A stretch of DNA of 64,000 bases from Amycolatopsis aidingensis (GTDB taxonomy: Bacteria > Actinomycetota > Actinomycetes > Mycobacteriales > Pseudonocardiaceae): assembly GCF_018885265.1 (NCBI RefSeq), contig NZ_CP076538.1, forward strand, positions 3,632,001-3,696,000, written 5' to 3'. Within the stretch, counting starts at the first letter, position 1, and each line of letters starts with the position of its first letter. Below are positions 1 to 64,000 of the stretch, piece by piece. The translations under genes and the position numbers were made by a program. Below the pieces are notes generated by a model. The model saw only the letters and a program-made list of their open reading frames with translations, was not told where the DNA came from and did no database searches.

Positions 1-931
1 TCCTCAGTCGCTCAACGGGTTGCTGTGCGTACATTGAGAGTGCTTCCAGTACGGCATGGGCTTCATCGGAAATTGTGGCGTAGCCGCGAATTCGTGTGGC
101 CCAGTCGATAAATGATTCATATACCGATACATACCGCTTGGCTGGATGGATTATTTGATCGACATTTCCCGGTTCGCCAGGTGCGCCGAAAGCTGACTCT
201 TGCATCCTGTCGGAAAGTACTGTGTGAAAGTTTCTAGATGCACTATAGGCAAAAGCAATTTCTCTTTGTGCTAGAGGTTCGATATCGTTATTGTCAACAA
301 ATTCTCCAGGGTGCGCGAAGTTCATGCAATGATCGAGATACTTCTCATGAATTTCTTCGATCTTGTGGATAATTGAGTAGGAGAACAGCAGGTATTCCCA
401 GCAGGGAGGGCGTTCGCCAACGAGTATTGTGGCCTCGTGTTCATTGCGAGGGACGTAGCCGTTAAAGCGGCCCTCCCCGTCTGCTTGAGTTCTGCCAAGT
501 TTTTCGCAGATGGCTCGCGCTATGCCGCTAGGGCCCAATGTTGTTCCATTGAGGTAACTAATGGTCGATCGAACCCCAGATAGTTGTGTGTTGTCGAGTC
601 TCACGGGCAAGAGGTACGGAGTGGACTGTTCTAGGGCGCGGACGAGTACACTCCTCCTTTCTAGTCTCGTCCACGGTTTTGCTGCGTAGTGTCGAGAGAC
701 AAACATTACGGCATAGCGGGAACGCTGCTCGTAAATAGCTGGAAAATACTCTGTCAGTTCCTCTCCCCAGAGAGCAACTTGCTCGTCCTGGTCGTAGAAG
801 ATCTTGTATCCGGCTTGTGTGACTTCTTGAACGACCGACTGGACGAATTGTCGATCTTCGCCAGCGAATGTAACAGCGACGTCATAATCGTAGGCATGTT
901 CCACAAGTCGAGTATGTCTGGGATGAGGCAT
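1..931 (-). CDS. TIR-domain protein, C-terminally cut by the window edge
   Basis: An uninterrupted minus-strand frame of 310 codons runs from an ATG at 931 off the left edge, so the C-terminus is missing. Residues about 13-150 form a TIR domain: it opens with YDYDVAVTFAGEDR, continues with KIFYDQDEQVALWGEEL, then a YAVMFVSRHYAAKPWTRLE stretch. The Glu after that Trp sits where NAD-cleaving TIRs keep their catalytic Glu. The rest (WEYLLFSYSIIHKIEEIHEKY onwards, in part) is helical and unfamiliar. A GTG at 904 is an alternative start. The coding sequence is visibly more AT-rich than its neighbours, which suggests recent transfer. Bacterial TIR proteins are known as NADases of anti-phage systems or as adaptors; which applies here cannot be told from the domain alone. 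Confidence 0.85.
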   Translation of the reverse strand, partial: MPHPRHTRLVEHAYDYDVAVTFAGEDRQFVQSVVQEVTQAGYKIFYDQDEQVALWGEELTEYFPAIYEQRSRYAVMFVSRHYAAKPWTRLERRSVLVRALEQSTPYLLPVRLDNTQLSGVRSTISYLNGTTLGPSGIARAICEKLGRTQADGEGRFNGYVPRNEHEATILVGERPPCWEYLLFSYSIIHKIEEIHEKYLDHCMNFAHPGEFVDNNDIEPLAQREIAFAYSASRNFHTVLSDRMQESAFGAPGEPGNVDQIIHPAKRYVSVYESFIDWATRIRGYATISDEAHAVLEALSMYAQQPVERLR

Positions 932-1447
932 CAAGTCATGGACCTGACGGCTGTGTGTCGAAACTTGTTGCTACACGATTAGGTTTCTTACCTTGCGTGT
1001 GTGATTAACTAACTCGATAGTCTGCCCGTTATCACTAATCTTGACGACATTTCTTAGGTATGTCAGTCCGCGGTCATGCTCAGTACGAGCCGGAGTCTAG
1101 GCGGTTAGATTCCGTCGGTGCCCGACGGTTGACGTTGCGACGGTGTCGTACGGGTGTCCCGCCGAACAGATTTAGGTTGGGACATGTTTTGGGAGGCCCA
1201 ACACGCTCTTTGCCCTGCGAAGTTGCCGAAGCCGTCCGCGTCGGGACGGGTCCGGAAACGGGTGTCCCACCCGTCCTGGACGGCCGGTTCTAGGCCAGGT
1301 GAGAGACCCGAACGTTGGGACGGGACGGCGAGCCGCACCGCGTTGGCTTGCGTCCTCGGTAGGTCCTATCCGTGTCCTGTCGCTCCGTACGTATCGACTC
1401 CGCGCTGACAGTCCGTAAGGGCTGATCAGGGCACTTGTGTTCGTGGA
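932..1447. other. Gene-free stretch between TIR gene and recombinase module
   Basis: About 500 bases without a convincing gene. The first 120 bases are AT-rich and probably hold the promoter of the minus-strand TIR gene. From about 1060 on the sequence turns GC-rich. Short frames here have no recognisable domain and overlap on both strands. Confidence 0.5.
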
Positions 1448-1744
1448 GTGGTGATCGTGAGCGGTACGCAGCAGGACGCGCCGACGAGCGGCATCTATGT
1501 GGGGTGGTACCGCTGTTCCGACGATGCGTTCGACCATGCCGTAATGGACGAGGAGTTCGCGCGCGGTGTCCACGCGAAGCGAGGCAGGTACCACGCTGTG
1601 TGCGGACACGTCGTGCTGATCGACGTGACGTTGCGACCGCCGGGCATGGTCTGTCCACGCTGCTACCGCTACCTGGACGCCCTGCCGAGTCGAGCTGACA
1701 GAGGTCGAGGTTCTGGACGGGCCTCGGGAAGGGGGAGCGGGTGA
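1448..1744 (+). CDS. Small Cys-containing protein upstream of recombinase
   Basis: 98 residues; GTG codons at 1448, 1451 and 1457 are all possible starts. The centre has a CGH and a CPRCYRYL motif about 27 residues apart, which together look like a small zinc-binding knuckle. The C-terminal tail is Gly/Arg/Ser-rich and possibly disordered. The stop overlaps the GTG start of the following serine recombinase (GTGA), so the two are translationally coupled and probably part of the same mobile element. I do not recognise the family. The coupling and the Cys/His pattern support a real gene; its role, such as accessory factor or regulator of recombination, is open. Confidence 0.55.
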   Translation: MVIVSGTQQDAPTSGIYVGWYRCSDDAFDHAVMDEEFARGVHAKRGRYHAVCGHVVLIDVTLRPPGMVCPRCYRYLDALPSRADRGRGSGRASGRGSG

Positions 1745-3430
1745 CTACTGAAATCAGCCCGGACCCGTGGGCGACGCTGGACGACCTGCTGGGTGTGGAG
1801 AGCGTTGAGCCGGTGGACGAGGGGATCGGGCCGGTCGCGTTCTACGGGCGGTGCTCGACCGAGGACAACCAGGACCCGGAGACGTCGCGGAGTTGGCAGC
1901 TGGGGAACGCGCGGAAGTTCGTCGAGCCGCTGGGCGGCACGGTGGCGGCCGAGTTCTTCGATGTGGGGCAGTCGCGGTCGGTGCCGTGGGAGCGGCGGGA
2001 AGCGGCCGGGCGGTTGCTGGCTGCGTTGAAAGACCCTGAGCGGGAGTGGAACGCCGTGGTTGTGGGGAGGGGACACGGTGCTGGTTCGGCAACCAGTTCT
2101 CGTTGATCGCGCCCCGGTTCGGCGCGTACGGCGTGGACCTGTGGGTGCCCGAACTGGGTGGCAAGTTCGACGCGCGGAACCCGTCGCACAAGATGCTGAT
2201 GAGCGTGCTCGGCGGGATGAGCGAGTCCGAGCGGCAGCACGTACAGGCACGGGTCCGCGCGGCGATGGATGCACAGGTGGTGAACGAGGGACGGCACCAG
2301 GGCGGCCGGGCGCCGTACGGGTACGTGGTCGTTGATGGCGGTCCGCATCCGAACCCGCGGAAGGCGGCCGAGGGGTATCGGCTGCGGGTGCTGGCGCTGG
2401 ACGAGGAGACGGCGCCGGTCGTGCGCAGGATCTTCGCCGAGTACCTGGATGGCCGGGGTGATCGGGCGATCGCGAACGGGCTCAACCGGGATGGGATTCC
2501 GTGTCCCTCGGCTCGGCGGCCGGAGCAGAACACGCACCGGTTGGCGGATGGCTGGCAGGGGAGCACGGTTCGGTCCATTCTGGAGAACCCGCGGTACACG
2601 GGCTATGCGTTCTTCGGCCGGTGTGCCAAGCAGGAGACGTTGCTGGACCCCGAGGATGTCGGCGCTGGCCATGTGGTGCGGTTCCGGCGGGCGAGCGCGG
2701 ACCGGGTCGTGCGTTCTCGGACGTCCGCTCATCCGGCGATCGTGTCGGTCGAGGAGTTCACCGAGACGCAGCTACGGCGGCGGACGAAGGCAGCGGGTGG
2801 GTTGTCGAGTGGTGCGCGGAAGACCAAGCGGGCCGGACGGATGGCGAAGCACACGTACCTGTTCCGTAGCCGCATCCGGTGTGGCGTCTGTACGCGGAAG
2901 ATGGAAGGCAGTCCGCGCAAGCACGGGATGTACTACCGCTGCCCGGCGCGGACGCTCGCGCCGGGCTCACCTGCGCTCGCCGAGCATCCGGCGACGGTCT
3001 ACATCCGGGAGGAACCGCTACGGGATGCCGTGAACGGCTGGATCGGTGACCTGCTCGCTCCGGCGAACGTGGACCGGACGGTGCGGATGCTGGTCGAGTC
3101 GCAGCGCGGGCGGCGGCAGGTGGACATCGAGCAGGCGCGGAGGCGGCTGGCGGATGCGCAGGCGAAGTTGCGGCGGTTCCAGGACGCGATCGGCGCCGGG
3201 ATCGAGCCCGATGCGCTCGTGGATGCGATCAACCAGGCGCAGGCCGACAAGGCGAGCGCGCAAGCCGCGCTGGACAACGCTCCGGCGCCGGACACGCTCG
3301 GTGAGGCCGAGATTCACGCCATGATCGACTCGCTCGGTGACGTCCGGACCGCCCTGTCGGGCGGGAGCCGGGACAAGCTGGCCGAGCTGTACGCGGCGCT
3401 GCGGCTGGAACTCCGGTACGACCACGAAAA

Positions 3431-3455
3431 AGAGGCCGTCGACGTGACGGCCTCT
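3431..3455. terminator. Perfect 10-bp hairpin at the recombinase 3' end
   Basis: AGAGGCCGTC, five-base loop, GACGGCCTCT: a perfect inverted repeat inside the last recombinase codons, 20 bases before the tRNA-like end. There is no T-run, so it could be a terminator, an RNA structure or a recombinase site; the type assigned here is a guess. Confidence 0.4.
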
Positions 3456-3474
3456 CCGCAGGTGAATAGTGTGC

Positions 3475-3498
3475 GTGTCCGAGGGGGGAATCGAACGC
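3475..3498 (-). repeat. tRNA 3'-end-like sequence, copy 1 of a 15-nt direct repeat
   Basis: GTGTCCGAGGGGGGA at 3475-3489 is identical to 17189-17203. On the minus strand it reads as the T-loop/acceptor end of a tRNA (TTCGATT loop followed by CCCCCCTCGGAC), but no matching 5' half lies nearby. It is therefore a fragment of the sort left at integration sites. The two copies bracket 13.7 kb containing the catabolic island. Confidence 0.55.
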
Positions 3499-3573
3499 AT
3501 GTTCGTTGCATCCCTGCGTAGGATGTGTATTCATGTGGCAGACCATATGTACATCCGGTGGCAAAGCGCTAGT

Positions 3574-3599
3574 GTGCGTTCGAATCGCATCGGGGCACA
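3574..3599 (+). other. tRNA T-arm and acceptor-like fragment
   Basis: GTGCG-TTCGAAT-CGCAT forms a T-arm (one G-T pair), followed by CGGGGCA and CA. No complementary 5' acceptor or D-arm is visible upstream, so it is a tRNA 3' fragment rather than a gene. It faces the fragment at 3475-3498. Confidence 0.35.
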
Positions 3600-3779
3600 A
3601 ATGACCGGGTCACAAGCGCGGCGGGTGACCCGGTCGACCGGGGCGCGAGACGGGTCCATGGTTACGTGTTGCGGGTCGTTCGGCGGCAGGATGAGAACTG
3701 CCAAGTAACCATCGATTCGGCGAATTCTGGTTCCACGACACCCATCGACGCCGCACCGGCAGCTCACCGCGACATCAGC

Positions 3780-3985
3780 CGGGACCGTCGCCCGGATCGA
3801 GGCGATGCGCCGTGCGGGCAAGTGGTCGGCCGCCGGATCGCGTTCGAACTCGCGGCCGAGGACGTGCGGATCAGCTGGCCCAACCGCAACGCCACCCACC
3901 TGGCCGCCGAACTCATCGCCCCCGGTAGGTCCCGTCGGCCACGTCGGCGCCACCAACGGTCCGTGAGGTCACCCGATGGGTGACC
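3780..3985 (+). pseudogene. IS481-like transposase relic
   Basis: Fragments VARIEAMRRAGKWSA and, one frame over, GRRIAFELAAEDVRIS match the N-terminal helix-turn-helix region of IS481-type transposases as I know them. The frame is broken near 3825 and the DDE core is absent. It is a short decayed remnant with no function. Confidence 0.5.
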
Positions 3986-4049
3986 TCACGGACCCCGACA
4001 CACGCTGGGGTCCGATGACACCGATCGTCACGGTTGCGGACCTGCCAGA

Positions 4050-4196
4050 GGCCAGCTGGACCGTATCAAGATACGCAAACGCCAGATGTCCGGCCGAGCC
4101 AACCACGACCTGCTTCGGTTCGCATCCTGCACCAGATCTGAACCATCAACCAAGACCATCAGAGGTGGACGGACCCCACAGGTGCACTGGCCTTGA
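4050..4196 (+). pseudogene. ISL3-type transposase C-terminal relic
   Basis: An open 48-codon piece begins GQLDRIKIRKRQMSGRANHD and ends at TGA 4194. NRIKxxKRQMxGRAxxxLLR is the hallmark C-terminus of ISL3 (IS204/IS1001/IS1096) transposases. Only this tail survives, next to the IS481-like remnant, so the stretch 3600-4200 is an IS graveyard. Confidence 0.55.
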
Positions 4197-4547
4197 CACC
4201 ACCGACGGAATGTGGCGGCCCTCTCGCATGCGGCCACTCGGCCGAAGCCGATTACGTGCTCGCCAGCGCTGCTGTGACTAGGTGGGCAGACCGGCCACAG
4301 CCTGCCCGGAAACAACGGTGACGTTCACCCGAAGAACACTCCCCGGCGTGTCCTGTCGCGGTTGATCTCGACAACCGCCGAGGCTCTTGGTACGCTGTTC
4401 GGCTCACTATTGATCGGCAGTCTTCACTCCGCCTGAGGGCGTGGAGCCTGCCCTCCACGGCGTCCGAGGGGTGCGCCCGCCTCGTTGTCATGTTGTCATG
4501 TCCTGTCTGGAGATTCGCGTCCAGGACGAAGCTGAGAGGTGAAGGGC

Positions 4548-5531
4548 ATGGGTGTGCTGGAGCGCTTCGCGGTGTTGAGTTCGCCCGATCTCGATGAGTT
4601 TCGTCATTCGGTGTCGCAGTTCCTCACGCCGCACCGGCTGACCCCCCTCGCTCCGAGCCGGTCCAGTGTGCGCACCGACCTGTCGAAGGTTTCGGTGGGG
4701 CCGGTGTCGCTGGTGTACTGCCGCAACCGCGGTGTCGAGCTCGGAGTACACCTGACCGAGCAAGTCGACTACTACGACGTCAACCTTAGCCTGCACGGGC
4801 ACAACCGGGTCGTCTTCGGACGTGACGAGGTGGTGGTCGACCAGGATCGTGCGGCAGTCATCTCCCCTCGAATGCGGGTGGACATGCGGCTGAGTGACGA
4901 CTACCGGCAGCTGCATGTGCGCGTCGAGCGGCAGGCTCTGACCGAACACCTGGAGGCCATGCTTGGCCGTCCGGCGGCTGCCGTCATCCGCTTCGAACCC
5001 GAGATGGATCTGACCGGGCGTGCCGCCGGGTCGTGGGCGCGGACAGTCCGGTTGCTTCTCCAGGAGCTCGATGAGCCGGAAAGTCTTGCCGAGCGCTCTC
5101 TTGGAACGGCGCCGTGGGCTAATCTGCTGATGACCGGCTTGCTGCTCGCGCAGCCCAACAATTACTCCCCACAGCTGGAACGCCTCGCTTCCGGTCTGCG
5201 CCAGCCAACGCCGGTCCGGCGCGTGATGGAGCTGATCGAGCGCGATCCCTCCGGCGACCTGAGCGTCGAACGGTTGGCCCGCGCCGTACGGATGACGCCC
5301 CGCTCGTTGCAGCGGCACTTCCGTTCGTCGCTGGGCGTGTCACCACACGAGTACGTACAACAGGTACGACTGGCGCGTGCCCACGAGGAACTCCGCGTCG
5401 CCGAGCCTCGCAGCGTCACGGTCACCGAGGTGGCACTGCGGTGGGGATTCACTCACGTCCCACGCTTCGCCGGCCTGTACCGAAAGCGCTATGGGACGAA
5501 CCCGTCGCAAACGCTTCGCGACGCGTTCTAG
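4548..5531 (+). CDS. AraC-family regulator of the hydroxyquinol operon
   Basis: 327 residues from ATG 4548, which has GAGAGGTGA at good distance; an upstream in-frame GTG at 4539 overlaps that ribosome site. The N-terminal two thirds look like an AraC-binding-2 (cupin-type ligand/dimer) domain. Residues about 220-325 form the double helix-turn-helix DNA-binding domain (ERLARAVRMTPRSLQRHFRS, then TEVALRWGFTHVPRFAGLYRKRYG). It lies 104 bases upstream of, and in the same direction as, the aromatic degradation operon, so it most likely activates that operon in response to an aromatic substrate or intermediate. This inference rests on position and family. Confidence 0.85.
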   Translation: MGVLERFAVLSSPDLDEFRHSVSQFLTPHRLTPLAPSRSSVRTDLSKVSVGPVSLVYCRNRGVELGVHLTEQVDYYDVNLSLHGHNRVVFGRDEVVVDQDRAAVISPRMRVDMRLSDDYRQLHVRVERQALTEHLEAMLGRPAAAVIRFEPEMDLTGRAAGSWARTVRLLLQELDEPESLAERSLGTAPWANLLMTGLLLAQPNNYSPQLERLASGLRQPTPVRRVMELIERDPSGDLSVERLARAVRMTPRSLQRHFRSSLGVSPHEYVQQVRLARAHEELRVAEPRSVTVTEVALRWGFTHVPRFAGLYRKRYGTNPSQTLRDAF

Positions 5532-5635
5532 TGCACGCAGGTCGGTGTCGCGTCCCGGATCGCCTTGTCGCGCCGCGGATCGTGGCCCTGCCGGCGGGTT
5601 CATAGAGTCCACGCACCAAGACGCGAAGGAGCGTG

Positions 5636-7237
5636 GTGACGGTGGACTTCGATGTGGTGATCGTCGGGTATGGACCGACCGGCTTGGTTCTTGCTTCGAT
5701 GCTGGGCAAAGCCGGTCACAGCGTAGCGGTGTTCGAGCGGTGGCCCACGCTGTACGGCCTGCCGAGGTTGACCCATATCGACGGCGAGACCGCGCGGATC
5801 ATCCAGGCGACCGGCGACGTCGACAACGCCCTGCGTGAAGCGTCGGTGGCGGAGGTGTACGAGTGGCGCAATGGCTCCGGTGAGTTGCTGCTGGCCGTCG
5901 ACTGGTCCGGACGGTCGAGCGGGTATGCGGCGCACTACACCATGTACCAGCCGCATATCGAAGACGCGATCGATCAGCGTGTTCGCCGCTACCCGAACGT
6001 CGAGGTCAACCAGGGAATCGGTGCCGTGGCCCTCGACCAGGATTCCGATCACGTCCGACTGGTCGTCCGGCCCTGGCGGCGCGACCGCGACGACCAGTGG
6101 TCGATCGGTACCCAGGACCGTACCGTGACAGCACGGTACGTCGTGGGCGCGGACGGTGCGAACAGTTTCGTCCGCAACGCTTTAGGCGTCGAACAGATCG
6201 ACTTGGGGGTCGATGACCGCTGGCTCAACATCGACACGGAATGCCTGCACCCACTCGGGCCGAGGTTTCAGGTGACTCGGCAGTTCTGCGACCCCCAACA
6301 GCCGAACATGTTCATGCCTATCGGCAAGTTCAGGCAGCGTTTCGAGGTCGGCGTCCGCCCCGGGGACGATCCCGCCGAGATGGAGACCGCCGATTGGGCG
6401 TGGCGCTGGCTCCGGGATCGACACGGCCTGGGCCCGGAGAACATCCGCATCCTCCGGCAGATCGTCTACACCTTCTCCGCGCGGACGGCGGTCACCTGGC
6501 GGCGTGGCCGGGTACTGCTGGCCGGGGACGCCGCCCACACCATGCCGCCGTACATGGGGCAGGGCGCTTGCTCGGGAATGCGCGACGGGATCACCTTGGG
6601 ATGGAAGCTCGATCTGGTGCTACGCGGGTCCGCTGGCGAGGCATTGCTGGACACCTACGAGGCTGAGCGGCGCCCGCACGCGGAGGTCGTGCAACGGTGT
6701 TCGATCGAGCTGGGCAAAGTCGCGAACCTCAAGGACAGCCAGGCCGCCGCAGCACGCGACGCCGCCTTCCGGCGGGGAGAGGTGCCACCGATGCCGCCGT
6801 TCCCTACGATCACAGACGGGGTCGTGCACCGTGCGCCCAGCGGCGAGCCCTCACCGCTGGCCGGTACGTTGGCTCCACAGGGCAACGTCTGTTCGCGCAA
6901 CGGCAGCGGTCGTTTCGACGATGTGGTCGGAGGCGGTTTCAGCCTGGTCAGCAAGCGGGATGTCCGGGCACTGCTCGGCATCGAGCAGCGGGCGTTGCTC
7001 CCCGAACTCGGCACTTCCGTCACGACGTTGACCCCGGGGACGCCGGACAGCATAGAAGACACGGATGGCACGTATACCCGGTACTTCGCCGATACCGACA
7101 CGGACACCTTCATTTCACGGCCGGATTTCCACCTGTACTGGGCCGGTCAAGCCAGTGAGGCGCCCGCAGCGCTGGACGCTTTGCGCGCTCAGCTGTACTG
7201 GGCCGCCGCCACCACCCCCACGCGCCACGGGAGCTGA
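5636..7237 (+). CDS. FAD-dependent aromatic monooxygenase (MhpA/phenol hydroxylase type)
   Basis: About 533 residues. AAGGAG at 5625 favours the GTG at 5636 over the one at 5633. Class A flavoprotein hydroxylase motifs: GxGxxG in VVIVGYGPTGL at the N-terminus, the DG motif in VVGADGANSFVR, and the GD motif in VLLAGDAAHTMPPYMGQG with the following substrate/FAD segment. The C-terminal thioredoxin-like part is short. Such enzymes add oxygen ortho or para to a phenolic OH using NAD(P)H. With hydroxyquinol dioxygenase and maleylacetate reductase downstream, resorcinol or a substituted resorcinol converted to hydroxyquinol is the likeliest reaction, but the substrate is inferred. First gene of the operon; three bases separate it from the hydrolase. 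Confidence 0.85.
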   Translation: MTVDFDVVIVGYGPTGLVLASMLGKAGHSVAVFERWPTLYGLPRLTHIDGETARIIQATGDVDNALREASVAEVYEWRNGSGELLLAVDWSGRSSGYAAHYTMYQPHIEDAIDQRVRRYPNVEVNQGIGAVALDQDSDHVRLVVRPWRRDRDDQWSIGTQDRTVTARYVVGADGANSFVRNALGVEQIDLGVDDRWLNIDTECLHPLGPRFQVTRQFCDPQQPNMFMPIGKFRQRFEVGVRPGDDPAEMETADWAWRWLRDRHGLGPENIRILRQIVYTFSARTAVTWRRGRVLLAGDAAHTMPPYMGQGACSGMRDGITLGWKLDLVLRGSAGEALLDTYEAERRPHAEVVQRCSIELGKVANLKDSQAAAARDAAFRRGEVPPMPPFPTITDGVVHRAPSGEPSPLAGTLAPQGNVCSRNGSGRFDDVVGGGFSLVSKRDVRALLGIEQRALLPELGTSVTTLTPGTPDSIEDTDGTYTRYFADTDTDTFISRPDFHLYWAGQASEAPAALDALRAQLYWAAATTPTRHGS

Positions 7238-7240
7238 CAG

Positions 7241-8338
7241 ATGACCGAGAGCCACACGCCAACCGGTGGTTCGAGCCCAACGATCGAGGCGTTGTGGCGC
7301 GCCATGCCGGTGACGCGAATGCTCGACAACGGCGTCGACTATGCCGACGTGCTCGCCATGCAGCGGCACACGGCAGCGGGCATCGCCTGGGACAAGGCCG
7401 CCGAAGAGCTCGCCACGATGCAGCTCGAGCGCGCCCGTACCGCAGAGTGCGGCGGACACCCGGTGACCGCGTTCGCGGCGTACCGGGCGGCGGCCGCGGA
7501 CTTCCTGTTCGCACAGATGGCCTTCAACTTCGACGGCGCCCGTAAGCGCGCGCTGTACGAGGCGTTCACCAGAGCGGTCGGTCACGCCGCGGTACTGGCC
7601 GATCCACCGTGGCAACGCGAGGAGGTTCCGTTCGCCGGTGGGCTGATGAACGGCTGGCTGCTAAGACCGACCACCACACCGAGCGGCGTGGTGATCGTGT
7701 TCGGCGGGCAGAGTGGGTGGGGAGCCGCGTACCTTCCGCAGGCCGACGCGCTGCTGCGGCGCGGTATGGCTGTACTGCTGGCCGAAGGACCCGGACAGGG
7801 TGAGAGCAGGCTGCGCCACGGCATCCTGCTCGACGTCGACGTGCGTTCCGCCTACTCGGCGTTCGTCGACCGCGCATTCACCGTCGCACCGCGAGTCGGT
7901 TTGTGGGGAAACAGCCTGGGCGGACTTTATGCCGCCACCACGGCCGCTGCGGATTCCAGGGTGTCGGCGGTGTGCGTCAACGCCGCTCCCGCTCAGCCTC
8001 GCCTCCAGCGATTCCGCACATTCGTCGAGCAGGCCGCGGCAATGCTGGGTACCAGCGACACGGACGTGATCCAGAACAATTTCGACCGCATCGCTTTTCG
8101 CCCCGGCGTTGACTGGATCCGGTGCCCACTACTGGTCTTGCATGGCGGTGCAGACCCTATCGTGAGCCTCGAGCAGCAGCAGCCTTTCCTCGACGCCGCC
8201 CATGACGCAACCCTGAGGGTGTGGGAGGACGGTGAGCACACGATCTATAACCACGCGCAAGAGCGCACCGCGTACGTCGCGGACTGGTTCGCCGGCCAGT
8301 TCACGAAGCAACGGCCGGGAAAGTCGTCCGTTCAATGA
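7241..8338 (+). CDS. Alpha/beta hydrolase with helical N-terminal cap, FrsA/C-C hydrolase-like
   Basis: 365 residues. A helical N-terminal part of about 140 residues precedes an alpha/beta-hydrolase fold. Catalytic triad candidates: Ser in GNSLGG (about residue 225), Asp in HGGADPIV (about 305) and His in DGEHTIYN (about 332); the oxyanion region is VFGGQSGWG. This arrangement matches the FrsA/DUF1100 group, which includes the C-C hydrolase that removes the side chain of 2,6-dihydroxypseudooxynicotine. Placed between a phenol hydroxylase and ring-cleavage genes, it could strip an acyl side chain from a dihydroxylated ring or hydrolyse an ester. Which bond it cleaves is not readable from sequence. 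Confidence 0.8.
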   Translation: MTESHTPTGGSSPTIEALWRAMPVTRMLDNGVDYADVLAMQRHTAAGIAWDKAAEELATMQLERARTAECGGHPVTAFAAYRAAAADFLFAQMAFNFDGARKRALYEAFTRAVGHAAVLADPPWQREEVPFAGGLMNGWLLRPTTTPSGVVIVFGGQSGWGAAYLPQADALLRRGMAVLLAEGPGQGESRLRHGILLDVDVRSAYSAFVDRAFTVAPRVGLWGNSLGGLYAATTAAADSRVSAVCVNAAPAQPRLQRFRTFVEQAAAMLGTSDTDVIQNNFDRIAFRPGVDWIRCPLLVLHGGADPIVSLEQQQPFLDAAHDATLRVWEDGEHTIYNHAQERTAYVADWFAGQFTKQRPGKSSVQ

Positions 8339-8461
8339 CCATCAGCGTTCTGCTCGCCCGGTCAACGGTGCCAGGTTGCCGTAGCCCGCACGATTCCAGG
8401 GCTGGCAGCTGGGCTGGGTCCGGTGACGAAGTCCAGAGCCAAGTTCAACCGAGGTGATGGG

Positions 8462-9517
8462 ATGAGGTTCGTCCATACCACGCTCCCGCAGCGAGTCCGG
8501 TTCGCCTCGGGCGGGGCGGCGGCCGGCGTGCGGGAGGAGGCGGAGCGGCTCGATGCCCGGCGGGTCATGGTGATCGCCGCCGACGCCGAGCGGGCTCTCG
8601 CCGACGAGGTGGCGGCCGATCTGTCCGTGGCGCTGCTATACGACGAGGTTCTCATGCACGTGCCCGTCGAGGTGGCCGAGCGAGCTCGCGCCGCGGCCGT
8701 GGCGAACCGGGCCGACGCGATCTTGTCGGTCGGCGGGGGCTCGACCACCGGGTTGGCGAAAGCGGTCGCCCTGACAACCGGGCTGCCGATCATCGCCGTA
8801 CCCACCACGTACGCCGGCTCCGAGGCGACGGACGTCTGGGGCCTGACCGAGAACGCGGTGAAGACCACGGGACGCGACCCGCGGGTACTGCCGGCCGCGA
8901 TTGTTTATGACCCCTCGTTGATGCTTACCCTGCCGGGGGAGCTGAGCGTCGCGTCCGGGCTGAACGCGCTTGCACACTGTGTCGACAGTCTCTGGGCACC
9001 TCACGCCGATCCGATCAACGCGGCGTTGGCGACCGAGGGAGTGCGGGCGCTCAACATCGGGCTTCCCGAGGTGGCGCGGGATCCATCCGGATTGACCGGT
9101 CGCGAGTATGCCCTGTACGGCGCCTACCTGGCGGCGGTGGCTTTCGCGTCGGCAGGCTCTGGGCTGCACCACAAGATATGTCACGTCCTCGGCGGAAAGT
9201 ACAACCTTCCGCACGCCCAAACCCATGCTGTGGTGTTGCCTTATGTCCTGGCGTTCAACGCGCCGAACGCGCCCGAAGCCGACCGGCGGCTCGCCTCGGC
9301 GTTCGGCGCCGATACCGCACTGGCCGGGTTGCAGGCACTGCGGGCGCGGCTGGACGCGCCGACGGCATTGCGGGATTACGGCCTCGCCGAGGAAGACTTG
9401 CCCGACGCGGCCGAGGCTGTCCGAAGATCCGTACCGGAGGGAAACCCGACAGATGCCGCCGGTGACAACCTTGCCGCGCTGATCCGCGCGGCGTGGGAAG
9501 GAAGTGAACCCGCATGA
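8462..9517 (+). CDS. Maleylacetate reductase
   Basis: 351 residues from ATG 8462, preceded by GAGGTGA; the frame is open further upstream but lacks a better start. Iron-alcohol-dehydrogenase fold: NAD-binding GGGSTTG, then [15 protein letters not shown], the metal-site region [14 protein letters not shown], and [11 protein letters not shown]. The short length and [11 protein letters not shown] with TTYAGSE are typical of maleylacetate reductases (MacA/TfdF type). These reduce maleylacetate to 3-oxoadipate with NAD(P)H. The stop overlaps the ATG of the dioxygenase (ATGA), so the two are co-translated. Together they perform the last two steps of the hydroxyquinol route. Confidence 0.9.
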
Positions 9518-10449
9518 CGAGCGGCCAAGAGACCTCGGCGACCGGCGAATACGGGACCACCGCACCGGCGGTCCCGCCGGAGCAGTCCGAACGTGAGGAC
9601 GAGTTGGTCCGGCGAGTACTGAGCTCTTTCGACGGCTGTACCGACCGGCGGCTTAGGCAGCTGATGCAAGCGCTCGTGCGGCACCTGCACGCCTTCCTGC
9701 GCGAGGTGAGGCTGACCGAGGACGAGTGGGGCAAGGCGATCGAGTTCCTCACGGCCGTCGGCGACATCACCGATGCCAGGCGTCAGGAGTTCGTCCTGCT
9801 CTCCGACACCCTCGGAGCTTCGATGCAGACCATCACAATGAACAACGAGGCCCACGGAGACGCGACCGAGGCAACGGTTTTCGGGCCGTTCTTTGTCAAC
9901 GGCAGCCCGGAGATCGACCGCGGCGGCGACATCTCCTTCGGCGCGAGCGGCGAACCGTGCTGGGTCGAGGGAACCGTGACCGACACCGCGGGCAGGCCAC
10001 TGGCCGGCGCGCTCATCGAAGTCTGGGAGGCAGACGCGGACGGGCTGTACGACGTCCAGTACGGCGACGGCCGCACCGCGGGCAGGGCTCATCTTTACAC
10101 CGACCGCGAGGGAGGCTACCGGTTCTGGGGTATCACACCGACCCCATACCCGATTCCCCACGACGGGCCGGTCGGCAGCATGCTGAACGCCGTGGGCCGC
10201 TCCCCGATGCGCGCATCCCACCTGCATTTCATGGTCACACACGGGGGCCACCGGACACTCGTTACGCACATCTTCGTGCGCGGCGACCACTACCTTGACT
10301 CCGATTCCGTCTTCGGGGTCAAGCAATCGCTGGTCAAGGACTTCAAGCAGCAAAATGCCGGCACGCCGACCCCCGACGGCCGCGACCTCGGCCAACAGTC
10401 CTGGTCGAAGGTCCGGTTCGACATCGTCCTGGCCCCGGAGGGCAGGTAA
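9514..10449 (+). CDS. Hydroxyquinol 1,2-dioxygenase-type intradiol ring-cleavage enzyme
   Basis: 311 residues. An N-terminal helical dimerisation domain of the catechol dioxygenase type ([22 protein letters not shown]) precedes the beta-sandwich catalytic domain. Non-heme Fe(III) ligands are visible: Tyr in GLYDVQY (about 179), Tyr in [11 protein letters not shown] (about 212), and two His in ASHLHF (about 236 and 238). The residues around GLYDVQ and the maleylacetate reductase partner favour hydroxyquinol over catechol; the product would be maleylacetate. An alternative is a chlorocatechol-type enzyme, but no cycloisomerase accompanies it. The start overlaps the upstream stop by four bases. 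Confidence 0.9.
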
Positions 10450-10499
10450 CCGGCAATCAACGTTCCGCAGGATTCGGACGAGTGGAACAAGGAGGGTAA

Positions 10500-11060
10500 G
10501 TGACCGACTACGATCCGTTCACCAGCGATGTGGAACCCGCGTCCGGCACACACCGGGTCCGGCGAATTGTCACGGGACTCGGTCCGGACGGTGCGTCCAC
10601 GGTACTGCTCGAGGACGAAGGCCGGTGGGCACGTACCGGCCATGGAACGCCGACGTACGTCGTGACCGACCTCTGGCGCACGTACACCACGCCCGCCGAC
10701 AACAGTGGGCCCTTGCGAGACCCGATGGACACCGACGAGAAGCTCTCCATCGCGCCGACCGCTACGGGCACAGTATTCCGCACACTCGAACTACCACCTG
10801 ATGCGCAGTGGCGGTTCGACCGTGACGGCAACGAGATCAGGCCGCTGGCTGTCCACACCACACGCTCGATCGACTACGCGATCGTCCTCAGCGGCGAGGT
10901 CTGGGCGGTGCTGGACGCGACCGAAGTGCGCATGCAGGCAGGGGATGTTCTGGTGCAAAGGGGCACATCCCACGCCTGGTCCAACCGGTCCGACGAACCT
11001 TGCCTGATGGCCTTCGTGCTTGTCGGTGGGAACCTCCCCCAGGAAGGATCCGCAGTCTGA
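10500..11060 (+). CDS. Cupin-domain protein at the end of the aromatic operon
   Basis: 186 residues, GTG start after a strong GGAGGG. The C-terminal half is a small cupin barrel: TTRSIDYAIVLSGEVWAVLD, then MQAGDVLVQRGTSHAWSN, which holds the second cupin motif with one His and one Gln where metal ligands are expected. The N-terminal half is unassigned. Related small cupins accompany aromatic or gentisate-type pathways, but the reaction here is unknown; a metal-dependent isomerase, a decarboxylase-like step or a regulatory sensor are all possible. Last gene of the forward operon. The next gene converges with only 14 bases between, so termination must be shared or overlapping. Confidence 0.75.
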   Translation: MTDYDPFTSDVEPASGTHRVRRIVTGLGPDGASTVLLEDEGRWARTGHGTPTYVVTDLWRTYTTPADNSGPLRDPMDTDEKLSIAPTATGTVFRTLELPPDAQWRFDRDGNEIRPLAVHTTRSIDYAIVLSGEVWAVLDATEVRMQAGDVLVQRGTSHAWSNRSDEPCLMAFVLVGGNLPQEGSAV

Positions 11061-11074
11061 TGAACGAAGGGCTG

Positions 11075-11626
11075 TCATGAAACGTAGGGCGATGGACCAG
11101 GTTCTTTGTCCAAGGGAACTCGGCCGGAACGCGCGAACCGGCAGATCATCATGTACGTGCCCACGACGTACAGGAGCTCGGCGATCATTCGAGAGGAGAG
11201 CTCTCGAGTGGACGCGTCGTATACCGAGTCGTCCACCTCGATGTTGATCACGCAGTCCTTGGTGAAGGTGAGGGCTGCCTGTTGCCTCGGACTGAAGCAA
11301 CTAGCGGCAAGCTCACCGCGTTCGATCGCGGCAATCTGCTCATCAGAGATGTTGATACTCTTGGCTGTCACGATATTCTGACGCCAGACGTAGTGGCAGT
11401 CCGAAAGCTTACCGACGAGCAACACAGCCAGACGTTCGGTCTGCGCGTCAAGCTCCATGTCTTGAAAGAGCTTGGCCATGTACTCGGAAAACGAGGGATA
11501 CAACGTCGTAGCTCCCGCCATGGCTCGGAACAAGTTGATATCGGGAAGTCTCGTGAGCGCGGCGTGGACCTCCTTCGGGGTCGAACTTGGGTCAAGCAAA
11601 GGCAGTCGCTCGGCGCTGTCGCTCAC
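11075..11626 (-). CDS. Carboxymuconolactone-decarboxylase/AhpD-like protein
   Basis: 183 residues from a GTG at 11626 with GAGGAGG five bases upstream. The sequence has the CMD fold pattern: LTRLPDINLFRAMAGA, then LAVLLVGKLSDCHYVWRQNIVTA (one Cys plus His, not the CxxC of peroxidase-type AhpD), and the C-terminal helix ELLYVVGTYMMICRF. Members of this superfamily are lactone decarboxylases or thiol peroxidase partners; without CxxC a decarboxylase-like or non-redox role is more likely. Last gene of the minus-strand molybdenum hydroxylase operon, 50 bases behind the small subunit, so it probably acts in the same pathway. Confidence 0.8.
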   Translation of the reverse strand: MSDSAERLPLLDPSSTPKEVHAALTRLPDINLFRAMAGATTLYPSFSEYMAKLFQDMELDAQTERLAVLLVGKLSDCHYVWRQNIVTAKSINISDEQIAAIERGELAASCFSPRQQAALTFTKDCVINIEVDDSVYDASTRELSSRMIAELLYVVGTYMMICRFARSGRVPLDKEPGPSPYVS

Positions 11627-11676
11627 GGAAACCTCCTCAAGTTCGACGGACCCGACGCCCGATCTCAATATTCCGG

Positions 11677-12204
11677 CTACGCTTGCGACGATATCTCGCC
11701 GACATCGGCCGGCCTTGTCGAAAAGGTTTTGTCACCGACCCGGTCGGCGTGCTGTTTTATCGCGGTCACGATTGCATCGTAGCCGGTGCATCGGCACAGG
11801 TTGCCGCTGATGGCTTGGCGGATCTCCTGCTCGTTGGGAGTAGGATTGTGTTCGAGCAGGTCTTCAGCCGAGAACAGCATCCCCGACAGGCAGTAGCCAC
11901 ACTGGAATGCGTTGTTGTCCCAGAATGCTTCCTGGAGGTCAGAGAGTCCACTTTCCGTACTCATCGACTCCAGTGTCTCGATCTCCGCGCCCTCTTCGGC
12001 AACGGCGAGGCGGAGGCAGGACTTCGTGATGAGGCCGTTGAGCCGCACCGTGCAGGCTCCACAGTCGCCGGTGAGGCACCCGATCTTCGGACCGGTGACG
12101 CCGAAGCGGGCGCGGAGCGCTTCGACGAGGAGTTCCCGCCGGTCCACTCTTGCCGAACGGCGCTGTCCGTTCACGGTGACCTCAAGGATGATCAGGTCAT
12201 CCAT
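11677..12204 (-). CDS. Molybdenum hydroxylase small subunit, [2Fe-2S] protein (CoxS-like)
   Basis: 175 residues from ATG 12204, preceded by GAGGAGG. The N-terminal plant-type ferredoxin domain holds CLTGDCGACTVRLNG plus a later Cys, and the C-terminal helical domain holds the second cluster motif CGYC...NLCRCTGYDAI. It passes electrons from the molybdopterin centre to FAD in three-subunit hydroxylases of the xanthine dehydrogenase/CO dehydrogenase family. The start overlaps the stop of the FAD subunit by eight bases, so the two are coupled. The C-terminal tail after residue about 155 is longer than in CoxS. Confidence 0.92.
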   Translation of the reverse strand: MDDLIILEVTVNGQRRSARVDRRELLVEALRARFGVTGPKIGCLTGDCGACTVRLNGLITKSCLRLAVAEEGAEIETLESMSTESGLSDLQEAFWDNNAFQCGYCLSGMLFSAEDLLEHNPTPNEQEIRQAISGNLCRCTGYDAIVTAIKQHADRVGDKTFSTRPADVGEISSQA

Positions 12205-13096
12205 GCTGTTCCTCCTCGGTGGCGGGGGCGGCACCGAAGCTGGGGTCGGCAGCGTTCGCCCGCGCCATGGTGAGTGTCCGCTTGGCTACCGGGGCGGTGA
12301 CCGCCGCGCGGTATGTACCTGGAGCGAGTACGTCGGTCCAGGGCGCGGACAGTGCAGCCGCTGCTTGCGCGGCAGCCGCCTCCAGTTCCTCGTCGCCAGG
12401 TGGACGCCCGAGCATGGCCGTGAGGTCCACCGTCACCGGCACCGCCTCGACCCCGCCGAGCACCAGGCGGGCGTCCTCGCATCGGCCAGCGTCATCGAGG
12501 CGGAGAAGCGCTGCCGCGGTGGCGATCGGCCAGGAGCTGGCGCCCCGCTTCAGTTTGACGTAGCCATGCCCGGACATTCGCTCGGACGGCAACTGGAAGC
12601 CTGTGATCACCTCGTCGACAGCGAGCGTGGTCCGGCCGGCGCCGAGGAACAGGTCCGCGGCCGGGACCCGGCGTGATCCCGCAGGGCCCGCAATGATGAT
12701 ATCCGCACGAAGGGCCACGAGCGTTGCGGGAACGTCGGACTGCGGCCGGGCGGCCGCAACGGAACCGCCGATGGTGGCCTGGTTACGCAGTGCCGACCCG
12801 CCGGTTACACTTGTTGCCATCGTGTGCAGGAGCGGTGCATGGCGCGCGACCTCCTGACTGGCGAGGATGTCGCTGTAGCTGCACATTGCGCCGAGACGCA
12901 GCCGGGAACCATCGACTGAGATCGTCGTGAGGCCGGCCCGGCGGAGGTCGACAACTCGCCGCGGACGGGACTCGGCACGTCCCATCTCCGGTACCACCCA
13001 GGTGCCCCCAGCCAGCAGTCGGCTTTCCTCGTCCAGCGCGGCTACGAGGGCGGCCACGGTCTCCGGCGCGACGTACTCGAAGCGGGTTGGAATCAT
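12197..13096 (-). CDS. Molybdenum hydroxylase medium subunit, FAD-binding (CoxM-like)
   Basis: 299 residues. FAD-binding signature LLAGGTWVVPEM near residue 30 and the second flavin motif NQATIGGSVAAARPQSD (about 105-120), followed by the C-terminal CO dehydrogenase flavoprotein domain with GYVKLKRGASSWPIATAAALL. It couples the iron-sulfur subunit to the external electron acceptor. It overlaps both neighbours by a few bases (ATGA junction with the large subunit), so the L-M-S order is one polycistronic unit. Confidence 0.92.
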   Translation of the reverse strand: MIPTRFEYVAPETVAALVAALDEESRLLAGGTWVVPEMGRAESRPRRVVDLRRAGLTTISVDGSRLRLGAMCSYSDILASQEVARHAPLLHTMATSVTGGSALRNQATIGGSVAAARPQSDVPATLVALRADIIIAGPAGSRRVPAADLFLGAGRTTLAVDEVITGFQLPSERMSGHGYVKLKRGASSWPIATAAALLRLDDAGRCEDARLVLGGVEAVPVTVDLTAMLGRPPGDEELEAAAAQAAAALSAPWTDVLAPGTYRAAVTAPVAKRTLTMARANAADPSFGAAPATEEEQHG

Positions 13097-15468
13097 CGCC
13101 GGGCCTCCTGGAGCGCACTCATGATGGCGACCGGGCTCACGGGCGTCCGGTCGAGTCGGGCACCGAGTGGCGCAATCGCGTCGTTGACCGCATTCAACGC
13201 CGCCGCGAGCGCCCCGGCGAACCCCGCCTCGCCGACCCCCTTCGTGCCGAGCGGCGTCCCTGGCGCCGGTGTGCAGAGATGGCCGAGCTCGACACGCGGC
13301 ACGTCGACCGCACGCGGCAGCAGGTAGGTCTTGAAGCCGGTCGTGAGCGGGATCCCGCTGTCGTCGAAGACGTGTTCCTCACTGAAAGCAGCGCCGAGGC
13401 CCATCACTACGCCACCGGTTACCTGTCCGTCGACCATCAGGGGATTGACGACGGTACCGCAATCGTGAGTGGCCACGTGCCGAAGCAGCGTGACGAAACC
13501 GGTTTCGGTGTCGACCTCCACAACCGAAGCGTGCACCGCGTAGGGATAGGTGGTGTAGGTCTGCATCCGGCCGAGTGCATCAGGGACCTCGCGGATGTTG
13601 GTGGGCCGGTACGTGCGCGTCGACTCCAGGTGCGGCTCTATATCGAGCTCGAGCATGTAGGAACGCGTGTGCACGGCACCTGCCACCTCGGCAATGGAGA
13701 CACTGCGGGACGGGTCGTAGCTCAGGCGGGCGATTCCGTCCTCGAGGAGAACCGAGTCATCGGAATCCGCTCGAAGCAGCGCGCGGGCAGCCGCGCGGAT
13801 CTTGCTTGCCACGTCGCGAGCGGCGAGCACCGCGGCGTTGCCCCCCGTGACGAGGGAACGGCTCGAAATGTTGCCGAAGCCGTAGGGGCAGGCGTCGGTA
13901 TCGCCCTGTACGACGGAGACGGTGTCCAGGGTGACTCCCAGTTCGCCCGCGACGAGCTGGCAGATGCCCGTGTCGCTACCCGTGCCCGGACTGGTGACTC
14001 CGGTGAGCACTGACACCTGCCCCGACGGGCTCATGCGGATAGTCGAGGTGTCGTACGCCGCGACGAAAGCTCCCGGGATGTCGGCGCTTTCGGGCATCAA
14101 CTCGAATCCGATGCCGATACCGAGGTAGCGCCCCTGCGCCCGAAGCCGTGCCTGGTCTGCGAGCAGCCGCTCGTAGGAGAGGGTCTCCATGGTCTTGTCG
14201 AGTGCGGCACCGTAGTCGCCGCTGTCGAGCTCCAGGCCTGAGGTGTGCCGGTACGGGAAGGCGCCGGTGCCGACGAAGTTGCGCCGTCGCACCGTAACGG
14301 GGTCGACACCTGTCGCGGCTGCGACCCGCTCCATGATTCGCTCCAGTAGCAGTGTCGCACCGTCCTTACCGAATGGCTTGGTGCCGCTCCACGGTGCCTT
14401 GTTGGTGACCACGACCCGGTAACGCACATGGCAGTGCGCGATGGCGTAGCCAAGTCCGGTCGCGAGCGCCCCCACGTATGCCATGCCCCAACCATGCGTG
14501 GGCGCGGCAGCGCCGTGATCGGTAAGGGCCTCCACGTCGAGGGCGAGCAAACGTCCGTCGTCATCGAAAGCCACCCGGTAAGACAGCAGTTGCTCCCGGG
14601 CGGCCGGCAGCAGGGACGCCGCGCGCTCCTCCATCCACCTGACCGGTCGGCCGACGATGCGCGCGAGGACAGGCGCGATGAAGTCCTCACGACTTCCGTA
14701 CATCTTCAGCCCGAACGACCCACCGACCCTCGGCGCGATCACGTGGATCTGATCCTCGCGCAGGCGCATGGACGCGGCGAGCACTGTCCGAAGCACATGC
14801 GGATTCTGCGTCGACGCATAGAGAGTAAGTCGCTGCCTCGCCGCATCCCAGGCGGCCAGGTAGGTGCGTGGCTCCATCGGCGCCGCTGTACCGCGGTGGG
14901 TACGCAGCTCACCTTCGAGCACGTGCGGCGCGCTCCGTGCTATCTCGGCGAAGTCGTCGCTTCCGACGTGGCCCTCGATGAGGACGTTCTCGGCCCAGGC
15001 CGGGTAGAGTATCGGGGCATCCGCAGCGAGCGCTGACCTCACGTCGAGCACGAGTGGCAGTGGCTCGTAATCCACCTCGACCAGCAGGCAGGCAGCGCGG
15101 GCATCCGCCTCCGAGGTGGCGACCACAGCGGCGACCGGCTCACCGGCGTAGAAGACCTTATCGACGGCGAGCGGGAACACGGCGTTGTGATGTCCCCCGA
15201 GCAGCCCCGCGTCCAGTCCGTGCGGGATCTCATCGCACCAGGGGACCAGGTCCTTGCCCGTGACGACAGCGATCACCCCGGTCGCGCCTTCCGCCGCGGA
15301 CGTCGCAACAGACCGGATCAGCGCGTGTGCGAACGGCGCGCGGACCAGGGCTGCGTAGACTGTCCCCGGTAGCACGATGTCGCCGGTGTAGGTCGCGCGC
15401 GCCGTCAGATAGTGGTCACCGTCGTGCTTGCGAACCGGACGGCCCACAAATTTGCCCGCGGTCTGCAA
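13093..15468 (-). CDS. Molybdenum hydroxylase large subunit, molybdopterin-binding (CoxL-like)
   Basis: 791 residues, the usual size for this subunit. N-terminal a/b hammerhead (ARATYTGDIVLPGTVYAALVRAPFAHALI) followed by the molybdopterin-binding domains, with VGGSFGLKMYGSREDF and the C-terminal KGVGEAGFAGALAAALNAV, whose Glu is the conserved catalytic base. The active-site AYxCxFR loop of true form I CO dehydrogenase is not present (TNKAPWSGTKPFGKDG lies in that region). So this is a hydroxylase of an aromatic, N-heterocyclic or aldehyde substrate. First gene of the minus-strand operon; its link to the facing hydroxyquinol operon is positional only. Confidence 0.9.
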   Translation of the reverse strand: MQTAGKFVGRPVRKHDGDHYLTARATYTGDIVLPGTVYAALVRAPFAHALIRSVATSAAEGATGVIAVVTGKDLVPWCDEIPHGLDAGLLGGHHNAVFPLAVDKVFYAGEPVAAVVATSEADARAACLLVEVDYEPLPLVLDVRSALAADAPILYPAWAENVLIEGHVGSDDFAEIARSAPHVLEGELRTHRGTAAPMEPRTYLAAWDAARQRLTLYASTQNPHVLRTVLAASMRLREDQIHVIAPRVGGSFGLKMYGSREDFIAPVLARIVGRPVRWMEERAASLLPAAREQLLSYRVAFDDDGRLLALDVEALTDHGAAAPTHGWGMAYVGALATGLGYAIAHCHVRYRVVVTNKAPWSGTKPFGKDGATLLLERIMERVAAATGVDPVTVRRRNFVGTGAFPYRHTSGLELDSGDYGAALDKTMETLSYERLLADQARLRAQGRYLGIGIGFELMPESADIPGAFVAAYDTSTIRMSPSGQVSVLTGVTSPGTGSDTGICQLVAGELGVTLDTVSVVQGDTDACPYGFGNISSRSLVTGGNAAVLAARDVASKIRAAARALLRADSDDSVLLEDGIARLSYDPSRSVSIAEVAGAVHTRSYMLELDIEPHLESTRTYRPTNIREVPDALGRMQTYTTYPYAVHASVVEVDTETGFVTLLRHVATHDCGTVVNPLMVDGQVTGGVVMGLGAAFSEEHVFDDSGIPLTTGFKTYLLPRAVDVPRVELGHLCTPAPGTPLGTKGVGEAGFAGALAAALNAVNDAIAPLGARLDRTPVSPVAIMSALQEARR

Positions 15469-15825
15469 CCCGACCTCCCTGGACGTTCTCCGGGTATCAC
15501 TACGAGCTCAGCGCTCGGCCAATGTGATCACCACGACCCTTGTAGGCCGTTTCGGACGGCCGGCCATGTATAGACGGTAGGGCTCGACCGAGGAACGGTC
15601 GATCCGCTTGACGCCTGCGCGATCCGGTTTGCGTCAGAAGTTCGGTTGCCGCGCACAGTACGTCGGATTGGAGCGAGCCGTCGAATCGTTCGTTCAATGA
15701 AAGTTACGTTTATGCACGTACCGACGGCCGCTTGACCATCTTCCGTCGGCACAGCGTTATCCGCATACGGTGGATCGACCAGGAGAAGGCGTACTCGTCG
15801 TATGCCGGGACGCCCCCGTTAGGGA
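15469..15825. other. Intergenic region upstream of the molybdenum hydroxylase operon
   Basis: About 360 bases with no gene I can support. It must carry the promoter of the minus-strand large-subunit gene. The right part (after about 15730) probably corresponds to the lost N-terminal coding region of the neighbouring recombinase relic. Confidence 0.5.
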
Positions 15826-17171
15826 GTGTCAGCGATCTTGTGGGTGGCGGCGGACGAGTTGGTCGAGGGGACCGGCACGGTGGTGGTGGAGTTCTTCGAC
15901 GAGGGGTGGTCGCGTCGGTGGTCGTGGTGGGAGCGGCCTGCGGCGTCGGCGTTGCTGACGGCCGCGGAGGCAGAAGGTCGGGACTTCGATGCGGTAGTCG
16001 TGGGGGAGTATGAGCGTGCGTTTCATGGTGACCAGTTCCGAGAAGTCGTGGCGCGGTTGACCGCGATGGGGGTGCCGGTGTGGTTGCCGGAGGCCGGCGG
16101 ACCGGTGGAGTTGGACAGTCCGGTGCATCAGGCCTTGATGGTGTTGCTGGGTGCGCAGGCACGGTGCGAGGTGGTGCGGGCTCGTCACCGCGTGATGGCG
16201 GCGATGCGCGAGCAGACGCGGTCTCAGGGTCGCTTCCTGGGCGGCCGTCCGCCGTACGGGTATCGGTTGGCTGATGGTGGGCCGCATCCGAACGCTATGC
16301 AGGCGCGGTGGGGGCGGTGGGTGCAGGTGCTGGAACCGGATCCGGTGACAGCGCCGTGGGTGCGGTGGTTGTTCGCCGAGCGGGCGCGGGGGCGGTCGGT
16401 GGCGTCGTTGGCGCGGGAGTTGAACGAGCGCGGAGTTCCCTGCCCATCGAGTGCGGATCGGGCACGGAACTTGCATCGGACGGGCAGCCGGTGGATCACA
16501 CGGACCGTCGGGACGATCTTGGAGAATCCCCGGTACACCGGCCGGCAGGTGTGGAACCGGCAGAGCAGTAAGGGCCACGGTGCCAGCGGACGCACAGGCG
16601 GCCGCAGTTCGGAGTGGTGCGCCGGAGCCCGGTGGGGGAGTGGGAGGTGTCCGAGCAGTTGGCGCATGCACCGCTGGTTGACGAGGACACGTTTGTCGCG
16701 GTGCAGCGGAGCCGCGCTGCGCGGCGCACCAAGGACGGCGATAGGCGTACCTACGTGTTGGCCGGGTTGGTCGTCTGTGGGGTGTGCGGCCGTCGGATGG
16801 ATGTGCACTGGGCTCACGGTCGCCCCGGCTACCGCTGCCGTCACGGCTACACCACCGGCACGCCCCGACTCGGCCACGTGCCCCGGAACGTCTACGTCCG
16901 CGAAGACCACCTGCTCGAGACCCTACCTAGCCTGCTCCAACAGGATGGGTGGGTGCAGGCCAGGGCACCCGGTGGCGCCAGCGGATACCTGCGCCAGCAT
17001 GGGTTGGAGATCGTGTGTACCAAAGGAAACCCCAGCGTGCGGCGAGCACCGTCACGACGAGTGATTAACCCGGCGGTCGCACCGGGTCAGCAGGCCACGC
17101 TTGCGCTGGACCTCGGAACTGGGCTGGTCGAGGACCGCCGCGCCTCATGCAATCGACGCCGTCCACCTTAG
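15826..17171 (+). pseudogene. Serine recombinase relic: N-terminus lost, internal frameshift
   Basis: Homologous to the recombinase at 1741-3521 (VVVGEYERAFHGDQF, VHQALMVLLGAQARCEVV, GRPPYGYRLADGGPHPN, ILENPRYTGRQVWNRQ) but lacking the catalytic-serine segment (the expected YGRxS is absent). The frame shifts near 16560-16620, after which the zinc-ribbon part continues (VVCGVCGRRMDVHW...GYRCRHGY). Both defects make it inactive. It lies next to the att-like tRNA fragment, so it probably marks the end of an older, decayed element different from the tyrosine-integrase element to its right. Confidence 0.8.
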
Positions 17172-17188
17172 ATCCGTGGGGTAAGGGA

Positions 17189-17218
17189 GTGTCCGAGGGG
17201 GGACTTGAACCCCCACGG
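17189..17218 (-). repeat. att-like tRNA-Leu 3' end, copy 2 of the direct repeat
   Basis: On the minus strand this reads GGGGG-TTCAAGT-CCCCC (T-arm) followed by CTCGGAC, the 3' end of a tRNA-Leu-like gene; no 5' half is present. It lies 48 bases beyond the stop of the tyrosine integrase, the classic position of an attachment site. The first 15 bases (17189-17203) repeat at 3475-3489. Confidence 0.65.
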
Positions 17219-17225
17219 CGGTGAG

Positions 17226-17246
17226 ATTTCCCCAGATCGGGGAAAT
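17226..17246 (-). terminator. Hairpin downstream of the integrase gene
   Basis: ATTTCCCC-AGATC-GGGGAAAT: an 8-bp perfect stem with a 5-base loop, 20 bases past the integrase stop and just before the att-like sequence. It is either an intrinsic terminator without a long U-tract or an integrase arm-binding site. Confidence 0.5.
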
Positions 17247-17265
17247 ACTCATCATGTACCGAACG

Positions 17266-18339
17266 TTAGCAGTTGCCATCTGGTCGGGCAATGTGGGCAT
17301 CTGTGGCGAGTGGGTGGGGTTCGCCCGTGAGCGCAGCGAGCGCGGTGGCGATGTCGTGGATACTCGCTTTGACATAAGTCGTGGTGGCGCTGTCCGAGGA
17401 GTCGTGGTGGCCAGCGTAGGCATGGGCGACGGCGTAGCCGAAATTGCGTTCGACCCATGTCAAGGTCGTGTGACGTAACCAGTGCGTGGAGATCTGCTGG
17501 GTGTGGACCCAAGGAAGGTGCTGCCCGATACGCTCCCACAGGTGGTCGTAGCGGCGGTAGGTGATGGGTTTTCCTGATCGGTACCTCAGCAGCTTTTCGT
17601 CAGGTTCGGTGGCACCACGCCGATCAGCGTGGCGGAGCAGATGCGCCATGAGCGTGGGGGAAACGGGCTGCCAGCGGACGTTCCCGTCCTTCTCACGTAG
17701 ATAGATCAGGCTTTGAACGGCATCGAGATCCCGGCTCCGAAGGCTGAGTGCGCCTCCACGGCGGCAGGCTGTTTCGACATGGAGACGGAGGATCAGAGCG
17801 TCGAGTTCAGGGTCGTTGCCGGTAGCAGCGGCGACATAGGTGATCTCGGCGAGGCTGGTGTCGGTGAGCGCACGACGGGTGGAGGGGCGCCGACGTGGCT
17901 TGGCTACTTTGCGGGCGGGGTTGTCGGCATCCTTGATTAGCCGGTCGTTCTCCGCATGCCGGTAGAGGCAACGGATGGCAGCGATGAAGTTCTCGGCGGC
18001 GCTGCGGCCGGCGCGCGAGTTCCGGCGTTCAATGGCGTTGGACCGGACGTGCTCAGCGAGTTGCTCGATCTCGGACGGAGCCGGTTCGTCGAGCGCTCGG
18101 TGCCCCCACAGGGCCTCGAGACGTCGCCAGTAGGGGCTGTAGGAGCGGCGAGTGCTGTCTGATACAGCGCCCGCCACGATAGGGATGTATGCGGTAAACG
18201 TTGGCGCAGCAGGCTGGTTGGATGATGGATGGAGAAGGTCGTACGGATCGACCCCCATTCGCATCAAGACGAGGCGTGCCGCCTCCAGTTCCGTCGTGCC
18301 GGGGGAGTGATTGCATGTAGTACGGGGTGTATCGCTCAC
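17266..18339 (-). CDS. Tyrosine site-specific integrase
   Basis: About 357 residues from GTG 18339; the open frame upstream overlaps the neighbouring gene and is not needed. The N-terminal SAM-like core-binding domain (AYIPIVAGAVSDSTRRSYSPYWRRLEALWG) is followed by the catalytic domain with Arg in HVETACRRGGALSL, then HWLRHTTLTWVE, the second box HAYAGHHDSS (GH present) and Tyr in TTTYVKASI. The complete R-H-R-H-Y set indicates an active enzyme. It lies immediately beside the tRNA-Leu-like att sequence and probably integrates the element that extends to the right. The start overlaps the AbrB-like gene's stop (GTGA), so both come from one transcript. Confidence 0.92.
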   Translation of the reverse strand: MSDTPRTTCNHSPGTTELEAARLVLMRMGVDPYDLLHPSSNQPAAPTFTAYIPIVAGAVSDSTRRSYSPYWRRLEALWGHRALDEPAPSEIEQLAEHVRSNAIERRNSRAGRSAAENFIAAIRCLYRHAENDRLIKDADNPARKVAKPRRRPSTRRALTDTSLAEITYVAAATGNDPELDALILRLHVETACRRGGALSLRSRDLDAVQSLIYLREKDGNVRWQPVSPTLMAHLLRHADRRGATEPDEKLLRYRSGKPITYRRYDHLWERIGQHLPWVHTQQISTHWLRHTTLTWVERNFGYAVAHAYAGHHDSSDSATTTYVKASIHDIATALAALTGEPHPLATDAHIARPDGNC

Positions 18340-18842
18340 GAGACTTTCCCGGCGGTGCTGGCGGTGTGGTAGTAGTTCATGATCTTGTCCAGCTTGGACA
18401 TGGTGTATGCCAGCAGGACTCTGTGATGGACGGCTGCGGCAAGGAGCAGCTTGTGTGCAATGGATATGCCACATCGGGCTCGCACCATCGCTGGGATCAC
18501 GACGCAGTACTGTCGGGAAACTGCCGCGAAACCGCCGACGTCGGCCGTGAGCACTATCGTGTCCGCGACGAGAGTCAGGCCGAGTGAGTCACCTGGATTC
18601 CAGCCCAGATGACGTAAGACGTCGCGGGCAGGCACACGCCCAGAGGCGTCGACCCGAGCGATGTCATACACCATAGACCCGTCGTGCGCCGAGTTGTGCA
18701 GGACGGGCAAGGGCAGCGACCGTGCTGGGTCATGCCCCCGCGCGGTCTTGCGGGAAGGCACCAACGCGGTGACGATGTGATCAGCAACGGTGGTGGCTAC
18801 CGCGCCCTGCGGTGCGGCGCTCCGGCTGGTGCCTCTGCTCAT
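18336..18842 (-). CDS. AbrB/SpoVT-like protein coupled to the integrase
   Basis: 168 residues from ATG 18842 (alternative ATG 18857). A low-complexity N-terminal 60 residues precede two swapped-hairpin-like units: YDIARVDASGRVPARDVLRH with NPGDSLGLTLVADTIVLTA, then VSRQYCVVIPAMVRARCGI with VLLAYTMSKLDKIM. This is the AbrB/MazE DNA-binding fold seen next to tyrosine integrases in actinomycetes. The four-base overlap with the integrase start supports a joint function, such as controlling integrase expression or excision. The first, Ser/Arg-rich part may be wrongly included. Confidence 0.65.
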   Translation of the reverse strand: MSRGTSRSAAPQGAVATTVADHIVTALVPSRKTARGHDPARSLPLPVLHNSAHDGSMVYDIARVDASGRVPARDVLRHLGWNPGDSLGLTLVADTIVLTADVGGFAAVSRQYCVVIPAMVRARCGISIAHKLLLAAAVHHRVLLAYTMSKLDKIMNYYHTASTAGKVS

Positions 18843-19734
18843 CGACTGCAGCCTCACTGCTCTCCCGACGACTCGGGGATATCGGAGACGACCCCTGGTT
18901 CACGACGGTCAGGTGCCGACAGCACGTCAGATCGAACGACTTGTCGGCGGCGGTTGGCGTCAAGCGGGTTCCGGCGCGAACCGTCCGGTCGAGACACGCA
19001 CGTGGCGTCCGGCCGCTGATTCACGACCGTCGGTTGGCGAGCTGTAATCAATGTAACCGGGCGGCCGGTCGCGTGCCGATGTCCGCGACCGGGCCGCTCA
19101 CCGGTCGCACGATGCCGGCCACAGCAAGGTGACTGGTGGTTGGACCAAGGTCGGCTGTCGGTCGCCGGTGCCGGGTCGCACTGCCGACCGAAGGTTGCCC
19201 AGATCAGCTCAGTCTGCTCCGCAACCGACCAGCAGGGATGGCGTGAGTCTCGGCCGTGCACGACCGGAGGCGACCGAGCAAACGATCAGAGTGGATAGCG
19301 ATGCTCCCGACCCGGCCGAGTCCACGGTAGACCAAGGCGGGAACCGACCAGCATGGCTCGCGGTCGTGGTGCTCGACGCTGACCGGCTGCCGGGCCTGCA
19401 AGGAGGTCGGCGGGCTCACGCGACATTGGTGACCCGTGCCTTGCTTCGACCGGCTCGGTCGCCGAGCCAGCCGAGGAATCCAGTACCTCGGAGGCACGAC
19501 CCCGGACCGTCCCACGGCGGACGAGCTCAGACGACCGTGGCTGGCCCGATCGGTCGGAGACGGTCAGTGTCAACGTCCTCGGTCGACACTCCGATTCCGG
19601 GGTGACCCATTCGGGTGATCATGGGCTTGCTCTCGCGGTTGGTGCCGACGGGGCAAGGCGTGGGGCAGGGGATGGGGCAAGGGGTGGTTTCGACGCTCGC
19701 GGCGTTGTTGTCGCTGAGCGAAAAGGGGACTGCG
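18843..19734. other. Gene-free region dense in CGGTCG/CGACCG hexamers
   Basis: Nearly 900 bases without a credible gene between divergent transcripts (integrase pair to the left, conjugation operon to the right). By eye I count 15 CGGTCG or CGACCG hexamers between 18986 and 19585. There is also a longer repeated block around ACCGACCAGCA near 19224 and 19344, and TTCACGACGGTC/TTCACGACCGTC near 18899 and 19020. The position and repeat content suggest a cis-acting locus such as an origin of transfer or partition site, or an operator field. ATG frames at 19615 reach the sigma-like gene, but their start region is low complexity. Confidence 0.45.
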
Positions 19735-20607
19735 ATGTCCTCCGATTCCACCCGTCCCGCTGGCCGGTCGCCGCTGGCGAGCCTGCAGGATCAGTTCTCG
19801 CGGCCTGCCGCGGTCGCGCGGTTCGACGGAGCGTTGCGGGACTGGGCGCTCCAGGAGCGGGCGTTGGCCGGGACGTCCAGTCGCGCGCGGCTTCGGGCGG
19901 TTCTCGGGACGCGAGACTATGACCGGCACGACGCGGTGCTGTTCGCGCTGCTGCAGCGGGCGGCCGCCGAGGGGCGGGACGGTGTGGTGGCCGCGGAGCT
20001 GGTGCTGGACGCGATGGCGCCGGCGGTGCCGGGCATCGTCGGGCGGGTGTTGCGCGCGATGCGGGTCGTGGCCACCAGCCAGGGGCCGCGGAGGGGTGTG
20101 ACCGGCGCGGGGGTGTCGGCCACCGAGGACGCCCACGATGTGCAGGTGATGGTGCTGGGCCATCTGTGGGAGGTGGTGCGGTGTTACCCGTTGCGGCGCC
20201 GGCGCCATGTGGCGGCGAATCTGGTGCGGGAGGCGCAGCGTGCGGCGCTGCGGTCGTTCGGGGTGTACTACCAGCAGCCCACCGTGGATGTGGTGAGCCT
20301 GGACGACCTGCCGGCTGGTGGGGCGTTGGTTGATCGGGTGGTGGAGCGTGACGCCTCGGAGGAGCTGCTCGAGTTGCTGGCGTGGGCGGTGGAGTCGGAG
20401 TGGATGGATGAGCGGGCCACGGCCCTGCTGACCGCCCGCTATTTCGGCGATCAGATCGGGCGGGATGGGGTGGCCACGGATCGGCAGGTGGCGGCGGAGA
20501 TCGGGGTGAGCCAGCCGACGGTGACCCGGCATCGGCAGGCGGCGGAGCGGCAGCTGGCGGCGGCGGCGCGGGAGTTCGCGAACGCGCGGCTGGACCGGGC
20601 CGGCTGA
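19735..20607 (+). CDS. Sigma-like/HTH regulator at the head of the conjugation operon
   Basis: 290 residues from ATG 19735 with AAGGGG upstream; the frame continues to 19615 as Gly/Gln-rich sequence that I take as untranslated. Residues about 130-210 are helical and basic (CYPLRRRRHVAANLVREAQR). The C-terminus has a sigma-70 region 4-like helix-turn-helix (VATDRQVAAEIGVSQPTVTR). The similarity to sigma factors is partial; no clear -10 recognition helix is visible. Members of this group head conjugation clusters in actinomycete elements. It probably controls the transfer operon that starts just after its stop codon, where the bipartite motif lies. Confidence 0.65.
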   Translation: MSSDSTRPAGRSPLASLQDQFSRPAAVARFDGALRDWALQERALAGTSSRARLRAVLGTRDYDRHDAVLFALLQRAAAEGRDGVVAAELVLDAMAPAVPGIVGRVLRAMRVVATSQGPRRGVTGAGVSATEDAHDVQVMVLGHLWEVVRCYPLRRRRHVAANLVREAQRAALRSFGVYYQQPTVDVVSLDDLPAGGALVDRVVERDASEELLELLAWAVESEWMDERATALLTARYFGDQIGRDGVATDRQVAAEIGVSQPTVTRHRQAAERQLAAAAREFANARLDRAG

Positions 20608-20644
20608 GGGTGCATCAAACGGCCGCGCCACCCGGCGTGCCTGG
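20608..20644 (+). promoter_or_regulatory. Bipartite motif, site 1
   Basis: GGGTGCATCAAACGG, 13 bases, then CGTGCCTGG, beginning directly after the sigma-like gene's stop and ending 32 bases before the next start (20677). Same boxes and spacing as at 55769-55805 and, less well conserved, at 25279-25315. Confidence 0.5.
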
Positions 20645-20676
20645 GGTGATTGCAGGTACGCAGGTGGGGAGCGCTG

Positions 20677-20931
20677 GTGAGTGGATTCCGCGGTGAGCTC
20701 GATCCCGACGAGGTGGCGATCGCCTGTGCCCGGGTTCGTGCCCGGCAGCTTGGGCGCAGGCTGGCGGTGACGCTGGTCGACCGCGAGCTGTATGAGGAGT
20801 TGCAGCGGTTCCTGGACGAGGTCGGCTTCCGTGCCTGCGCGGCGCTGGAAACGGTGTCCCGGCAGCCCGAGGGGGAGTTGCGGAGCCGGTTGGAACTCCT
20901 TCTCGGTGGCGGGCTGGAGGAGTTGCGGTGA
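20677..20931 (+). CDS. Small conserved-looking protein of the transfer operon
   Basis: 84 residues from GTG 20677 with GGGGAG five bases upstream; an upstream TTG at 20650 is less likely. Charged, helical, no membrane segment: ELDPDEVAIACARVRARQLGRR, then VTLVDRELYEELQRFLDEV and a Leu-rich tail LRSRLELLLGGGLEEL. The stop overlaps the next start (GTGA), so it is coupled to the TcpC-like gene. No family recognised; a cytoplasmic factor of the conjugation machinery is a reasonable guess from context. Confidence 0.6.
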   Translation: MSGFRGELDPDEVAIACARVRARQLGRRLAVTLVDRELYEELQRFLDEVGFRACAALETVSRQPEGELRSRLELLLGGGLEELR

Positions 20932-21920
20932 CGCGCCGGGGGTCGCCGGTGCCGGATGCCCCGGTGGAGTCGCTGGTGCGCTCGGTGACCCGCCGGGGCG
21001 GGACGGTCCTGGCGTGGACAGTGGTGCTGGCGAGCCCGCTGGTGACGCTGGCGGCGTTGCTCCTGCTGCGCCCGACCGACGCTGGCGCGCCCTCGACACA
21101 GGCGGCGGAGCAGGGGTACGAGGCGCCTGGTGGGTGGGCGGAGATGTATGTGCGGGCGTGGCTGTCGGCCAGCCGGGAGGATGCGGCCGGGGTGGAGGCC
21201 TTCTACCCGGCCGGGGTGCGGTCGACGCGGGCGAGGGGCACGCAGGTGCCGGTGGACACCGTGACCGTGTCGGCGACCGCGCCGTCGCCGGGTGTGTGGT
21301 CGGTGGTGGTGGCGGTCAATGTGCTGACGCGGCAGCCTGATAGCCACCACGTGGCGGCGGTGAGCTGCGTCCAGGTCAGCCTGCTCGAACAGCACCCGGC
21401 CGACGAGGTTCGCCGGGCCTACGTGGCGGCGGCGCTGCCCGCGCTGGTGGCCTGCCCGGCCACCCTGCCAGCCGCTGAGCTGGCCTATCCGGAGTCGGCC
21501 GAGGTTGGTGGGCCGATCGGCCAGTCCGTCGCGGGTTTCCTGGCCGCCTACGTGGCGGGGCAGGGTGCCGTGGATCGTTTCGTCGCACCGGGGGCGCCGC
21601 TGGCCGCGGTCACCCCGGCGCCGTATCGGGCGGTGCGGGTGGAGGAGGTGCGCACGCACGAGACGTTCGAGCCGGGGCAGGCGGCCCGCCCGCCGGACGG
21701 CACCGAGACCCGGGTGCTGGCCCGAGCCTGGGGCCGGGACGCCGCCGGGGAGGACACGCCGCTGGACTACGCCCTCACGCTGCGCGCGCGGGCCGGGCGG
21801 TGGGAGGTGCGGCAGATCGATCCGGCGCCGCTGAGCGCCGCACCGCCCGCACCCCCGCCCGAACCCACGCAGCCGCCTCCGGCCACGGGGCCGCCTGCCG
21901 CAACCAGTGGCCGCCGTTGA
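20928..21920 (+). CDS. TcpC-like conjugation protein (VirB8 role)
   Basis: 330 residues. One transmembrane helix near residues 25-48 (GGTVLAWTVVLASPLVTLAALLLL, in part), then an extracytoplasmic part of two NTF2-like halves (WAEMYVRAWLSASREDAAGVEAFYP and IGQSVAGFLAAYVAGQGAVDRFV), and a Pro-rich tail. This fits the TcpC/VirB8-like proteins of Gram-positive conjugation systems, which sit in the membrane and scaffold the channel. GTG start overlapping the upstream stop. It precedes the pilin-like, TcpE-like and VirB4 genes, as in other actinomycete ICEs. Confidence 0.75.
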   Translation: MTRRGSPVPDAPVESLVRSVTRRGGTVLAWTVVLASPLVTLAALLLLRPTDAGAPSTQAAEQGYEAPGGWAEMYVRAWLSASREDAAGVEAFYPAGVRSTRARGTQVPVDTVTVSATAPSPGVWSVVVAVNVLTRQPDSHHVAAVSCVQVSLLEQHPADEVRRAYVAAALPALVACPATLPAAELAYPESAEVGGPIGQSVAGFLAAYVAGQGAVDRFVAPGAPLAAVTPAPYRAVRVEEVRTHETFEPGQAARPPDGTETRVLARAWGRDAAGEDTPLDYALTLRARAGRWEVRQIDPAPLSAAPPAPPPEPTQPPPATGPPAATSGRR

Positions 21921-21935
21921 AGGAGGAATCACGTC

Positions 21936-22184
21936 ATGGACGCGTTCGTGCTCGCCGCCGACGTCAAGACCTGGATCGACACCAACCTCGCCTGGGGTGA
22001 TCAGTCGGTGCGGCGGTTGATCCTGCTGGCCGCGATCGTCGGCGGGATCGGCCTGCTGATCGGTACCCGGGGCAACTTCACCCGCGCGATCAAGTACGGC
22101 GTGATCGCCGCGATCTTCCTGGGTATCCTGCTCAACATCGACGGCGTGGCCGAGATGTTCGGCGCGTGGTTCACCCAAGGCTAG
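21936..22184 (+). CDS. Small two-helix membrane protein, pilin/TcpD-like
   Basis: 82 residues after a strong AAGGAGG. Two hydrophobic helices (RLILLAAIVGGIGLLIG and YGVIAAIFLGILLNI) separated by a short basic loop TRGNFTRAIK. Size, topology and place between the VirB8-like and TcpE-like genes match VirB2/TcpD-like small membrane components of type IV secretion. No catalytic motif; assignment is by topology and context. Confidence 0.6.
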   Translation: MDAFVLAADVKTWIDTNLAWGDQSVRRLILLAAIVGGIGLLIGTRGNFTRAIKYGVIAAIFLGILLNIDGVAEMFGAWFTQG

Positions 22185-22187
22185 CCG

Positions 22188-22682
22188 GTGAGCGTGCAGC
22201 GCAGGCCGCAGCCGGAGGTGCTGGTCGGCCGTTCGTACACCCGATCGCGGCGGTTCCCCCGGATGTTCGGGCGGATGCCCGGCCGCGACGGCGGCTACGT
22301 GCCCGGCGGGCCCTACACCCTGACCCAGGGGGTGGTGTTCCTGGTGCTGCTGGCCGTGGTGTGGAAACTCCCGGTGCTCGACTGGCTGGGTCCGGCGCGC
22401 TGGCTCGTCCCGCTCGCCGCGCTGGGGGTGCGCCGGGCCCGGATCGAATCCCGCACCCCGCTGGGCTGGCTGGCCGGGCTGTGCACCCACCTGCTGGCAC
22501 CGGCCACCGGAACCCTCCGCGGCAAGCCCTACCGGCCGCAGCGTCCTCAATGGACGCGGCCGCGGCTGTACCTGCACACCCCGGAGCAGCCGGAAAACAG
22601 CGATGCCGCTCTGCGACCCCAAACCGCGGCGGCCGTGTCGCCGCTGCAACATCTGCTCGCCCAGACCCGCGGGGTGGTCTGA
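22188..22682 (+). CDS. TcpE/PrgI-like conjugation membrane protein
   Basis: 164 residues, GTG start three bases after the previous stop. An N-terminal basic segment with Arg-Phe pairs (RSYTRSRRFPRMFGRMPGRDGG) precedes two hydrophobic stretches (VVFLVLLAVVWKLPVL and RWLVPLAALGVRRARI). The rest is a cytoplasmic tail with RTPLGWLAGLCTHLLAP. Gram-positive conjugation operons place a TcpE-like, VirB3-equivalent protein exactly before the VirB4 ATPase, and the topology agrees. Probably helps anchor VirB4 at the membrane. Confidence 0.65.
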   Translation: MSVQRRPQPEVLVGRSYTRSRRFPRMFGRMPGRDGGYVPGGPYTLTQGVVFLVLLAVVWKLPVLDWLGPARWLVPLAALGVRRARIESRTPLGWLAGLCTHLLAPATGTLRGKPYRPQRPQWTRPRLYLHTPEQPENSDAALRPQTAAAVSPLQHLLAQTRGVV

Positions 22683-22683
22683 T

Positions 22684-25284
22684 TTGGACAGCACGATCCT
22701 CGACCTCAGCGGCAACCTGCTGTTCTGCGCGGACGGCTCCACCTGGGCCGTGTGGCGGGCGCACCCGGTGGAGAGCGCCCGCTCCACCGGCGCCCAGTTG
22801 CAGGACCTCTACAGTCGCACCCTGGCCTTCATGAAGTCGCTGCGCGGCGAGGTCCTGGTGGTGTCCTTGTGTGAGCAGGTGCAACCGCACGCGATCATCC
22901 GTCGGTGTATCGAGGGCATCGACCTGGACGCCAACCCGCACTGGGCGGAGACGGTGCACAACGCCTGGGACCAGCTCGACACGCTCGAGGTGCTGGGACG
23001 CAGCTACTGGGTGGCCACACCCCTGGCCGGGCACGGCTGGCGCGACGCCGCACAGGGGCTGCTGCGGGCCACCGGGGCAGCGCTGGCGGAGAACCTGGGC
23101 ATTCCCGCCCGCCCTGCCAGCAGGGCCGCGGTCGAGCAGGCTCAGGCGCGGGCCCGGACGGTGGCGCTGGAGCTGGGCTCGTCGATCCCGCTGCGTCCGG
23201 CCAGCGAGGCCGAGCTGCTGTGGTGGCTGTCCCGCGCCCCGGTCCGCGGGGTGAACGAACCCCAGCTCGACGGGGCGGCCGCGGTGCACAACACGGGCAT
23301 CACCCTGACCCGCGGCGGTGGCCGGGCCCGCCTGGCGACCCTGCGCGGCACCGTGCTCGATGAGGGCGGCCGCACCGACACCGACCCCGAGGGCGGGTCC
23401 CGGCGCACAGGGCTGCTGGGTCCGCTCCGGACGCTGAACCGGCGTTTCCTGAAATGCCTCACCCCGGGCGACGAGGGGCTGGTCGCGAGCTACCAGGCGT
23501 ACCTGGTGCTGGCCGAGATGCCCCGGGTGATCACCTTCCCCGGGCACGAGATCCTGCCCCGCCTGGCCGGGATCGGGTTCGACGTCGACTACGCCCTGCG
23601 GATCACCGCCAAGACCAACGAGGAAGCCCGCGCGGCCAACCGGCGCCGGACCCGGGATCTGATGAGCCAGGACGAGGAGCACGGCGGCGACGACGCCGGG
23701 GTGCCGGCCGATGTGCAGTCGGCGCAGGAGGAGCAGCAGCACAAGAACGAGCGGCTCGGCGCCAGCTCCACCGAGCTCGAGCTCGAGGTCGGCCTCCTCG
23801 CCTGCGTCTGGGGCACCACCGCCGAGGACTGCGACCGCCGAGCCCGCGCCCTGCGCTCGGCGTTCCTGGGCAGCGAGTACACCTGGGAACGCCCGCTGGG
23901 CGGCCAGATCCCGCTGTACCAAGCCTTCCTGCCCGGTTACCGGACACCGATGGTGGTGCGCGAGACCAGCCAGAACCTGCTGGCCACCGACCTGGCCATG
24001 CTGCTGCCGTTCTCGGCCACCGAGTTCGGCGACCCCACCGGCGCCCTGTTCGGCCTCGTGCTGGACGGCGGGGCGCTGTCCCCGTTCCTGCTGGACCCGA
24101 CCTACGGGCCCAGCCACGACTCCTCCGGCGGCCTCGCCATCGTCGGCGAGCTGGGCTCGGGTAAGAGCGTGGTGCTGAAGAACGTCGCCGCCGTGGTGCG
24201 GCTCATGCTCGACGGGCGCGTGATCGTCATCGACCGGACCCGCAGCCGCGAATGGGAACCGGTAGCCCGGGCACTGCCGGGCGACAGCCAGATCGTCGAC
24301 ATCGTCGACCCCACCTTCGACGGCGAGCGGACGGCCCATGCGGAGCTGCGCTACTCCTGCGACCCGCTGCGGGTGTTCACCGGCAAGACCAGCACCGGCA
24401 TCGCCGAGACCTTCTTCGCCTCCTGGCTCGACCTGGAGTCCCACTCCGCCGAGCGCGACGCGCTGGGCCGCGGCCTGGACGAGGTCAGCGGTGGTGCGGA
24501 CGCCTCGAGTAACACCCTGATCGACACGCTGGCCCGGCACGGTCGCGACGACCCGGCGGCCAAGGCCCTGGCGGAGCGGCTGCGGCGGCTGCGGCGTGAC
24601 CCGATCACCCGCTGCCTGTTCGACGCGGACCTGCCGCCGGTGGACCTGCTGGGCGCGGACATGGTCGTGTTCTGCACCAACGAGATTCCCCTGCCGACCA
24701 CGCTGGAGATGAGCACCGACCGGATGGCCTCCCGTATCACCGTCCGCAAGCTGTTCGGGCGGGCCTTCCACCTGCTGATCGCGGCGATCGCCAAAGAGAT
24801 CTGCTTCGCCACGGACCGCTGGGGCGAGTTCATCTGCGACGAGGCCTACAACGTCACCGGCACCCCCGAGGGGCAGCAGATCGCGCTGGAGTTCGTCCGG
24901 GACGGCCGTAAACATGGCGCCGACGCTGCCTTCGGCTCGCACGCCGTGGCCGACCTCGGCGACGAGGTCCTGCGGGGCCTGATCGCCGTGCGCTTCCTCG
25001 GCCGGCACCGTGATGACCACCTCGCCCGCGGCGGGCTGGAATGGCTCGGCATCGACCCCGACGATGCGCACTATCGCGAGATCGTCACCAAGGACCTGTC
25101 ACCGATCAACCCCGCAGGCGGGGACCCCGAACGCCAGGCCCGGGCGGGGGAGTTCCTCGTGCGCGACCACGCCAGCCGGGTCGGCAAGGTCAAAGTCCTC
25201 ACCCAGCCCTACCGCGACCTGCCTCGCGCCGTGCTCACCACACCCACCATCACCCGCGGCGCGCCCGGCCACAGCCCCGCCTGA
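22684..25284 (+). CDS. VirB4/TcpF-type conjugation ATPase
   Basis: 866 residues counting from the TTG at 22684, two bases past the previous stop; a longer open frame reads into the upstream gene and is rejected. The N-terminal half is the VirB4 membrane-proximal domain. The C-terminal half is the motor: Walker A GELGSGKS (about residues 488-495) and Walker B EFICDEAYN (about 715). The RVIVIDRTRSREWEPV segment and the RKHGADAAFGSHAVADLGDE sensor region are typical of this class. It powers assembly of the channel or substrate transfer. Part of the same transcript as the four genes before it. Confidence 0.9.
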   Translation: MDSTILDLSGNLLFCADGSTWAVWRAHPVESARSTGAQLQDLYSRTLAFMKSLRGEVLVVSLCEQVQPHAIIRRCIEGIDLDANPHWAETVHNAWDQLDTLEVLGRSYWVATPLAGHGWRDAAQGLLRATGAALAENLGIPARPASRAAVEQAQARARTVALELGSSIPLRPASEAELLWWLSRAPVRGVNEPQLDGAAAVHNTGITLTRGGGRARLATLRGTVLDEGGRTDTDPEGGSRRTGLLGPLRTLNRRFLKCLTPGDEGLVASYQAYLVLAEMPRVITFPGHEILPRLAGIGFDVDYALRITAKTNEEARAANRRRTRDLMSQDEEHGGDDAGVPADVQSAQEEQQHKNERLGASSTELELEVGLLACVWGTTAEDCDRRARALRSAFLGSEYTWERPLGGQIPLYQAFLPGYRTPMVVRETSQNLLATDLAMLLPFSATEFGDPTGALFGLVLDGGALSPFLLDPTYGPSHDSSGGLAIVGELGSGKSVVLKNVAAVVRLMLDGRVIVIDRTRSREWEPVARALPGDSQIVDIVDPTFDGERTAHAELRYSCDPLRVFTGKTSTGIAETFFASWLDLESHSAERDALGRGLDEVSGGADASSNTLIDTLARHGRDDPAAKALAERLRRLRRDPITRCLFDADLPPVDLLGADMVVFCTNEIPLPTTLEMSTDRMASRITVRKLFGRAFHLLIAAIAKEICFATDRWGEFICDEAYNVTGTPEGQQIALEFVRDGRKHGADAAFGSHAVADLGDEVLRGLIAVRFLGRHRDDHLARGGLEWLGIDPDDAHYREIVTKDLSPINPAGGDPERQARAGEFLVRDHASRVGKVKVLTQPYRDLPRAVLTTPTITRGAPGHSPA

Positions 25285-25315
25285 ATCAACCCCCGCCCGC
25301 GCGGCGCGTGCCTGA
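25279..25315 (+). promoter_or_regulatory. Bipartite motif, weaker site 3
   Basis: GCCTGAATCAACCCC, 13 bases, CGTGCCTGA, starting in the last codons of the VirB4 gene and ending 42 bases before the VirB6-like start. The core TGnATCAAnC and the spacing agree with sites 1 and 2; nine of fifteen bases of the first box are identical. Confidence 0.35.
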
Positions 25316-25357
25316 ACCGTCAGCAGCGCCACGCTTCCTCGGGCGAGGGGAGTGTCC

Positions 25358-27424
25358 ATGACGGTGATCGCGCGAGCCGCGGCCCGCCTGGCGCCGACCA
25401 TCGCGATCATTCTGCTCACCCTCACCGGCACCACCGGGGCCGCGGTGGCGCAGACGTCACCACCGACCTGCACTCCGCTGCCGACCTGCCTGGTGCTCCC
25501 CGAAGGCGAGGAACCACCACCACGCCCTTCGCTGGACGACCCGCCACCCGCTCCGAACGGGCCACCGCCGCTGCCGCTGCCCACCGAGGTCGGCGACCAG
25601 CTGCACACCGCCGGCATGGACGGCCTGTTCTCCATCAACGACGGCTACGGCCGCACCCTGCACCACTACGACCTCTTCGCCAACCTGCCCTGGCTGCTGG
25701 ACAACCCGGTGCCCACGATCTGGCTGTGGCTGGCCAACATCGGGTTCGCCGTGGGCAAGTACACGCTCGGGTTCGCCGTGTGGTTCACCGAGTGGGCGAT
25801 GGGCAGCCAGGTCCTCACCTGGATCCAGGAACCGGCCCAGCAGCTGGAGCGCATCTGGCAGGCCGACATCATCGGTGCCCTGAAACTGCGCCAGCTGGTG
25901 CTCCTGGCCGCGACCTGCTACCTCGGCCTGCTGTTCTTCCGTGGCCGCACCACCCGCGCCTGGCGGGAAATGATCTCGACCATCGCGATCAACGTGCTGG
26001 CCATCGCCATCATCACCCACCCGGTCGACCTCCTCGTCGGCGACGGCGGTGTACTCAGCCTCAGCCGCGACCTCGGTGCCGACGTCGCCGCCGTGGTCAT
26101 GGGCCGCCAACCCGCGGGCACCGGCAACCCCGCCGCACCGATCGGCCAGTCGCTGATCGACAACCTGCTCATCACCCCCTGGGAGACCCTGAACTACGGC
26201 GCCCCCATCACCCAGGACCGCGAGGTCGACGGTGGCTGCCAGCACTCGGTGGAGCAGGTGCTCGACCAGGGCCCGTGGTCGAGCAAGGACGACAGCACCC
26301 CTGCCCGCGAACTCGATGGCTGCCCCGGTGACTACGGGAAGTACAACGAGGTCGCGGGCGCTGACCGCGCGGTCGGTGCCTGGCTCTACGCCGTGGCGAT
26401 GATCCTGTTCGCCATCCTCACCGTCTGCCTGAACGCCATCCAGGTGCTGGCGCCGTACTTCCTGCTGTTCGAGGGACTGCTGCTGTCGCTGGCACTGATC
26501 GCCGCGCTGGTCCCGGCCTGGCAACACCAGCTGGCCTACCGGATCAGCTCGATTGCCATCACCCTGGCCACGCTGCTGATGGGCATGCTGTTCATCGCAG
26601 TGATGACCATCCTGCTGCGTTCGGTGATGCTGATCGACCTCGGCTCGCAGCTGGTGCGCTTCGCCGTGATCGACATCGTCGTGTTCTCCGGCTTCCTGTT
26701 CCGCAAACGCCTCCTGGCCGGTGCGCAGAGGATGCGCGCCAAGGTCAACACCGGCCTGCAACGCGCCGGTCGCCGCGGCCGCCCCCTCAAACCCCTACCG
26801 ACCCCGATCGTGCCGCCCGGCCCCAACCGGCTCGGACGGACCATCCAGGTCGGCACGACCGCGTTCCGCGAAGCCGCCGTGCAGCCCGCCCAGCAGGTGG
26901 CCGGCAGGCTGCGCACCGCAGGGAAGACCGCGGGCAAGCTGGGCAGCACGGCGCTGGCCTACACCGCCGGCGCACCGGTCGCCTGGCCCCGAGCCGCCCG
27001 GCGCGCCCACACCGCCCTCACTCGCCGGGGCAACACGGCCAAACGCGCCCTGGCCGGCAAGAGCGCCACGGCCAAGACCTACACCACCACCTACGCCCGC
27101 AACCTCGGCACCGCCACCGGCGCACGGCCAGCCTGGAACGCCGCCCGCACCGTCGCCACCGCGGTCACCGCCCGACCACCGGCCCGGCACGCCGCACAGC
27201 AGACACCGGCCACCGCACAGCCGGCGACCGGCGCCGCCCGCCTTGCCGACCTCACACCCCACCCCACCGCCGCGACGCCCCGGTTCCGCGGCCGGAACGA
27301 GGCAGCACCGGCACCGCGGCAACCAGACCCAGGTGCCTTGCCCCCAGGCATGCTGCCGCCACCGAACCCGCTGGCGCAGCGCCTGCGTGATCGGCTCGAC
27401 CACCGCCGGGGAACCCGACCGTGA
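25358..27424 (+). CDS. VirB6/TrbL-like polytopic conjugation protein
   Basis: 688 residues from ATG 25358, since GAGGGGA lies seven bases upstream; the GTG at 25352 is too close. A signal-like N-terminus (APTIAIILLTLTGTTGAAVA) and a Pro-rich extracytoplasmic stretch precede several membrane helices (WLWLANIGFAVGKYTLGF, LVLLAATCYLGLLFF, INVLAIAIITHPV, MILFAILTVCLNAIQVL, LLLSLALIAALV and others). A long basic cytoplasmic tail (residues about 450-688) is Ala/Arg/Thr/Pro-rich. This is the VirB6-equivalent inner-membrane channel component. Two Cys pairs in the loop around GGCQHSV...DGCPGD may form disulphides outside. Confidence 0.8.
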   Translation: MTVIARAAARLAPTIAIILLTLTGTTGAAVAQTSPPTCTPLPTCLVLPEGEEPPPRPSLDDPPPAPNGPPPLPLPTEVGDQLHTAGMDGLFSINDGYGRTLHHYDLFANLPWLLDNPVPTIWLWLANIGFAVGKYTLGFAVWFTEWAMGSQVLTWIQEPAQQLERIWQADIIGALKLRQLVLLAATCYLGLLFFRGRTTRAWREMISTIAINVLAIAIITHPVDLLVGDGGVLSLSRDLGADVAAVVMGRQPAGTGNPAAPIGQSLIDNLLITPWETLNYGAPITQDREVDGGCQHSVEQVLDQGPWSSKDDSTPARELDGCPGDYGKYNEVAGADRAVGAWLYAVAMILFAILTVCLNAIQVLAPYFLLFEGLLLSLALIAALVPAWQHQLAYRISSIAITLATLLMGMLFIAVMTILLRSVMLIDLGSQLVRFAVIDIVVFSGFLFRKRLLAGAQRMRAKVNTGLQRAGRRGRPLKPLPTPIVPPGPNRLGRTIQVGTTAFREAAVQPAQQVAGRLRTAGKTAGKLGSTALAYTAGAPVAWPRAARRAHTALTRRGNTAKRALAGKSATAKTYTTTYARNLGTATGARPAWNAARTVATAVTARPPARHAAQQTPATAQPATGAARLADLTPHPTAATPRFRGRNEAAPAPRQPDPGALPPGMLPPPNPLAQRLRDRLDHRRGTRP

Positions 27425-28581
27425 ACCCCCTGCTCGCCGTCACCCTTGCCGGCCGCCTCCGCGACCGCGCCCGGCAGCATCCCCTCGCCTGGGGCTGCCT
27501 GGCCCTGCTGGCCCTCGCCGGCCCGTTCCTCGGCCTGGCGGTACTGGCCGGGGTCGTCGTGGTGGTCATCGCAGGCAGCGGCGGGAGCGCGGCGACGGTT
27601 GCTCCCCGGCAGGTGCCCGGCATCCCGGACACCATGCTTGTCGCCTACATCCAAGCCGCGCAGCACCTTCCGGAGATCCGTCCGCGGTGCCGGGGTATGC
27701 GGTGGTCCATCCTGGCCGGTGTCGCCCAGGTCGAATCCCGGCACGCCGCCGGACACACCATCGCCCCCAACGGCGACATCCACCCACCCATCCTGGGCCC
27801 AGCCCTGGACGGCAGCGGAGCCGGCGGCAACCGTACCCCGATCCGCAACCGCGACGGCACCTACGCCCGAGCGGCGGGTCCGTTCCAGTTCCTCACCACC
27901 ACCTGGGACACCGTCGGCCAGGACGGCAACCGCGACGGCCACCGCAACGTCCACAACGCGTTCGACGCCGCCCTCGGGGCCGCCGCCTACCTCTGCGGCA
28001 CCGGCCCTCGCGACCTCAATGACGAACCCCAGCTGCGCGTAGCGCTGTACTCCTACAACCACAGCCAGGCCTACGTCACCACGGTCCTGGCCCACATCCG
28101 CTCCTACGACGCCATCCCGCTGCGCCACCGCGGTCGCCCGATCCAGGCCACCGGCGTGGCCAAGACGGTCATCGACGCGGCCATGTCCCAGCTCGGCGTG
28201 CCCTATGCCTGGGGCGGCGGCACCCGGCACGGCCCCAGCACAGGCATCCGCGACGGGGGAGTCGCCGACCGCCACGGCGACTACGCCAAGATCGGCTTCG
28301 ACTGCAGCGGCCTGACCCTGTATGCCTACGCCCAGGCCGGCATCGACCTACCCCGCACCAGCCGAGCACAGTTCCACGCCGGAACCCGCGTACCGAAAGA
28401 AGCCGGCATCGGTGCCCTCCGGCCCGGCGACCTCGTCTTCTACAGCCCCGGCTCGATCCACCACGTCGGCATCTACCTCGGCAACGGCGACATGATCAAC
28501 GCCCCCTACTCGGGCACCACCGTCCGCATCGACCCCGTCGACCTCAGCGAATACGCAGGCGCAGCCCGCCTCCTCCACTGA
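27421..28581 (+). CDS. Bifunctional transglycosylase/NlpC-P60 cell-wall hydrolase (VirB1 role)
   Basis: 386 residues, GTG start overlapping the previous stop. One N-terminal transmembrane helix (about 25-52), then a lytic transglycosylase-like domain (ILAGVAQVESRHAAGH, with Glu near 103; AAGPFQFLTTTW; VALYSYNHSQAYV), then a C-terminal NlpC/P60 peptidase (GVPYAWGGG, catalytic Cys in FDCSGL near 294, His in HHVGIYLG near 347). Such enzymes open peptidoglycan for the conjugation apparatus in Gram-positive elements. All catalytic residues appear present. Confidence 0.92.
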   Translation: MNPLLAVTLAGRLRDRARQHPLAWGCLALLALAGPFLGLAVLAGVVVVVIAGSGGSAATVAPRQVPGIPDTMLVAYIQAAQHLPEIRPRCRGMRWSILAGVAQVESRHAAGHTIAPNGDIHPPILGPALDGSGAGGNRTPIRNRDGTYARAAGPFQFLTTTWDTVGQDGNRDGHRNVHNAFDAALGAAAYLCGTGPRDLNDEPQLRVALYSYNHSQAYVTTVLAHIRSYDAIPLRHRGRPIQATGVAKTVIDAAMSQLGVPYAWGGGTRHGPSTGIRDGGVADRHGDYAKIGFDCSGLTLYAYAQAGIDLPRTSRAQFHAGTRVPKEAGIGALRPGDLVFYSPGSIHHVGIYLGNGDMINAPYSGTTVRIDPVDLSEYAGAARLLH

Positions 28582-28670
28582 CCTTCACCGCGACAGGAGC
28601 CAGTGACCCCGATGCGTCGAAAACGCACCGCGCCGTAGCCCGGGCAAGTGAATGAGGAAGGGACAACCCG

Positions 28671-29273
28671 ATGAAGCATGCGAACCCGATCTCTGCCGTT
28701 GACCCCGGCGTTGACCCTGCAGGTAACGCCGCCATCGGCGCGGACGTCATGGCTGGTCAGCCGGGATGGGCAGGGCTTGCCCAGAAAGCCGACCTGTTCT
28801 CCCCATCGCATGGCCGCCAGGCCATGCCCGAGAACACCGGCGCGCCGCAGGCGCTCGACATAGCTCACCTCATGACGCATGACGCGGTGTGGTGGGTGAC
28901 CACTGCGCTGGTCGCGCTCGGAATCGCGATCTTCGTCCTCCACCGACACCTCCGTTCCCACCACCTCCGCTCCAGAATCCGCTACGACTTCCTCCCCACC
29001 ACCAGCTTCGACGCCAGCCCTCAAAGTGTCCTCAACTTCGCCCACCAACTCGGTCGCGCCCGCCCAGTGCACGGTTGGGTACCCCGCTCCGTGGTCGGCG
29101 TCCGTATTCGCTTTCGCACAGACGATCAAGGAAAGATGATCATGAGTGTCGAAGGACGTGAGTCGATCACCGGCGTGATCAACAAACTGGCGTATCCGCA
29201 GGTCGAGACGCGACGGAGCGCGCTGGATGCGGACTCCGTCGCAGGCAAGGAGAACTCTCCTCCCGAAGGGTGA
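28671..29273 (+). pseudogene. N-terminal fragment of the TraG/HerA-like ATPase gene
   Basis: 200 codons with one membrane helix (about 75-95: VWWVTTALVALGIAIFVL) followed by RYDFLPTTSFDASPQSVLNF, GWVPRSVVGVRIRFRTDD and VEGRESITGVINKLAYPQVE. This is the N-terminal part of the large conjugation ATPases that otherwise continue into the domain found at 45.04-47.31 kb. Here the frame ends early in an unrelated tail (SVAGKENSPPEG). The remaining part lies 15.8 kb downstream, so cargo inserted in the gene. The piece might still be translated as a membrane stub. ATG 28671 has GAGGAAGG upstream. Confidence 0.7.
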
Positions 29274-29718
29274 AGGAGAAACCTCCTTGGTGTCAGGATG
29301 GAAAGTCAGACAGCCTGACGACCGCGACGGGTTGGTATTGCCGACGACGTCGCTGCATGACTTGCTTGGCTTGGTGATGGCTCATCCGCGTCAGGTCGGA
29401 GGAGGGTTCTCCCTGGAGGGGAGCGGTCGGCACGTCGTTCGGTCTCCGCGGGCGACCGTTGAGCGCAGGCAGGCATTCGTGGAACGCGGCCTCGCCGAGG
29501 CTGCTCAAGGTGTTGACCTCGCGCCAGTGGGTCCCTACGGCGACGGTGCATGCTCCGATCCTTGTGGCGTGGGTCGGTCGGACTGTGTCCCTGGTGCCAG
29601 ACAGTCGGCGATGTCGCTTTCATTCCGTTTCGTCCTGGTTTGTGTCGTTGTGCAGATTGCTGGCGTCGGTGGTGCAGCGTGGGAGGGGGCGCCGGCCACT
29701 TCTGGTGTGGCCACGAAC
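29274..29718. other. Unassigned stretch at the left end of the inserted cargo
   Basis: About 445 bases between the truncated ATPase gene and the sigma factor. Frames are open on both strands but show no domain or good ribosome site. GAGAACTCTCCTCCC at 29252 recurs at about 38960, and AGGAGAAACCTCC follows it. Confidence 0.4.
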
Positions 29719-30372
29719 ATGGAGCGGGTCTTGGTGTCGATGAGCGGAGGGCGGTCGAGCGGGACGGTGCAGGTGGAGCGAGGCGGTCCAGGGTTGGATG
29801 AGCAGTCCGAGGTGTCGGATCGGATGCTGTGGAGGGAGGTGTCCGCGGGTAGTCATGCTGCTTTTCGGGAGTTCTTCCACCGTCATCTGCGGGCTGTCTG
29901 GAATCACGCGTATCGCTTGACCGGATCGGCTGACGTGGCTGAAGACCTCGCGTCCATCACGTTTCTCACGGCGTGGCGTAAGCGCGCACAGGTGGTGCTC
30001 GTGCACGACAGTGCGTTGCCGTGGTTGTTCACCATCGCGGGTAATGCGGCCCGCGATGAGCGTCGCAGTACGGCCAGGCGAGATCGGTTGGTCAGACGTA
30101 TGAGAAGCGGGGTCGCCGTGCCTGACCATGCTGAAGCTGTCGCGAGCCAGATGGATGACCAGGATCGAGGACGACGGCTCGCCGAGGCGGTTGGTCGTCT
30201 ACCTGCGGCGCAGCGTCGCGTCGTGGAGCTGTGCTTGCTGGGTGAATTACCGCAGTCCGAGGTGGCCGCTGTGCTGGGTGTTACCGAGATGACCGTGCGT
30301 TCGAATCTGGCCCGGGCCCGTGCCCGGCTTCGGACGATGGTGAAGCGAGCAGGGAGTGATGACTGTGCCTAA
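29719..30372 (+). CDS. ECF-type RNA polymerase sigma factor
   Basis: About 217 residues from ATG 29719; ATG 29740 is equally possible and neither has a strong ribosome site. Region 2 is clear (FREFFHRHLRAVWNHAYRLTG, DVAEDLASITFLTAWRK), as is region 4 (LPAAQRRVVELCLLGELPQS, then EVAAVLGVTEMTVRSNLARA). It would direct transcription of a small regulon, probably including the following gene, whose start overlaps its 3' end. The membrane protein downstream takes the place of an anti-sigma factor but lacks a recognised zinc-binding motif. Confidence 0.85.
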   Translation: MERVLVSMSGGRSSGTVQVERGGPGLDEQSEVSDRMLWREVSAGSHAAFREFFHRHLRAVWNHAYRLTGSADVAEDLASITFLTAWRKRAQVVLVHDSALPWLFTIAGNAARDERRSTARRDRLVRRMRSGVAVPDHAEAVASQMDDQDRGRRLAEAVGRLPAAQRRVVELCLLGELPQSEVAAVLGVTEMTVRSNLARARARLRTMVKRAGSDDCA

Positions 30373-31645
30373 GGAGGAGTTCGAGATGCGGCCGGCGAGT
30401 GACGTGCCGCCGCAGGTAGCTGCCCGGGTTGAGGCGAAGGTGTTCGCTGCGCTGGATACCGAGCCGCAGCGACGATCTCGGCGTTGGATGGGTGCGGCTG
30501 CGGCGGCTGCCGCGGCGGTAGTTGGGCTCGGTGTCGTCGGAGCGGCTGTCCTGGCGAACGATCCTCTTGGATCGAGCCAGGCCGCAGACCGTGGCTCCGT
30601 GTCGGGAGATCCGGGTCCGGCCAGGGCAGTGTCGCCACCACAACTCGATCCGGCGAAGGCCCAGGCCGAACTCGATCGGTGCCGACGGGCGGTCGGGGAC
30701 GACTCCCGCTTCCCTGCCCGGGACCAGTGGCATCCGCTGTTCCAGGTCGACGGGCCGGCAGCGACGGTCACTGCGGCCCGAGTGGATGGCCAGCCTGTGT
30801 TCTGCGAGACCAGCAAGGCCACCGTGACCGTGTCGGTGCCCGGCGCCGCTCCGGCGTACGTGGCCGGTAGTCGCACGGGTTCGCTGCTGATGACCCCGAA
30901 CGGGACCATCGCTGGTGTCCTGGATCCGACATGGCGGGCACCCCAGGTGAAGGTTACTGGTCCGGAGAAGGACAGCATCAGCGGTCCGGTCCAGAGCCAG
31001 GATGACTTGTTCGTCTTCCTGTCCGTCATCCCCACTCGGCAGGACACCACCGTCACGGTCGTGAACGGGGCAAACCCGGAGCGAGCGCTGCCGCGTCCCA
31101 CGTCCGACCCGGTCACGGTTTCCACCACGGGGATGCCCGAGGCAGACCGTTCCTCTCCTCGAAGCCGACTGCTGGGGCAGTGCATCGATGACGCGCAATC
31201 CGGGGTCGTGGACGCCCCCAGTTGGGGACCGGGAGCGATGGTCGAGGCAGGGGAAGAGCGTCTCATCATGGCGAGGAACCAGTTCGGAGTTAGCGCCTGC
31301 TTCCAGCAGGAACATCGCACCACCTTCTTGCCGTACACTGGTCGGCTCCCCAGCCCGGGCGAGTCCGGCCAGCCGAAGCTGCTCAGCGTCGCCCCGGCCG
31401 TCGATGACCGACCGCTGCTTGCCGGCACGGTGCCCGCGCCAGCCGCCCGCATCGAGCTGACGCTCGCGGACGATACCGTCGTGACGGGTGACGTCGCGAA
31501 CTCGACCTTCGCTGTCCTCTTGCCTGCGTCGTCAGCCACCCCGGTGGCTACCAGCGGCCCGACCGTCAAAGACATGGACAAAATCAGCTGCCATCTTCTC
31601 GGAGTTGACGGCCAAACGCTGTACGACGGTCCGCTTATGGGGTAG
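30359..31645 (+). CDS. Membrane-anchored extracytoplasmic protein paired with the sigma factor
   Basis: 428 residues from ATG 30359 (GTG 30356 also possible), overlapping the sigma gene by 14 bases. A short cytoplasmic N-terminus (about 45 residues, VAARVEAKVFAALDTEPQRR) precedes one transmembrane helix (GAAAAAAAAVVGLGVVGAAVL, in part) and a large outer domain rich in beta-strand and Pro/Thr. The layout resembles anti-sigma or sensor proteins that hold an ECF sigma factor, and the translational overlap supports this. There is no zinc-binding anti-sigma motif, so the role is inferred from context. Confidence 0.7.
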   Translation: MTVPKEEFEMRPASDVPPQVAARVEAKVFAALDTEPQRRSRRWMGAAAAAAAAVVGLGVVGAAVLANDPLGSSQAADRGSVSGDPGPARAVSPPQLDPAKAQAELDRCRRAVGDDSRFPARDQWHPLFQVDGPAATVTAARVDGQPVFCETSKATVTVSVPGAAPAYVAGSRTGSLLMTPNGTIAGVLDPTWRAPQVKVTGPEKDSISGPVQSQDDLFVFLSVIPTRQDTTVTVVNGANPERALPRPTSDPVTVSTTGMPEADRSSPRSRLLGQCIDDAQSGVVDAPSWGPGAMVEAGEERLIMARNQFGVSACFQQEHRTTFLPYTGRLPSPGESGQPKLLSVAPAVDDRPLLAGTVPAPAARIELTLADDTVVTGDVANSTFAVLLPASSATPVATSGPTVKDMDKISCHLLGVDGQTLYDGPLMG

Positions 31646-31904
31646 GTATATTTACGCCGAGCGGAGTATCGACAATTCGATGGCAGGGTTGGGCAACGTA
31701 TATTCCCCAACCCTGCTGTCAAGGGTGATTCGTGTCACCGATCGTTTCACTCCGGTGGGGGTATTTGTGTCAACTGTCAATGGGTAACTTTTATTGGCGT
31801 TGCCGCGTACACGTCGGACACGGCTCGGGGGATCGGGGAGTTCCGCTTTTCCTTTTCTTGGCTGGCGTGTGTTTGTGTGCTTTGTCAATCAGGGAGGAAT
31901 TGAT

Positions 31905-32477
31905 TTGTTGTCACGAAGACTCAGGCCCGTAATTGCGGCCGTTGTTGCAGCGCTGGTCGCTGGATTTGCACTTGTGTCTACGGCGCACGCCGCTCCAGCG
32001 ACAACCAGTGCCAAGGCCGGGGAAGAGCAAGTCATCGAAGCTGGCCTCCGTGGCCTGATCGCGGGGAATCCTGGGGCGGTCAAGATCTCTGACAACACCG
32101 TGCGCCTTGCCAACGGTGTGGAGGCCACGCTCACCAAGGGGAAGCCGAGGGCGAAATCCAATACCGCACTAAAAAGGCAAGATTGCGAATACTTGCACAC
32201 ATGCATCTGGGATAAAGATGGCTACATGTGGAGTTTCTACAAGTGTGGGTTCGTCAACATTGGCCTGAGTGGATGGTCCGATCGGCTTCGTGAACACGAG
32301 AACAACCAGTCCCCTGGAACTGGAACTGTTTTCTATAACTGGACGGGAAGTTCCTGGGAATGGCTCGGTGGCTCGACCGCATACTTCTACAGCGGGTACA
32401 TCAGCCCCGGTCACCGTCTAGCCAGATGGCGAATCACTGACGCTATCGACGTGTGCAACAACCACCCACCGAACTGA
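31905..32477 (+). CDS. Secreted small protein, possibly peptidase-inhibitor I36/crystallin-like
   Basis: 190 residues from TTG 31905 with GGGAGGA six bases upstream; the longer frame has no ribosome site. A classic signal peptide (RRLRPVIAAVVAALVAGFAL, cleavage after AHA) leads a mature region with four Cys: CEYLHTCIW, YKCGFVN, and a C-terminal DVCNNH. The CxxxxCIW pattern followed by a short beta-rich domain with many Trp/Tyr resembles the I36 inhibitor/crystallin-like secreted proteins of actinomycetes. The fit is loose, so the function is unsure. Confidence 0.6.
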   Translation: MLSRRLRPVIAAVVAALVAGFALVSTAHAAPATTSAKAGEEQVIEAGLRGLIAGNPGAVKISDNTVRLANGVEATLTKGKPRAKSNTALKRQDCEYLHTCIWDKDGYMWSFYKCGFVNIGLSGWSDRLREHENNQSPGTGTVFYNWTGSSWEWLGGSTAYFYSGYISPGHRLARWRITDAIDVCNNHPPN

Positions 32478-32656
32478 AACAAGCTGCGGGACGACTGACT
32501 GCGCATCCGCGGGCCGTGCCGGGAATGAAGTGATGATCTTGCCGCCGGGTTGGTTCCCGGCGGCAAGATCGCGCGCAGAGCTGTTAGGGCAACGTCCACT
32601 GGCGCAGGTTGATCGGGCCGACGCCTGATTATCAAGCTACGCTGCTGGCGGAGGTG

Positions 32657-33190
32657 ATGCCCGTGGCTCGCCAGCCCAAGGTACTCGTACGGTCGTTGGC
32701 GCCGGAACAGGCGCAGCGGCTGGTCAAGATCACGCGCACCACCCGTCATCGGGTTCGGCTGCGGCGGGCCAGGATCGTGCTGGCGTCGCACAGGGCCGAC
32801 CCGCGAGCTGATCTACCGCATCGCCCGCTCCAGCCCGGCCGGGCAGGACCAGTCGTTCACCACTTGGAGGCCTGACCAAACTGGTGGCTTACCTGGCCGG
32901 ACACCACCGGCTGACGGCATCTACCGAGACCGCGCGGCGCGTCCGGCACGACAACCGTATTTCCTGGTAGCGTACGAAGACGTGGAAAACCAGCCGGGCC
33001 CCGACTTTCGGCGCGAAGACGGTCCGCATCCTTGCCCCTATACGACACTCCTCCCGCGGACGGGTGGTTGCCGTGTGGACGAGTTCGGGCCGCTGAACCT
33101 GCAACCCTGGCCCGGTCATGGCTGGTTCCCACGCGGGAGTCCGGCGCGGCTGCGCGCCACCTACACCCGCACCGGCGGGGTGCGGCATGA
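32657..33190 (+). pseudogene. IS630-family transposase relic
   Basis: Begins at ATG 32657 with ARQPKVLVRSLAPEQAQRLV and VRLRRARIVLAS. It continues in other frames as RIARSSPAGQ, LVAYLAGHHRLTAS and the DEFGPLNLQPWPG catalytic-core segment, ending near YTRTGGVRH. Several frameshifts and at least one internal deletion are evident and the C-terminal catalytic Glu region is missing. Dead insertion sequence; no clear terminal inverted repeats found by eye. Confidence 0.7.
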
Positions 33191-33320
33191 TTCTGACGGT
33201 GTAAACCGACCGCAGATGTCCGTACGTTGTGACCGCATTTCCCGGTCGATTTCATGATCAATGTTGGTGAGAAGTGACCGCGCTGGGCGGTGGGGCAGTG
33301 TCCTGTCTCGTGTGTGGTCC

Positions 33321-34361
33321 TCAGCTGAGCAGGAGGAGTGCGTAGTAGGTCAGGAAGTGCTCGACTGCGTACGAGCCGCCGGTGATCTGGGGCAGTGAGG
33401 CGTGGGTGTGGGCGTGGACGGTGTCGAGCATGGCGGGGATCCGGTCGTCGTCGGTGGGGAGGGTGTGCGCGAGGCGGTGCCAGCACCAGGCGCGGTGCAG
33501 GTTGAGCCCATGGAGGTGGGCGATCAGCCCGTCGGAGGGATCGGTGACCGTCACCGGGGTGAACAGGGTCGCGGGCTCCTGGTCGGCGATGCCGGGCAGG
33601 AATCCCTGCAGCCAATCGGCGAACTCCGTCGCTGGCAGCAGGCGGGTCATGAGTTCGGCTTCGGCCAGGGCCGGGGACAAGAAGTCCGCCCCGGAGGGCT
33701 CCCAGGCGCCAGGATAGTCACGGTCGGATCCGAACCACCGCCAGGCGGTCTCGGTGATGACCTGTTGCAGCCGTGGGTCGCCGCGGTCGGCGAGGTAGCT
33801 GGCGTAGGGCAAGGCGCGGGACAGCCCGAACGCACCGTTGTCGTGCACCCCGTGCCGGATTGGATAGGTGGTCTGCGGCAGCCAGTCGAGGTAGCGGGCC
33901 ACGAAGACCGCGCTCAACTCGTGCAGGGCTGTTGACCAGCGCGCCGCATCCGGGTCATCCCAGGTGGCGGTCTCGAAGGTGAGTTCCAGCAGCGCCGACC
34001 AGCCGTAGGGGCGTTGGGTGGTGCGGTGTTCGTCGGGGGCGAAGTAGGCGATCTCGGCGGCCAGTGCCTGGGTGGTCAGGTGCTCGTTGAGTGTGCGGCG
34101 GATGTCCGTGGCCGGGACGTGAGCGCTGTGGTGGCGCAGCAGGCGCACCAGTACCCAGAACATCTCCACACAGGAATGCCAGTCGAAACTGCCGTAGAAG
34201 CACGGGTGCAGCAGTCGCGGGGCGGGGATGGGCACGCCCTCGACGTGCCAGTGACTCTCGTGGTGCGGGTACTCACGCACGACGTTCGTCAACGCTGTCC
34301 CGGCCAGATCACCAGCGCTGGCCGTCAGTAACCGGACTCGTTCGCCGTCCCACCCGGTCAT
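33321..34361 (-). CDS. DUF2891-family protein
   Basis: 346 residues from ATG 34361, placed eight bases after GAGGGAGG; the ATG at 34367 is too close. Characteristic segments: CFYGSFDWHSCVEMFWVLVRLLR, RPYGWSALLELTFE, HGVHDNGAFGLSRALPYASY, GADFLSPALAEAELM and LHGLNLHRAWCWHRLA. This is the DUF2891 signature, an (alpha/alpha)-barrel-like protein of unknown biochemical role in cytoplasm. No signal peptide. It is intact although surrounded by relics, so it may be passenger cargo of the inserted segment. Confidence 0.8.
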   Translation of the reverse strand: MTGWDGERVRLLTASAGDLAGTALTNVVREYPHHESHWHVEGVPIPAPRLLHPCFYGSFDWHSCVEMFWVLVRLLRHHSAHVPATDIRRTLNEHLTTQALAAEIAYFAPDEHRTTQRPYGWSALLELTFETATWDDPDAARWSTALHELSAVFVARYLDWLPQTTYPIRHGVHDNGAFGLSRALPYASYLADRGDPRLQQVITETAWRWFGSDRDYPGAWEPSGADFLSPALAEAELMTRLLPATEFADWLQGFLPGIADQEPATLFTPVTVTDPSDGLIAHLHGLNLHRAWCWHRLAHTLPTDDDRIPAMLDTVHAHTHASLPQITGGSYAVEHFLTYYALLLLS

Positions 34362-34494
34362 CGGCATGCCCTCCCTCAGACTCGTATCCTCATTCGAGAA
34401 CAATAAGCCCCTACTCGGAGCCGATTGTCGAGCTGCAGTCGGTGGTGGTGCCCTGGCAAGGAGCCGGTTCGGCGGCTGATCCTCGATCGTCTGA

Positions 34495-34860
34495 TCAACT
34501 TTCGTAGGGCCAGCGGCCGTCTGCGACGGCTGGTTCGGGGTCGAAACGGGGTTGCGCATCGTCCGGGCTGGTGCCGAGCGCGTGGGCGATCTCATGCCAG
34601 GTGTGGCCGCCTGCGCGAGCGTCGTGCACGAGCTGCGGCAGGAATCGTTCGGCCTGGTGGATGAGGCTAGCGGTCAGGGCGATGGTGGTGAGGTCGTCGC
34701 CGAGCCAGAGCCGGCACTAGGCCGTGCGGGTAACCTCGCCGGGGTTGGCGGGACTCGTGCAAGTACACGCCAGCGCATCCTCAACCGCAGCTCGTCTGGT
34801 GGGAAGCCGTGACCCCTTGGCGGATCGCGACGGTGCGCTAGCGGCCCAGCTTTGAATAGT
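34495..34860 (-). pseudogene. Remnant of a small HTH protein
   Basis: A 74-codon open piece (34495-34719) reads LTTIALTASLIHQAERFLPQ, then ARAGGHTWHEIAHALGTSPDDAQ, a helix-turn-helix segment common in short actinomycete proteins, and ends WPYES. An in-frame TAG at 34717 blocks extension; homologous-looking sequence (RRDPPRGHGFPPDELRLRM) continues in another frame to about 34860. Frameshifted and without a start, hence a relic. Confidence 0.45.
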
Positions 34861-34906
34861 CGCTACCGGCCTGCAAGCCGGGCAGGTCCTGCTCGCCGAG
34901 TCTCCA

Positions 34907-35419
34907 TCATCGGCCGGTGCGCCACATATCGATCGTGTAGCGCTCGATTCCACCGTAGCGTTGCGCTGCGGTGTGGAGGTCTTCCCCTGCCGGGGTATCG
35001 GTTTGCTTCAGGACATTCTGGCGCAGGACGATGGCCTCGGTCCGTCCTTCATCGCGAACGCTGATCGCGTAAGTTCCGGACCCTGACGGTAGTTCCAAGG
35101 CCAGTGCCTCCCCGGTGGGGGAGTCGAGCACGAGTTCGCCGGTCGGGCAGATGAGCGTCAGTATCCGCCCGGTTTGCGTCCTTCCCTGCTGTTCGATGCT
35201 GGGTTCGTCGTCCCAGATCGCGATGCGGACGGTGATGGCGAAGAGGTCCTGGGCGCAGTTGATGTATAGCTCGTAGCCGGTGCTTGCGGCGATGTTTTCC
35301 GCCGCCTCGTCGATGGCATGATCGGCGTTGACACCAGCGTCGCAGTCCTGATCACGAAGAGTCAGGAGCCGGTAGCTGGCGACGGTGACGAAGTGATGTT
35401 CGGCGAGCAGGTGAGACAT
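34907..35419 (-). CDS. Small protein paired with NucA/NucB nuclease 1, candidate immunity protein
   Basis: About 170 residues from ATG 35419. No signal peptide, mostly beta-strand by pattern (LFAITVRIAIWDD, ILTLICPTGELVLDSP, GTYAISVRDEGR), ending ERYTIDMWRTGR. It shares layout and the closing motif (Gly-x-Tyr strand, Gly-Arg, then Y-x-I-x-x-W near the end) with the protein at 41869-42374. That one also lies directly downstream of a secreted NucA/NucB nuclease on the same strand. Immunity or regulation of the nuclease is inferred from this repeated pairing; no known domain is recognised. Confidence 0.65.
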   Translation of the reverse strand: MSHLLAEHHFVTVASYRLLTLRDQDCDAGVNADHAIDEAAENIAASTGYELYINCAQDLFAITVRIAIWDDEPSIEQQGRTQTGRILTLICPTGELVLDSPTGEALALELPSGSGTYAISVRDEGRTEAIVLRQNVLKQTDTPAGEDLHTAAQRYGGIERYTIDMWRTGR

Positions 35420-35490
35420 CGGCAGACTTGTCGAATGTGGCGTTCGGGTGGGCACCGCCAGGGTAGACGGCACCCACCCGCTCGTCGTGA

Positions 35491-36630
35491 TCAGGGTTGC
35501 ACGGCGACGTAGAAGGGGTCGTTGTCGAGGATGCGGTTAACGCCGTAGAAGGTGGCCAGTTGATTGCCTCCCTTCTGGTTGTCTTGGGCAGGGATCGGCC
35601 GGGCCGACCCGTGCCAGCTGAATGGGCTGTTGTCGGTGGACTCGGCGGCGCCTTGGTATGTCGATTGGAAGGGGTACTCGTCGCAGTCAAGCCCGCCGGC
35701 CGGGTAGCTGTCTCCCCAGACGTTCCTGCAGATTCTGGTGGCTGCGTCGTGGTTGCGCTTCTTCTTAGCCGGATCCATCAACCGCCTGAGTGGATCATCC
35801 GGAGTCTGTCCGGGAACGTTCTTGCCAAGTATCGCCGGGAAGGTGCGTTCGGGGTGGTTCAAGGCGTCGTCGACGTGGCGGGCCTCCGCATCGGTTCCGT
35901 GATCGTTGAGGTGGAGCGTGAACTTCGGGACGTGGTCCCGGAACACCGTTCCTTTGAACTTTCCCTTACCCAGTGCGGCGTTCGCGCTGTCGAACCGGAC
36001 ATTGTTGACCGCTTTGACTTCTCGAACGGGTTTTGTTTTTCCGTCACGATACTCACCGACGAAATCGACGGTCTCGGTGAAGTTCACAATCTTGTACGGT
36101 CCGGTTCCGGTGTCGTTGGGAGAGGTGACGGTGAGAGTGTCCATCCGAGGTTGGGCGTACCAGCCTGCGATCGTATCGGAACGCGACAGCGAACCAGCGC
36201 AGGTGACGTCCGTGCCGACACAGTTTCGGTTGATCGTAAGGTAGGTCAGCTCATCTTGGAGACTGGTGCTTTGCTTGACGTTCTCGACGGTGGTGACGTA
36301 GTCCACGCGGCGGCTGCCGTCGTAGGCAAATGCCAGGACCCATAGCTCGAAATCGAAGAACCCCAGGTAGGCGCCCTTGGTGGTCCTCAGAGTCACGTGA
36401 ACCGGGTAGTAATGACACTGTTCGAACCGGCTTCGGGTCCAGCCTTGGAGACGACCGGCGTCGGTCGCGTGGTTGGCGCAATCGGTCTTGAGATCGAGGA
36501 TTCGCTGTGCGTCCAGCTCACCCGCCGTCGTGCCCGTGGTCGCCGTTGCCGGTGTTACCAGCGCGGCCACGGCAAAGGCAGCAGCGAGGAGAACAATGCT
36601 CAGCCTGGTCTGTCTGACGTGCCGTGTCAT
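35491..36630 (-). CDS. Secreted NucA/NucB-type nuclease 1
   Basis: 379 residues, ATG 36630. Signal peptide (RLSIVLLAAAFAVAALVTPA, cleavage near ATA). A long beta-rich central region with Cys pairs precedes the C-terminal deoxyribonuclease NucA/NucB domain (residues about 300-379): CRNVWGDSYP, then LDCDEYPFQSTYQGAA, and a closing NRILDNDPFYV. CDEYP is the family's metal/catalytic motif; the usual Glu in STxEG is Gln here (STYQG), which may alter activity. The start overlaps the upstream gene's stop by four bases. It is followed after 71 bases by the candidate immunity protein. Confidence 0.8.
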   Translation of the reverse strand: MTRHVRQTRLSIVLLAAAFAVAALVTPATATTGTTAGELDAQRILDLKTDCANHATDAGRLQGWTRSRFEQCHYYPVHVTLRTTKGAYLGFFDFELWVLAFAYDGSRRVDYVTTVENVKQSTSLQDELTYLTINRNCVGTDVTCAGSLSRSDTIAGWYAQPRMDTLTVTSPNDTGTGPYKIVNFTETVDFVGEYRDGKTKPVREVKAVNNVRFDSANAALGKGKFKGTVFRDHVPKFTLHLNDHGTDAEARHVDDALNHPERTFPAILGKNVPGQTPDDPLRRLMDPAKKKRNHDAATRICRNVWGDSYPAGGLDCDEYPFQSTYQGAAESTDNSPFSWHGSARPIPAQDNQKGGNQLATFYGVNRILDNDPFYVAVQP

Positions 36631-37520
36631 CGGACAGCCTTCCCGTATCGTGCATCGACGAACTCCTGCGCTCGACGCTCCAGTGCCGCGGCTTCGGCTC
36701 CTGTCGCCTCGGCCGCCGCAACTGGAGGCGACGCGCTAGGATTGACGATGGGTTTGGTGACATCCCAAGACACGACACGTTCGCTGGTGGTTGACGGGGT
36801 TGTCGTTACTGCGGTGTCGAACCGGAAACAGTACTTCGGATCCGCGCCAGGTGCGCAGTTGCCGGCTGGCGCACGGGTCGAGATGTTGGTCCGGTCGAAC
36901 CGCTGGAACTGGTAGTTGCCGTTGAGGTACATCACCCGATTGCGGGTCTGGCTCAGCCCTACCTGGCCGTACATGTCGATTAGCGTCCAGCCGGTCATCA
37001 GGTGGTTTGACGACGGGTTGGGTTGCGCACCGGTGGTGCCGACCTGCTCAAAATCGTAGAAGATGTCCCACGTCTTGCAGTTGTCGCAGCTCGGAATAGC
37101 CATGAAGCTGTGCACACGACCGTCCGATTCCGCGGCACGGTCTCCAATGTAGTGGTATGTATAGTCCGCCGTGAAGTCGATCCAGTAGGGCCGAAAGTCT
37201 GTTCCGGTCCCGATATAGTGCATATTGAGCCCGAATGCAAATGACTTTGTCATCGCCGCATCGGTGAACATCTGCGTTTCGTTGTAAAAGTCCGCGACGC
37301 CATACGGCGGAGGGGCACCGTAGCTAGGAGTCGGATAGGTAAAGGTGACGAACATACCATACATATGCTCGGCCTGATCACCACACAGGTTCGCCACGGC
37401 ATAACGCGCTTGTCGTTGGCACGCACTGGCTTCTGCGGCTTGGCTTGTTCCGGAGAGTGGCACGCTCTGTACGATCGCGAGCGCACATAGAACAGTAAGG
37501 ACTGTACTTCTTCGATGCAT
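36627..37520 (-). CDS. Secreted partner protein co-transcribed with nuclease 1
   Basis: 297 residues from ATG 37520. Signal peptide (STVLTVLCALAIVQSVPL, cleavage near SQA). The mature part is beta-rich with Cys pairs (CQRQARYAVANLC, CDNCKTW, CAPGADPKYC) and many aromatic residues, ending in a helical EAAALERRAQEFVDARYG. It resembles the N-terminal halves of the two nucleases in composition but has no nuclease motif. Translationally coupled (ATGA) to the nuclease, so the two probably form one secreted unit or delivery pair. Family not recognised. Confidence 0.65.
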   Translation of the reverse strand: MHRRSTVLTVLCALAIVQSVPLSGTSQAAEASACQRQARYAVANLCGDQAEHMYGMFVTFTYPTPSYGAPPPYGVADFYNETQMFTDAAMTKSFAFGLNMHYIGTGTDFRPYWIDFTADYTYHYIGDRAAESDGRVHSFMAIPSCDNCKTWDIFYDFEQVGTTGAQPNPSSNHLMTGWTLIDMYGQVGLSQTRNRVMYLNGNYQFQRFDRTNISTRAPAGNCAPGADPKYCFRFDTAVTTTPSTTSERVVSWDVTKPIVNPSASPPVAAAEATGAEAAALERRAQEFVDARYGKAVR

Positions 37521-37771
37521 TACTGCGTGAATCCCCTCAATTGCACATAAATGGACCGTCGTGTGACGCATGCGCTGTCACTAGAATATATCCTTGATCG
37601 GCGAGTGTCACCTATCGTGTTGATGACAATCCATTTAGAGTACAGGTCGCGATCAATGGGCAGACGCTGAGTAAGACGATGGTTCTCTTCTCACCCAGAC
37701 GCACGCTTGCGGATCGACCGCCACCTTACGTGCCCACACCGCCTCGGCACTGAGGGTGCACCAGTGTCCGA

Positions 37772-38131
37772 TTATTCGTCTTCGCGCCCGCGAATCCGTT
37801 TCGTTCCTCGATGCTCTGAAAATGCCAGTAACGCCAGCAATGTACCTCCTCCGGCGAGCGTGTATCCTAACGCTTGGTAACGTGCCCGCGCGTTCCGGCA
37901 GTCCAGGATCTGCTCCCAGACTTCCTGTGTCACGAGGCTTTGCGTCGCGCCGGTCCAGGAGCTATCAGCTCCCAGTAACCGATTGAACCCCACAGACCGT
38001 TCCAACGCGGTCCCGCAGGCGGTCACCGAGCGCGCAGCAGGCCCGGATGGCTTGACTGGTGCCGACAGGACGCCGATCGCGCCAATGCCGCACGCCACTG
38101 CAACCAGGAGAAGACCATAGAACAAGCGCAT
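37772..38131 (-). CDS. Small two-helix membrane protein
   Basis: 119 residues from ATG 38131. Hydrophobic segments RLFYGLLLVAVACGIGAIGVL at the N-terminus (in part) and LGYTLAGGGTLLALLAF near residue 100, flanking a loop with two Cys (VTACGTALERSVGF and ILDCRNARARY) likely outside the membrane. Short charged C-terminus. No family recognised and the ribosome site is weak. The gene lies alone between a 250-base spacer and IS relics. Confidence 0.5.
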   Translation of the reverse strand: MRLFYGLLLVAVACGIGAIGVLSAPVKPSGPAARSVTACGTALERSVGFNRLLGADSSWTGATQSLVTQEVWEQILDCRNARARYQALGYTLAGGGTLLALLAFSEHRGTKRIRGREDE

Positions 38132-38290
38132 AGCCACAACTTTGACATCTTGCCGGGATTGTGGCGCGACGGGATCGTGTGATTCGTATCGTCGGTGTTT
38201 GCTCGTGGTCTGGCCGGAAACGACGTTATGGGAGCCACCCCTCAACGAGTGGTTTAGTCGGCCGCGCCGGATCCTCGGCGCGTAGGGATC

Positions 38291-38440
38291 GGCTGGCGAT
38301 CGACGTGCCGCTGACGGACGAGGAACACGAGACGTTGCAGCGGTGGGCGCGGATCTTGGACAGATCCTCAAACACACCTCAGCGCTGGTTCGGTCTGCTC
38401 ACCGACCAGCGGTTGCGCCGTGCCGCGCACATGTTACTAA
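38291..38440 (+). pseudogene. IS630-family transposase relic with internal deletion
   Basis: The N-terminal signature VPLTDEEHETLQRWAR is joined almost directly to a C-terminal one, RWFGLLTDQRLRRAAH. In intact IS630 transposases these lie some 250 residues apart, so the catalytic core has been deleted. Non-functional. Confidence 0.6.
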
Positions 38441-38461
38441 CGACGTCCGACACCAACCACT

Positions 38462-38830
38462 GTGCTGGCCTTCACCGCATTGGCGGTGAGGCAGGATACC
38501 GAAGCCGGTGCTACCGATTCGTCCCGAACGCTGGTGCCCGGCCATGGCCCGGTATCATGCCCGGAGATCATCGACGACACCGAGCGCCACCTGCGATGGC
38601 TAGACGATCTGGCCCGCGCCGGAGTCGAGGCCGGGCTAACCCTTGGAAGCGGCCCGGCAGGCCGATCTGGGGAGTTTCGCCGACCTGATCGACCCGGAGC
38701 GTCCCGTAGCCAACCTCCACCGCGCCTACGCCGAGGTGCGCGGCATACCGGACGGCGGGGCGATCCCCCTGCAGGAGCCGTTTGAGCAGAGGCCGAACTC
38801 AACGGCTGCTTGCTCTCCTGTCACGCCTGA
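38462..38830 (+). pseudogene. MBL-fold metallohydrolase relic
   Basis: Pieces in different frames read as the C-terminal part of a metallo-beta-lactamase-fold enzyme: LVPGHGPV, IIDDTERHLRWLDDLARAGV, then after a frameshift LEAARQADLGSFADLIDPER and NLHRAYAEVRGIP. No N-terminal metal-binding HxHxDH motif is present. Decayed chromosomal or cargo gene. Confidence 0.55.
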
Positions 38831-38881
38831 CCATCACCGTCCGCTCCGACTACACCACCGCTGAATGCGCTCAGTAGCGAC

Positions 38882-38975
38882 GGCGTGATCAACAAGCTGG
38901 TGTACCCCCAAGTCGAGAGCGACCGGAGCGCCCCTGGTGGGGACGCTGACGTTGCAGGGGGAGAACTCTCCTCCC
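38882..38975 (+). repeat. Second, diverged copy of the truncated ATPase 3' end
   Basis: GGCGTGATCAACAA onwards parallels 29173 onwards (GVINKL-YPQVE in both), including GGAGAACTCTCCTCCC near the end. The two copies differ at many positions, so this is an independent old remnant of a related element, not a recent duplication. Confidence 0.55.
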
Positions 38976-39204
38976 AGTACATGAGGGAGAACTTGCTATC
39001 CGCCGCGTAGTGCAGGTGACTGGTTGCTGGGGTGATGATCAGGGAGGTGTCGTTGGTGATGACGGCTACTGGTCGTTGGTACGACGGACAGTCTGGCTGG
39101 TGCTGACGGATCGGCAGATGACCTTCAGTTGGCGGCTTGCCAGCACGGATGAACTTGTCGCCGATTTCGGTAATATGTGTTCGGAAAACCCCAGCTCACG
39201 AAGT
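38976..39204. other. Unassigned spacer before the CRISPR
   Basis: About 230 bases with no recognisable coding sequence. The last 60 bases before the first repeat are AT-richer (GGTAATATGTGTTCGGAAAA) and could be the leader of the array. Confidence 0.35.
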
Positions 39205-39294
39205 GTGCTCTCCGCGCACGCGGAGGTGGTTCGGCGAGGGAACCGGCGTTCCTCGCCGGTCTCACGTGCTCTCCGCGCACGCGGAGGTGGTTCG
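39205..39294 (+). CRISPR. Two-repeat type I-E CRISPR with one 32-nt spacer
   Basis: Two identical 29-nt repeats at 39205-39233 and 39266-39294, each with the palindromic core CTCCGCGCACGCGGAG and ending GTGGTTCG. The spacer is 32 nt (39234-39265). Repeat length, spacer length and sequence are those of actinobacterial type I-E arrays. No third repeat follows at the expected position and no cas gene is in the window. An AT-richer leader-like stretch lies on the left side. Confidence 0.8.
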
Positions 39295-39694
39295 TGGACC
39301 GGCTGCCGTGCCGAATGCGTCTCGGCTGACCAGGGAGAGGTCTCCGTTTCTCTTGGGCCGGTGCCTGATTACTGCGGCGACTGCCAGGGGGAGCCTTGGC
39401 GATGACGGCGATCATCGGTCGCCGAAGCGAGAGGGGAAGGCTGGCTCGCTGGACAGGCTCGGGGCCCTGCCGCCGCTATGTGCGAGCTTTCCGGCCGAGA
39501 GGTGGACGCCTGCGCTGGTCCTTATCGGCGTCTCGTCACTGATCAACAGTCGGTGAGATCCTCCTCGTACCCAAGATCATTCTGTTGCCTTTCCTGCCGG
39601 GTTACTGGCGGACCGCTCGCGATCCAGCCGCTAATGCTGGTGTGACAAGTGGGGTGGTGCTGAACATGTAAGCGGGTAGAGCGGAGGGAGATCC
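39295..39694. other. Region between CRISPR and sigma factor
   Basis: 400 bases without a supported gene; frames across the repeats are chance reading frames. The promoter of the following sigma gene should lie here. Confidence 0.4.
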
Positions 39695-40243
39695 ATGGCC
39701 GAGAAGCTGGAGCGCTTCGATCGCATCTATCGCCGCTATTACACAGCCGTGTACCGGTTTGTGGGTCGGCGTGTTGCGTCGGCGCAGGTGGACGACATGA
39801 CGGCGGAAGTGTTTGTCGTCATGTGGCGCCGGCTGGGCGAGATGCCGCGCGAGGACCGGGTGCTGCCGTGGCTGTACGCGGTCGCGCGACGAGTACTGGC
39901 CAACGAAACCCGCCGTGTGCAGCGGGCCCGCGCTCTCGCTGAACAGATGGCCGACCAGGCAGAACTGCGCCTCGGTGGGGATCACGCGGAGGCGGTCATC
40001 GATCGGCAGCTGGTGGCGGCGGCGTTCGACCGTCTTGATGAGCGGGACCAGGAGGTTCTGCGATTGGTGGGTTGGGAGGGATTGAGTAGTGCCGAGGTTG
40101 CTGCGGTGCTGGGGTGCGCTCGGACGACCGCCGTGATGCGGATCAGCCGGGCGCGTCGCCGGTTGCTGAAGGGCCTGCGCGCGCAGGAGTGGCATGAACC
40201 CGCAGGCGCGCCGGAGCTGGAGCGGACGAAGGGAACACGCTGA
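39695..40243 (+). CDS. ECF-type sigma factor of the CU044_5270-associated kind
   Basis: 182 residues, ATG 39695 after GGAGGGAG. Region 2: FDRIYRRYYTAVYRFVGRRV and DDMTAEVFVVMWRRLGEMPRE; region 4: LDERDQEVLRLVGWEGLSSA, then EVAAVLGCARTTAVMRISRA. A typical ECF factor without extra domains. It overlaps the downstream membrane protein gene by 50 bases, the arrangement seen for this sigma type in actinomycetes. Presumably controls that gene and itself in response to an envelope or unknown signal. Confidence 0.85.
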   Translation: MAEKLERFDRIYRRYYTAVYRFVGRRVASAQVDDMTAEVFVVMWRRLGEMPREDRVLPWLYAVARRVLANETRRVQRARALAEQMADQAELRLGGDHAEAVIDRQLVAAAFDRLDERDQEVLRLVGWEGLSSAEVAAVLGCARTTAVMRISRARRRLLKGLRAQEWHEPAGAPELERTKGTR

Positions 40244-41129
40244 TGGACGTACTGAAGAAGAGATCCGCAAGATTGTCGGGCCACTGGATCCGATGCCGAA
40301 TGACACTGGTCCCGTTCCGCAACTTGACCCTGCCCTGCTGCATGAACCTGCCCCGGAAGCGACAGATCGCAAGCCCACAGCGGCAGCGGGTGTCCGCCGC
40401 GCGGTACTCGCCGGGGCGGCAGTCGTGGTGGTCGCGGCGGTCGCTGTGGTGTGGGGCACGGTCGGACCGGTTGCGCCGCGAGGTCACGCGGCGACGCCGC
40501 CCCCGTTGGCGTTCGTATCACACCAGGAAACCCGCCCACCGAATATCGCGCTGGCCGAGATCGCCGACCGCGCTGCGGCCTCGGGGGTCCCGGCTGGTGA
40601 GCCGGGACAGACCGAGTACCTCAAGATGCGGAACTGGTACCTGCACAGTCAGGTTAGTGAGGGTACTGAGTCGGAGGTGATCCCCGAGGTCACCGAGGTG
40701 TCTCGGCGTCACGCTCCCTCGGCGCGGCCCCCCGCCGATGCGGAGACGCTGAAGGGCTGGCTGTATCGGGAGAATCCCCCGGACCGGGTGGGGCCGATCA
40801 AGACCTACCTCGCCGTCACCGACCTGCTGCGCGACCGTGTCCTGCTTCCCCGCGAGCGGGCTGCGGTCCTGCGGATCATCTCCGGTTTGCCCGAGTTGCG
40901 CTATGAGGGCGAGACTCACGACCGTGCCGGACGGCCCGGCCAGGCGTATTCGCTGGACTCCGACTACAGCGGCCTCCCCACTCGCTACACCCTCATCGTC
41001 GATCCCACCAACGGGGTCATCCTGGCCAACGAGCAGATGCTGACCACGCGGGCAGGCGAACTACAGGTATCCATCCCGTCGGTGATCGGCTATGAGACCT
41101 ACCTACGTACCGAATTTCGGCGACAATGA
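40194..41129 (+). CDS. CU044_5270-type membrane protein partnered with the sigma factor
   Basis: 311 residues, ATG 40194 after GCAGGAG. A cytoplasmic N-terminus of about 70 residues (GRTEEEIRKIVGPLDPMPND) precedes one transmembrane helix (AVLAGAAVVVVAAVAVVWG) and an extracytoplasmic domain with WYLHSQVS, GWLYRENPP, LPELRYEG and the closing LIVDPTNGVILANEQML. This matches the CU044_5270 family, which accompanies ECF factors and probably senses signals or restrains the sigma factor. The long overlap with the sigma gene indicates coupled translation. Confidence 0.75.
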   Translation: MNPQARRSWSGRREHADGRTEEEIRKIVGPLDPMPNDTGPVPQLDPALLHEPAPEATDRKPTAAAGVRRAVLAGAAVVVVAAVAVVWGTVGPVAPRGHAATPPPLAFVSHQETRPPNIALAEIADRAAASGVPAGEPGQTEYLKMRNWYLHSQVSEGTESEVIPEVTEVSRRHAPSARPPADAETLKGWLYRENPPDRVGPIKTYLAVTDLLRDRVLLPRERAAVLRIISGLPELRYEGETHDRAGRPGQAYSLDSDYSGLPTRYTLIVDPTNGVILANEQMLTTRAGELQVSIPSVIGYETYLRTEFRRQ

Positions 41130-41872
41130 GTGGTGGGTGAGGCGTCCACGACACGTCTCACACCCGCAGCCGTCAACAACGTCATGACCCGCAACACAAC
41201 CGTTGACGAGTCTGCTGACACAGCAGCAGTTCGCACCACACCCGTCTCGACCACTCCGGAACCTGCAACGGAGGGCACGCCTACCCGACGGCCCGACGCA
41301 TCACCGGATCTGACCGATCGCGCCGCCGTGGATTACAAAGCCCTGTACGAGCAAGCGCACGCCAAAGTTCGGCAAGGCGGAGCAGACCGCCCGGGAGCAC
41401 CAGGAGAAGGCGAGGCGGCTGGACGAGATCGAGGCCGCGCAACAGACCGAAGCCGAGAAAGCCGCCGCCCGCGCGCAGGCAATCGAGCAGCAGGTCGCCG
41501 CGCTGCGGCGTCGTGCGGTCGATGGGGAGATCCGCGCCGCTGCTTCTGGCTGGATCGACCCCCGCGACGTGCCGCGCTACCTGGACGACCGAGACCGTTT
41601 ACGTCAACGCCGAGGGCGAGATCGACACCGAGGCAATCACCGCCGACCTCGCGGTGGTGCTGCCGGCCCGCCCGCACCTCGCCCGCCCGAACACCTCGAG
41701 CAGCGACACGGCGCGGCGTCCGGATCCGGATCCCCTCGCAGAGTTCCTGGTCCGGTGGCGGCTTGGAAAGGTTGGACGCGCAGATCACTGAGGCGGAGCA
41801 GCGGGCGACTGGCCCACTGCGATCTCACTGAAGATCCGGCGTCTGGCCGAACAGGCTGCGGAGAAACATTAG
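41130..41872 (+). pseudogene. Phage scaffold-like gene relic
   Basis: Spread over three frames: a Thr/Pro-rich start (TPVSTTPEPATEGTP), a charged coiled coil (EHQEKARRLDEIEAAQQTEA), DGEIRAAASGWIDPRDVPRY, then NAEGEIDTEAITADLA and finally ERLDAQITEAEQR and DWPTAISLKIRRLAEQ up to TAG 41870. This order resembles phage scaffolding and head-associated proteins. At least three frameshifts make it inactive. CGTCAACAAC-TCA-GACCCGC near 41176 recurs at 44743. Confidence 0.5.
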
Positions 41873-42374
41873 GCTTCCCGCCTTGCGCGTATGGTTGCGC
41901 CGTAGTGGTCGGTCTGTTTGTGTACGACTTCTGGGGCGAACGGTGCGGGCCACACCTCGATCCGGTACTCCTCGACGGGTGGTCTGGCGCCATGTCGACA
42001 GCATTGTCCCGGCCCCGTGCGTGAATACGCAGCCGATAGATGCCAGGCCCATGCTGTGTGAGTGCGGGCAGGGCCTCCGGTGGATCATCCATGATGCCTT
42101 GGGCCACCATCTCGCCGACCGGAGCTTGTACCGACAGTTCTACGACCTCGTCCCACTCTGCGGTGTTCGTCGGAGGTGGTGAGTCATGCAGGGCGACTTC
42201 GACGTGGATCGAGCCTGTATGTATCCCGGTGCAGACCGCCACCACGCCTGGTTCGGCGATTGCCAAGCCGTTAGAGGGCCTCATCGTAGTGGGGAACGGG
42301 CCTGACTGCTCCCTGGCCAGAAATAGTCCGTGGGACATGAACAGGTCGGCAGCAGCCTGCACCGGTTTACTCAT
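41869..42374 (-). pseudogene. Candidate immunity protein paired with nuclease 2, frameshifted near the end
   Basis: From ATG 42374 about 130 residues are intact (GLAIAEPGVVAVCTGIHTGS, VEVALHDSPPPT, VVELSVQAPVGEMVAQG, GIYRLRIHARGRDNAVD). A one-base shift near 41975 then moves the family's closing segment VEEYRIEVWPAPFAP into another frame, ending at TAA 41869. Without the shift the protein would be about 168 residues, matching the partner of nuclease 1. If the shift is real, the natural product carries a foreign tail. It directly follows the second NucA/NucB gene. Confidence 0.6.
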
Positions 42375-42398
42375 AACGCTCCTTTGCTCGACCTTGGG

Positions 42399-43556
42399 TT
42401 ACCGGATCCAGACTGTGAAGGGATCCGCTTCCAAGACGCGATTATCACGATAGAAGTTGGCTTGCACCACCCCGCCGAGGCTGTTGTGATCTTCGTCGAT
42501 CATTCTTCGGCTGAAGCCACCCCCGCTAGTGTGGGCGCCTTCCCACGTCGACGCCATGGGGTACTCGTCACAGCTCTTCCCGGGCGGTCTGGGCAGACTG
42601 GCCGGGCAAGCGGCTGCACGGTTCTTCCGTCTCAATTCCGAATCGGTGAGCCGGTGCAAGTATGTACCGCTTCCATAGGCACCTGGCAAGCCACTTGCTT
42701 GTGCGTCCCGGATATGTTGCGCCAATTCGTAGTATGGACCGTCGAGCGCATAGATCAATACCGGCTCATAGAGTGAGAATATGCAGCCCGTTGAGGCAAC
42801 ACCTGGCAATGCCGTGTCGCATCGCACATTCGGCGTGGTTTCGTTCAATGGTTGGGGCTGAAGGGTCCATTTAGGGTTATGAAAACGATATTGAAGGGAT
42901 AACGTGTTATTTCCGATCGCCCAGCGGGCAGTGGCTGTCGTGTTGGTGTTCACGTCGCCTGCTGCTTCCAGGCCGGGATCGACCGGCTGTCCGCCAGGGA
43001 AGGACCCGACTCCGCCCGTGCAGTCGCCGGTACACCAACCGTGACCGGACAACGTCGTACCACCGACGGCCTGACCCCAACCACTGAGCGCATCCACGAC
43101 TATCTGATACTGCCAGTTGTGAATTCTGGCACTTGTGAATGCGTAGTTGACCTCCAGGAAGAACAACTGACCGACGAGGGCCCCCGTGCGTGCTTCGTAC
43201 ACATTCAGCGTGCCCTCGATGAAGGCGCAGGCTTCGTCGCGGATAATCCACCATGTGTTGAGATCCAGGTCTTGACACCACTCCGGTACCGGCGGGTTGT
43301 CCGCGACGGCAGGCTTGGGTCTTTTGTCCGCAACGGATGTTGGTCTCGTGCACGCCACCAGATCTTTCCCACTGGCAGCGAATTCATGCAATCTCGACAA
43401 GGTGTCAGTGCAGGTATTCTGCACCTTCGCTGCCGGTCCCCGCTGCAGACCGGCCGGCGCTTCCGTGGTCGGCGAGGGTTGGGCGCTGGCTGGTTGCGCG
43501 GATAACAGGCCGCCGGCAATGAGAACAACTGATATTATCGACAATAATCTTCTCAT
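42399..43556 (-). CDS. Secreted NucA/NucB-type nuclease 2
   Basis: 385 residues, ATG 43556 with GAGGA six bases upstream. Signal peptide (RRLLSIISVVLIAGGLLSAQ, cleavage after ASA). The central beta-rich region has Cys pairs (CQDLDLNTWWIIRDEAC, CTGDC, CDTALPGVASTGC). The C-terminal NucA/NucB domain (about 305-385) has AACPASLPRPPGKS, CDEYPMASTWEGA with the catalytic-region Glu kept, and NRVLEADPFTVWI. Same architecture as the nuclease at 35491-36630 but divergent, so an older duplication or separate acquisition. The candidate immunity gene follows after 24 bases. Confidence 0.85.
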   Translation of the reverse strand: MRRLLSIISVVLIAGGLLSAQPASAQPSPTTEAPAGLQRGPAAKVQNTCTDTLSRLHEFAASGKDLVACTRPTSVADKRPKPAVADNPPVPEWCQDLDLNTWWIIRDEACAFIEGTLNVYEARTGALVGQLFFLEVNYAFTSARIHNWQYQIVVDALSGWGQAVGGTTLSGHGWCTGDCTGGVGSFPGGQPVDPGLEAAGDVNTNTTATARWAIGNNTLSLQYRFHNPKWTLQPQPLNETTPNVRCDTALPGVASTGCIFSLYEPVLIYALDGPYYELAQHIRDAQASGLPGAYGSGTYLHRLTDSELRRKNRAAACPASLPRPPGKSCDEYPMASTWEGAHTSGGGFSRRMIDEDHNSLGGVVQANFYRDNRVLEADPFTVWIR

Positions 43557-43891
43557 TAGAATCCTCTATTTTGTGACGAATAGATGAATCCTAAGGGTCA
43601 GCGAGCGACTGGCACGATAGATGGGAATAGGGAAAGAAAAACGTGTCCGACATCTATGATCCGACAGGAGTGCCCTCCCTATATCGATGTCGCTCACAAA
43701 CGAACCCCCGGAGCAGTTGGTGACTCTACAACCGGATTTCCTGCATCGTCCACACCCAAGAGTTAAGGTCACCCGTTCGTCCTAAGCGTCCCAGCGTCCC
43801 TAAGAGTTCGCTAACCACCTACTAGGAACCACGCGAGCAATGGATATGTAACGAGCTATTGACCTGACGAGTACTTGTAGACGAGTTAGCG
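43557..43891. other. Spacer upstream of nuclease 2
   Basis: About 335 bases, AT-richer than average, with no supported gene. It should contain the minus-strand promoter of the nuclease and the end of the lipoprotein transcript. Confidence 0.4.
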
Positions 43892-44341
43892 TCATGCGAG
43901 CGACTGTTGGATGCGAGCGGCAATATCCAGAACCCGCTTACGGGTCGCCGCGCTACGCAGTTCATCGACAGTCACGCCTGAGATCTGGTCAAGGAGCTTG
44001 ACGGCGGGCGCAAATCGTTCATCGTTGTTCGGCTCACTGAGCAACCGGCGGAGGTCGTGTAAGACGGCTAACACCTGGCCGACGTGCGTTGAGCACGCAC
44101 CGTCCTGATCAGGCCCCGTTGAGCAGCGGACATTCAACAGCAGCGTAAGCTCTCGAAGCTCCTGATGCACCCAACTCGGCGACTTCCGCGGTGGTGGGCG
44201 CCGCGCCGGAACCGTGGTCGGCGCCTGCACTGAGGCCACGTAGCGCCGGTCCTCCCCCGGCGACGTACCGCTGTTGGGGTTACCGCACCCAGACATAGCA
44301 ACAAGAAGCAGCATCACGCCCGCAGCACGACAACATCGCAT
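43892..44341 (-). CDS. Small lipoprotein
   Basis: 149 residues from ATG 44341, with GGAGG seven bases upstream. Lipoprotein signal peptide RCCRAAGVMLLLVAMSGCGN with Cys after a short hydrophobic core. The mature part starts with a Ser/Pro/Arg-rich linker and then a helical domain (WVHQELRELTLLLNVRC, VGQVLAVLHDLRRLLSE, VDELRSAATRKRVLDIAARI) with two further Cys that may pair. Anchored on the outer face of the membrane; function unknown. It lies upstream of, and in the same direction as, nuclease 2. Confidence 0.6.
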   Translation of the reverse strand: MRCCRAAGVMLLLVAMSGCGNPNSGTSPGEDRRYVASVQAPTTVPARRPPPRKSPSWVHQELRELTLLLNVRCSTGPDQDGACSTHVGQVLAVLHDLRRLLSEPNNDERFAPAVKLLDQISGVTVDELRSAATRKRVLDIAARIQQSLA

Positions 44342-44402
44342 CTCCGTGTCCTCCGTGAGCATGCAGGTTGACGGTGGACGACTGACGTGAGTTCACCGTA
44401 GC

Positions 44403-44771
44403 TTGCCATTCGCCGTCCGACCAACCGTTTGGAGCTTCCATGGTGTGGCCGCAATCGCCCTCACCCGACCGATACGCTGTTCCTGTCAGCGGTCGGTGGC
44501 CGGACCGGCGGCACGCGTGCCACCGGGATCGTGCAAACCTGGCAGGTCTATGACCTGCGGCCGGCCGATCCGAACCGGCAACGCGGCGAGGGCGTAGAAA
44601 GCGCCCAGCCCGGAAAGCCGAGTGCGCGGGCAGGAGCGCAAAGTTCTGGAGATCCATCTGGAGGCGTTCGGGATCACCTACACCCGCCAGACCACCCAGC
44701 GCATGTACGCCGGGACCGGCTCAGCTCACCCCCACCCCACCGTCAACAACCTCACGACCCGCAACAGCTAG
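44403..44771 (+). pseudogene. Relic, possibly of a phage structural gene
   Basis: Only the last part is convincing: ERKVLEIHLEAFGITYTRQT, then MYAGTGSAHPHPTVNNLTTR and TAG 44769. The earlier part is open but scrambled. The tail shares VNN-x-x-TRN with the start of the relic at 41130, so both may come from the same phage-derived neighbourhood. Confidence 0.35.
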
Positions 44772-45037
44772 GGGGCCGCCCGCTGGCCATGAACTCGTAG
44801 GTAGTGGACGCATCAAAGCGAGTACGGCTGGTGCGTGCCTTGTGTGGCAGCAGGAAAGTGGCATTGACGCCAGCAAGAGACGAAGATGATCGACTCCTGG
44901 GTACGACGAGCGCGGTGGTTGTCGACGATTGGAGGAGACATCACCTCTTCTGGCCTGCCCAGTGGGTGTGCGAGGGGCCAATGACGCCGTTTCGTGATTT
45001 GTTGGCTCGATCGTTTGAGTTGTCCTCATCAGGTGCG

Positions 45038-45345
45038 CATGACTCGGGTCTCGGGCAGATCGAGCCTCAGCGGGTGAAGCGCGGCGGCGAGGACGCCGGG
45101 CTCGAGGTGGCTCGGGCGGAGTTGGTGTTGGCTGGGCCTGCTCATCGGCCGCTCAAGTCGCTGCCGGTTCGGCCGGATGATCCGTTGCAGTCGTTGGCCA
45201 ATGCCTTGGGTGATGTGCGGCCGGATCTGGGGGAGTCAGTCGACGTCTGTGTGGATCTCATTCCGCTGACGCCCGCCAAGATCAGCTATCTCGCGCGGAA
45301 GACGGCTCGGGAAGGAGCAGGTCAGGAGCGGGTCGTGGGCCGGGT
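45038..45345 (+). pseudogene. Middle fragment of the TraG/HerA-like ATPase gene
   Basis: Within an open frame (44804-45484), homology to the conjugation ATPase begins near AGLEVARAELVLAGPAHRPL and continues through LPVRPDDPLQSLANALGDVR and DVCVDLIPLTPAKISYLARK. The frame then runs into nonsense near 45340. The continuation is one frame over from 45346, consistent with a single-base deletion. This segment would follow the N-terminal piece at 28671-29273 in an intact gene. Confidence 0.65.
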
Positions 45346-47313
45346 GTGCGTGCTGTGTTGGGTGGGGTTGGTGAGGCGTTGCGGGAGATCGTGGCCGAGT
45401 TCCTTCCGACGGCTCGCGGTGGTGGTTCCCGCCGGGCCGCGCCGGGGTTCCGGACGGTCGGTCCTGACGCTGCGGCTGTGGTGAACAAGTTCCGGACGGA
45501 TGAGCCGGTGTTCGCGGTGCAGGTGTTGGTGCGGTGCCGGTCGGAGATTTCTGGCCGGGTGCAGGCCCATCTGCGGAGTGTGGTTGGTGCTTTTGATGTG
45601 TATCGGGGTGAGAACTACTGGCGTGTCCGGGGTGTGCGGGTGCTGGGGGTGCATCTGGGTTCCGATCTGCCGGTGGTGCGGCGGCGGTTTGATCGGCGGT
45701 TCTTCAGCGGGTTGGCGACGCCGCCTCGGCGGTGTCTGGTGACGGCGAGCGAGATCGCGGCCCTGCTGAAGCCGCCGTCGGGTCGGTGCCAGTCGCCGGC
45801 GATCGCGCGGAGCCGGGGGTGGGTGCAGCCCGCGCCGCGGGAGTTGCCGACCTACCGGCCGGATGCGGGGTTGGTGCGGTTGGGCTATGTCACCGACGTC
45901 AATGGGGAGGATCGGCTGGTCGGTATCCCGTTGCGGGAGTTGCTGTTCTCCGCGCGGTTCGGCAAGGCGGGGTTTGGGAAGACCGAGGAGGCGCTGGCGC
46001 AGGCGATCGAGCTTGCCCGCGCGGGTGGTGGGGTGTGGTTCCTCGACCCGCATGCGGATGGGTGGAAGCGTGCCAAGCCGTATCTGTCCGACCCGGCGTT
46101 GCGGGGCCGGTTGTGGGAGGTCAACCTCGACGTCCGTGGGCGCGGTCGGCGGTTGCCGGGGTGGAATCCGCTGAGCATGCGGGGTTTCTCCGAGGAGGAC
46201 ATCGAGGATCGGGTGGACGCGGTGGTGACCTCGTTCGCGACCGCGCTGGGGTGGGGTGATGCGGCTCCGCGGGCGAAGTCCATTCTCACCAAGGCCTGCG
46301 AGGCGCTGTGCTATCTGGCGATGCGGCTACCTGCGGACTGTGCGCCGACGATCTTTCAGATCCCGACGTTGGTGGACGATGCGGAGTGGCGGGAGGAGAT
46401 CCTGCGCTACCTGAAACCGAGCGTGCGTCGCTATTGGACGGACAGTTTCCCGAAGCTGCCGCCGGATGCGACCACCGTTGTCACCAACATCATCAACCGG
46501 CTGCGGACCAGCCCCACGCTGTCGGCCTTCCTCGGATCGTCGCGGACGACGTATGACGTGCGCAGGGCCATGGACACCGGGAAGATCGTGTTCGTCTGCA
46601 CGACCGGCGCTGGGGAGACGAACAAGCTGATCACCAGCTTCATGATCTACGACCTGTTCCGCGCGGGCCGCAGCCGGGTCGATACCCCGCCGGAGCAGCG
46701 CCGCCGGTGTGACGCCTTCATCGACGAGCTCGCCGCGGTGGACGGGGCGTCCCGCGGCTACCTGGCGGCGATCCTGGAGCAGTTGCGCAAGTATCTGGTG
46801 GCGCTGCACGCGATGAACCAGATGCCCGACCGGTTGACCGCGGAGACCCGCAGGGCGCTGCTGCAGAACCAGTCGTTGCTGCTGACCAGCGCTGCGGCCA
46901 TCGACGGCGCCCGTACCGTCGCCCGGGAATACGGCGGGCTGGTGCAGCCGGGCACGATCACCGAGCTGGAGCGGTTTCACCACGTGGTCACCGCGACCCT
47001 GGGCGGGCAGCGCACGACACCGTTCAAGATCCGCGGGCTGCATGTGGAGGACGAGTTCGCCGAGCACTTCCACCCCGAGTGGGAGGCCGAGGTCGACGCC
47101 TGCCTGGACAAGAACCTGGGGCGTCGCCCGATCGGTGAGGTGCTGGACGAGCTGGAGGATCTGGACGGGCGGATCCTGGACACCCTGCGCGGCAACACTC
47201 CACCGCCCCGTTCGCAGCGTGGCCGGCCGCCGGGCCGGGGCAGCGGTGCCGGTGTCGAGCTGGACCCACCGGAGGCCGCAGGTCCGTCGTCGTTCCCCTC
47301 GACGGTGGAGTAG
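45346..47313 (+). CDS. TraG/HerA-like conjugation ATPase, C-terminal two thirds
   Basis: 655 residues counted from GTG 45346, where the readable frame begins; no good ribosome site, so translation may depend on re-initiation or the gene may be dead. Walker A FGKAGFGKTE (about 206-215), then WFLDPHADGWKRAKPYL, the Walker B FIDELAA (about 458-464) and a helicase/HerA-like LLQNQSLLLTSAAA sensor segment. This is the VirD4/TraG-type motor that brings DNA to the channel in actinomycete ICEs. It is severed from its N-terminus by 15.8 kb of cargo and a frameshift. Followed after six bases by the replication-relaxation gene. Confidence 0.75.
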   Translation: MRAVLGGVGEALREIVAEFLPTARGGGSRRAAPGFRTVGPDAAAVVNKFRTDEPVFAVQVLVRCRSEISGRVQAHLRSVVGAFDVYRGENYWRVRGVRVLGVHLGSDLPVVRRRFDRRFFSGLATPPRRCLVTASEIAALLKPPSGRCQSPAIARSRGWVQPAPRELPTYRPDAGLVRLGYVTDVNGEDRLVGIPLRELLFSARFGKAGFGKTEEALAQAIELARAGGGVWFLDPHADGWKRAKPYLSDPALRGRLWEVNLDVRGRGRRLPGWNPLSMRGFSEEDIEDRVDAVVTSFATALGWGDAAPRAKSILTKACEALCYLAMRLPADCAPTIFQIPTLVDDAEWREEILRYLKPSVRRYWTDSFPKLPPDATTVVTNIINRLRTSPTLSAFLGSSRTTYDVRRAMDTGKIVFVCTTGAGETNKLITSFMIYDLFRAGRSRVDTPPEQRRRCDAFIDELAAVDGASRGYLAAILEQLRKYLVALHAMNQMPDRLTAETRRALLQNQSLLLTSAAAIDGARTVAREYGGLVQPGTITELERFHHVVTATLGGQRTTPFKIRGLHVEDEFAEHFHPEWEAEVDACLDKNLGRRPIGEVLDELEDLDGRILDTLRGNTPPPRSQRGRPPGRGSGAGVELDPPEAAGPSSFPSTVE

Positions 47314-47319
47314 ATCCCG

Positions 47320-48198
47320 ATGGTGCGCCTTGATTCGTTCCAGCGGGACGCGTTGACCGCGATCTACTGGCACCGGCTGGTCAACACCGATCAGCTCGGC
47401 CGGTTGGTCGGGCCGTCGATGCCTGCCCGCACGGTGCGGGACAAGCTGCTGGCGCTGCGGCGCGCCGGACTCGTCGACCGCATCGTGCACCAGCGGGCGC
47501 CCCGCGTGTGGCATGTCACCGAGGACGGCGCGGCGGCCGTCGAGGCGGCGGGAACGGTCGATGCCCGCCCCTACCGGCTGCCCAGCATGGCGGTGGCGGA
47601 CCTGCTGCACCGGCACGCCCTGGACGTGGTCGAGACCGGGTTGGCGTTCGTCGAGACCGCGCGAGCGCACGGGCACGATTGCGGGCCGTTGTCGTGGACG
47701 CCGGAGGTCGCGCACCGCGTCCGGGCCGGATCGGATCGGCGGGATGTCGTGATCGCGGATGCCGTGCTGCACTACGTCTGCGAGCGGGACGGTCGGCGGG
47801 TCCAGCGGGTGTTCTTCGTGGAGGTGGACCGGGCGACGATGCCGGTGGCGCGGCTGGCGCGCAAGCTGGGCCGCTACGTGCGCTACCACGGCTACGTCGC
47901 CAAGCAGGCCGCGGACAACCGGCCGGTGTGGCAGCAGCGCTACGCCCGCTTCCCCCGGGTGCTGGTGGTGCTTTCCGGTGCGCCCGAGCATGTGCTGGAC
48001 CGCCGGCTGGCTGACCTGCGCGCCCACACCCAGGCCATGACCACCGCGGCGCTGGCCCACGACCGGGTGGTGGCGTTGGCGACGACGCTGGAGCGGTTGC
48101 GCTGCCGGGGTCCGTTGCGGGAGATCGCGGTGCCGCTGCTCGGCGACGACACCCGGCCGGTTCCGGTGGTGGGCCCGCCTGCGGCGAGGGCGCGATGA
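47320..48198 (+). CDS. Replication-relaxation family protein
   Basis: 292 residues, ATG 47320. An N-terminal winged-helix (QRDALTAIYWHRLVNTDQLG, VRDKLLALRRAGLVDRIV) is followed by the nuclease-like domain RVFFVEVDRATMPVARLARK, with the E-x-D pair, and YARFPRVLVVLSG. This is the replication-relaxation family common in actinomycete conjugative elements, thought to nick or process DNA in place of a classical relaxase. It lies between the coupling ATPase and the ParB-like gene and overlaps the latter by four bases. Confidence 0.85.
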   Translation: MVRLDSFQRDALTAIYWHRLVNTDQLGRLVGPSMPARTVRDKLLALRRAGLVDRIVHQRAPRVWHVTEDGAAAVEAAGTVDARPYRLPSMAVADLLHRHALDVVETGLAFVETARAHGHDCGPLSWTPEVAHRVRAGSDRRDVVIADAVLHYVCERDGRRVQRVFFVEVDRATMPVARLARKLGRYVRYHGYVAKQAADNRPVWQQRYARFPRVLVVLSGAPEHVLDRRLADLRAHTQAMTTAALAHDRVVALATTLERLRCRGPLREIAVPLLGDDTRPVPVVGPPAARAR

Positions 48199-49331
48199 AC
48201 ACCGCGGCGTCGCCCAGCCAGGTGGGGCTGTCGCCGCGGCTGCGGCAGCGCCGGTTCACCCTGCTGCCGTTGCGGGGTGAGGGCACGCCGTTCACCGAAC
48301 CTCAGGGCCGGGTACCGGGGGACAGCACCGCGCCGGCCGAGCTGGCGGATCTGGTCTCCTCGATCGCCACCGTCGGGGTGCTCCAGCCCGTGCTGGTGGA
48401 AGAGGTCGACACCGGTGAGGGGCAGCCGCCGGTGATGAAGCTGGCGGCGGGGGAGCGGCGGCTGCGTGCCTGCCGCTGGGGCGCGGTGCACCGGCCGGAC
48501 AACCCGCACTTCGCCGCGCTGCCCGCGGTGGTGTGTCCGGGGCCGCTGTCGGATGAGGAACGGCGGATCTGGCAGCTGGTGGAGAACCTGGCCCGCGAAG
48601 ACCTGCGGCCCGGGGAGCTGGCAGCCGCGCTGGTGCTGGATCGCTGCGCCGTGTTGCTGGGCAAGCTGATCGCCGGTGGGCACACGGTGCCCGCCGAGGT
48701 GTATGCGATCGAGGACCCGATCGCGCGGTTCCAGGCGATGGACAAGCTGCGCGGCACCGACAAGGAGTGCGCCGCCCCGTGGTCGGAGGTGCTGACCCGG
48801 CTGGGGCTGCAACTGAGCCCCCGCAAGGCACGCGAACTCGTCCGCGCCTTCGCCGAGATGCCCCGCGAGATCTCGGCGGAGATGGACGAGGCCAAGATCA
48901 GCCTGCACACCCGCATCCGGTTCATCGAGCTGCGCCGCGGGCGGGCGGCCGCCGCCGAGGACATCTGGGCCGCGGTGAAGAACACCGGCCGGGCGAAGCT
49001 GCTGCGCTGCGCCGTGGCGGCCGCCACCGAGCGGGACGACCTCACCGCCGAACAGGCCCTGGCCGAGGCCGAACGTCAGCACGAGGAAGCCAATGCCGCC
49101 CGCGCCGCGGCCCTGCGGGCACCGGACAACCCCACCGCCGACCGCGCCGACACCGGCGCCGGAGACCTCGAGGAGCACCCGGTGGTCGAGCGCCAGCTGG
49201 TGGACAACGCCCTGGCCGCACTGCGTGCCCTCGTCCAGGCGGTCACGGCCGGGGCGCGCCTTGACGACCACGACCGCGCCTCCCTGCGCCTGCTGGCCGA
49301 GGAACTCACCGCCGCACCCGCCGCGGCCTGA
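48195..49331 (+). CDS. ParB/Spo0J-like partition protein
   Basis: 378 residues, ATG overlapping the upstream stop. The N-terminal ParB/sulfiredoxin-type domain is recognisable: LADLVSSIATVGVLQPVLVEE, then LAAGERRLRACRWGAVH and IWQLVENLAREDLRPGELAA. The central part is helical with an HTH-like segment (WSEVLTRLGLQLSPRKAREL). The C-terminus is Ala/Glu-rich. Probably supports maintenance of the excised element or acts as a regulator; no ParA is present in the window. Confidence 0.8.
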   Translation: MNTAASPSQVGLSPRLRQRRFTLLPLRGEGTPFTEPQGRVPGDSTAPAELADLVSSIATVGVLQPVLVEEVDTGEGQPPVMKLAAGERRLRACRWGAVHRPDNPHFAALPAVVCPGPLSDEERRIWQLVENLAREDLRPGELAAALVLDRCAVLLGKLIAGGHTVPAEVYAIEDPIARFQAMDKLRGTDKECAAPWSEVLTRLGLQLSPRKARELVRAFAEMPREISAEMDEAKISLHTRIRFIELRRGRAAAAEDIWAAVKNTGRAKLLRCAVAAATERDDLTAEQALAEAERQHEEANAARAAALRAPDNPTADRADTGAGDLEEHPVVERQLVDNALAALRALVQAVTAGARLDDHDRASLRLLAEELTAAPAAA

Positions 49332-49355
49332 ACACCCGAGAGAGGGGCGAGAGGG

Positions 49356-50483
49356 ATGTCGGTGTTTCTCGGACTGCCGGTGCGCACCGCGCCGGCCGCG
49401 CGCTGCGACTGCCGCCGGTGCCCGTGGTACTCCGGGGCCGACGCCGATCCGGTCGTGACGATCGCGCCGGTGTGCTCGGGCTGCAACGCCGACTGCTCCT
49501 ACTGCGGCTGCGCCCGCGCCGAGACCCCGGCCGTAGGCGGACCACCGGCCTGCGCGAGCTGCCCGATCCGGTGCGGCTCCCGCACCGACATCACCGCCTG
49601 GATGAGCGACATCGGCCACACCCTGGAGTTCGACGACATCCGCATCAGCGGCGTGCTCCCACCGGGCATGCCGACCTTCATCCCGCAGGTCGACGGTTCG
49701 GGTGTGACCGAGCTGGACGCCGGGCTGCGGTGGCCGGCCTACGCGGTGGGTCTGCGGCGGGTGTTCTCCCCGCACACCCACGGGATCTACCCACGCTGGC
49801 GGCAGGACGCCACCGCGGCCCAGATCCTCGGGCTCGCGGAGTCCACCCTGACCGTACTGTCCGGCTACGGCGAGGACCCGCTGGTGGAGGCGTTCTGGAC
49901 GGCCCGGCACCGCGACGGGCTGATCGAGCGGATCGCCGCCCTGCGCTTCGACCTGGTCCTGGCGCCGAACTACTCCATCTACGGCAACTGGCCGCGCGCG
50001 GAGCACCTGATCAACATGCGGCGGTCACTGTTGCTAGCGGGCGAGCTCGCCGACGCCGGGATTGCCACCGTGCCGAACCTGTACTGGTTCCGGCTGGAAG
50101 ACCTGCGCCGTTACGCGGACTGGATCACCGCGAACCCACTGCCCGCGGTTGCGGTCAACCTGCAGACCGTCCGGGAGAACCGCAACTGGGACACCTGGGC
50201 GCTGCCCGGCCTGTGCTGGCTGGCCGAGAACCTCCCGGACGACCTCCCGGTGATCCTCACCGGACTGTCCCGCCGCGACCGGGTCGCCACCGCGGTCGAA
50301 CTCTTCGGCGACCGGCTGATGCTGGTCAGCCAGAACCCCGCGCAGTACGCGTTGCACGGCGCCGTCATGACCCCGGATGGGCGGCAGGACCTGCACGCCC
50401 GCATCCCGGACGCCTTCGCCGCCTCCGTGCGGTACATGGCCTCGCTCCTGCCACACCCCACCCTCACCCGAGGAGGTGCCTGA
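49356..50483 (+). CDS. DUF4417-like protein with an N-terminal Cys cluster
   Basis: 375 residues, ATG 49356 after GAGAGAGG. The N-terminus carries many Cys (CDCRRCPWY, CSGCNADCSYCGC, CASCPIRC), enough for two or more metal or Fe-S sites. The C-terminal two thirds matches DUF4417: FDLVLAPNYSIYGNWPRAEH, then ADAGIATVPNLYWFRLEDL, AVAVNLQTVRENRNW and VILTGLSRRDRV. CxxxCxxC of radical-SAM type is close to CNADCSYC, so an Fe-S enzyme is possible, but the family is uncharacterised. Common cargo of actinomycete conjugative elements. Confidence 0.7.
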   Translation: MSVFLGLPVRTAPAARCDCRRCPWYSGADADPVVTIAPVCSGCNADCSYCGCARAETPAVGGPPACASCPIRCGSRTDITAWMSDIGHTLEFDDIRISGVLPPGMPTFIPQVDGSGVTELDAGLRWPAYAVGLRRVFSPHTHGIYPRWRQDATAAQILGLAESTLTVLSGYGEDPLVEAFWTARHRDGLIERIAALRFDLVLAPNYSIYGNWPRAEHLINMRRSLLLAGELADAGIATVPNLYWFRLEDLRRYADWITANPLPAVAVNLQTVRENRNWDTWALPGLCWLAENLPDDLPVILTGLSRRDRVATAVELFGDRLMLVSQNPAQYALHGAVMTPDGRQDLHARIPDAFAASVRYMASLLPHPTLTRGGA

Positions 50484-50804
50484 ATGGGCCGCCATGTGTG
50501 GATCCTGCTGGGCTGGTCGCCCGACTACGGTGCCCCGACCACGCCAGTCGCCGTGCTCGGCCTGGACATCGGCACCGACGGCACCGTCACCCGCCACGTG
50601 GAATGGATGCCGAGGCAGTACCAGCACGGCCAGACCTGGCGGCACCGCCTGGCCACCACCCCCGCCGAGGAGCTCCCGGCGCGGATGCAGCTGTGGGAGA
50701 ACTCGCCGACCTGCCCGGCCGCCCGGGTCGAGCCGCTGCTGCCTGACCGCGGGCTGAGCGAGGCCGTGCAGTTCCAGTTCGACGACCTGCTCCGCCCGTC
50801 CTGA
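50484..50804 (+). CDS. Small hypothetical protein of the element
   Basis: 106 residues, ATG directly after the previous stop with GAGGAGG before it. Soluble, no Cys cluster or membrane helix; VWILLGWSPDYGAPTTPVAV, then LGLDIGTDGTVTRHVEWMPR and the C-terminal LSEAVQFQFDDLLRP. No family recognised. Tight spacing shows it belongs to the same operon as the DUF4417-like gene and the kinase-like gene that follows. Confidence 0.6.
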   Translation: MGRHVWILLGWSPDYGAPTTPVAVLGLDIGTDGTVTRHVEWMPRQYQHGQTWRHRLATTPAEELPARMQLWENSPTCPAARVEPLLPDRGLSEAVQFQFDDLLRPS

Positions 50805-50827
50805 CCGGAGAGGACGGGTGAGCCACG

Positions 50828-53311
50828 GTGGGCACGAACTCCAAGGCCGCGCACGCCTCCTACGCCGTCGCACCCACCGCAGCGGGAACGGCCGCCGCGG
50901 TGGAGGAGGACGTCAGCTACGCGCTCCATCTGTCGGCCGTATGCCTCAACGGCAAGCAGCCGCAGAACCCGGCGGAGGAGGCGCTCGCGCAGGTCGCGCT
51001 GATCGATCTCGGCGGGATCGACCCGACCGACCCGTACGGGCCGCCCGTGTTCGACCTGCCCGACGACCTCGGGCAGCGCTACGCCCTCCTGGTCGATGCC
51101 GTACAGGCCGCCCAGCACGCCGCCACCCAGCTCGATGACGAGTCAGCGGCGATCTTCCACGCCAAGCTGCACGACTACTGCGGCTCGTTTCTGCATGACC
51201 AGGAGCCCGACGCCCTGGTGACGCTCGCCGGTGAGCAGGGCTTCACTTGCCCGTCGCTGGTGGGACTGTCGGGCAGCGGCACGCACCCGCTGGAACACTG
51301 GCTCGACCCCTCGTATCCGGCTGAGGCCGCATCGAAGAAGCACATCCAGGACGTCGCCCTCGACCGCTACGCCGCACTCTGCGCCGGCGAGACCGTGGGC
51401 GGCAAGACACTCGCGGACTGGCAGCAGACCGATCCGACGATCACCACGCACGCGCACGGCGCCGAGCTTCCCGCCGCATTCCCGCCATGGCAGGCCACCG
51501 CCGACGACCTCGCCGCGGCCCGGGCCGCGGTCACCACCGCCCTCGCGGCCTGTGCCGGAACCGAGACCGCACCAGCGACACCGGCGACCGTGCACGCCCT
51601 GATCGACGCCGAGAACACCCTCGCCACCGCGGCCAACCCGGACCTCACCGCTGAGCACGCCGCGGCGGTCGCCGCCGCACGCCACCACATCGACCAAGCC
51701 TTGAGCCAGGTGACCGGGCACCAACTCCACACGGCGCTCGCCGCCGCGGCCGAGCAGGGCCGAATCAACGCCACCGACCCGCAGGTCCTCAACGCACCCC
51801 AACTGCTGAAGCTGCTGCGAGCCTCCACCCCGGCCGGGGAACGCGCCGACCTCCAGAAGCTCGCCGCCGACCGGGCCACGCAACTCCAGCACCTGGACAA
51901 ACCGGCCCTCATCGTGAACGAGGTCCTCGAGGGACCGACCGGCCATCTGCCCGCCTTGGGTACGCCAGGGGCCTACACCGAGGCGAGCGAGTTCGTCGCC
52001 GGGGCGCACGAGCTGTCCGCGTTCCACACCGCGGCGTCGACCTGGAACCCGGTCGATCCGCTCCCGGTCACACCGCACACCCAGCAGGCGAGCCACCAGA
52101 AGATCACCGCGTGGGCGCACCAGCAAACCCAGGACAACCTCCGCAACTTCTGCACCACCTGCGGCCTGCTCCCGCAGCACCTGTCCACGGTGGCGACCAA
52201 ACCGCACCTCGCCCGCCTGCTCGGCGCGTACACCTACGCCGACAAGGGCGGCATCAACACCATCAAGGCCCAGTTGCAGAAGAAGTACGACACCAAACTC
52301 TCCCCGCCGACGGCCACCGGCACGAAACCGGCCGCGCCAGCCGCTACCGCATCGGAGAAGTCGTCCGGGAGCAGCTTCGGTGCCCAGCACGCCCACATGC
52401 TCAGCGCCCTGCGCCAGGCGCAGGCCTCCTACTCCGCCGTGCCGCCGTATCTGGACCCCGGCACGGTCAAGGCGTGGGACTTCGGCGCCGGCACACCCGC
52501 CCAGCTCGGCGGAACGCACCCCAAGACCCTGCACCCCGGTCCGGACGGCACCACCTGGATGGCCAAACGCGAAGGCACCCCACGCGGCGGGGCGATGGTC
52601 CAGGCCGAAGCGACCGCGTCCCGGGCCCTGGCCCGCGCGGGCCTGCCCGCGTTGCCGGTCTATGCCACCACCATCGGTGGGAAACCGGCGTCGGTGCAGC
52701 CGATGCTGACCGGCGCCAGCCCGATGCCCGGCTCGCCCGGCCAGTGGTCCCAGGCCGATGTGGACGCCGTCGTCCGCCTGCACGTCGCCAGCTGGGCGCT
52801 GGGCAACCACGATGCGCACCACGAGAACGTCCTGCGCACCAGCGACGGCGGCCTGATCCCCATCGACCAGGGACAGAGCTTCAAGAACTACGGCCGCGAC
52901 AAGCTGAGCTTGGCGTACCGGCCCAGCACCACCACCGTCTACCACCGCGCCTACGACGCGCACCTGGCCGGCACGCTGCCGAAAGGGGTCCGGGTCGAGC
53001 CCGCCGCCGCGCACTCGGTGATCAAGCGGCTCGAGTCGATCCCGGACGCCGAATGGCGCGCCCTGCTGCGCACCGCCGCCCACGCCGGCGCGGCGCACAA
53101 GGACGTCAAGTGGGTCGCCCCGATGCGCTCGCACGCTGCCCAGCAGCACGGCATCGCCGAGTCGGCGGTCACCACCAGCCAGATCGCCGAGGCCTTCCTG
53201 GACCACGCGGTGGAGCGGAAGAAGAACCTCCGCCGCGACTTCGCCGCGTTCTTCCAGAAAGAGCTGAAGCTGGACTCCGCGGCAGCGCTGCAACACCTCG
53301 GGAAGCGCTGA
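50828..53311 (+). CDS. Large tagged protein with C-terminal HipA/PI3K-like kinase motif
   Basis: 827 residues, GTG 50828. It begins MGTNSKAAHASYAVAP, nearly identical to the start of the next protein. Residues 20-510 are Ala-rich helical. From about 530 a kinase-like domain follows: Lys in TTWMAKRE (about 578), ASRALARAGLPALPVYATTI, a Pro-Met hinge-like stretch, the catalytic loop GNHDAHHENV (about 660-669) and the metal-binding IPIDQGQSF (about 677-685), as in HipA and related phosphotransferases. The substrate is unknown. Secretion, toxin and regulatory roles are all possible; the shared tag favours a common fate with the next protein. Confidence 0.7.
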   Translation: MGTNSKAAHASYAVAPTAAGTAAAVEEDVSYALHLSAVCLNGKQPQNPAEEALAQVALIDLGGIDPTDPYGPPVFDLPDDLGQRYALLVDAVQAAQHAATQLDDESAAIFHAKLHDYCGSFLHDQEPDALVTLAGEQGFTCPSLVGLSGSGTHPLEHWLDPSYPAEAASKKHIQDVALDRYAALCAGETVGGKTLADWQQTDPTITTHAHGAELPAAFPPWQATADDLAAARAAVTTALAACAGTETAPATPATVHALIDAENTLATAANPDLTAEHAAAVAAARHHIDQALSQVTGHQLHTALAAAAEQGRINATDPQVLNAPQLLKLLRASTPAGERADLQKLAADRATQLQHLDKPALIVNEVLEGPTGHLPALGTPGAYTEASEFVAGAHELSAFHTAASTWNPVDPLPVTPHTQQASHQKITAWAHQQTQDNLRNFCTTCGLLPQHLSTVATKPHLARLLGAYTYADKGGINTIKAQLQKKYDTKLSPPTATGTKPAAPAATASEKSSGSSFGAQHAHMLSALRQAQASYSAVPPYLDPGTVKAWDFGAGTPAQLGGTHPKTLHPGPDGTTWMAKREGTPRGGAMVQAEATASRALARAGLPALPVYATTIGGKPASVQPMLTGASPMPGSPGQWSQADVDAVVRLHVASWALGNHDAHHENVLRTSDGGLIPIDQGQSFKNYGRDKLSLAYRPSTTTVYHRAYDAHLAGTLPKGVRVEPAAAHSVIKRLESIPDAEWRALLRTAAHAGAAHKDVKWVAPMRSHAAQQHGIAESAVTTSQIAEAFLDHAVERKKNLRRDFAAFFQKELKLDSAAALQHLGKR

Positions 53312-55269
53312 TGGGCACCAACTCCAAGGCCGCCCACGCCACCTACGCCATCAGCCCCTCGACCACGCACGTCGGCGCTCCCGCCGACAGCGACACCGTC
53401 GAGGCGGCCACCTCCAGCCAACCACCACCCGAGCACCAGCCCGGGGGAGAGGCGGACGGTCACGTCCGGGACCCCGGGCTGCTCCCGGTCACCCCGATCC
53501 CGGACACACCCGACGTCGGCAAGGCCTTCGGCGAACCGATCCTCGTCGGCGGCGCCGACCTGCACGCCTCCGCCGCCACGCTCGTCAGCTACGACAGCCC
53601 GGACGGCCCCCGCACCGTCCTGCACGCCCTGGTGGCCGAGGACGCCGAAGACAAGCTGCTGGAAGCGCTGAACATCACCAAGGACATGGTCCCCACCCAG
53701 GTCGAGCAGAAGGTCAACGGCCGGCTACCCCTCGACCGGGAACACCAGATGGCCGACACGCTGATCGCGGCGGCCAAGAGCGTCAACCACCACCTCGGTA
53801 AGGGCGACCTGGCACCCGGCAAGGTTCCCGGCACCACGGCGAAGAAGATCAGTAAGGCCCAGCAGGTCCTCAGCACGGTGCAAGCCACGATCGGCGCCGA
53901 CCCCGGCCCGGTGGAAGCTGCCATGCTCGAGCACTACCAGCACAAGCTCGCGGCGATCATGCACGCCGTCGACACGGCCACCAAGGTGGGCCAGATCGAA
54001 CCCTTCCTGCACGAAGGCACCACCACCATCACCGTCATGAAACCGGCCCTGCCCGAGGAGGCCGGCGGCGAGCACGTCGCGGCGGTGCTGCGCGACGCCA
54101 CCCGGATCAAACCGACCCTGGACGACACCACCGGAACAGCCAGCTGGGACGGCCTCACCCGCTGGCAGAACGCCTCCGGGCGCGAGTACGCCATCGACCT
54201 CGGCGACGGGTTCCACGCCGTCTACCACCCCTACGCCATCAACAACCCCACCACCACCGAGCACTCTCTGCGGGGACGGTTGGAAATCATCGCCCCACCC
54301 GGCGAGGGCCACGGTCCCGACGTGGTCCGCCGCCTCGGGCAGCTGCACCTGGCCAACCGCCCCATGACCCGCGAGGAAGGCGAGTACGGCTACCTCAACG
54401 CCAACATCACCGCGCAGGGCCTGACCGACCACGCCGAGATCACCCAGGCCAAAGCCACCGGGCAGCACATCGAGGAGATGATCCGGCACGAACTCCTCTA
54501 CGAACGCGCCCACCAGGCCGTCGGCATGGATCAGGCCCAACTTGCCCGCTTCGCCAAGAACATCCAGCTGGAGGCCCACACCCGCGCACTGCCGGCGCAG
54601 GTCACCGTGCTGCGCGACGCGGTCGCCACGGCCACCGGGCACGCCGACGGCGCGGCCCTGGCCGCCACCCCCGGCTACGACCCGACACCCCGTCGCGGCG
54701 GCGGCTGGCTCACCTGGAACCGCTTCGACGTCGCCAACTCCCTGGACACGCTGCGCGAGGCGACCAAAGGCAAGAAACTGGTGCACGCCACGTCCATGAC
54801 CGGGCTCAAGGCCATGCTCGCCACCGGCGTACTCGCCTCCACCGAACGCCGCTCGATCATGGGCGTCAAACCGGGCGTCGGCAAGAGCGAGCAGGAAGAC
54901 AAGAAGACCGGCGGCGCCAGCTCGGTCTTCCTGCGCATCCTGAAGAAGACCACCAGCAACGCCCCCCGGCTGGTCTGGGACCAGCCCGAACGGCTCCTCA
55001 ACCGGGCCGACTACTACGGCGCCAACTGCGACACCTTCGGCGCCGTCAACAGCACCGCCGCCACCCGCAACCCCTTCAAGATCGCCGCGTTCAACAGCGG
55101 CGCCAACGAGATCATGTTCGGCGACGGCATCGACCTGCTCGGCGACGAAGGGCCGAGCAGGATCCACTGCACCTCCGAAGAGCAGCGCGCCGAGATCCAC
55201 GCCATGCTCACCGCCAAAGGCGTCACCCACATCGCCGGTAAACCGATCGACAGCGTCCTGAAAGCCTGA
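53311..55269 (+). CDS. Large tagged protein with possible ADP-ribosyltransferase-like C-terminus
   Basis: 652 residues, ATG 53311 overlapping the upstream stop by one base. It opens MGTNSKAAHATYAISP, the same tag as its neighbour. Residues 90-480 are mixed helical and beta and unassigned (YAIDLGDGFHAVYHPYAIN and others). The C-terminal 165 residues read KLVHATSMTGLKAMLATGVL (His in the place of the ART H motif), SVFLRI, and GANEIMFGDGIDLL (Glu). An H...E pattern of this sort occurs in ADP-ribosyltransferase and KptA-like folds. The match is by pattern only, but an ADP-ribosylglycohydrolase lies 1.3 kb downstream. Confidence 0.6.
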   Translation: MGTNSKAAHATYAISPSTTHVGAPADSDTVEAATSSQPPPEHQPGGEADGHVRDPGLLPVTPIPDTPDVGKAFGEPILVGGADLHASAATLVSYDSPDGPRTVLHALVAEDAEDKLLEALNITKDMVPTQVEQKVNGRLPLDREHQMADTLIAAAKSVNHHLGKGDLAPGKVPGTTAKKISKAQQVLSTVQATIGADPGPVEAAMLEHYQHKLAAIMHAVDTATKVGQIEPFLHEGTTTITVMKPALPEEAGGEHVAAVLRDATRIKPTLDDTTGTASWDGLTRWQNASGREYAIDLGDGFHAVYHPYAINNPTTTEHSLRGRLEIIAPPGEGHGPDVVRRLGQLHLANRPMTREEGEYGYLNANITAQGLTDHAEITQAKATGQHIEEMIRHELLYERAHQAVGMDQAQLARFAKNIQLEAHTRALPAQVTVLRDAVATATGHADGAALAATPGYDPTPRRGGGWLTWNRFDVANSLDTLREATKGKKLVHATSMTGLKAMLATGVLASTERRSIMGVKPGVGKSEQEDKKTGGASSVFLRILKKTTSNAPRLVWDQPERLLNRADYYGANCDTFGAVNSTAATRNPFKIAAFNSGANEIMFGDGIDLLGDEGPSRIHCTSEEQRAEIHAMLTAKGVTHIAGKPIDSVLKA

Positions 55270-55290
55270 CCGCGAGGAGACACCAGCCCG

Positions 55291-55749
55291 ATGCCCGAAC
55301 ACGTCACCGCGGACCGTGCCTGGGACGCACTCAACCACCTGCTGACCGGCCGGATCCCCGACGCCGACGACACCGAGGCGCTTGCCGGGGCGGAGCTGAT
55401 CGTGCGCGACGGCGACCTCGAGGTCTTCCGCGCCGCCCTGGCCCGGCACGCACGCCGCGACCACGACGATCCCGCCGTTTTCTGGATCCGCCCCCTCGTC
55501 CCCGCCGACCACGACCCCGACACCGGGCTACCCCAATTCGACCCCGACACCGTGCCGCGCCGCGGCCTGCGCATCCACCGCGCCCAGCTCGACGGCGTCC
55601 GGCTCGGACTCGCGCTGGACAGCGGCCAACACGCCCTCATCCAGCCCGCCCGCGGCGAGCAGCTGGCCGTCCTGCAGGACTGGGACACCTGGATCACCAC
55701 CCTGCCCGACGATCGTCGTCGCGACCTCGAGTCGCTCGACCACGACTGA
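55291..55749 (+). CDS. Small acidic protein downstream of the tagged pair
   Basis: 152 residues, ATG 55291 with GAGGAG twelve bases upstream. Very acidic; LIVRDGDLEVFRAALARHAR, HRAQLDGVRLGLALDSGQHA, then LAVLQDWDTWITTLPDDRR. No signal peptide or membrane helix. Position right after two possible effector genes and the acidic nature are compatible with an immunity or chaperone role, but I do not recognise the family. Confidence 0.55.
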   Translation: MPEHVTADRAWDALNHLLTGRIPDADDTEALAGAELIVRDGDLEVFRAALARHARRDHDDPAVFWIRPLVPADHDPDTGLPQFDPDTVPRRGLRIHRAQLDGVRLGLALDSGQHALIQPARGEQLAVLQDWDTWITTLPDDRRRDLESLDHD

Positions 55750-55768
55750 CACCGCAACCGTGTGAGCC

Positions 55769-55805
55769 GGGTGCATCAAACGGATCGTCGCTGCCGCGTG
55801 TCTGG
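55769..55805 (+). promoter_or_regulatory. Bipartite motif, site 2
   Basis: GGGTGCATCAAACGG, 13 bases, CGTGTCTGG. The first box is identical over 15 bases to site 1 and the spacing is the same. It ends 54 bases before the ATG at 55860. Confidence 0.5.
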
Positions 55806-55859
55806 AACACCAGCATCTGCGGCCCGGTAACCAGGGCCGAGGACGACCAAGGGGCCCCG

Positions 55860-56231
55860 ATGTCCACCGGAACGCGACTCGCCTCCCGTGCAGACGCCCC
55901 GCGGATCGCGGCCGTGGAATGGGTCACCGACCACCAGGAAGCCCACGGCCAGCTGCTCGTCCACGGCACCACCCTCGGCGAGGTCATCAGCAGAGCTGTC
56001 GCCGCGCTGCACGCCAGCACCCGAGCCCTCTACCCGGCCGGCCTGCACCTGCGGGTGATCCGCACCGGCTGGTGGCACACCACCCCATGCCAGTGCCGGC
56101 GGACACTCGCCACCTCCAACCACCCCCGCTGGCACTACGCGCCCGCCCAGAGCGGCGAACCCGGCGCCTGGCACGGCGCGGAAGTCCGCTACCACCTCAC
56201 CTGTCCCGCTGACCGATCCTCACGAAGGTGA
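55860..56231 (+). CDS. Small hypothetical protein behind the bipartite motif
   Basis: 123 residues, ATG 55860 with AAGGGG nearby. A helical first half (EWVTDHQEAHGQLLVHGTTL, EVISRAVAALHASTRAL) and a second half with CQCRR and a single late Cys, rich in His and Trp (GWWHTTPCQCRRTL, PRWHYAPAQSG), possibly metal binding. Its 3' end overlaps that of the converging RHH gene by twelve bases. No family recognised. Confidence 0.5.
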   Translation: MSTGTRLASRADAPRIAAVEWVTDHQEAHGQLLVHGTTLGEVISRAVAALHASTRALYPAGLHLRVIRTGWWHTTPCQCRRTLATSNHPRWHYAPAQSGEPGAWHGAEVRYHLTCPADRSSRR

Positions 56232-56450
56232 CGACCGTGGTGGTCGGCCGCCGCGGCGCGGTTTCGGGGCCGGCCAATGGCGGGCGAGCACGTCCAGCAG
56301 CCCGTCCGGATCCTCCCGCAGCCCGGTCAGGCACGCCACGATGAACGACCGCATCTCCAGACCACGATCGTTCAGGACATCCTGCGCGGCGGACTTCAGC
56401 TCCGCCGGCGCACGCACCGTCAGGGCTGGCTCGGCGTGTTCGCTCGGCAT
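56220..56450 (-). CDS. Ribbon-helix-helix-like regulator, divergent from the ADP-ribosylglycohydrolase
   Basis: 76 residues from ATG 56450. ALTVRAPAELKSAAQDVLND gives an N-terminal strand and helix, followed by RGLEMRSFIVACLTGLRED, which fits the RelB/DinJ or MetJ-like RHH layout; the C-terminal tail is basic (APKPRRGGRPPR). Two near-identical palindromes lie 15 and 51 bases upstream of its start, inside the divergent promoter region, so autoregulation and control of the glycohydrolase gene is likely. Confidence 0.65.
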   Translation of the reverse strand: MPSEHAEPALTVRAPAELKSAAQDVLNDRGLEMRSFIVACLTGLREDPDGLLDVLARHWPAPKPRRGGRPPRSSPS

Positions 56451-56465
56451 GGCATGATCCTCACA

Positions 56466-56481
56466 TGGTGGCTTGCCACCA
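56466..56481. promoter_or_regulatory. Palindromic operator 1
   Basis: TGGTGGCTTGCCACCA: 7-bp arms around TT, directly upstream of the RHH gene. It is the reverse complement of operator 2 at 36-bp distance. Confidence 0.65.
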
Positions 56482-56501
56482 ATCAAGCGGAGGCGTATCT
56501 T

Positions 56502-56517
56502 TGGTGGCAAGCCACCA
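56502..56517. promoter_or_regulatory. Palindromic operator 2
   Basis: TGGTGGCAAGCCACCA: the same arms around AA, with TT before and AA after extending the symmetry. It lies 70 bases before the glycohydrolase start and probably binds the RHH protein together with operator 1. Confidence 0.65.
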
Positions 56518-56586
56518 AAATGGGCGGTGGCAACGAACGCCACGCGGGGGACGTGTCCGTCGCGTGCGCGCCAGGGGAGGAGCTGC

Positions 56587-57504
56587 ATGTCTACGACAAC
56601 CATGCTTGATCGGGCCCACGGGGGACTGCTCGGACTCGCGGCGGGCGACGCGCTCGGCGCCACCGTGGAGTTCCGAACCCCGGAACAGATCGCCGCGGAG
56701 TTCGGCCGGCACACCGAGATCATCGGCGGCGGGACCTTTCGCTGGAGACCGGGCCAGGGCACCGACGACACCGACATGACCGCAGCCGTCGCCCGCGCGT
56801 ACGTCGAGGGCTACACCAGCCACCGAGTCGGCAAGCACTTCCTGGACTGGTACCGCGAAGGCCCCCGCGACATCGGCAACAGCACAGCGACCGCACTGTC
56901 CACACTGGCCGCCACCGGCGACCCCAGCAGCAGCGGACACGCGGCTCTCGCCACGATCGGCCCTAACCGCGCCGCCGGAAACGGTTCCCTCATGCGCGCA
57001 CTGCCCACCGCACTGGCCCGCAACGACCAGGCCACCCGCATCCGCGAAGCCGCCGAGATCTCCAGCATCACTCACGCCGACCCCCGTTGCGTCCAGGCCT
57101 GCATCGCCTACGTCGAGATCGCCGCCCACCTCCTCGACGGCCACGACGCCGGCGAGGCGATCAACGCCGTACTGAACGTTCCCGAACTGGACCGCGACGA
57201 CGTCCGGCAGGCACTGCGGTACCCGTCCGCGACCCCGGTCGATGAGCTGTCGACGGGCGGGTACGTCCTGGACTCCCTGGCCGCCGCCGTATGGGCCATC
57301 CAGCAACCCCACCCACTCGAAGACACCCTGATCGACATCGTCAACCGCGGGGACGACGCCGACACCACCGGCGCCATCGCCGGCGGACTCCTCGGCCTCC
57401 GCGACGGCATCCACGCCATCCCCACCCGCTGGCAAACCGTTCTGGAGTACGGCCCGGAGTTCCACACCCTCGCGAACGCGTTACTGGTCGTACGCATCGG
57501 TTGA
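56587..57504 (+). CDS. ADP-ribosylglycohydrolase family protein
   Basis: 305 residues from ATG 56587, with GGGGAGGAG upstream; the longer frame crosses the operators. Motifs of the DraG/ARH fold: RAHGGLLGLAAGDALGATVE, the metal-binding GTDDTDMT (about 57-64), ATIGPNRAAGNGSLMRALP, and the second metal site DDADTTGAIAGGLLG (about 256-270). It removes ADP-ribose from proteins or nucleic acids or hydrolyses related compounds. Here it sits downstream of a possible ADP-ribosyltransferase and next to a small RHH regulator, so an ADP-ribosylation cycle or antitoxin role is a good hypothesis. Confidence 0.88.
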   Translation: MSTTTMLDRAHGGLLGLAAGDALGATVEFRTPEQIAAEFGRHTEIIGGGTFRWRPGQGTDDTDMTAAVARAYVEGYTSHRVGKHFLDWYREGPRDIGNSTATALSTLAATGDPSSSGHAALATIGPNRAAGNGSLMRALPTALARNDQATRIREAAEISSITHADPRCVQACIAYVEIAAHLLDGHDAGEAINAVLNVPELDRDDVRQALRYPSATPVDELSTGGYVLDSLAAAVWAIQQPHPLEDTLIDIVNRGDDADTTGAIAGGLLGLRDGIHAIPTRWQTVLEYGPEFHTLANALLVVRIG

Positions 57505-57577
57505 CCAGCCTGCTCCGTGCGGGTGGCCGCCAACCTGTTCGCCCCCGCCGCAGCGCGAGTTGCGGCACACTGACCCC

Positions 57578-59758
57578 GTGCGCGAGGGGCCGGACATTCG
57601 CAACGAGACCACTGGTGAGGTGGCAGGCTCGGTGGTCCAGGCCGGCTCAATCCAGCACCTATCGCTGAGCGGCTCACCCCGAACTGAGCTCGGCACAAGC
57701 GAGCCGCGAGCGGTGCCTCGGCAGCTGCCGCTGGCAATCCGGGACTTCACCGGCCGCGCGGAGCACCTTGCCGCACTCGACGCACTCCTCCCAACCGACG
57801 ACGAGTACGCCGGACCAGGGCCGGTAGTGGTCTCGGCCCTGGATGGCGCGGCCGGAATTGGGAAGACCACGCTGGCAATTTGGTGGGCACATCGGGTACA
57901 AGACCAGTTCCCCGACGGTACGCTGCACGCAAACCTGCGCGGCTACGGGCCTGGCACCCCCGCAAGCCCTAGCGAGGTGCTGGAGGGTTTCCTGCGGGCA
58001 CTGGGCGTCATGGCCGAGCGAATCCCGGTGGGATTCGAGGCGCAAGCGGGACTGTTCCGGTCGGTACTGGCCGGGCGGCGGGTACTCCTCGTGCTGGACA
58101 ACGCCAACAGCGCGGACCAGGTACGACCCCTGCTACCAGGAACACCGGGATGCGTGGTGCTGGTGACCAGCCGAGAAAGCCTGACTGGCCTGGTCGTCAC
58201 TGATGCTGCCACAAGGCTCACCGTCGATCTGCTGTCGGAGGATGAGGCGGTGGACCTGGTAACCGGCATCCTCGGACCGACTTCCGTGGCCGCCGAGCCG
58301 AAGGCGATCTGGGAGTTGGTGCAGTATTGCGGGCGGTTGCCACTGGCGCTACGGATTGCCGCCTCCCACGCTAACAACCCCAACATCACGGTAGCTGCTG
58401 TCGTCTCCGAACTCGTGGACGAACGGTATCGGCTGGATGTACTGAGTCGTGACAGGGATGAGCGAGCAGCGGTGCGAGCCGTGTTCGACTGGTCCTACCA
58501 GCACCTGAGTGTCGAACATGCGCGGGTATTTCGCCGTCTCGGACTACATCCTGGGCCGGAGTTCAGCGTGCAAACGGCCGCCGCGATGGCAGAGTTGGAC
58601 TTACCTGAGATGCGGCAGGTACTGGCAGCGCTGACTCAGGCACACATGATTGAGCCTGCGGCCAGAAGGGATCGATATCGATTCCATGACCTGCTGCGTG
58701 CCTACGCCGCAGACCGGGTCGGGCGGGACGACGGACCAGTCGAGCGCGAACGTACACGTCGGCTATTGTTGGAGTGGTACGCGCACCACGCCAAAATCGC
58801 CCATCAAATCCTGTTTCCAGCTCATAATGATTGGAATCCTGCCCTCCAGTTGACCACCTACACCCATCCGGTGATCCCTCTTACCGGGCGGAAGGACGCG
58901 TGGAGTTGGGCCGAGCTTGAGCGAAGCAACCTGATCGCTTCGGTGCGCGACGCGCACCTGCACGGTCAAGCACACTTAACTGAATTGCTCGCCACCGCAA
59001 CCGGAATGATTCTATTTAGGCTGGGGTACTCGAAAGACCTCTCCAATCTCCATCAGTCGGCCATAACCGCGAGTCGTCATAGGGGTGATCGCCTCGCCGA
59101 AATCCACGCCTTGCTAGAACTGGGCGAGGCCTATATGGAGGCCGCTCGCTGGCAGGATGCCGAGAGCACCTTTGAGGTCGCGCTGGACTTGAGCGGCGCC
59201 CTTGGTTATCCATGGCGGCAAGCTACAGCACTTACTCAAATAGGCTTGGTGCACCTGGAACAGAGAAACTTTGCCCAGGCGTGGAGTTATCTTCAGTCGG
59301 CGTTGCCATTGGCTCACGGTGCACAGCACGGACGTATGGTGGCCGTAATCGAGGGCAACCTCAGCCTCATGTGTATCGCGCTGGAGGACTACCCAAAAGC
59401 TCTGCGTCATGCTCGCCGTAGCATCCTTCTCTTCCAGGGAGCTCACGACCGGGAGGGGGAAGCCATAACTCTGCATCAGATGGCGCGAGCTCACCACGGC
59501 CTGGGCGACCCTCAAGCAGCTGTTCTATTGTGCGAGCAAGCTCTCGATATAGACGACCACTACCGCTATCGACGAACCACCGCGGAAATCCTTGATACAC
59601 TGGGCACGCTTATGTATGAAGCCGGTGACGCGGCACGAACTCTCCGGTGCTGGTGTGAGTCCCTGCGTATCTATGAGGACTTCGACGACAGCCGCGCTGC
59701 TGGTCTACGTGATCGTCTGCGAATCCTCAAAGCCACCAGCGAGAACAATTCCTGCTAG
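57578..59758 (+). CDS. NB-ARC/TPR STAND ATPase regulator
   Basis: About 726 residues from GTG 57578 (TTG 57560 also in frame; neither has a clear ribosome site). The short N-terminus NETTGEVAGSVVQAGSIQHL is a motif seen before NB-ARC domains in actinomycetes. NB-ARC: Walker A DGAAGIGKTTLAIWWA (about 88-103), Walker B RRVLLVLDNA (about 167-176), VLVTSRESL, and CGRLPLALRIAA (GLPL-type motif). A winged-helix segment precedes tetratricopeptide-like repeats from about residue 470 (LGEAYMEAARWQDAESTFEV, TQIGLVHLEQRNFAQAWSYL). STAND proteins of this type act as signal-triggered regulators, some in defence. Lacks the N-terminal SARP domain of AfsR. Confidence 0.85.
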   Translation: MREGPDIRNETTGEVAGSVVQAGSIQHLSLSGSPRTELGTSEPRAVPRQLPLAIRDFTGRAEHLAALDALLPTDDEYAGPGPVVVSALDGAAGIGKTTLAIWWAHRVQDQFPDGTLHANLRGYGPGTPASPSEVLEGFLRALGVMAERIPVGFEAQAGLFRSVLAGRRVLLVLDNANSADQVRPLLPGTPGCVVLVTSRESLTGLVVTDAATRLTVDLLSEDEAVDLVTGILGPTSVAAEPKAIWELVQYCGRLPLALRIAASHANNPNITVAAVVSELVDERYRLDVLSRDRDERAAVRAVFDWSYQHLSVEHARVFRRLGLHPGPEFSVQTAAAMAELDLPEMRQVLAALTQAHMIEPAARRDRYRFHDLLRAYAADRVGRDDGPVERERTRRLLLEWYAHHAKIAHQILFPAHNDWNPALQLTTYTHPVIPLTGRKDAWSWAELERSNLIASVRDAHLHGQAHLTELLATATGMILFRLGYSKDLSNLHQSAITASRHRGDRLAEIHALLELGEAYMEAARWQDAESTFEVALDLSGALGYPWRQATALTQIGLVHLEQRNFAQAWSYLQSALPLAHGAQHGRMVAVIEGNLSLMCIALEDYPKALRHARRSILLFQGAHDREGEAITLHQMARAHHGLGDPQAAVLLCEQALDIDDHYRYRRTTAEILDTLGTLMYEAGDAARTLRCWCESLRIYEDFDDSRAAGLRDRLRILKATSENNSC

Positions 59759-59776
59759 CGTACGGAGCTGAACCAA

Positions 59777-59974
59777 ATGATTAATTCTTCCCCTCTTGAG
59801 GATGCTATCTGGTGTAAGTCGTCCTACTCGCGTCCAGCAGATGGGTGCGTCGCGGTGGCTCGAACTTCCGCGTCAGTTGTTGGAATTGGCGACACCAAGG
59901 ACCCCGAGGCAGGTTGCATCGTCGTTCCAACGGACGCTTTCGACGTGCTGGTTTCCATGATCAGAAGACTATGA
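59777..59974 (+). CDS. DUF397-domain protein
   Basis: 65 residues, ATG 59777, 18 bases after the NB-ARC gene. DUF397 signature: IWCKSSYSRPADGCVAVAR, then VGIGDTKDPEAGCIVVP and FDVLVSMIR. These small actinomycete proteins usually pair with XRE-type regulators; here the partner appears to be the STAND protein. The role of DUF397 is not known; antitoxin-like or modulating functions are discussed for the pairs. Confidence 0.85.
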   Translation: MINSSPLEDAIWCKSSYSRPADGCVAVARTSASVVGIGDTKDPEAGCIVVPTDAFDVLVSMIRRL

Positions 59975-60014
59975 CTGTGGCTCGTTGACTTGACGGGAGC
60001 TGGTGTCTGAGGGG

Positions 60015-60520
60015 TTAGCCGCTGCCAGCGTTTTGGCTCGGGGTGGCTGCGGTGTCATTCAAGGACTTCTGGTTCTTGGCTGGGTCCCCATCCGGGGTGC
60101 AGCCAATGATCACGTCGTCTTCGGCAAGAGGAGTGCGCTGGCGTAGCGCTTGCGCCGCTCGGAGACGGCACGGTTGCTGACGCCGAACTATCGGCCGATG
60201 CCGACCATGTCGGCGTAGCGGGCGACGGTGTGGGAGCGGTCGGCTCACCGTCGACTGGGCGCTGGAATGCGTCGAACTCGGACTCTACGGGTGGGTGGAT
60301 GACAGGACATGGGCTACTGGATTGCGGTTCCTCAGTGGCTCGCACGAGGCCGAGGTAGGTTTCTACGGCTACCATCGAGGCACGAACCGTGTGCTGCAGC
60401 CGCGCTCACCGCTTGCTCGCATCTGGCGCTCCAGCATCACCAGCGGGCGCCGGCGCACGGCGTCGCGGCCACTTCCACACTCCGACAGCTGGATCGAGAC
60501 CAAGCCCGATCGCTGAGTGT
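60015..60520 (-). pseudogene. Decayed HTH gene
   Basis: In the minus frames RYADMVGIGR is followed by a stop and then FGVSNRAVSERRKRYA, the recognition part of a helix-turn-helix of the sort found in small actinomycete regulators. A frameshift leads to a C-terminus ending PSQNAGSG at 60015. The upstream part to about 60520 has no convincing frame. Broken gene. Confidence 0.4.
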
Positions 60521-60536
60521 GACCAATGAACTCCCA

Positions 60537-61382
60537 CTACTTCGCCGCGCGATATTGTGGATCGTTCGGATCGCGAGTGACGGCCTCATCCCAGCCTTGA
60601 GGCACGCTCGGCGGGAACCACAACGACTTGTCACCTGGCCGCCGGTTGAGTACCGGGAACGACACGCCTTCCCCACCCTCGCCAGGATCCAAGCTCTCGC
60701 CCTGTTCGATCAGATGCTCCAAAGACAACCGCACGAACGTGGCGTACCGCCACAGGTCGAGCGCAACCAGCTCGCTATGCTCCTGTTGGGCCTGCTGATC
60801 AGCCTCGTTCTTGTGGCGGTACTCGTTGCGCGCTGCGGTTAATACCAAGTGCGCAAGTGTTCGATACTGCTCAGTAGCCCTGGTATCGTGGAGGCCTGGC
60901 AAGTCGGCGAAACCGCCGAACCGAAGCCCATCCACTGCGCGCTCGCACACGACAGTCGGCTCGTCGAGGAGCGGTCCAGAGTAGTGCGGGAACCTGGGCG
61001 TACGGACCGCCCCAGGCACTCGGTTCGTACGCACCACGTTTGGCACTAGCTTCATTAACGGCAACAGATCGGCGATACGCACCAGTAGCCGGGTGGCACT
61101 GTCCTGCTGTCGCTCCCGCTGGCGCAACTTCTCGATGTGCGCCCGCTCGTCATCGAGCCGTTGATCAGCGGCTCTGCGTTCAGCCGCTAGCCGCGCCTCC
61201 GCATCTGCCCGCTCCCGTGTTGCCCGCTGGTCGTCGTAGGCCCGCTGCTCCATAAGGCGCCGGTCAGCGGCCCTGCGGTCTCGTCTGGCGGTACGCGCAT
61301 TGTAGATCAGTGTCGCGACAGCCACTGCGGCCAGAGCCACAGTCGCCCAGCCGGTGAGCGGATCGCCTTCTCCCACAGCCAT
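60537..61382 (-). CDS. Membrane-anchored coiled-coil protein
   Basis: 281 residues from ATG 61382. One N-terminal membrane helix (GWATVALAAVAVATLIYNA) is followed by a long charged coiled coil (residues about 28-100, rich in RRAADRRL and RERADAEARL patterns), then a mixed globular domain with LLVRIADLLPLMKLVPNVV, EQYRTLAHLVLTAARNEYRH and a C-terminal Trp-rich end (SLWFPPSVPQGWDEAV). No enzyme motif. It looks like a stand-alone actinomycete hypothetical; the upstream frame to 61538 is not needed. Confidence 0.6.
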   Translation of the reverse strand: MAVGEGDPLTGWATVALAAVAVATLIYNARTARRDRRAADRRLMEQRAYDDQRATRERADAEARLAAERRAADQRLDDERAHIEKLRQRERQQDSATRLLVRIADLLPLMKLVPNVVRTNRVPGAVRTPRFPHYSGPLLDEPTVVCERAVDGLRFGGFADLPGLHDTRATEQYRTLAHLVLTAARNEYRHKNEADQQAQQEHSELVALDLWRYATFVRLSLEHLIEQGESLDPGEGGEGVSFPVLNRRPGDKSLWFPPSVPQGWDEAVTRDPNDPQYRAAK

Positions 61383-62105
61383 AGGCTCGCACGCTATACC
61401 TCGGATCCCGAAGAAGGCGAAATGATGTTGACCCGCCACCCGCCATCGAGATGAGCCGAACGAATACGACGGCTGGTCGGCTGGCTCGGCGATGCGACAT
61501 CGGGTTGTCTGGTCACTGCCAACCGGTCCCGAGACCACCGTGCCGGTGCCGTAGCACCGCCAAGTGCAACCCCTGCCACCATGTCACGGTCTGACAGCGC
61601 CGCTGGGCACCGCACCGCCTCCCACGCCCGAACGGTGGGTGCCGTTCCGCGCTGTTCACCACCCGGACGACTCGGAGTGATCACCCGTCAACTCCGGTTG
61701 AATCTGGAGGGCTGTTCGGGTGAAGCGTGACCCACCCCGGGTTGCGTGTGTGGCACCGAAGACATGGGTTACACCTTGCTAGGGGACATCGTTAACACGA
61801 ATCGCGTTCGCGTGATCACGATTGGTGCCTGTTGTTGGTTGGCAGGACATTGGGAGGCGGGCGTCGGCGAGTCCGGTCAGGACGGCGATCCTGACGGGGA
61901 GCCATCGAGTCGATGGGCGAGTCGCAGCAGGTAGCCGACGAGCGACTCGCCGACCAGCGGATCGAGACTGCGGGGAAGAGACTTGATCTCGCTCTTCGGG
62001 CGGGGTCGGGATGTGACCACCGGCCCGGCGCCCACCACAGTGCTTCGTCAGCGCCGCTCAAGAACGTTGCGGCGTGGATACTTGTCGGTGATCACCGGAA
62101 CCGAG
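61383..62105. other. Gene-free region
   Basis: About 720 bases between two minus-strand genes. Short frames on both strands lack ribosome sites and domains. The left end holds the promoter of the coiled-coil gene; I see no repeats or RNA genes in the rest. Confidence 0.45.
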
Positions 62106-63050
62106 TTAGTCGTTCCCGTAATCGGGCTCGTCGGGGAGGTAGTCGTCGACGTCGCCCTCGACTTCAAATTGAGTGTCCAGTTCCGCCTGGTTGATAAGGT
62201 CGTAGCTATTCAAGATCAACTGGCAGAATGGGCAACTGAAGTAGTCGGCGCCGACGGTCAGGGTCACCGAGGTGTCGTCCCAGTCGCTGACCTCATACTC
62301 CTCAGGCCCGTAACCGGTGACCTCCGGGTAGTTGATCTCCACGTCCACCACTTCGTCGCCTTCGAGGAGTCCGATCGAGCCGCAAGCAGGACAAGTCGTA
62401 GCCTCGCTGTGGGCCATCTGCGCTGATAACGAGTGTCCCGTCTTCCACTCGGCGGTCACCTTCGCGGAGAGGGTCCCGTCGAGCCATTGCTGTCGGCGCT
62501 GTTTGGCCCTCTCGATCAACGCCTCGGTACGTTGCTCGAGATTTCTGGCATTCTGTTCGAGATACGCGGTTACCGTGCGTTCGCGATCGGCGCCCACCAA
62601 CTCCTCAATGTCACGATCAAGCGCTGTGACCAGGGTGGCAGCCTGCGCCCAGTATCGGGGCCACCAGGCGTGCGGCGGGATCGCCAGGAAGCCGACTCCA
62701 CTGCTGTGAAGATACTCGTTTCGCCCATTGATGATCTTCATGGCTTCTGCCTGGTCGAATGGCTTAAACGCCTTGTGACAACGAGCCATTAGGGTTTTTG
62801 CACGCACAGAGGTGAACCTGGCGTCCCCCTGGATGAGTCCGCTTGCGATGAGGAGGTTAGTGCCCTCCTCGTTCGGTTCCGCGATCAAGAGCGGTGAGAC
62901 GCGGGAGAGGGCAGCCTTGGCCAACAGTTCGAGTGCCAGGGCGGACCAGAGCGCCTGCTCGTCGAATGACCTGACTCCGTCGTCCATCGCACGGTTGATG
63001 AACAGCTTCGCCTTGATCCAGAGGGATTCGTGGTCGAATGGTTTGGTCAT
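62106..63050 (-). CDS. Zinc-ribbon-containing protein coupled to the oxygenase gene
   Basis: 314 residues from ATG 63050, overlapping the upstream stop (ATGA). The N-terminal part is helical: SLWIKAKLFINRAMDDGVRS, ALWSALALELLAKAALSR and KIINGRNEYLHSSGVGF, a layout like HEPN-type proteins (R-x4-H in RNEYLH). A coiled coil (residues about 160-200) and a C-terminal zinc ribbon follow: CPACGSIGLLEGDEVVDVE, then YFSCPFCQLILNSYD. HEPN similarity would suggest an RNase, but only the pattern supports it. Translationally linked to the 2OG oxygenase. Confidence 0.6.
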   Translation of the reverse strand: MTKPFDHESLWIKAKLFINRAMDDGVRSFDEQALWSALALELLAKAALSRVSPLLIAEPNEEGTNLLIASGLIQGDARFTSVRAKTLMARCHKAFKPFDQAEAMKIINGRNEYLHSSGVGFLAIPPHAWWPRYWAQAATLVTALDRDIEELVGADRERTVTAYLEQNARNLEQRTEALIERAKQRRQQWLDGTLSAKVTAEWKTGHSLSAQMAHSEATTCPACGSIGLLEGDEVVDVEINYPEVTGYGPEEYEVSDWDDTSVTLTVGADYFSCPFCQLILNSYDLINQAELDTQFEVEGDVDDYLPDEPDYGND

Positions 63051-63685
63051 GACGCCTCGCGGTTCAGACGGAAGCTGACTCGTTGGATTTCTCGCTGCGG
63101 CTCGTGGGCGGCCGAAGCTCGGGCATGCAGGACTCGACGATTGTCGATGAAGAGCACTTGGCCCGGTTCGTTCCACTGGTACTCGGTCGCGGCACTCGCT
63201 GCATCCTCGAAGAATTGCACTGTTTGATGTGCGCGTGCGTCGCTCGGCAGCATGCAGCCCGGGTCATAACGCAGCCGACCTTGCGCATATGCCGTGGTGA
63301 AGAAGCTATCGTTCCCCCTGCCGATCAGAAAGACGCCATGCTGCACGAATCCTGGCACTCCGCCGACATTGTTCCAGAGAAGCGTTGGTGTCGTACTGGT
63401 AGTTTCGCAGGTGAGGACCACGATGTCGGGAGGTTCCGGCAGGTGGGCGCCATCGGTATGCAGAGGTTGAGCGCCTTTGCCATAGCGTGCGCTCAGGGAG
63501 TTGGGGGCCGCGTCAGCCGGGTCGAGCGGCCGCAGAGTAGCGACGGCTGAAGCGCCACGACGTATAGGCACCGGGGTCCATCCAAGCATCTTGGCGTCGA
63601 ACTGCACCTGATCGATGCGCCCCTGAGCTGTCGCCCACCCTGTGTTCCTGCTCCTACTGAGCAGATCCTCCAACATCCGAGCCAT
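63047..63685 (-). CDS. TauD/clavaminate synthase-like 2OG-Fe(II) oxygenase
   Basis: 212 residues, ATG 63685. Double-stranded beta-helix oxygenase: the metal triad is His76/Asp78 in PLHTDGAHLP and His187 in RRVLHARA, with Arg206 in VSFRLN for 2-oxoglutarate binding. It is shorter than most TauD proteins (about 270-300), lacking part of the N-terminus, so the start may lie further upstream or the protein is a compact form. It oxidises an unknown substrate with Fe(II) and 2-oxoglutarate. Its stop overlaps the start of the zinc-ribbon gene, so both are made together. Confidence 0.8.
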   Translation of the reverse strand: MARMLEDLLSRSRNTGWATAQGRIDQVQFDAKMLGWTPVPIRRGASAVATLRPLDPADAAPNSLSARYGKGAQPLHTDGAHLPEPPDIVVLTCETTSTTPTLLWNNVGGVPGFVQHGVFLIGRGNDSFFTTAYAQGRLRYDPGCMLPSDARAHQTVQFFEDAASAATEYQWNEPGQVLFIDNRRVLHARASAAHEPQREIQRVSFRLNREAS

Positions 63686-63865
63686 GCGGCAATCTTGACC
63701 GATGCTGTCCTGGTCCCGCCACCGGCCTTGAGATCGGGCACGGTTGGCACTGTGTCCCGGTCTCCGCCCACTGAGTGTCGATGTAGGGGCGGATGGGCTT
63801 CGCGCTCGGATGAACCCGGTCCGTGTCGGGTGACCGACAGTCCGGTCGCTCGGCGGGTGGACGCT

Positions 63866-64000
63866 CTAGCCAACGAGGTTCTCGGCGTAGGCGTCCAGAA
63901 GCGTGCGCAGTGCCTTGTCGTGAGGCCGTGTGCAGGGCTTCTGGAAGCGGGCCAGAGGCGTAGCCGCTGATCCGCTAGGTGTTGCGCTGCTCGGCGGGTT
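63866..64000 (-). CDS. C-terminal end of an unidentified gene cut by the right window edge
   Basis: An open minus frame of 44 codons enters from the right edge and ends at TAG 63866. The end reads LARFQKPCTRPHDKALRTLL and DAYAENLVG, which looks like a normal soluble protein C-terminus. Too short to assign. Confidence 0.4.
   Translation of the reverse strand, partial: NPPSSATPSGSAATPLARFQKPCTRPHDKALRTLLDAYAENLVG

Follow-up and report, generated by a model that had tools for sequence, protein, structure and literature searches.

A kinase-like and an ADP-ribosyltransferase-like protein sharing an N-terminal tag as candidate effectors of a probable integrative conjugative element in Amycolatopsis aidingensis

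Within the window, the 64,000-nucleotide stretch of Amycolatopsis aidingensis DNA that was analysed, two adjoining genes on the plus strand encode the proteins referred to here as P1 (50828-53311, GTG start, 827 aa) and P2 (53311-55269, ATG start, 652 aa). A reading-frame check confirmed both, with the stop of P1 and the start of P2 overlapping as TGATG. Their parts are as follows.

50828..50878, plus strand: P1 tag, residues 1-17, with GTG start; pLDDT below 50 for residues 1-28
50903..52300, plus strand: helical region of P1 in the AlphaFold2 model, residues 26-491
52373..53308, plus strand: predicted kinase domain of P1, residues 516-827, with K580, D662, N667 and D680
53311..53361, plus strand: P2 tag, residues 1-17, with ATG start overlapping the P1 stop; pLDDT below 50 for residues 1-56
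53494..54723, plus strand: conserved middle region of P2, residues 62-471, partly matched in nine of ten phage fusions
54724..55266, plus strand: predicted DarT-fold ADP-ribosyltransferase (ART) domain of P2, residues 472-652, with H492 and E600

The first 17 residues, MGTNSKAAHASYAVAPT in P1 and MGTNSKAAHATYAISPS in P2, are identical at 13 positions, M included, and both follow the pattern MGxxxKxHxx[YF]xVxP. When the start regions of all cross-frame pairs in the window were compared, using 2,074 start codons from frames of at least 100 codons, P1 and P2 gave the top match with 12 of the 16 residues after M, the runner-up reaching 9. An earlier sequence-only reading of this DNA had described two otherwise unrelated proteins with a tag confined to their very start, to be abandoned should they align along their whole length. 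This description held, as BLASTP of P1 against P2 returned the common start, after which the alignment continued only weakly and with gaps (28% over 181 columns, E 5e-5). With no full-length alignment, an origin of the pair from a single duplicated gene was rejected.

The same reading had placed catalytic domains at the C-termini, which agrees with the predicted folds and with the conservation of catalytic-type residues. The AlphaFold2 model of P1 (mean pLDDT 83 over its full length) predicts a kinase of the CtkA/PI4K/HipA type with catalytic-type K, HD, N and D, and K580, D662, N667 and D680 are identical in all 16 aligned element-borne P1 sequences. P1 scored 24.3 bits against the HipA_C Pfam gathering score of 30.5, and a PDB sequence search gave nothing useful for it. 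A large protein database, searched with the single sequence and then with a profile to the same result, yielded seven full-length relatives (the window's own protein, five from Amycolatopsis and one other) and the metagenome protein P0010, for which no Pfam match was found. This low number reflects a limit of that search tool, as DNA-based searches show more relatives.

The C-terminal domain of P2 is predicted to adopt a DarT fold, and H492 and E600 are kept in all 22 aligned P2 sequences. Pfam contained no family matching P2 at E<=1 and a fold search of BFVD gave no match at E<=0.001; the only PDB sequence match lay in the helical part of P2 and was to a designed helical protein (E 0.0005), and it was attributed to composition. 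From its predicted fold, a DarT-like modification of incoming single-stranded DNA by P2 is possible. The P2 chain ends within the folded ART domain (pLDDT 92-96 in the last blocks) with the terminus VLKA and that of P1 ends with HLGKR, neither having a KRRR-like cluster.

The genes of the window that bear on the setting of the pair are given below, where locus counts refer to phmmer relatives of window proteins in 39 loci with P2, many of them cut at 10 kb or at contig ends.

17266..18474, minus strand: tyrosine integrase (Phage_integrase, E 1.5e-12)
22603..25284, plus strand: VirB4-like ATPase (AAA_10, E 7.7e-42)
27421..28581, plus strand: SLT/NlpC-P60 peptidoglycan hydrolase (NLPC_P60, E 1.6e-24; SLT_2, E 6.4e-7)
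45346..47313, plus strand: VirD4-like coupling ATPase, by Walker-A-like motif GKAGFGKT and position with no Pfam match; 22/39 loci
47320..48198, plus strand: Replication-relaxation (relaxase-like) protein (PF13814, E 1.2e-23); 22/39 loci
48195..49331, plus strand: ParB-like protein (E 2.7e-7); 28/39 loci
49356..50483, plus strand: DUF4417 protein (E 3.6e-5, below cut-off); 31/39 loci
50484..50804, plus strand: small acidic protein of 106 aa upstream of P1; 26/39 loci
55291..55749, plus strand: small acidic protein of 152 aa downstream of P2; 32/39 loci
56473..57504, plus strand: ADP-ribosylglycohydrolase (PF03747, E 7.4e-73, match from residue 50)

The VirB4-like, VirD4-like and Replic_Relax genes bear out the conjugation-type setting that had been proposed for the pair. 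The integrase probably marks the left side of the element and the SLT/NlpC-P60 hydrolase probably belongs to the conjugation machine. Judged by gene content, the window carries a probable integrative conjugative element (ICE), with an integrase, a VirB4-type ATPase, a relaxase-like protein and a coupling ATPase recognised solely from its motif and position. On the Kitasatospora plasmid AP028456.1, where the VirD4-like relative is annotated as 'ATP/GTP-binding protein', the genes from the conjugation proteins through to P1-P2 all lie on one strand. MOB-suite typing, as given by PLSDB, classed 27 of the 28 P2-bearing plasmids as non-mobilizable, so that self-transfer is taken here from the reading of the genes alone. 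A search for VirB4-type genes in the genomes of four loci was above cut-off in three, and such a gene lies 15.5 kb before P2 in a Nocardiopsis genome. For the two genomes with Firmicutes pairs, AAA_10 gave one weak match above cut-off in one and none in the other, and no T4SS gene was recognised at these pairs, either among ten proteins of locus L035 or by similarity to window genes.

P1 relatives accompany P2 in 33 of the 39 loci, the raw count of 35 having taken in two phage loci. The two small flanking proteins are consistently acidic: net charge was −3 to −16 in 24 of the 26 relatives of the 106-aa protein, the remaining two being wrongly delimited, and −5 to −19 in 29 of the 30 listed relatives of the 152-aa protein, of which one was wrongly delimited. 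Each could possibly be a chaperone or immunity protein. The ADP-ribosylglycohydrolase gene, one of two PF03747 genes in the genome, lies 1.2 kb downstream of P2; its translation probably begins past the TTG, and the product is a possible reversal enzyme. Relatives are found near 16 of the 39 P2 loci, 13 of these being from Streptomyces or Kitasatospora with the gene on the opposite strand, and none occurred within 10 kb in any of the nine Amycolatopsis loci. In the Firmicutes locus L035, a PF03747 gene lies between the DUF4417 gene and P1 on the same strand, with the relative in L036 placed alike. No explanation for DUF4417 was found in the available part of PMC12704722.

Some further genes were observed around these loci. 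The ParB-like and DUF4417 genes (window 48195-50483) accompany P1-P2 from Actinobacteria to Firmicutes. Between two blocks of conjugation genes lie two genes on the minus strand for proteins with NucA/NucB-type DNase domains (35491-36630 and 42399-43556; E 3.4e-10 and 9.8e-8), the same stretch also holding a DUF2891 protein gene (33321-34595, minus strand, E 1.7e-112). Directly after conjugation genes is a gene for a sigma-70 family factor whose sigma domains are preceded by about 216 residues (29227-30372, plus strand). Locus L035 encodes a Cas12f1-like TNB domain protein near its P1-P2 pair (16974-18389, minus strand), as well as a polymerase clamp and an actin-like protein.

To describe the reach of the tag, P2 relatives were examined from protein and DNA searches. 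The tag was scored as present in 103 of the best 120 of 145 P2 relatives, from a scoring of the 8,000 candidates with most words in common and with a tag matrix derived from 101 of those same 120 proteins, and is separated from the conserved body by a linker that varies. The 17 listed homologues lacking the tag are mostly shorter entries. The firmest positions are G2, H9 and P16, which do not vary across the 16 aligned P1 sequences; in the 22 aligned P2 sequences their conservation is at least 90%. A first scan of genome contigs with P2 alone found nothing.

A tagged P1-P2 pair adjoins on one strand in 30 of 41 loci, a further locus (L001) being a fragment carrying P2 only. No tag scored over threshold in the other ten; the reason is a truncated, masked or incomplete P2 in L010, L028, L029, L031, L033, L037 and L038, and a diverged or absent tag in L035, L036 and L041. 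With a fitting start codon, the Firmicutes pairs begin with MGGG[GS]KKK (L035) and MGGG[ST]KKK (L036, GTG start), and no tag was recognisable in the P1-P2 pair of Euzebya. It should also be noted that the P1 frame of Amycolatopsis sp. A133 (L008, 7631-9064) is apparently interrupted, and that the P2 relative of CP089609.1 (L040, 19420-21680) is annotated as two overlapping frames, of which the tag counts took in the tagged N-terminal frame only.

The sequence-only reading had named the presence of the tag on housekeeping proteins as grounds against it and had pictured one tag on an open-ended set of warheads. Of 150 genomes from the order, two carry P1, and the same two carry P2: that of the window and that of a congener. 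The pattern MGTN[SA]K[AT], which captures that wording of the tag only, gave six matches in 397 genomes, namely four P1 or P2 starts and two frames without the remaining tag. A 20-residue Streptomyces tag, searched against 72,556 plasmids, matched at 43 places in 25 records, with at most two per record; all 25 of the 43 places that were compared are P1 or P2 starts, while three of 28 P2-bearing plasmids had no match to it. In the window's own genome, the tag pattern with up to two mismatches gave 12 matches against eight for a reversed control, these being two exact matches (P1 and P2), one with a single mismatch and without the remaining tag, and nine with two mismatches. Leaving aside these nine, the tag was seen on no housekeeping protein in the own genome, the 397 genomes or the 25 plasmid places compared, and the attached domains were those of P1 and P2 only. 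No third tagged frame scored above 8 in the 41 loci. The idea of an open-ended set was therefore not upheld in the loci scanned, where the tag belongs to P1 and P2 alone.

The two tags of a locus resemble each other more than they resemble those of other loci. Over 22 distinct pairs, tag identity was 11.6/16 within a locus against 8.9 between loci, a value reached in none of 10,000 shuffles, and residues 18-51 of the same pairs had no such within-locus effect. Within-locus identity exceeded the mean for orthologous tags of other genera in all ten genera; when only the nearest other genus was taken for comparison, it was above in five, equal in two and below in three. Mycolicibacterium was the strongest case, with 14/16 within the locus and at most 8 elsewhere. 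At identical tag residues, codons agreed in 54.7% of cases, where codon usage predicts 51.6% (338 codons from 28 distinct loci), which is near expectation and so argues that the likeness stems neither from recent gene conversion nor from a DNA signal. The simplest explanation is one common reader for both tags. Shared ancestry as a confounder is reduced by these comparisons, not removed.

Relatives of both proteins were also found in phages. The P1 profile matched 12 IMG/VR contigs, in ten of which the frame with the P1 kinase runs on into a P2 ART domain (E 2.6e-32 to 1e-14, computed over the frames of those contigs only); of the other two, L068 had a weak ART match and L057 an ART of another family. 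Nine of the ten fused frames also match the P2 middle region (E <0.01). Near-identical values for L058-L060 and for L061-L062 mean that the independent fused frames number fewer than ten. The occurrence of both domains in a single frame fits the effector-like design that had been suggested for the pair.

Six of the 12 phage frames were tested for head domains. MuF was above cut-off in L061 and below it in L063 and L065. PHROG head families were matched by L057 (best 1e-25), L061 (1e-11), L065 (4.6e-7) and L063 (0.0012); the only PHROG match of L058 was to a family of unknown function with no head domain recognised, and L068, searched with Pfam only, gave no head match. Three of the four fused phage frames tested thus have head-protein-like N-termini, and head genes surround the phage relatives. 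The protein after the portal of prophiFSQJ01-1, gp54, carries a P1-type kinase (153 bits), a VG15 domain and a PF03496 ART, and is annotated as a 'minor capsid and ADP-ribosyltransferase domain fusion protein'. Onyinye gp16, annotated as an ADP-ribosyltransferase, likewise has a P1-type kinase (99 bits) and PF03496. A viral scan with the P2 profile gave nothing, though the P1 scan had exposed P2 domains in the same frames, and tblastn of P2 against 50,697 phage records found none; the head morphogenesis protein of phage Pan1 gave a weak match to the P2 profile (26.8 bits). Mycobacterium phage Phrappuccino (L045) encodes a 2,030-residue protein with a P1-type kinase near its N-terminus (5905-11997) and, 3.8 kb before it, a PF03747 hydrolase (1062-2063).

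The reading that we moderately favour is that P1 and P2 are matched effector enzymes of a probable ICE which are delivered into the recipient with the DNA by means of their tag. P1 and P2 are likened to enzymes sent with DNA because some phages carry both domains in one protein: where a kinase and an ART share a phage frame, accompanied by a head-type part in those cases in which one is recognised, joint delivery with DNA is suggested for phages. In conjugative-type elements this head part is lacking and a tag on a flexible arm is common to both proteins, which suggests that the tag acts as a delivery header. Unfolded and placed at the start of both proteins, the tag would serve as an address label recognised by a single part of the transfer machinery that the element itself encodes; the VirD4-like coupling protein is the likeliest candidate, or else a neighbouring small acidic protein acting as an adaptor. 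Both enzymes would enter the recipient along with the DNA and modify recipient molecules so that the incoming element establishes itself, as with phage T4 Alt, while the ADP-ribosylglycohydrolase and small acidic proteins may protect or restore the donor. Here we infer catalysis, the substrates, the tag reader, translocation and transfer of the element. Several results weigh against this reading: the MOB-suite typing, the N-terminal place of the tag when T4SS signals are described as C-terminal, the five of ten genera in which likeness within the locus did not exceed that to the closest other genus, the Euzebya pair, the Firmicutes pairs with their diverged tag and no recognised T4SS gene, the uneven occurrence of the glycohydrolase, the P2 homologues and P2-bearing plasmids that gave no tag, and the one tested fused phage frame lacking a recognised head domain. 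A wider proposal, which we put forward tentatively and as slightly short of evenly balanced, is that the 17-residue N-terminal peptide is an element-specific protein delivery label in Gram-positive conjugation, and that the kinase-ART weapon has two delivery formats, a phage head chain and two labelled proteins, with the label tuned to its own machine.

It is also conceivable, if unlikely, that the pair acts in the donor, where the tag would dock the enzymes on a conjugation or partition complex and their modifications would regulate transfer with no export. The linkage to VirD4-like, relaxase-like, ParB and DUF4417 genes is consistent with this, as is the N-terminal position of the tag, which is unusual for a T4SS signal going by the available part of PMC5536186. 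However, the phage frames unite both domains, three of the four tested being head-like, and would be expected to act in the infected cell; moreover, a diverged tag persists in the Firmicutes pairs, with no recognised T4SS nearby.

A resident toxin, defence or addiction module, with the ART as its toxin, the glycohydrolase and acidic proteins as antidotes and a tag used for co-assembly or regulation, appears improbable. It would accommodate the predicted DarT fold of P2, the conserved small acidic neighbours, the PF03747-type gene near 16/39 loci and adjoining P2 in the window, and the typing of most P2-bearing plasmids as non-mobilizable, but would leave the common tag of the kinase, the conserved conjugation-type cluster and the phage frames unexplained. 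That the likeness of the tags is a nucleotide-level effect, from recent gene conversion or a shared 5' DNA/RNA control element, is highly improbable, as although the tags of one locus are very alike, the codon agreement (0.547 against 0.516 expected) largely refutes it.

To our knowledge, the choice of protein cargo by Gram-positive conjugation machines is poorly understood. P1 and P2 supply a short, exchangeable and self-matching peptide with two natural cargos, which makes cargo choice directly testable. They also connect the enzyme domains of phage frames, some with head-like N-termini, to the genes of conjugative-type elements, and suggest that conjugating actinomycetes may alter recipient proteins or nucleic acids upon arrival.

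Of the known systems compared, the tfs3 ICE of Helicobacter pylori encodes CtkA, PZ39 and Fic, for which a common C-terminal tail has been proposed as a T4SS signal (PMC5536186). In the available part of that source, tfs3 resembles P1/P2 in having an ICE-borne kinase of the P1 fold (CtkA) and in that proteins from a single element, unrelated in other respects, have a short sequence at one end in common. T4SS signals are described there as C-terminal and the tfs3 tail is positively charged, whereas the P1/P2 tag is N-terminal with no charged C-terminal signal; the tfs3 set, as presented there, is without a DarT-fold ART and its described target is the human cell. DarT itself has in common with P2 the predicted fold and the invariant catalytic-type glutamate. 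P2 differs in giving no sequence match to a curated family, in having its ART embedded in a 652-residue tagged protein, and in that the neighbour found in the flanking genes is a PF03747 gene.

ART-bearing phage head proteins are described in the portion of PMC9503650 consulted. Among such minor head proteins with a C-terminal ART, gp54 has a P1-type kinase, and the ten IMG/VR frames have the kinase followed by the P2-type ART, in the order of P1-P2; the ART of gp54 and Onyinye gp16 is of PF03496, a family other than that of P2. These head fusions are one polypeptide without a tag, whereas P1 and P2 are two tagged proteins. Phage T4 Alt is an ART that is injected with the phage DNA and modifies host proteins (PMC5512222, PMC9503650, in the parts available). 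Alt is a phage virion protein, whereas P2 carries a tag, is encoded by a conjugative-type element and is paired with a kinase.

The pair had also been put forward as an undescribed system. This stands for the arrangement, as a kinase-ART pair split into two proteins with N-terminal tags was not found described among the open-licence PMC papers retrieved, including the available parts of PMC5512222, PMC9503650, PMC5536186 and PMC12704722, and the letters of the tag had no match in the open-licence PMC literature. It does not stand for the principle, since polyvalent proteins are already known as effectors that act early for phages and conjugative elements (Iyer et al., 2017; PMC5512222). By the available text of that source, these comprise enzymes, ARTs and kinases included, that form part of virion proteins or whose genes neighbour T4SS-related ones, are predicted to enter the recipient with DNA, and include a 'header' domain, ArdC-N, proposed for conjugative delivery. 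Their T4SS-type or virion gene setting is like that of P1/P2. The polyvalent kinase group is described there with a His-Asp insert, which P1 appears to lack, its His661 and Asp662 being adjacent. Polyvalent proteins have at least two disparate domains per chain, whereas P1 and P2 each have one recognised catalytic domain and the phage relatives both; in P1/P2 the warheads sit on separate proteins, and a short peptide at the start of each takes the place of a header domain.
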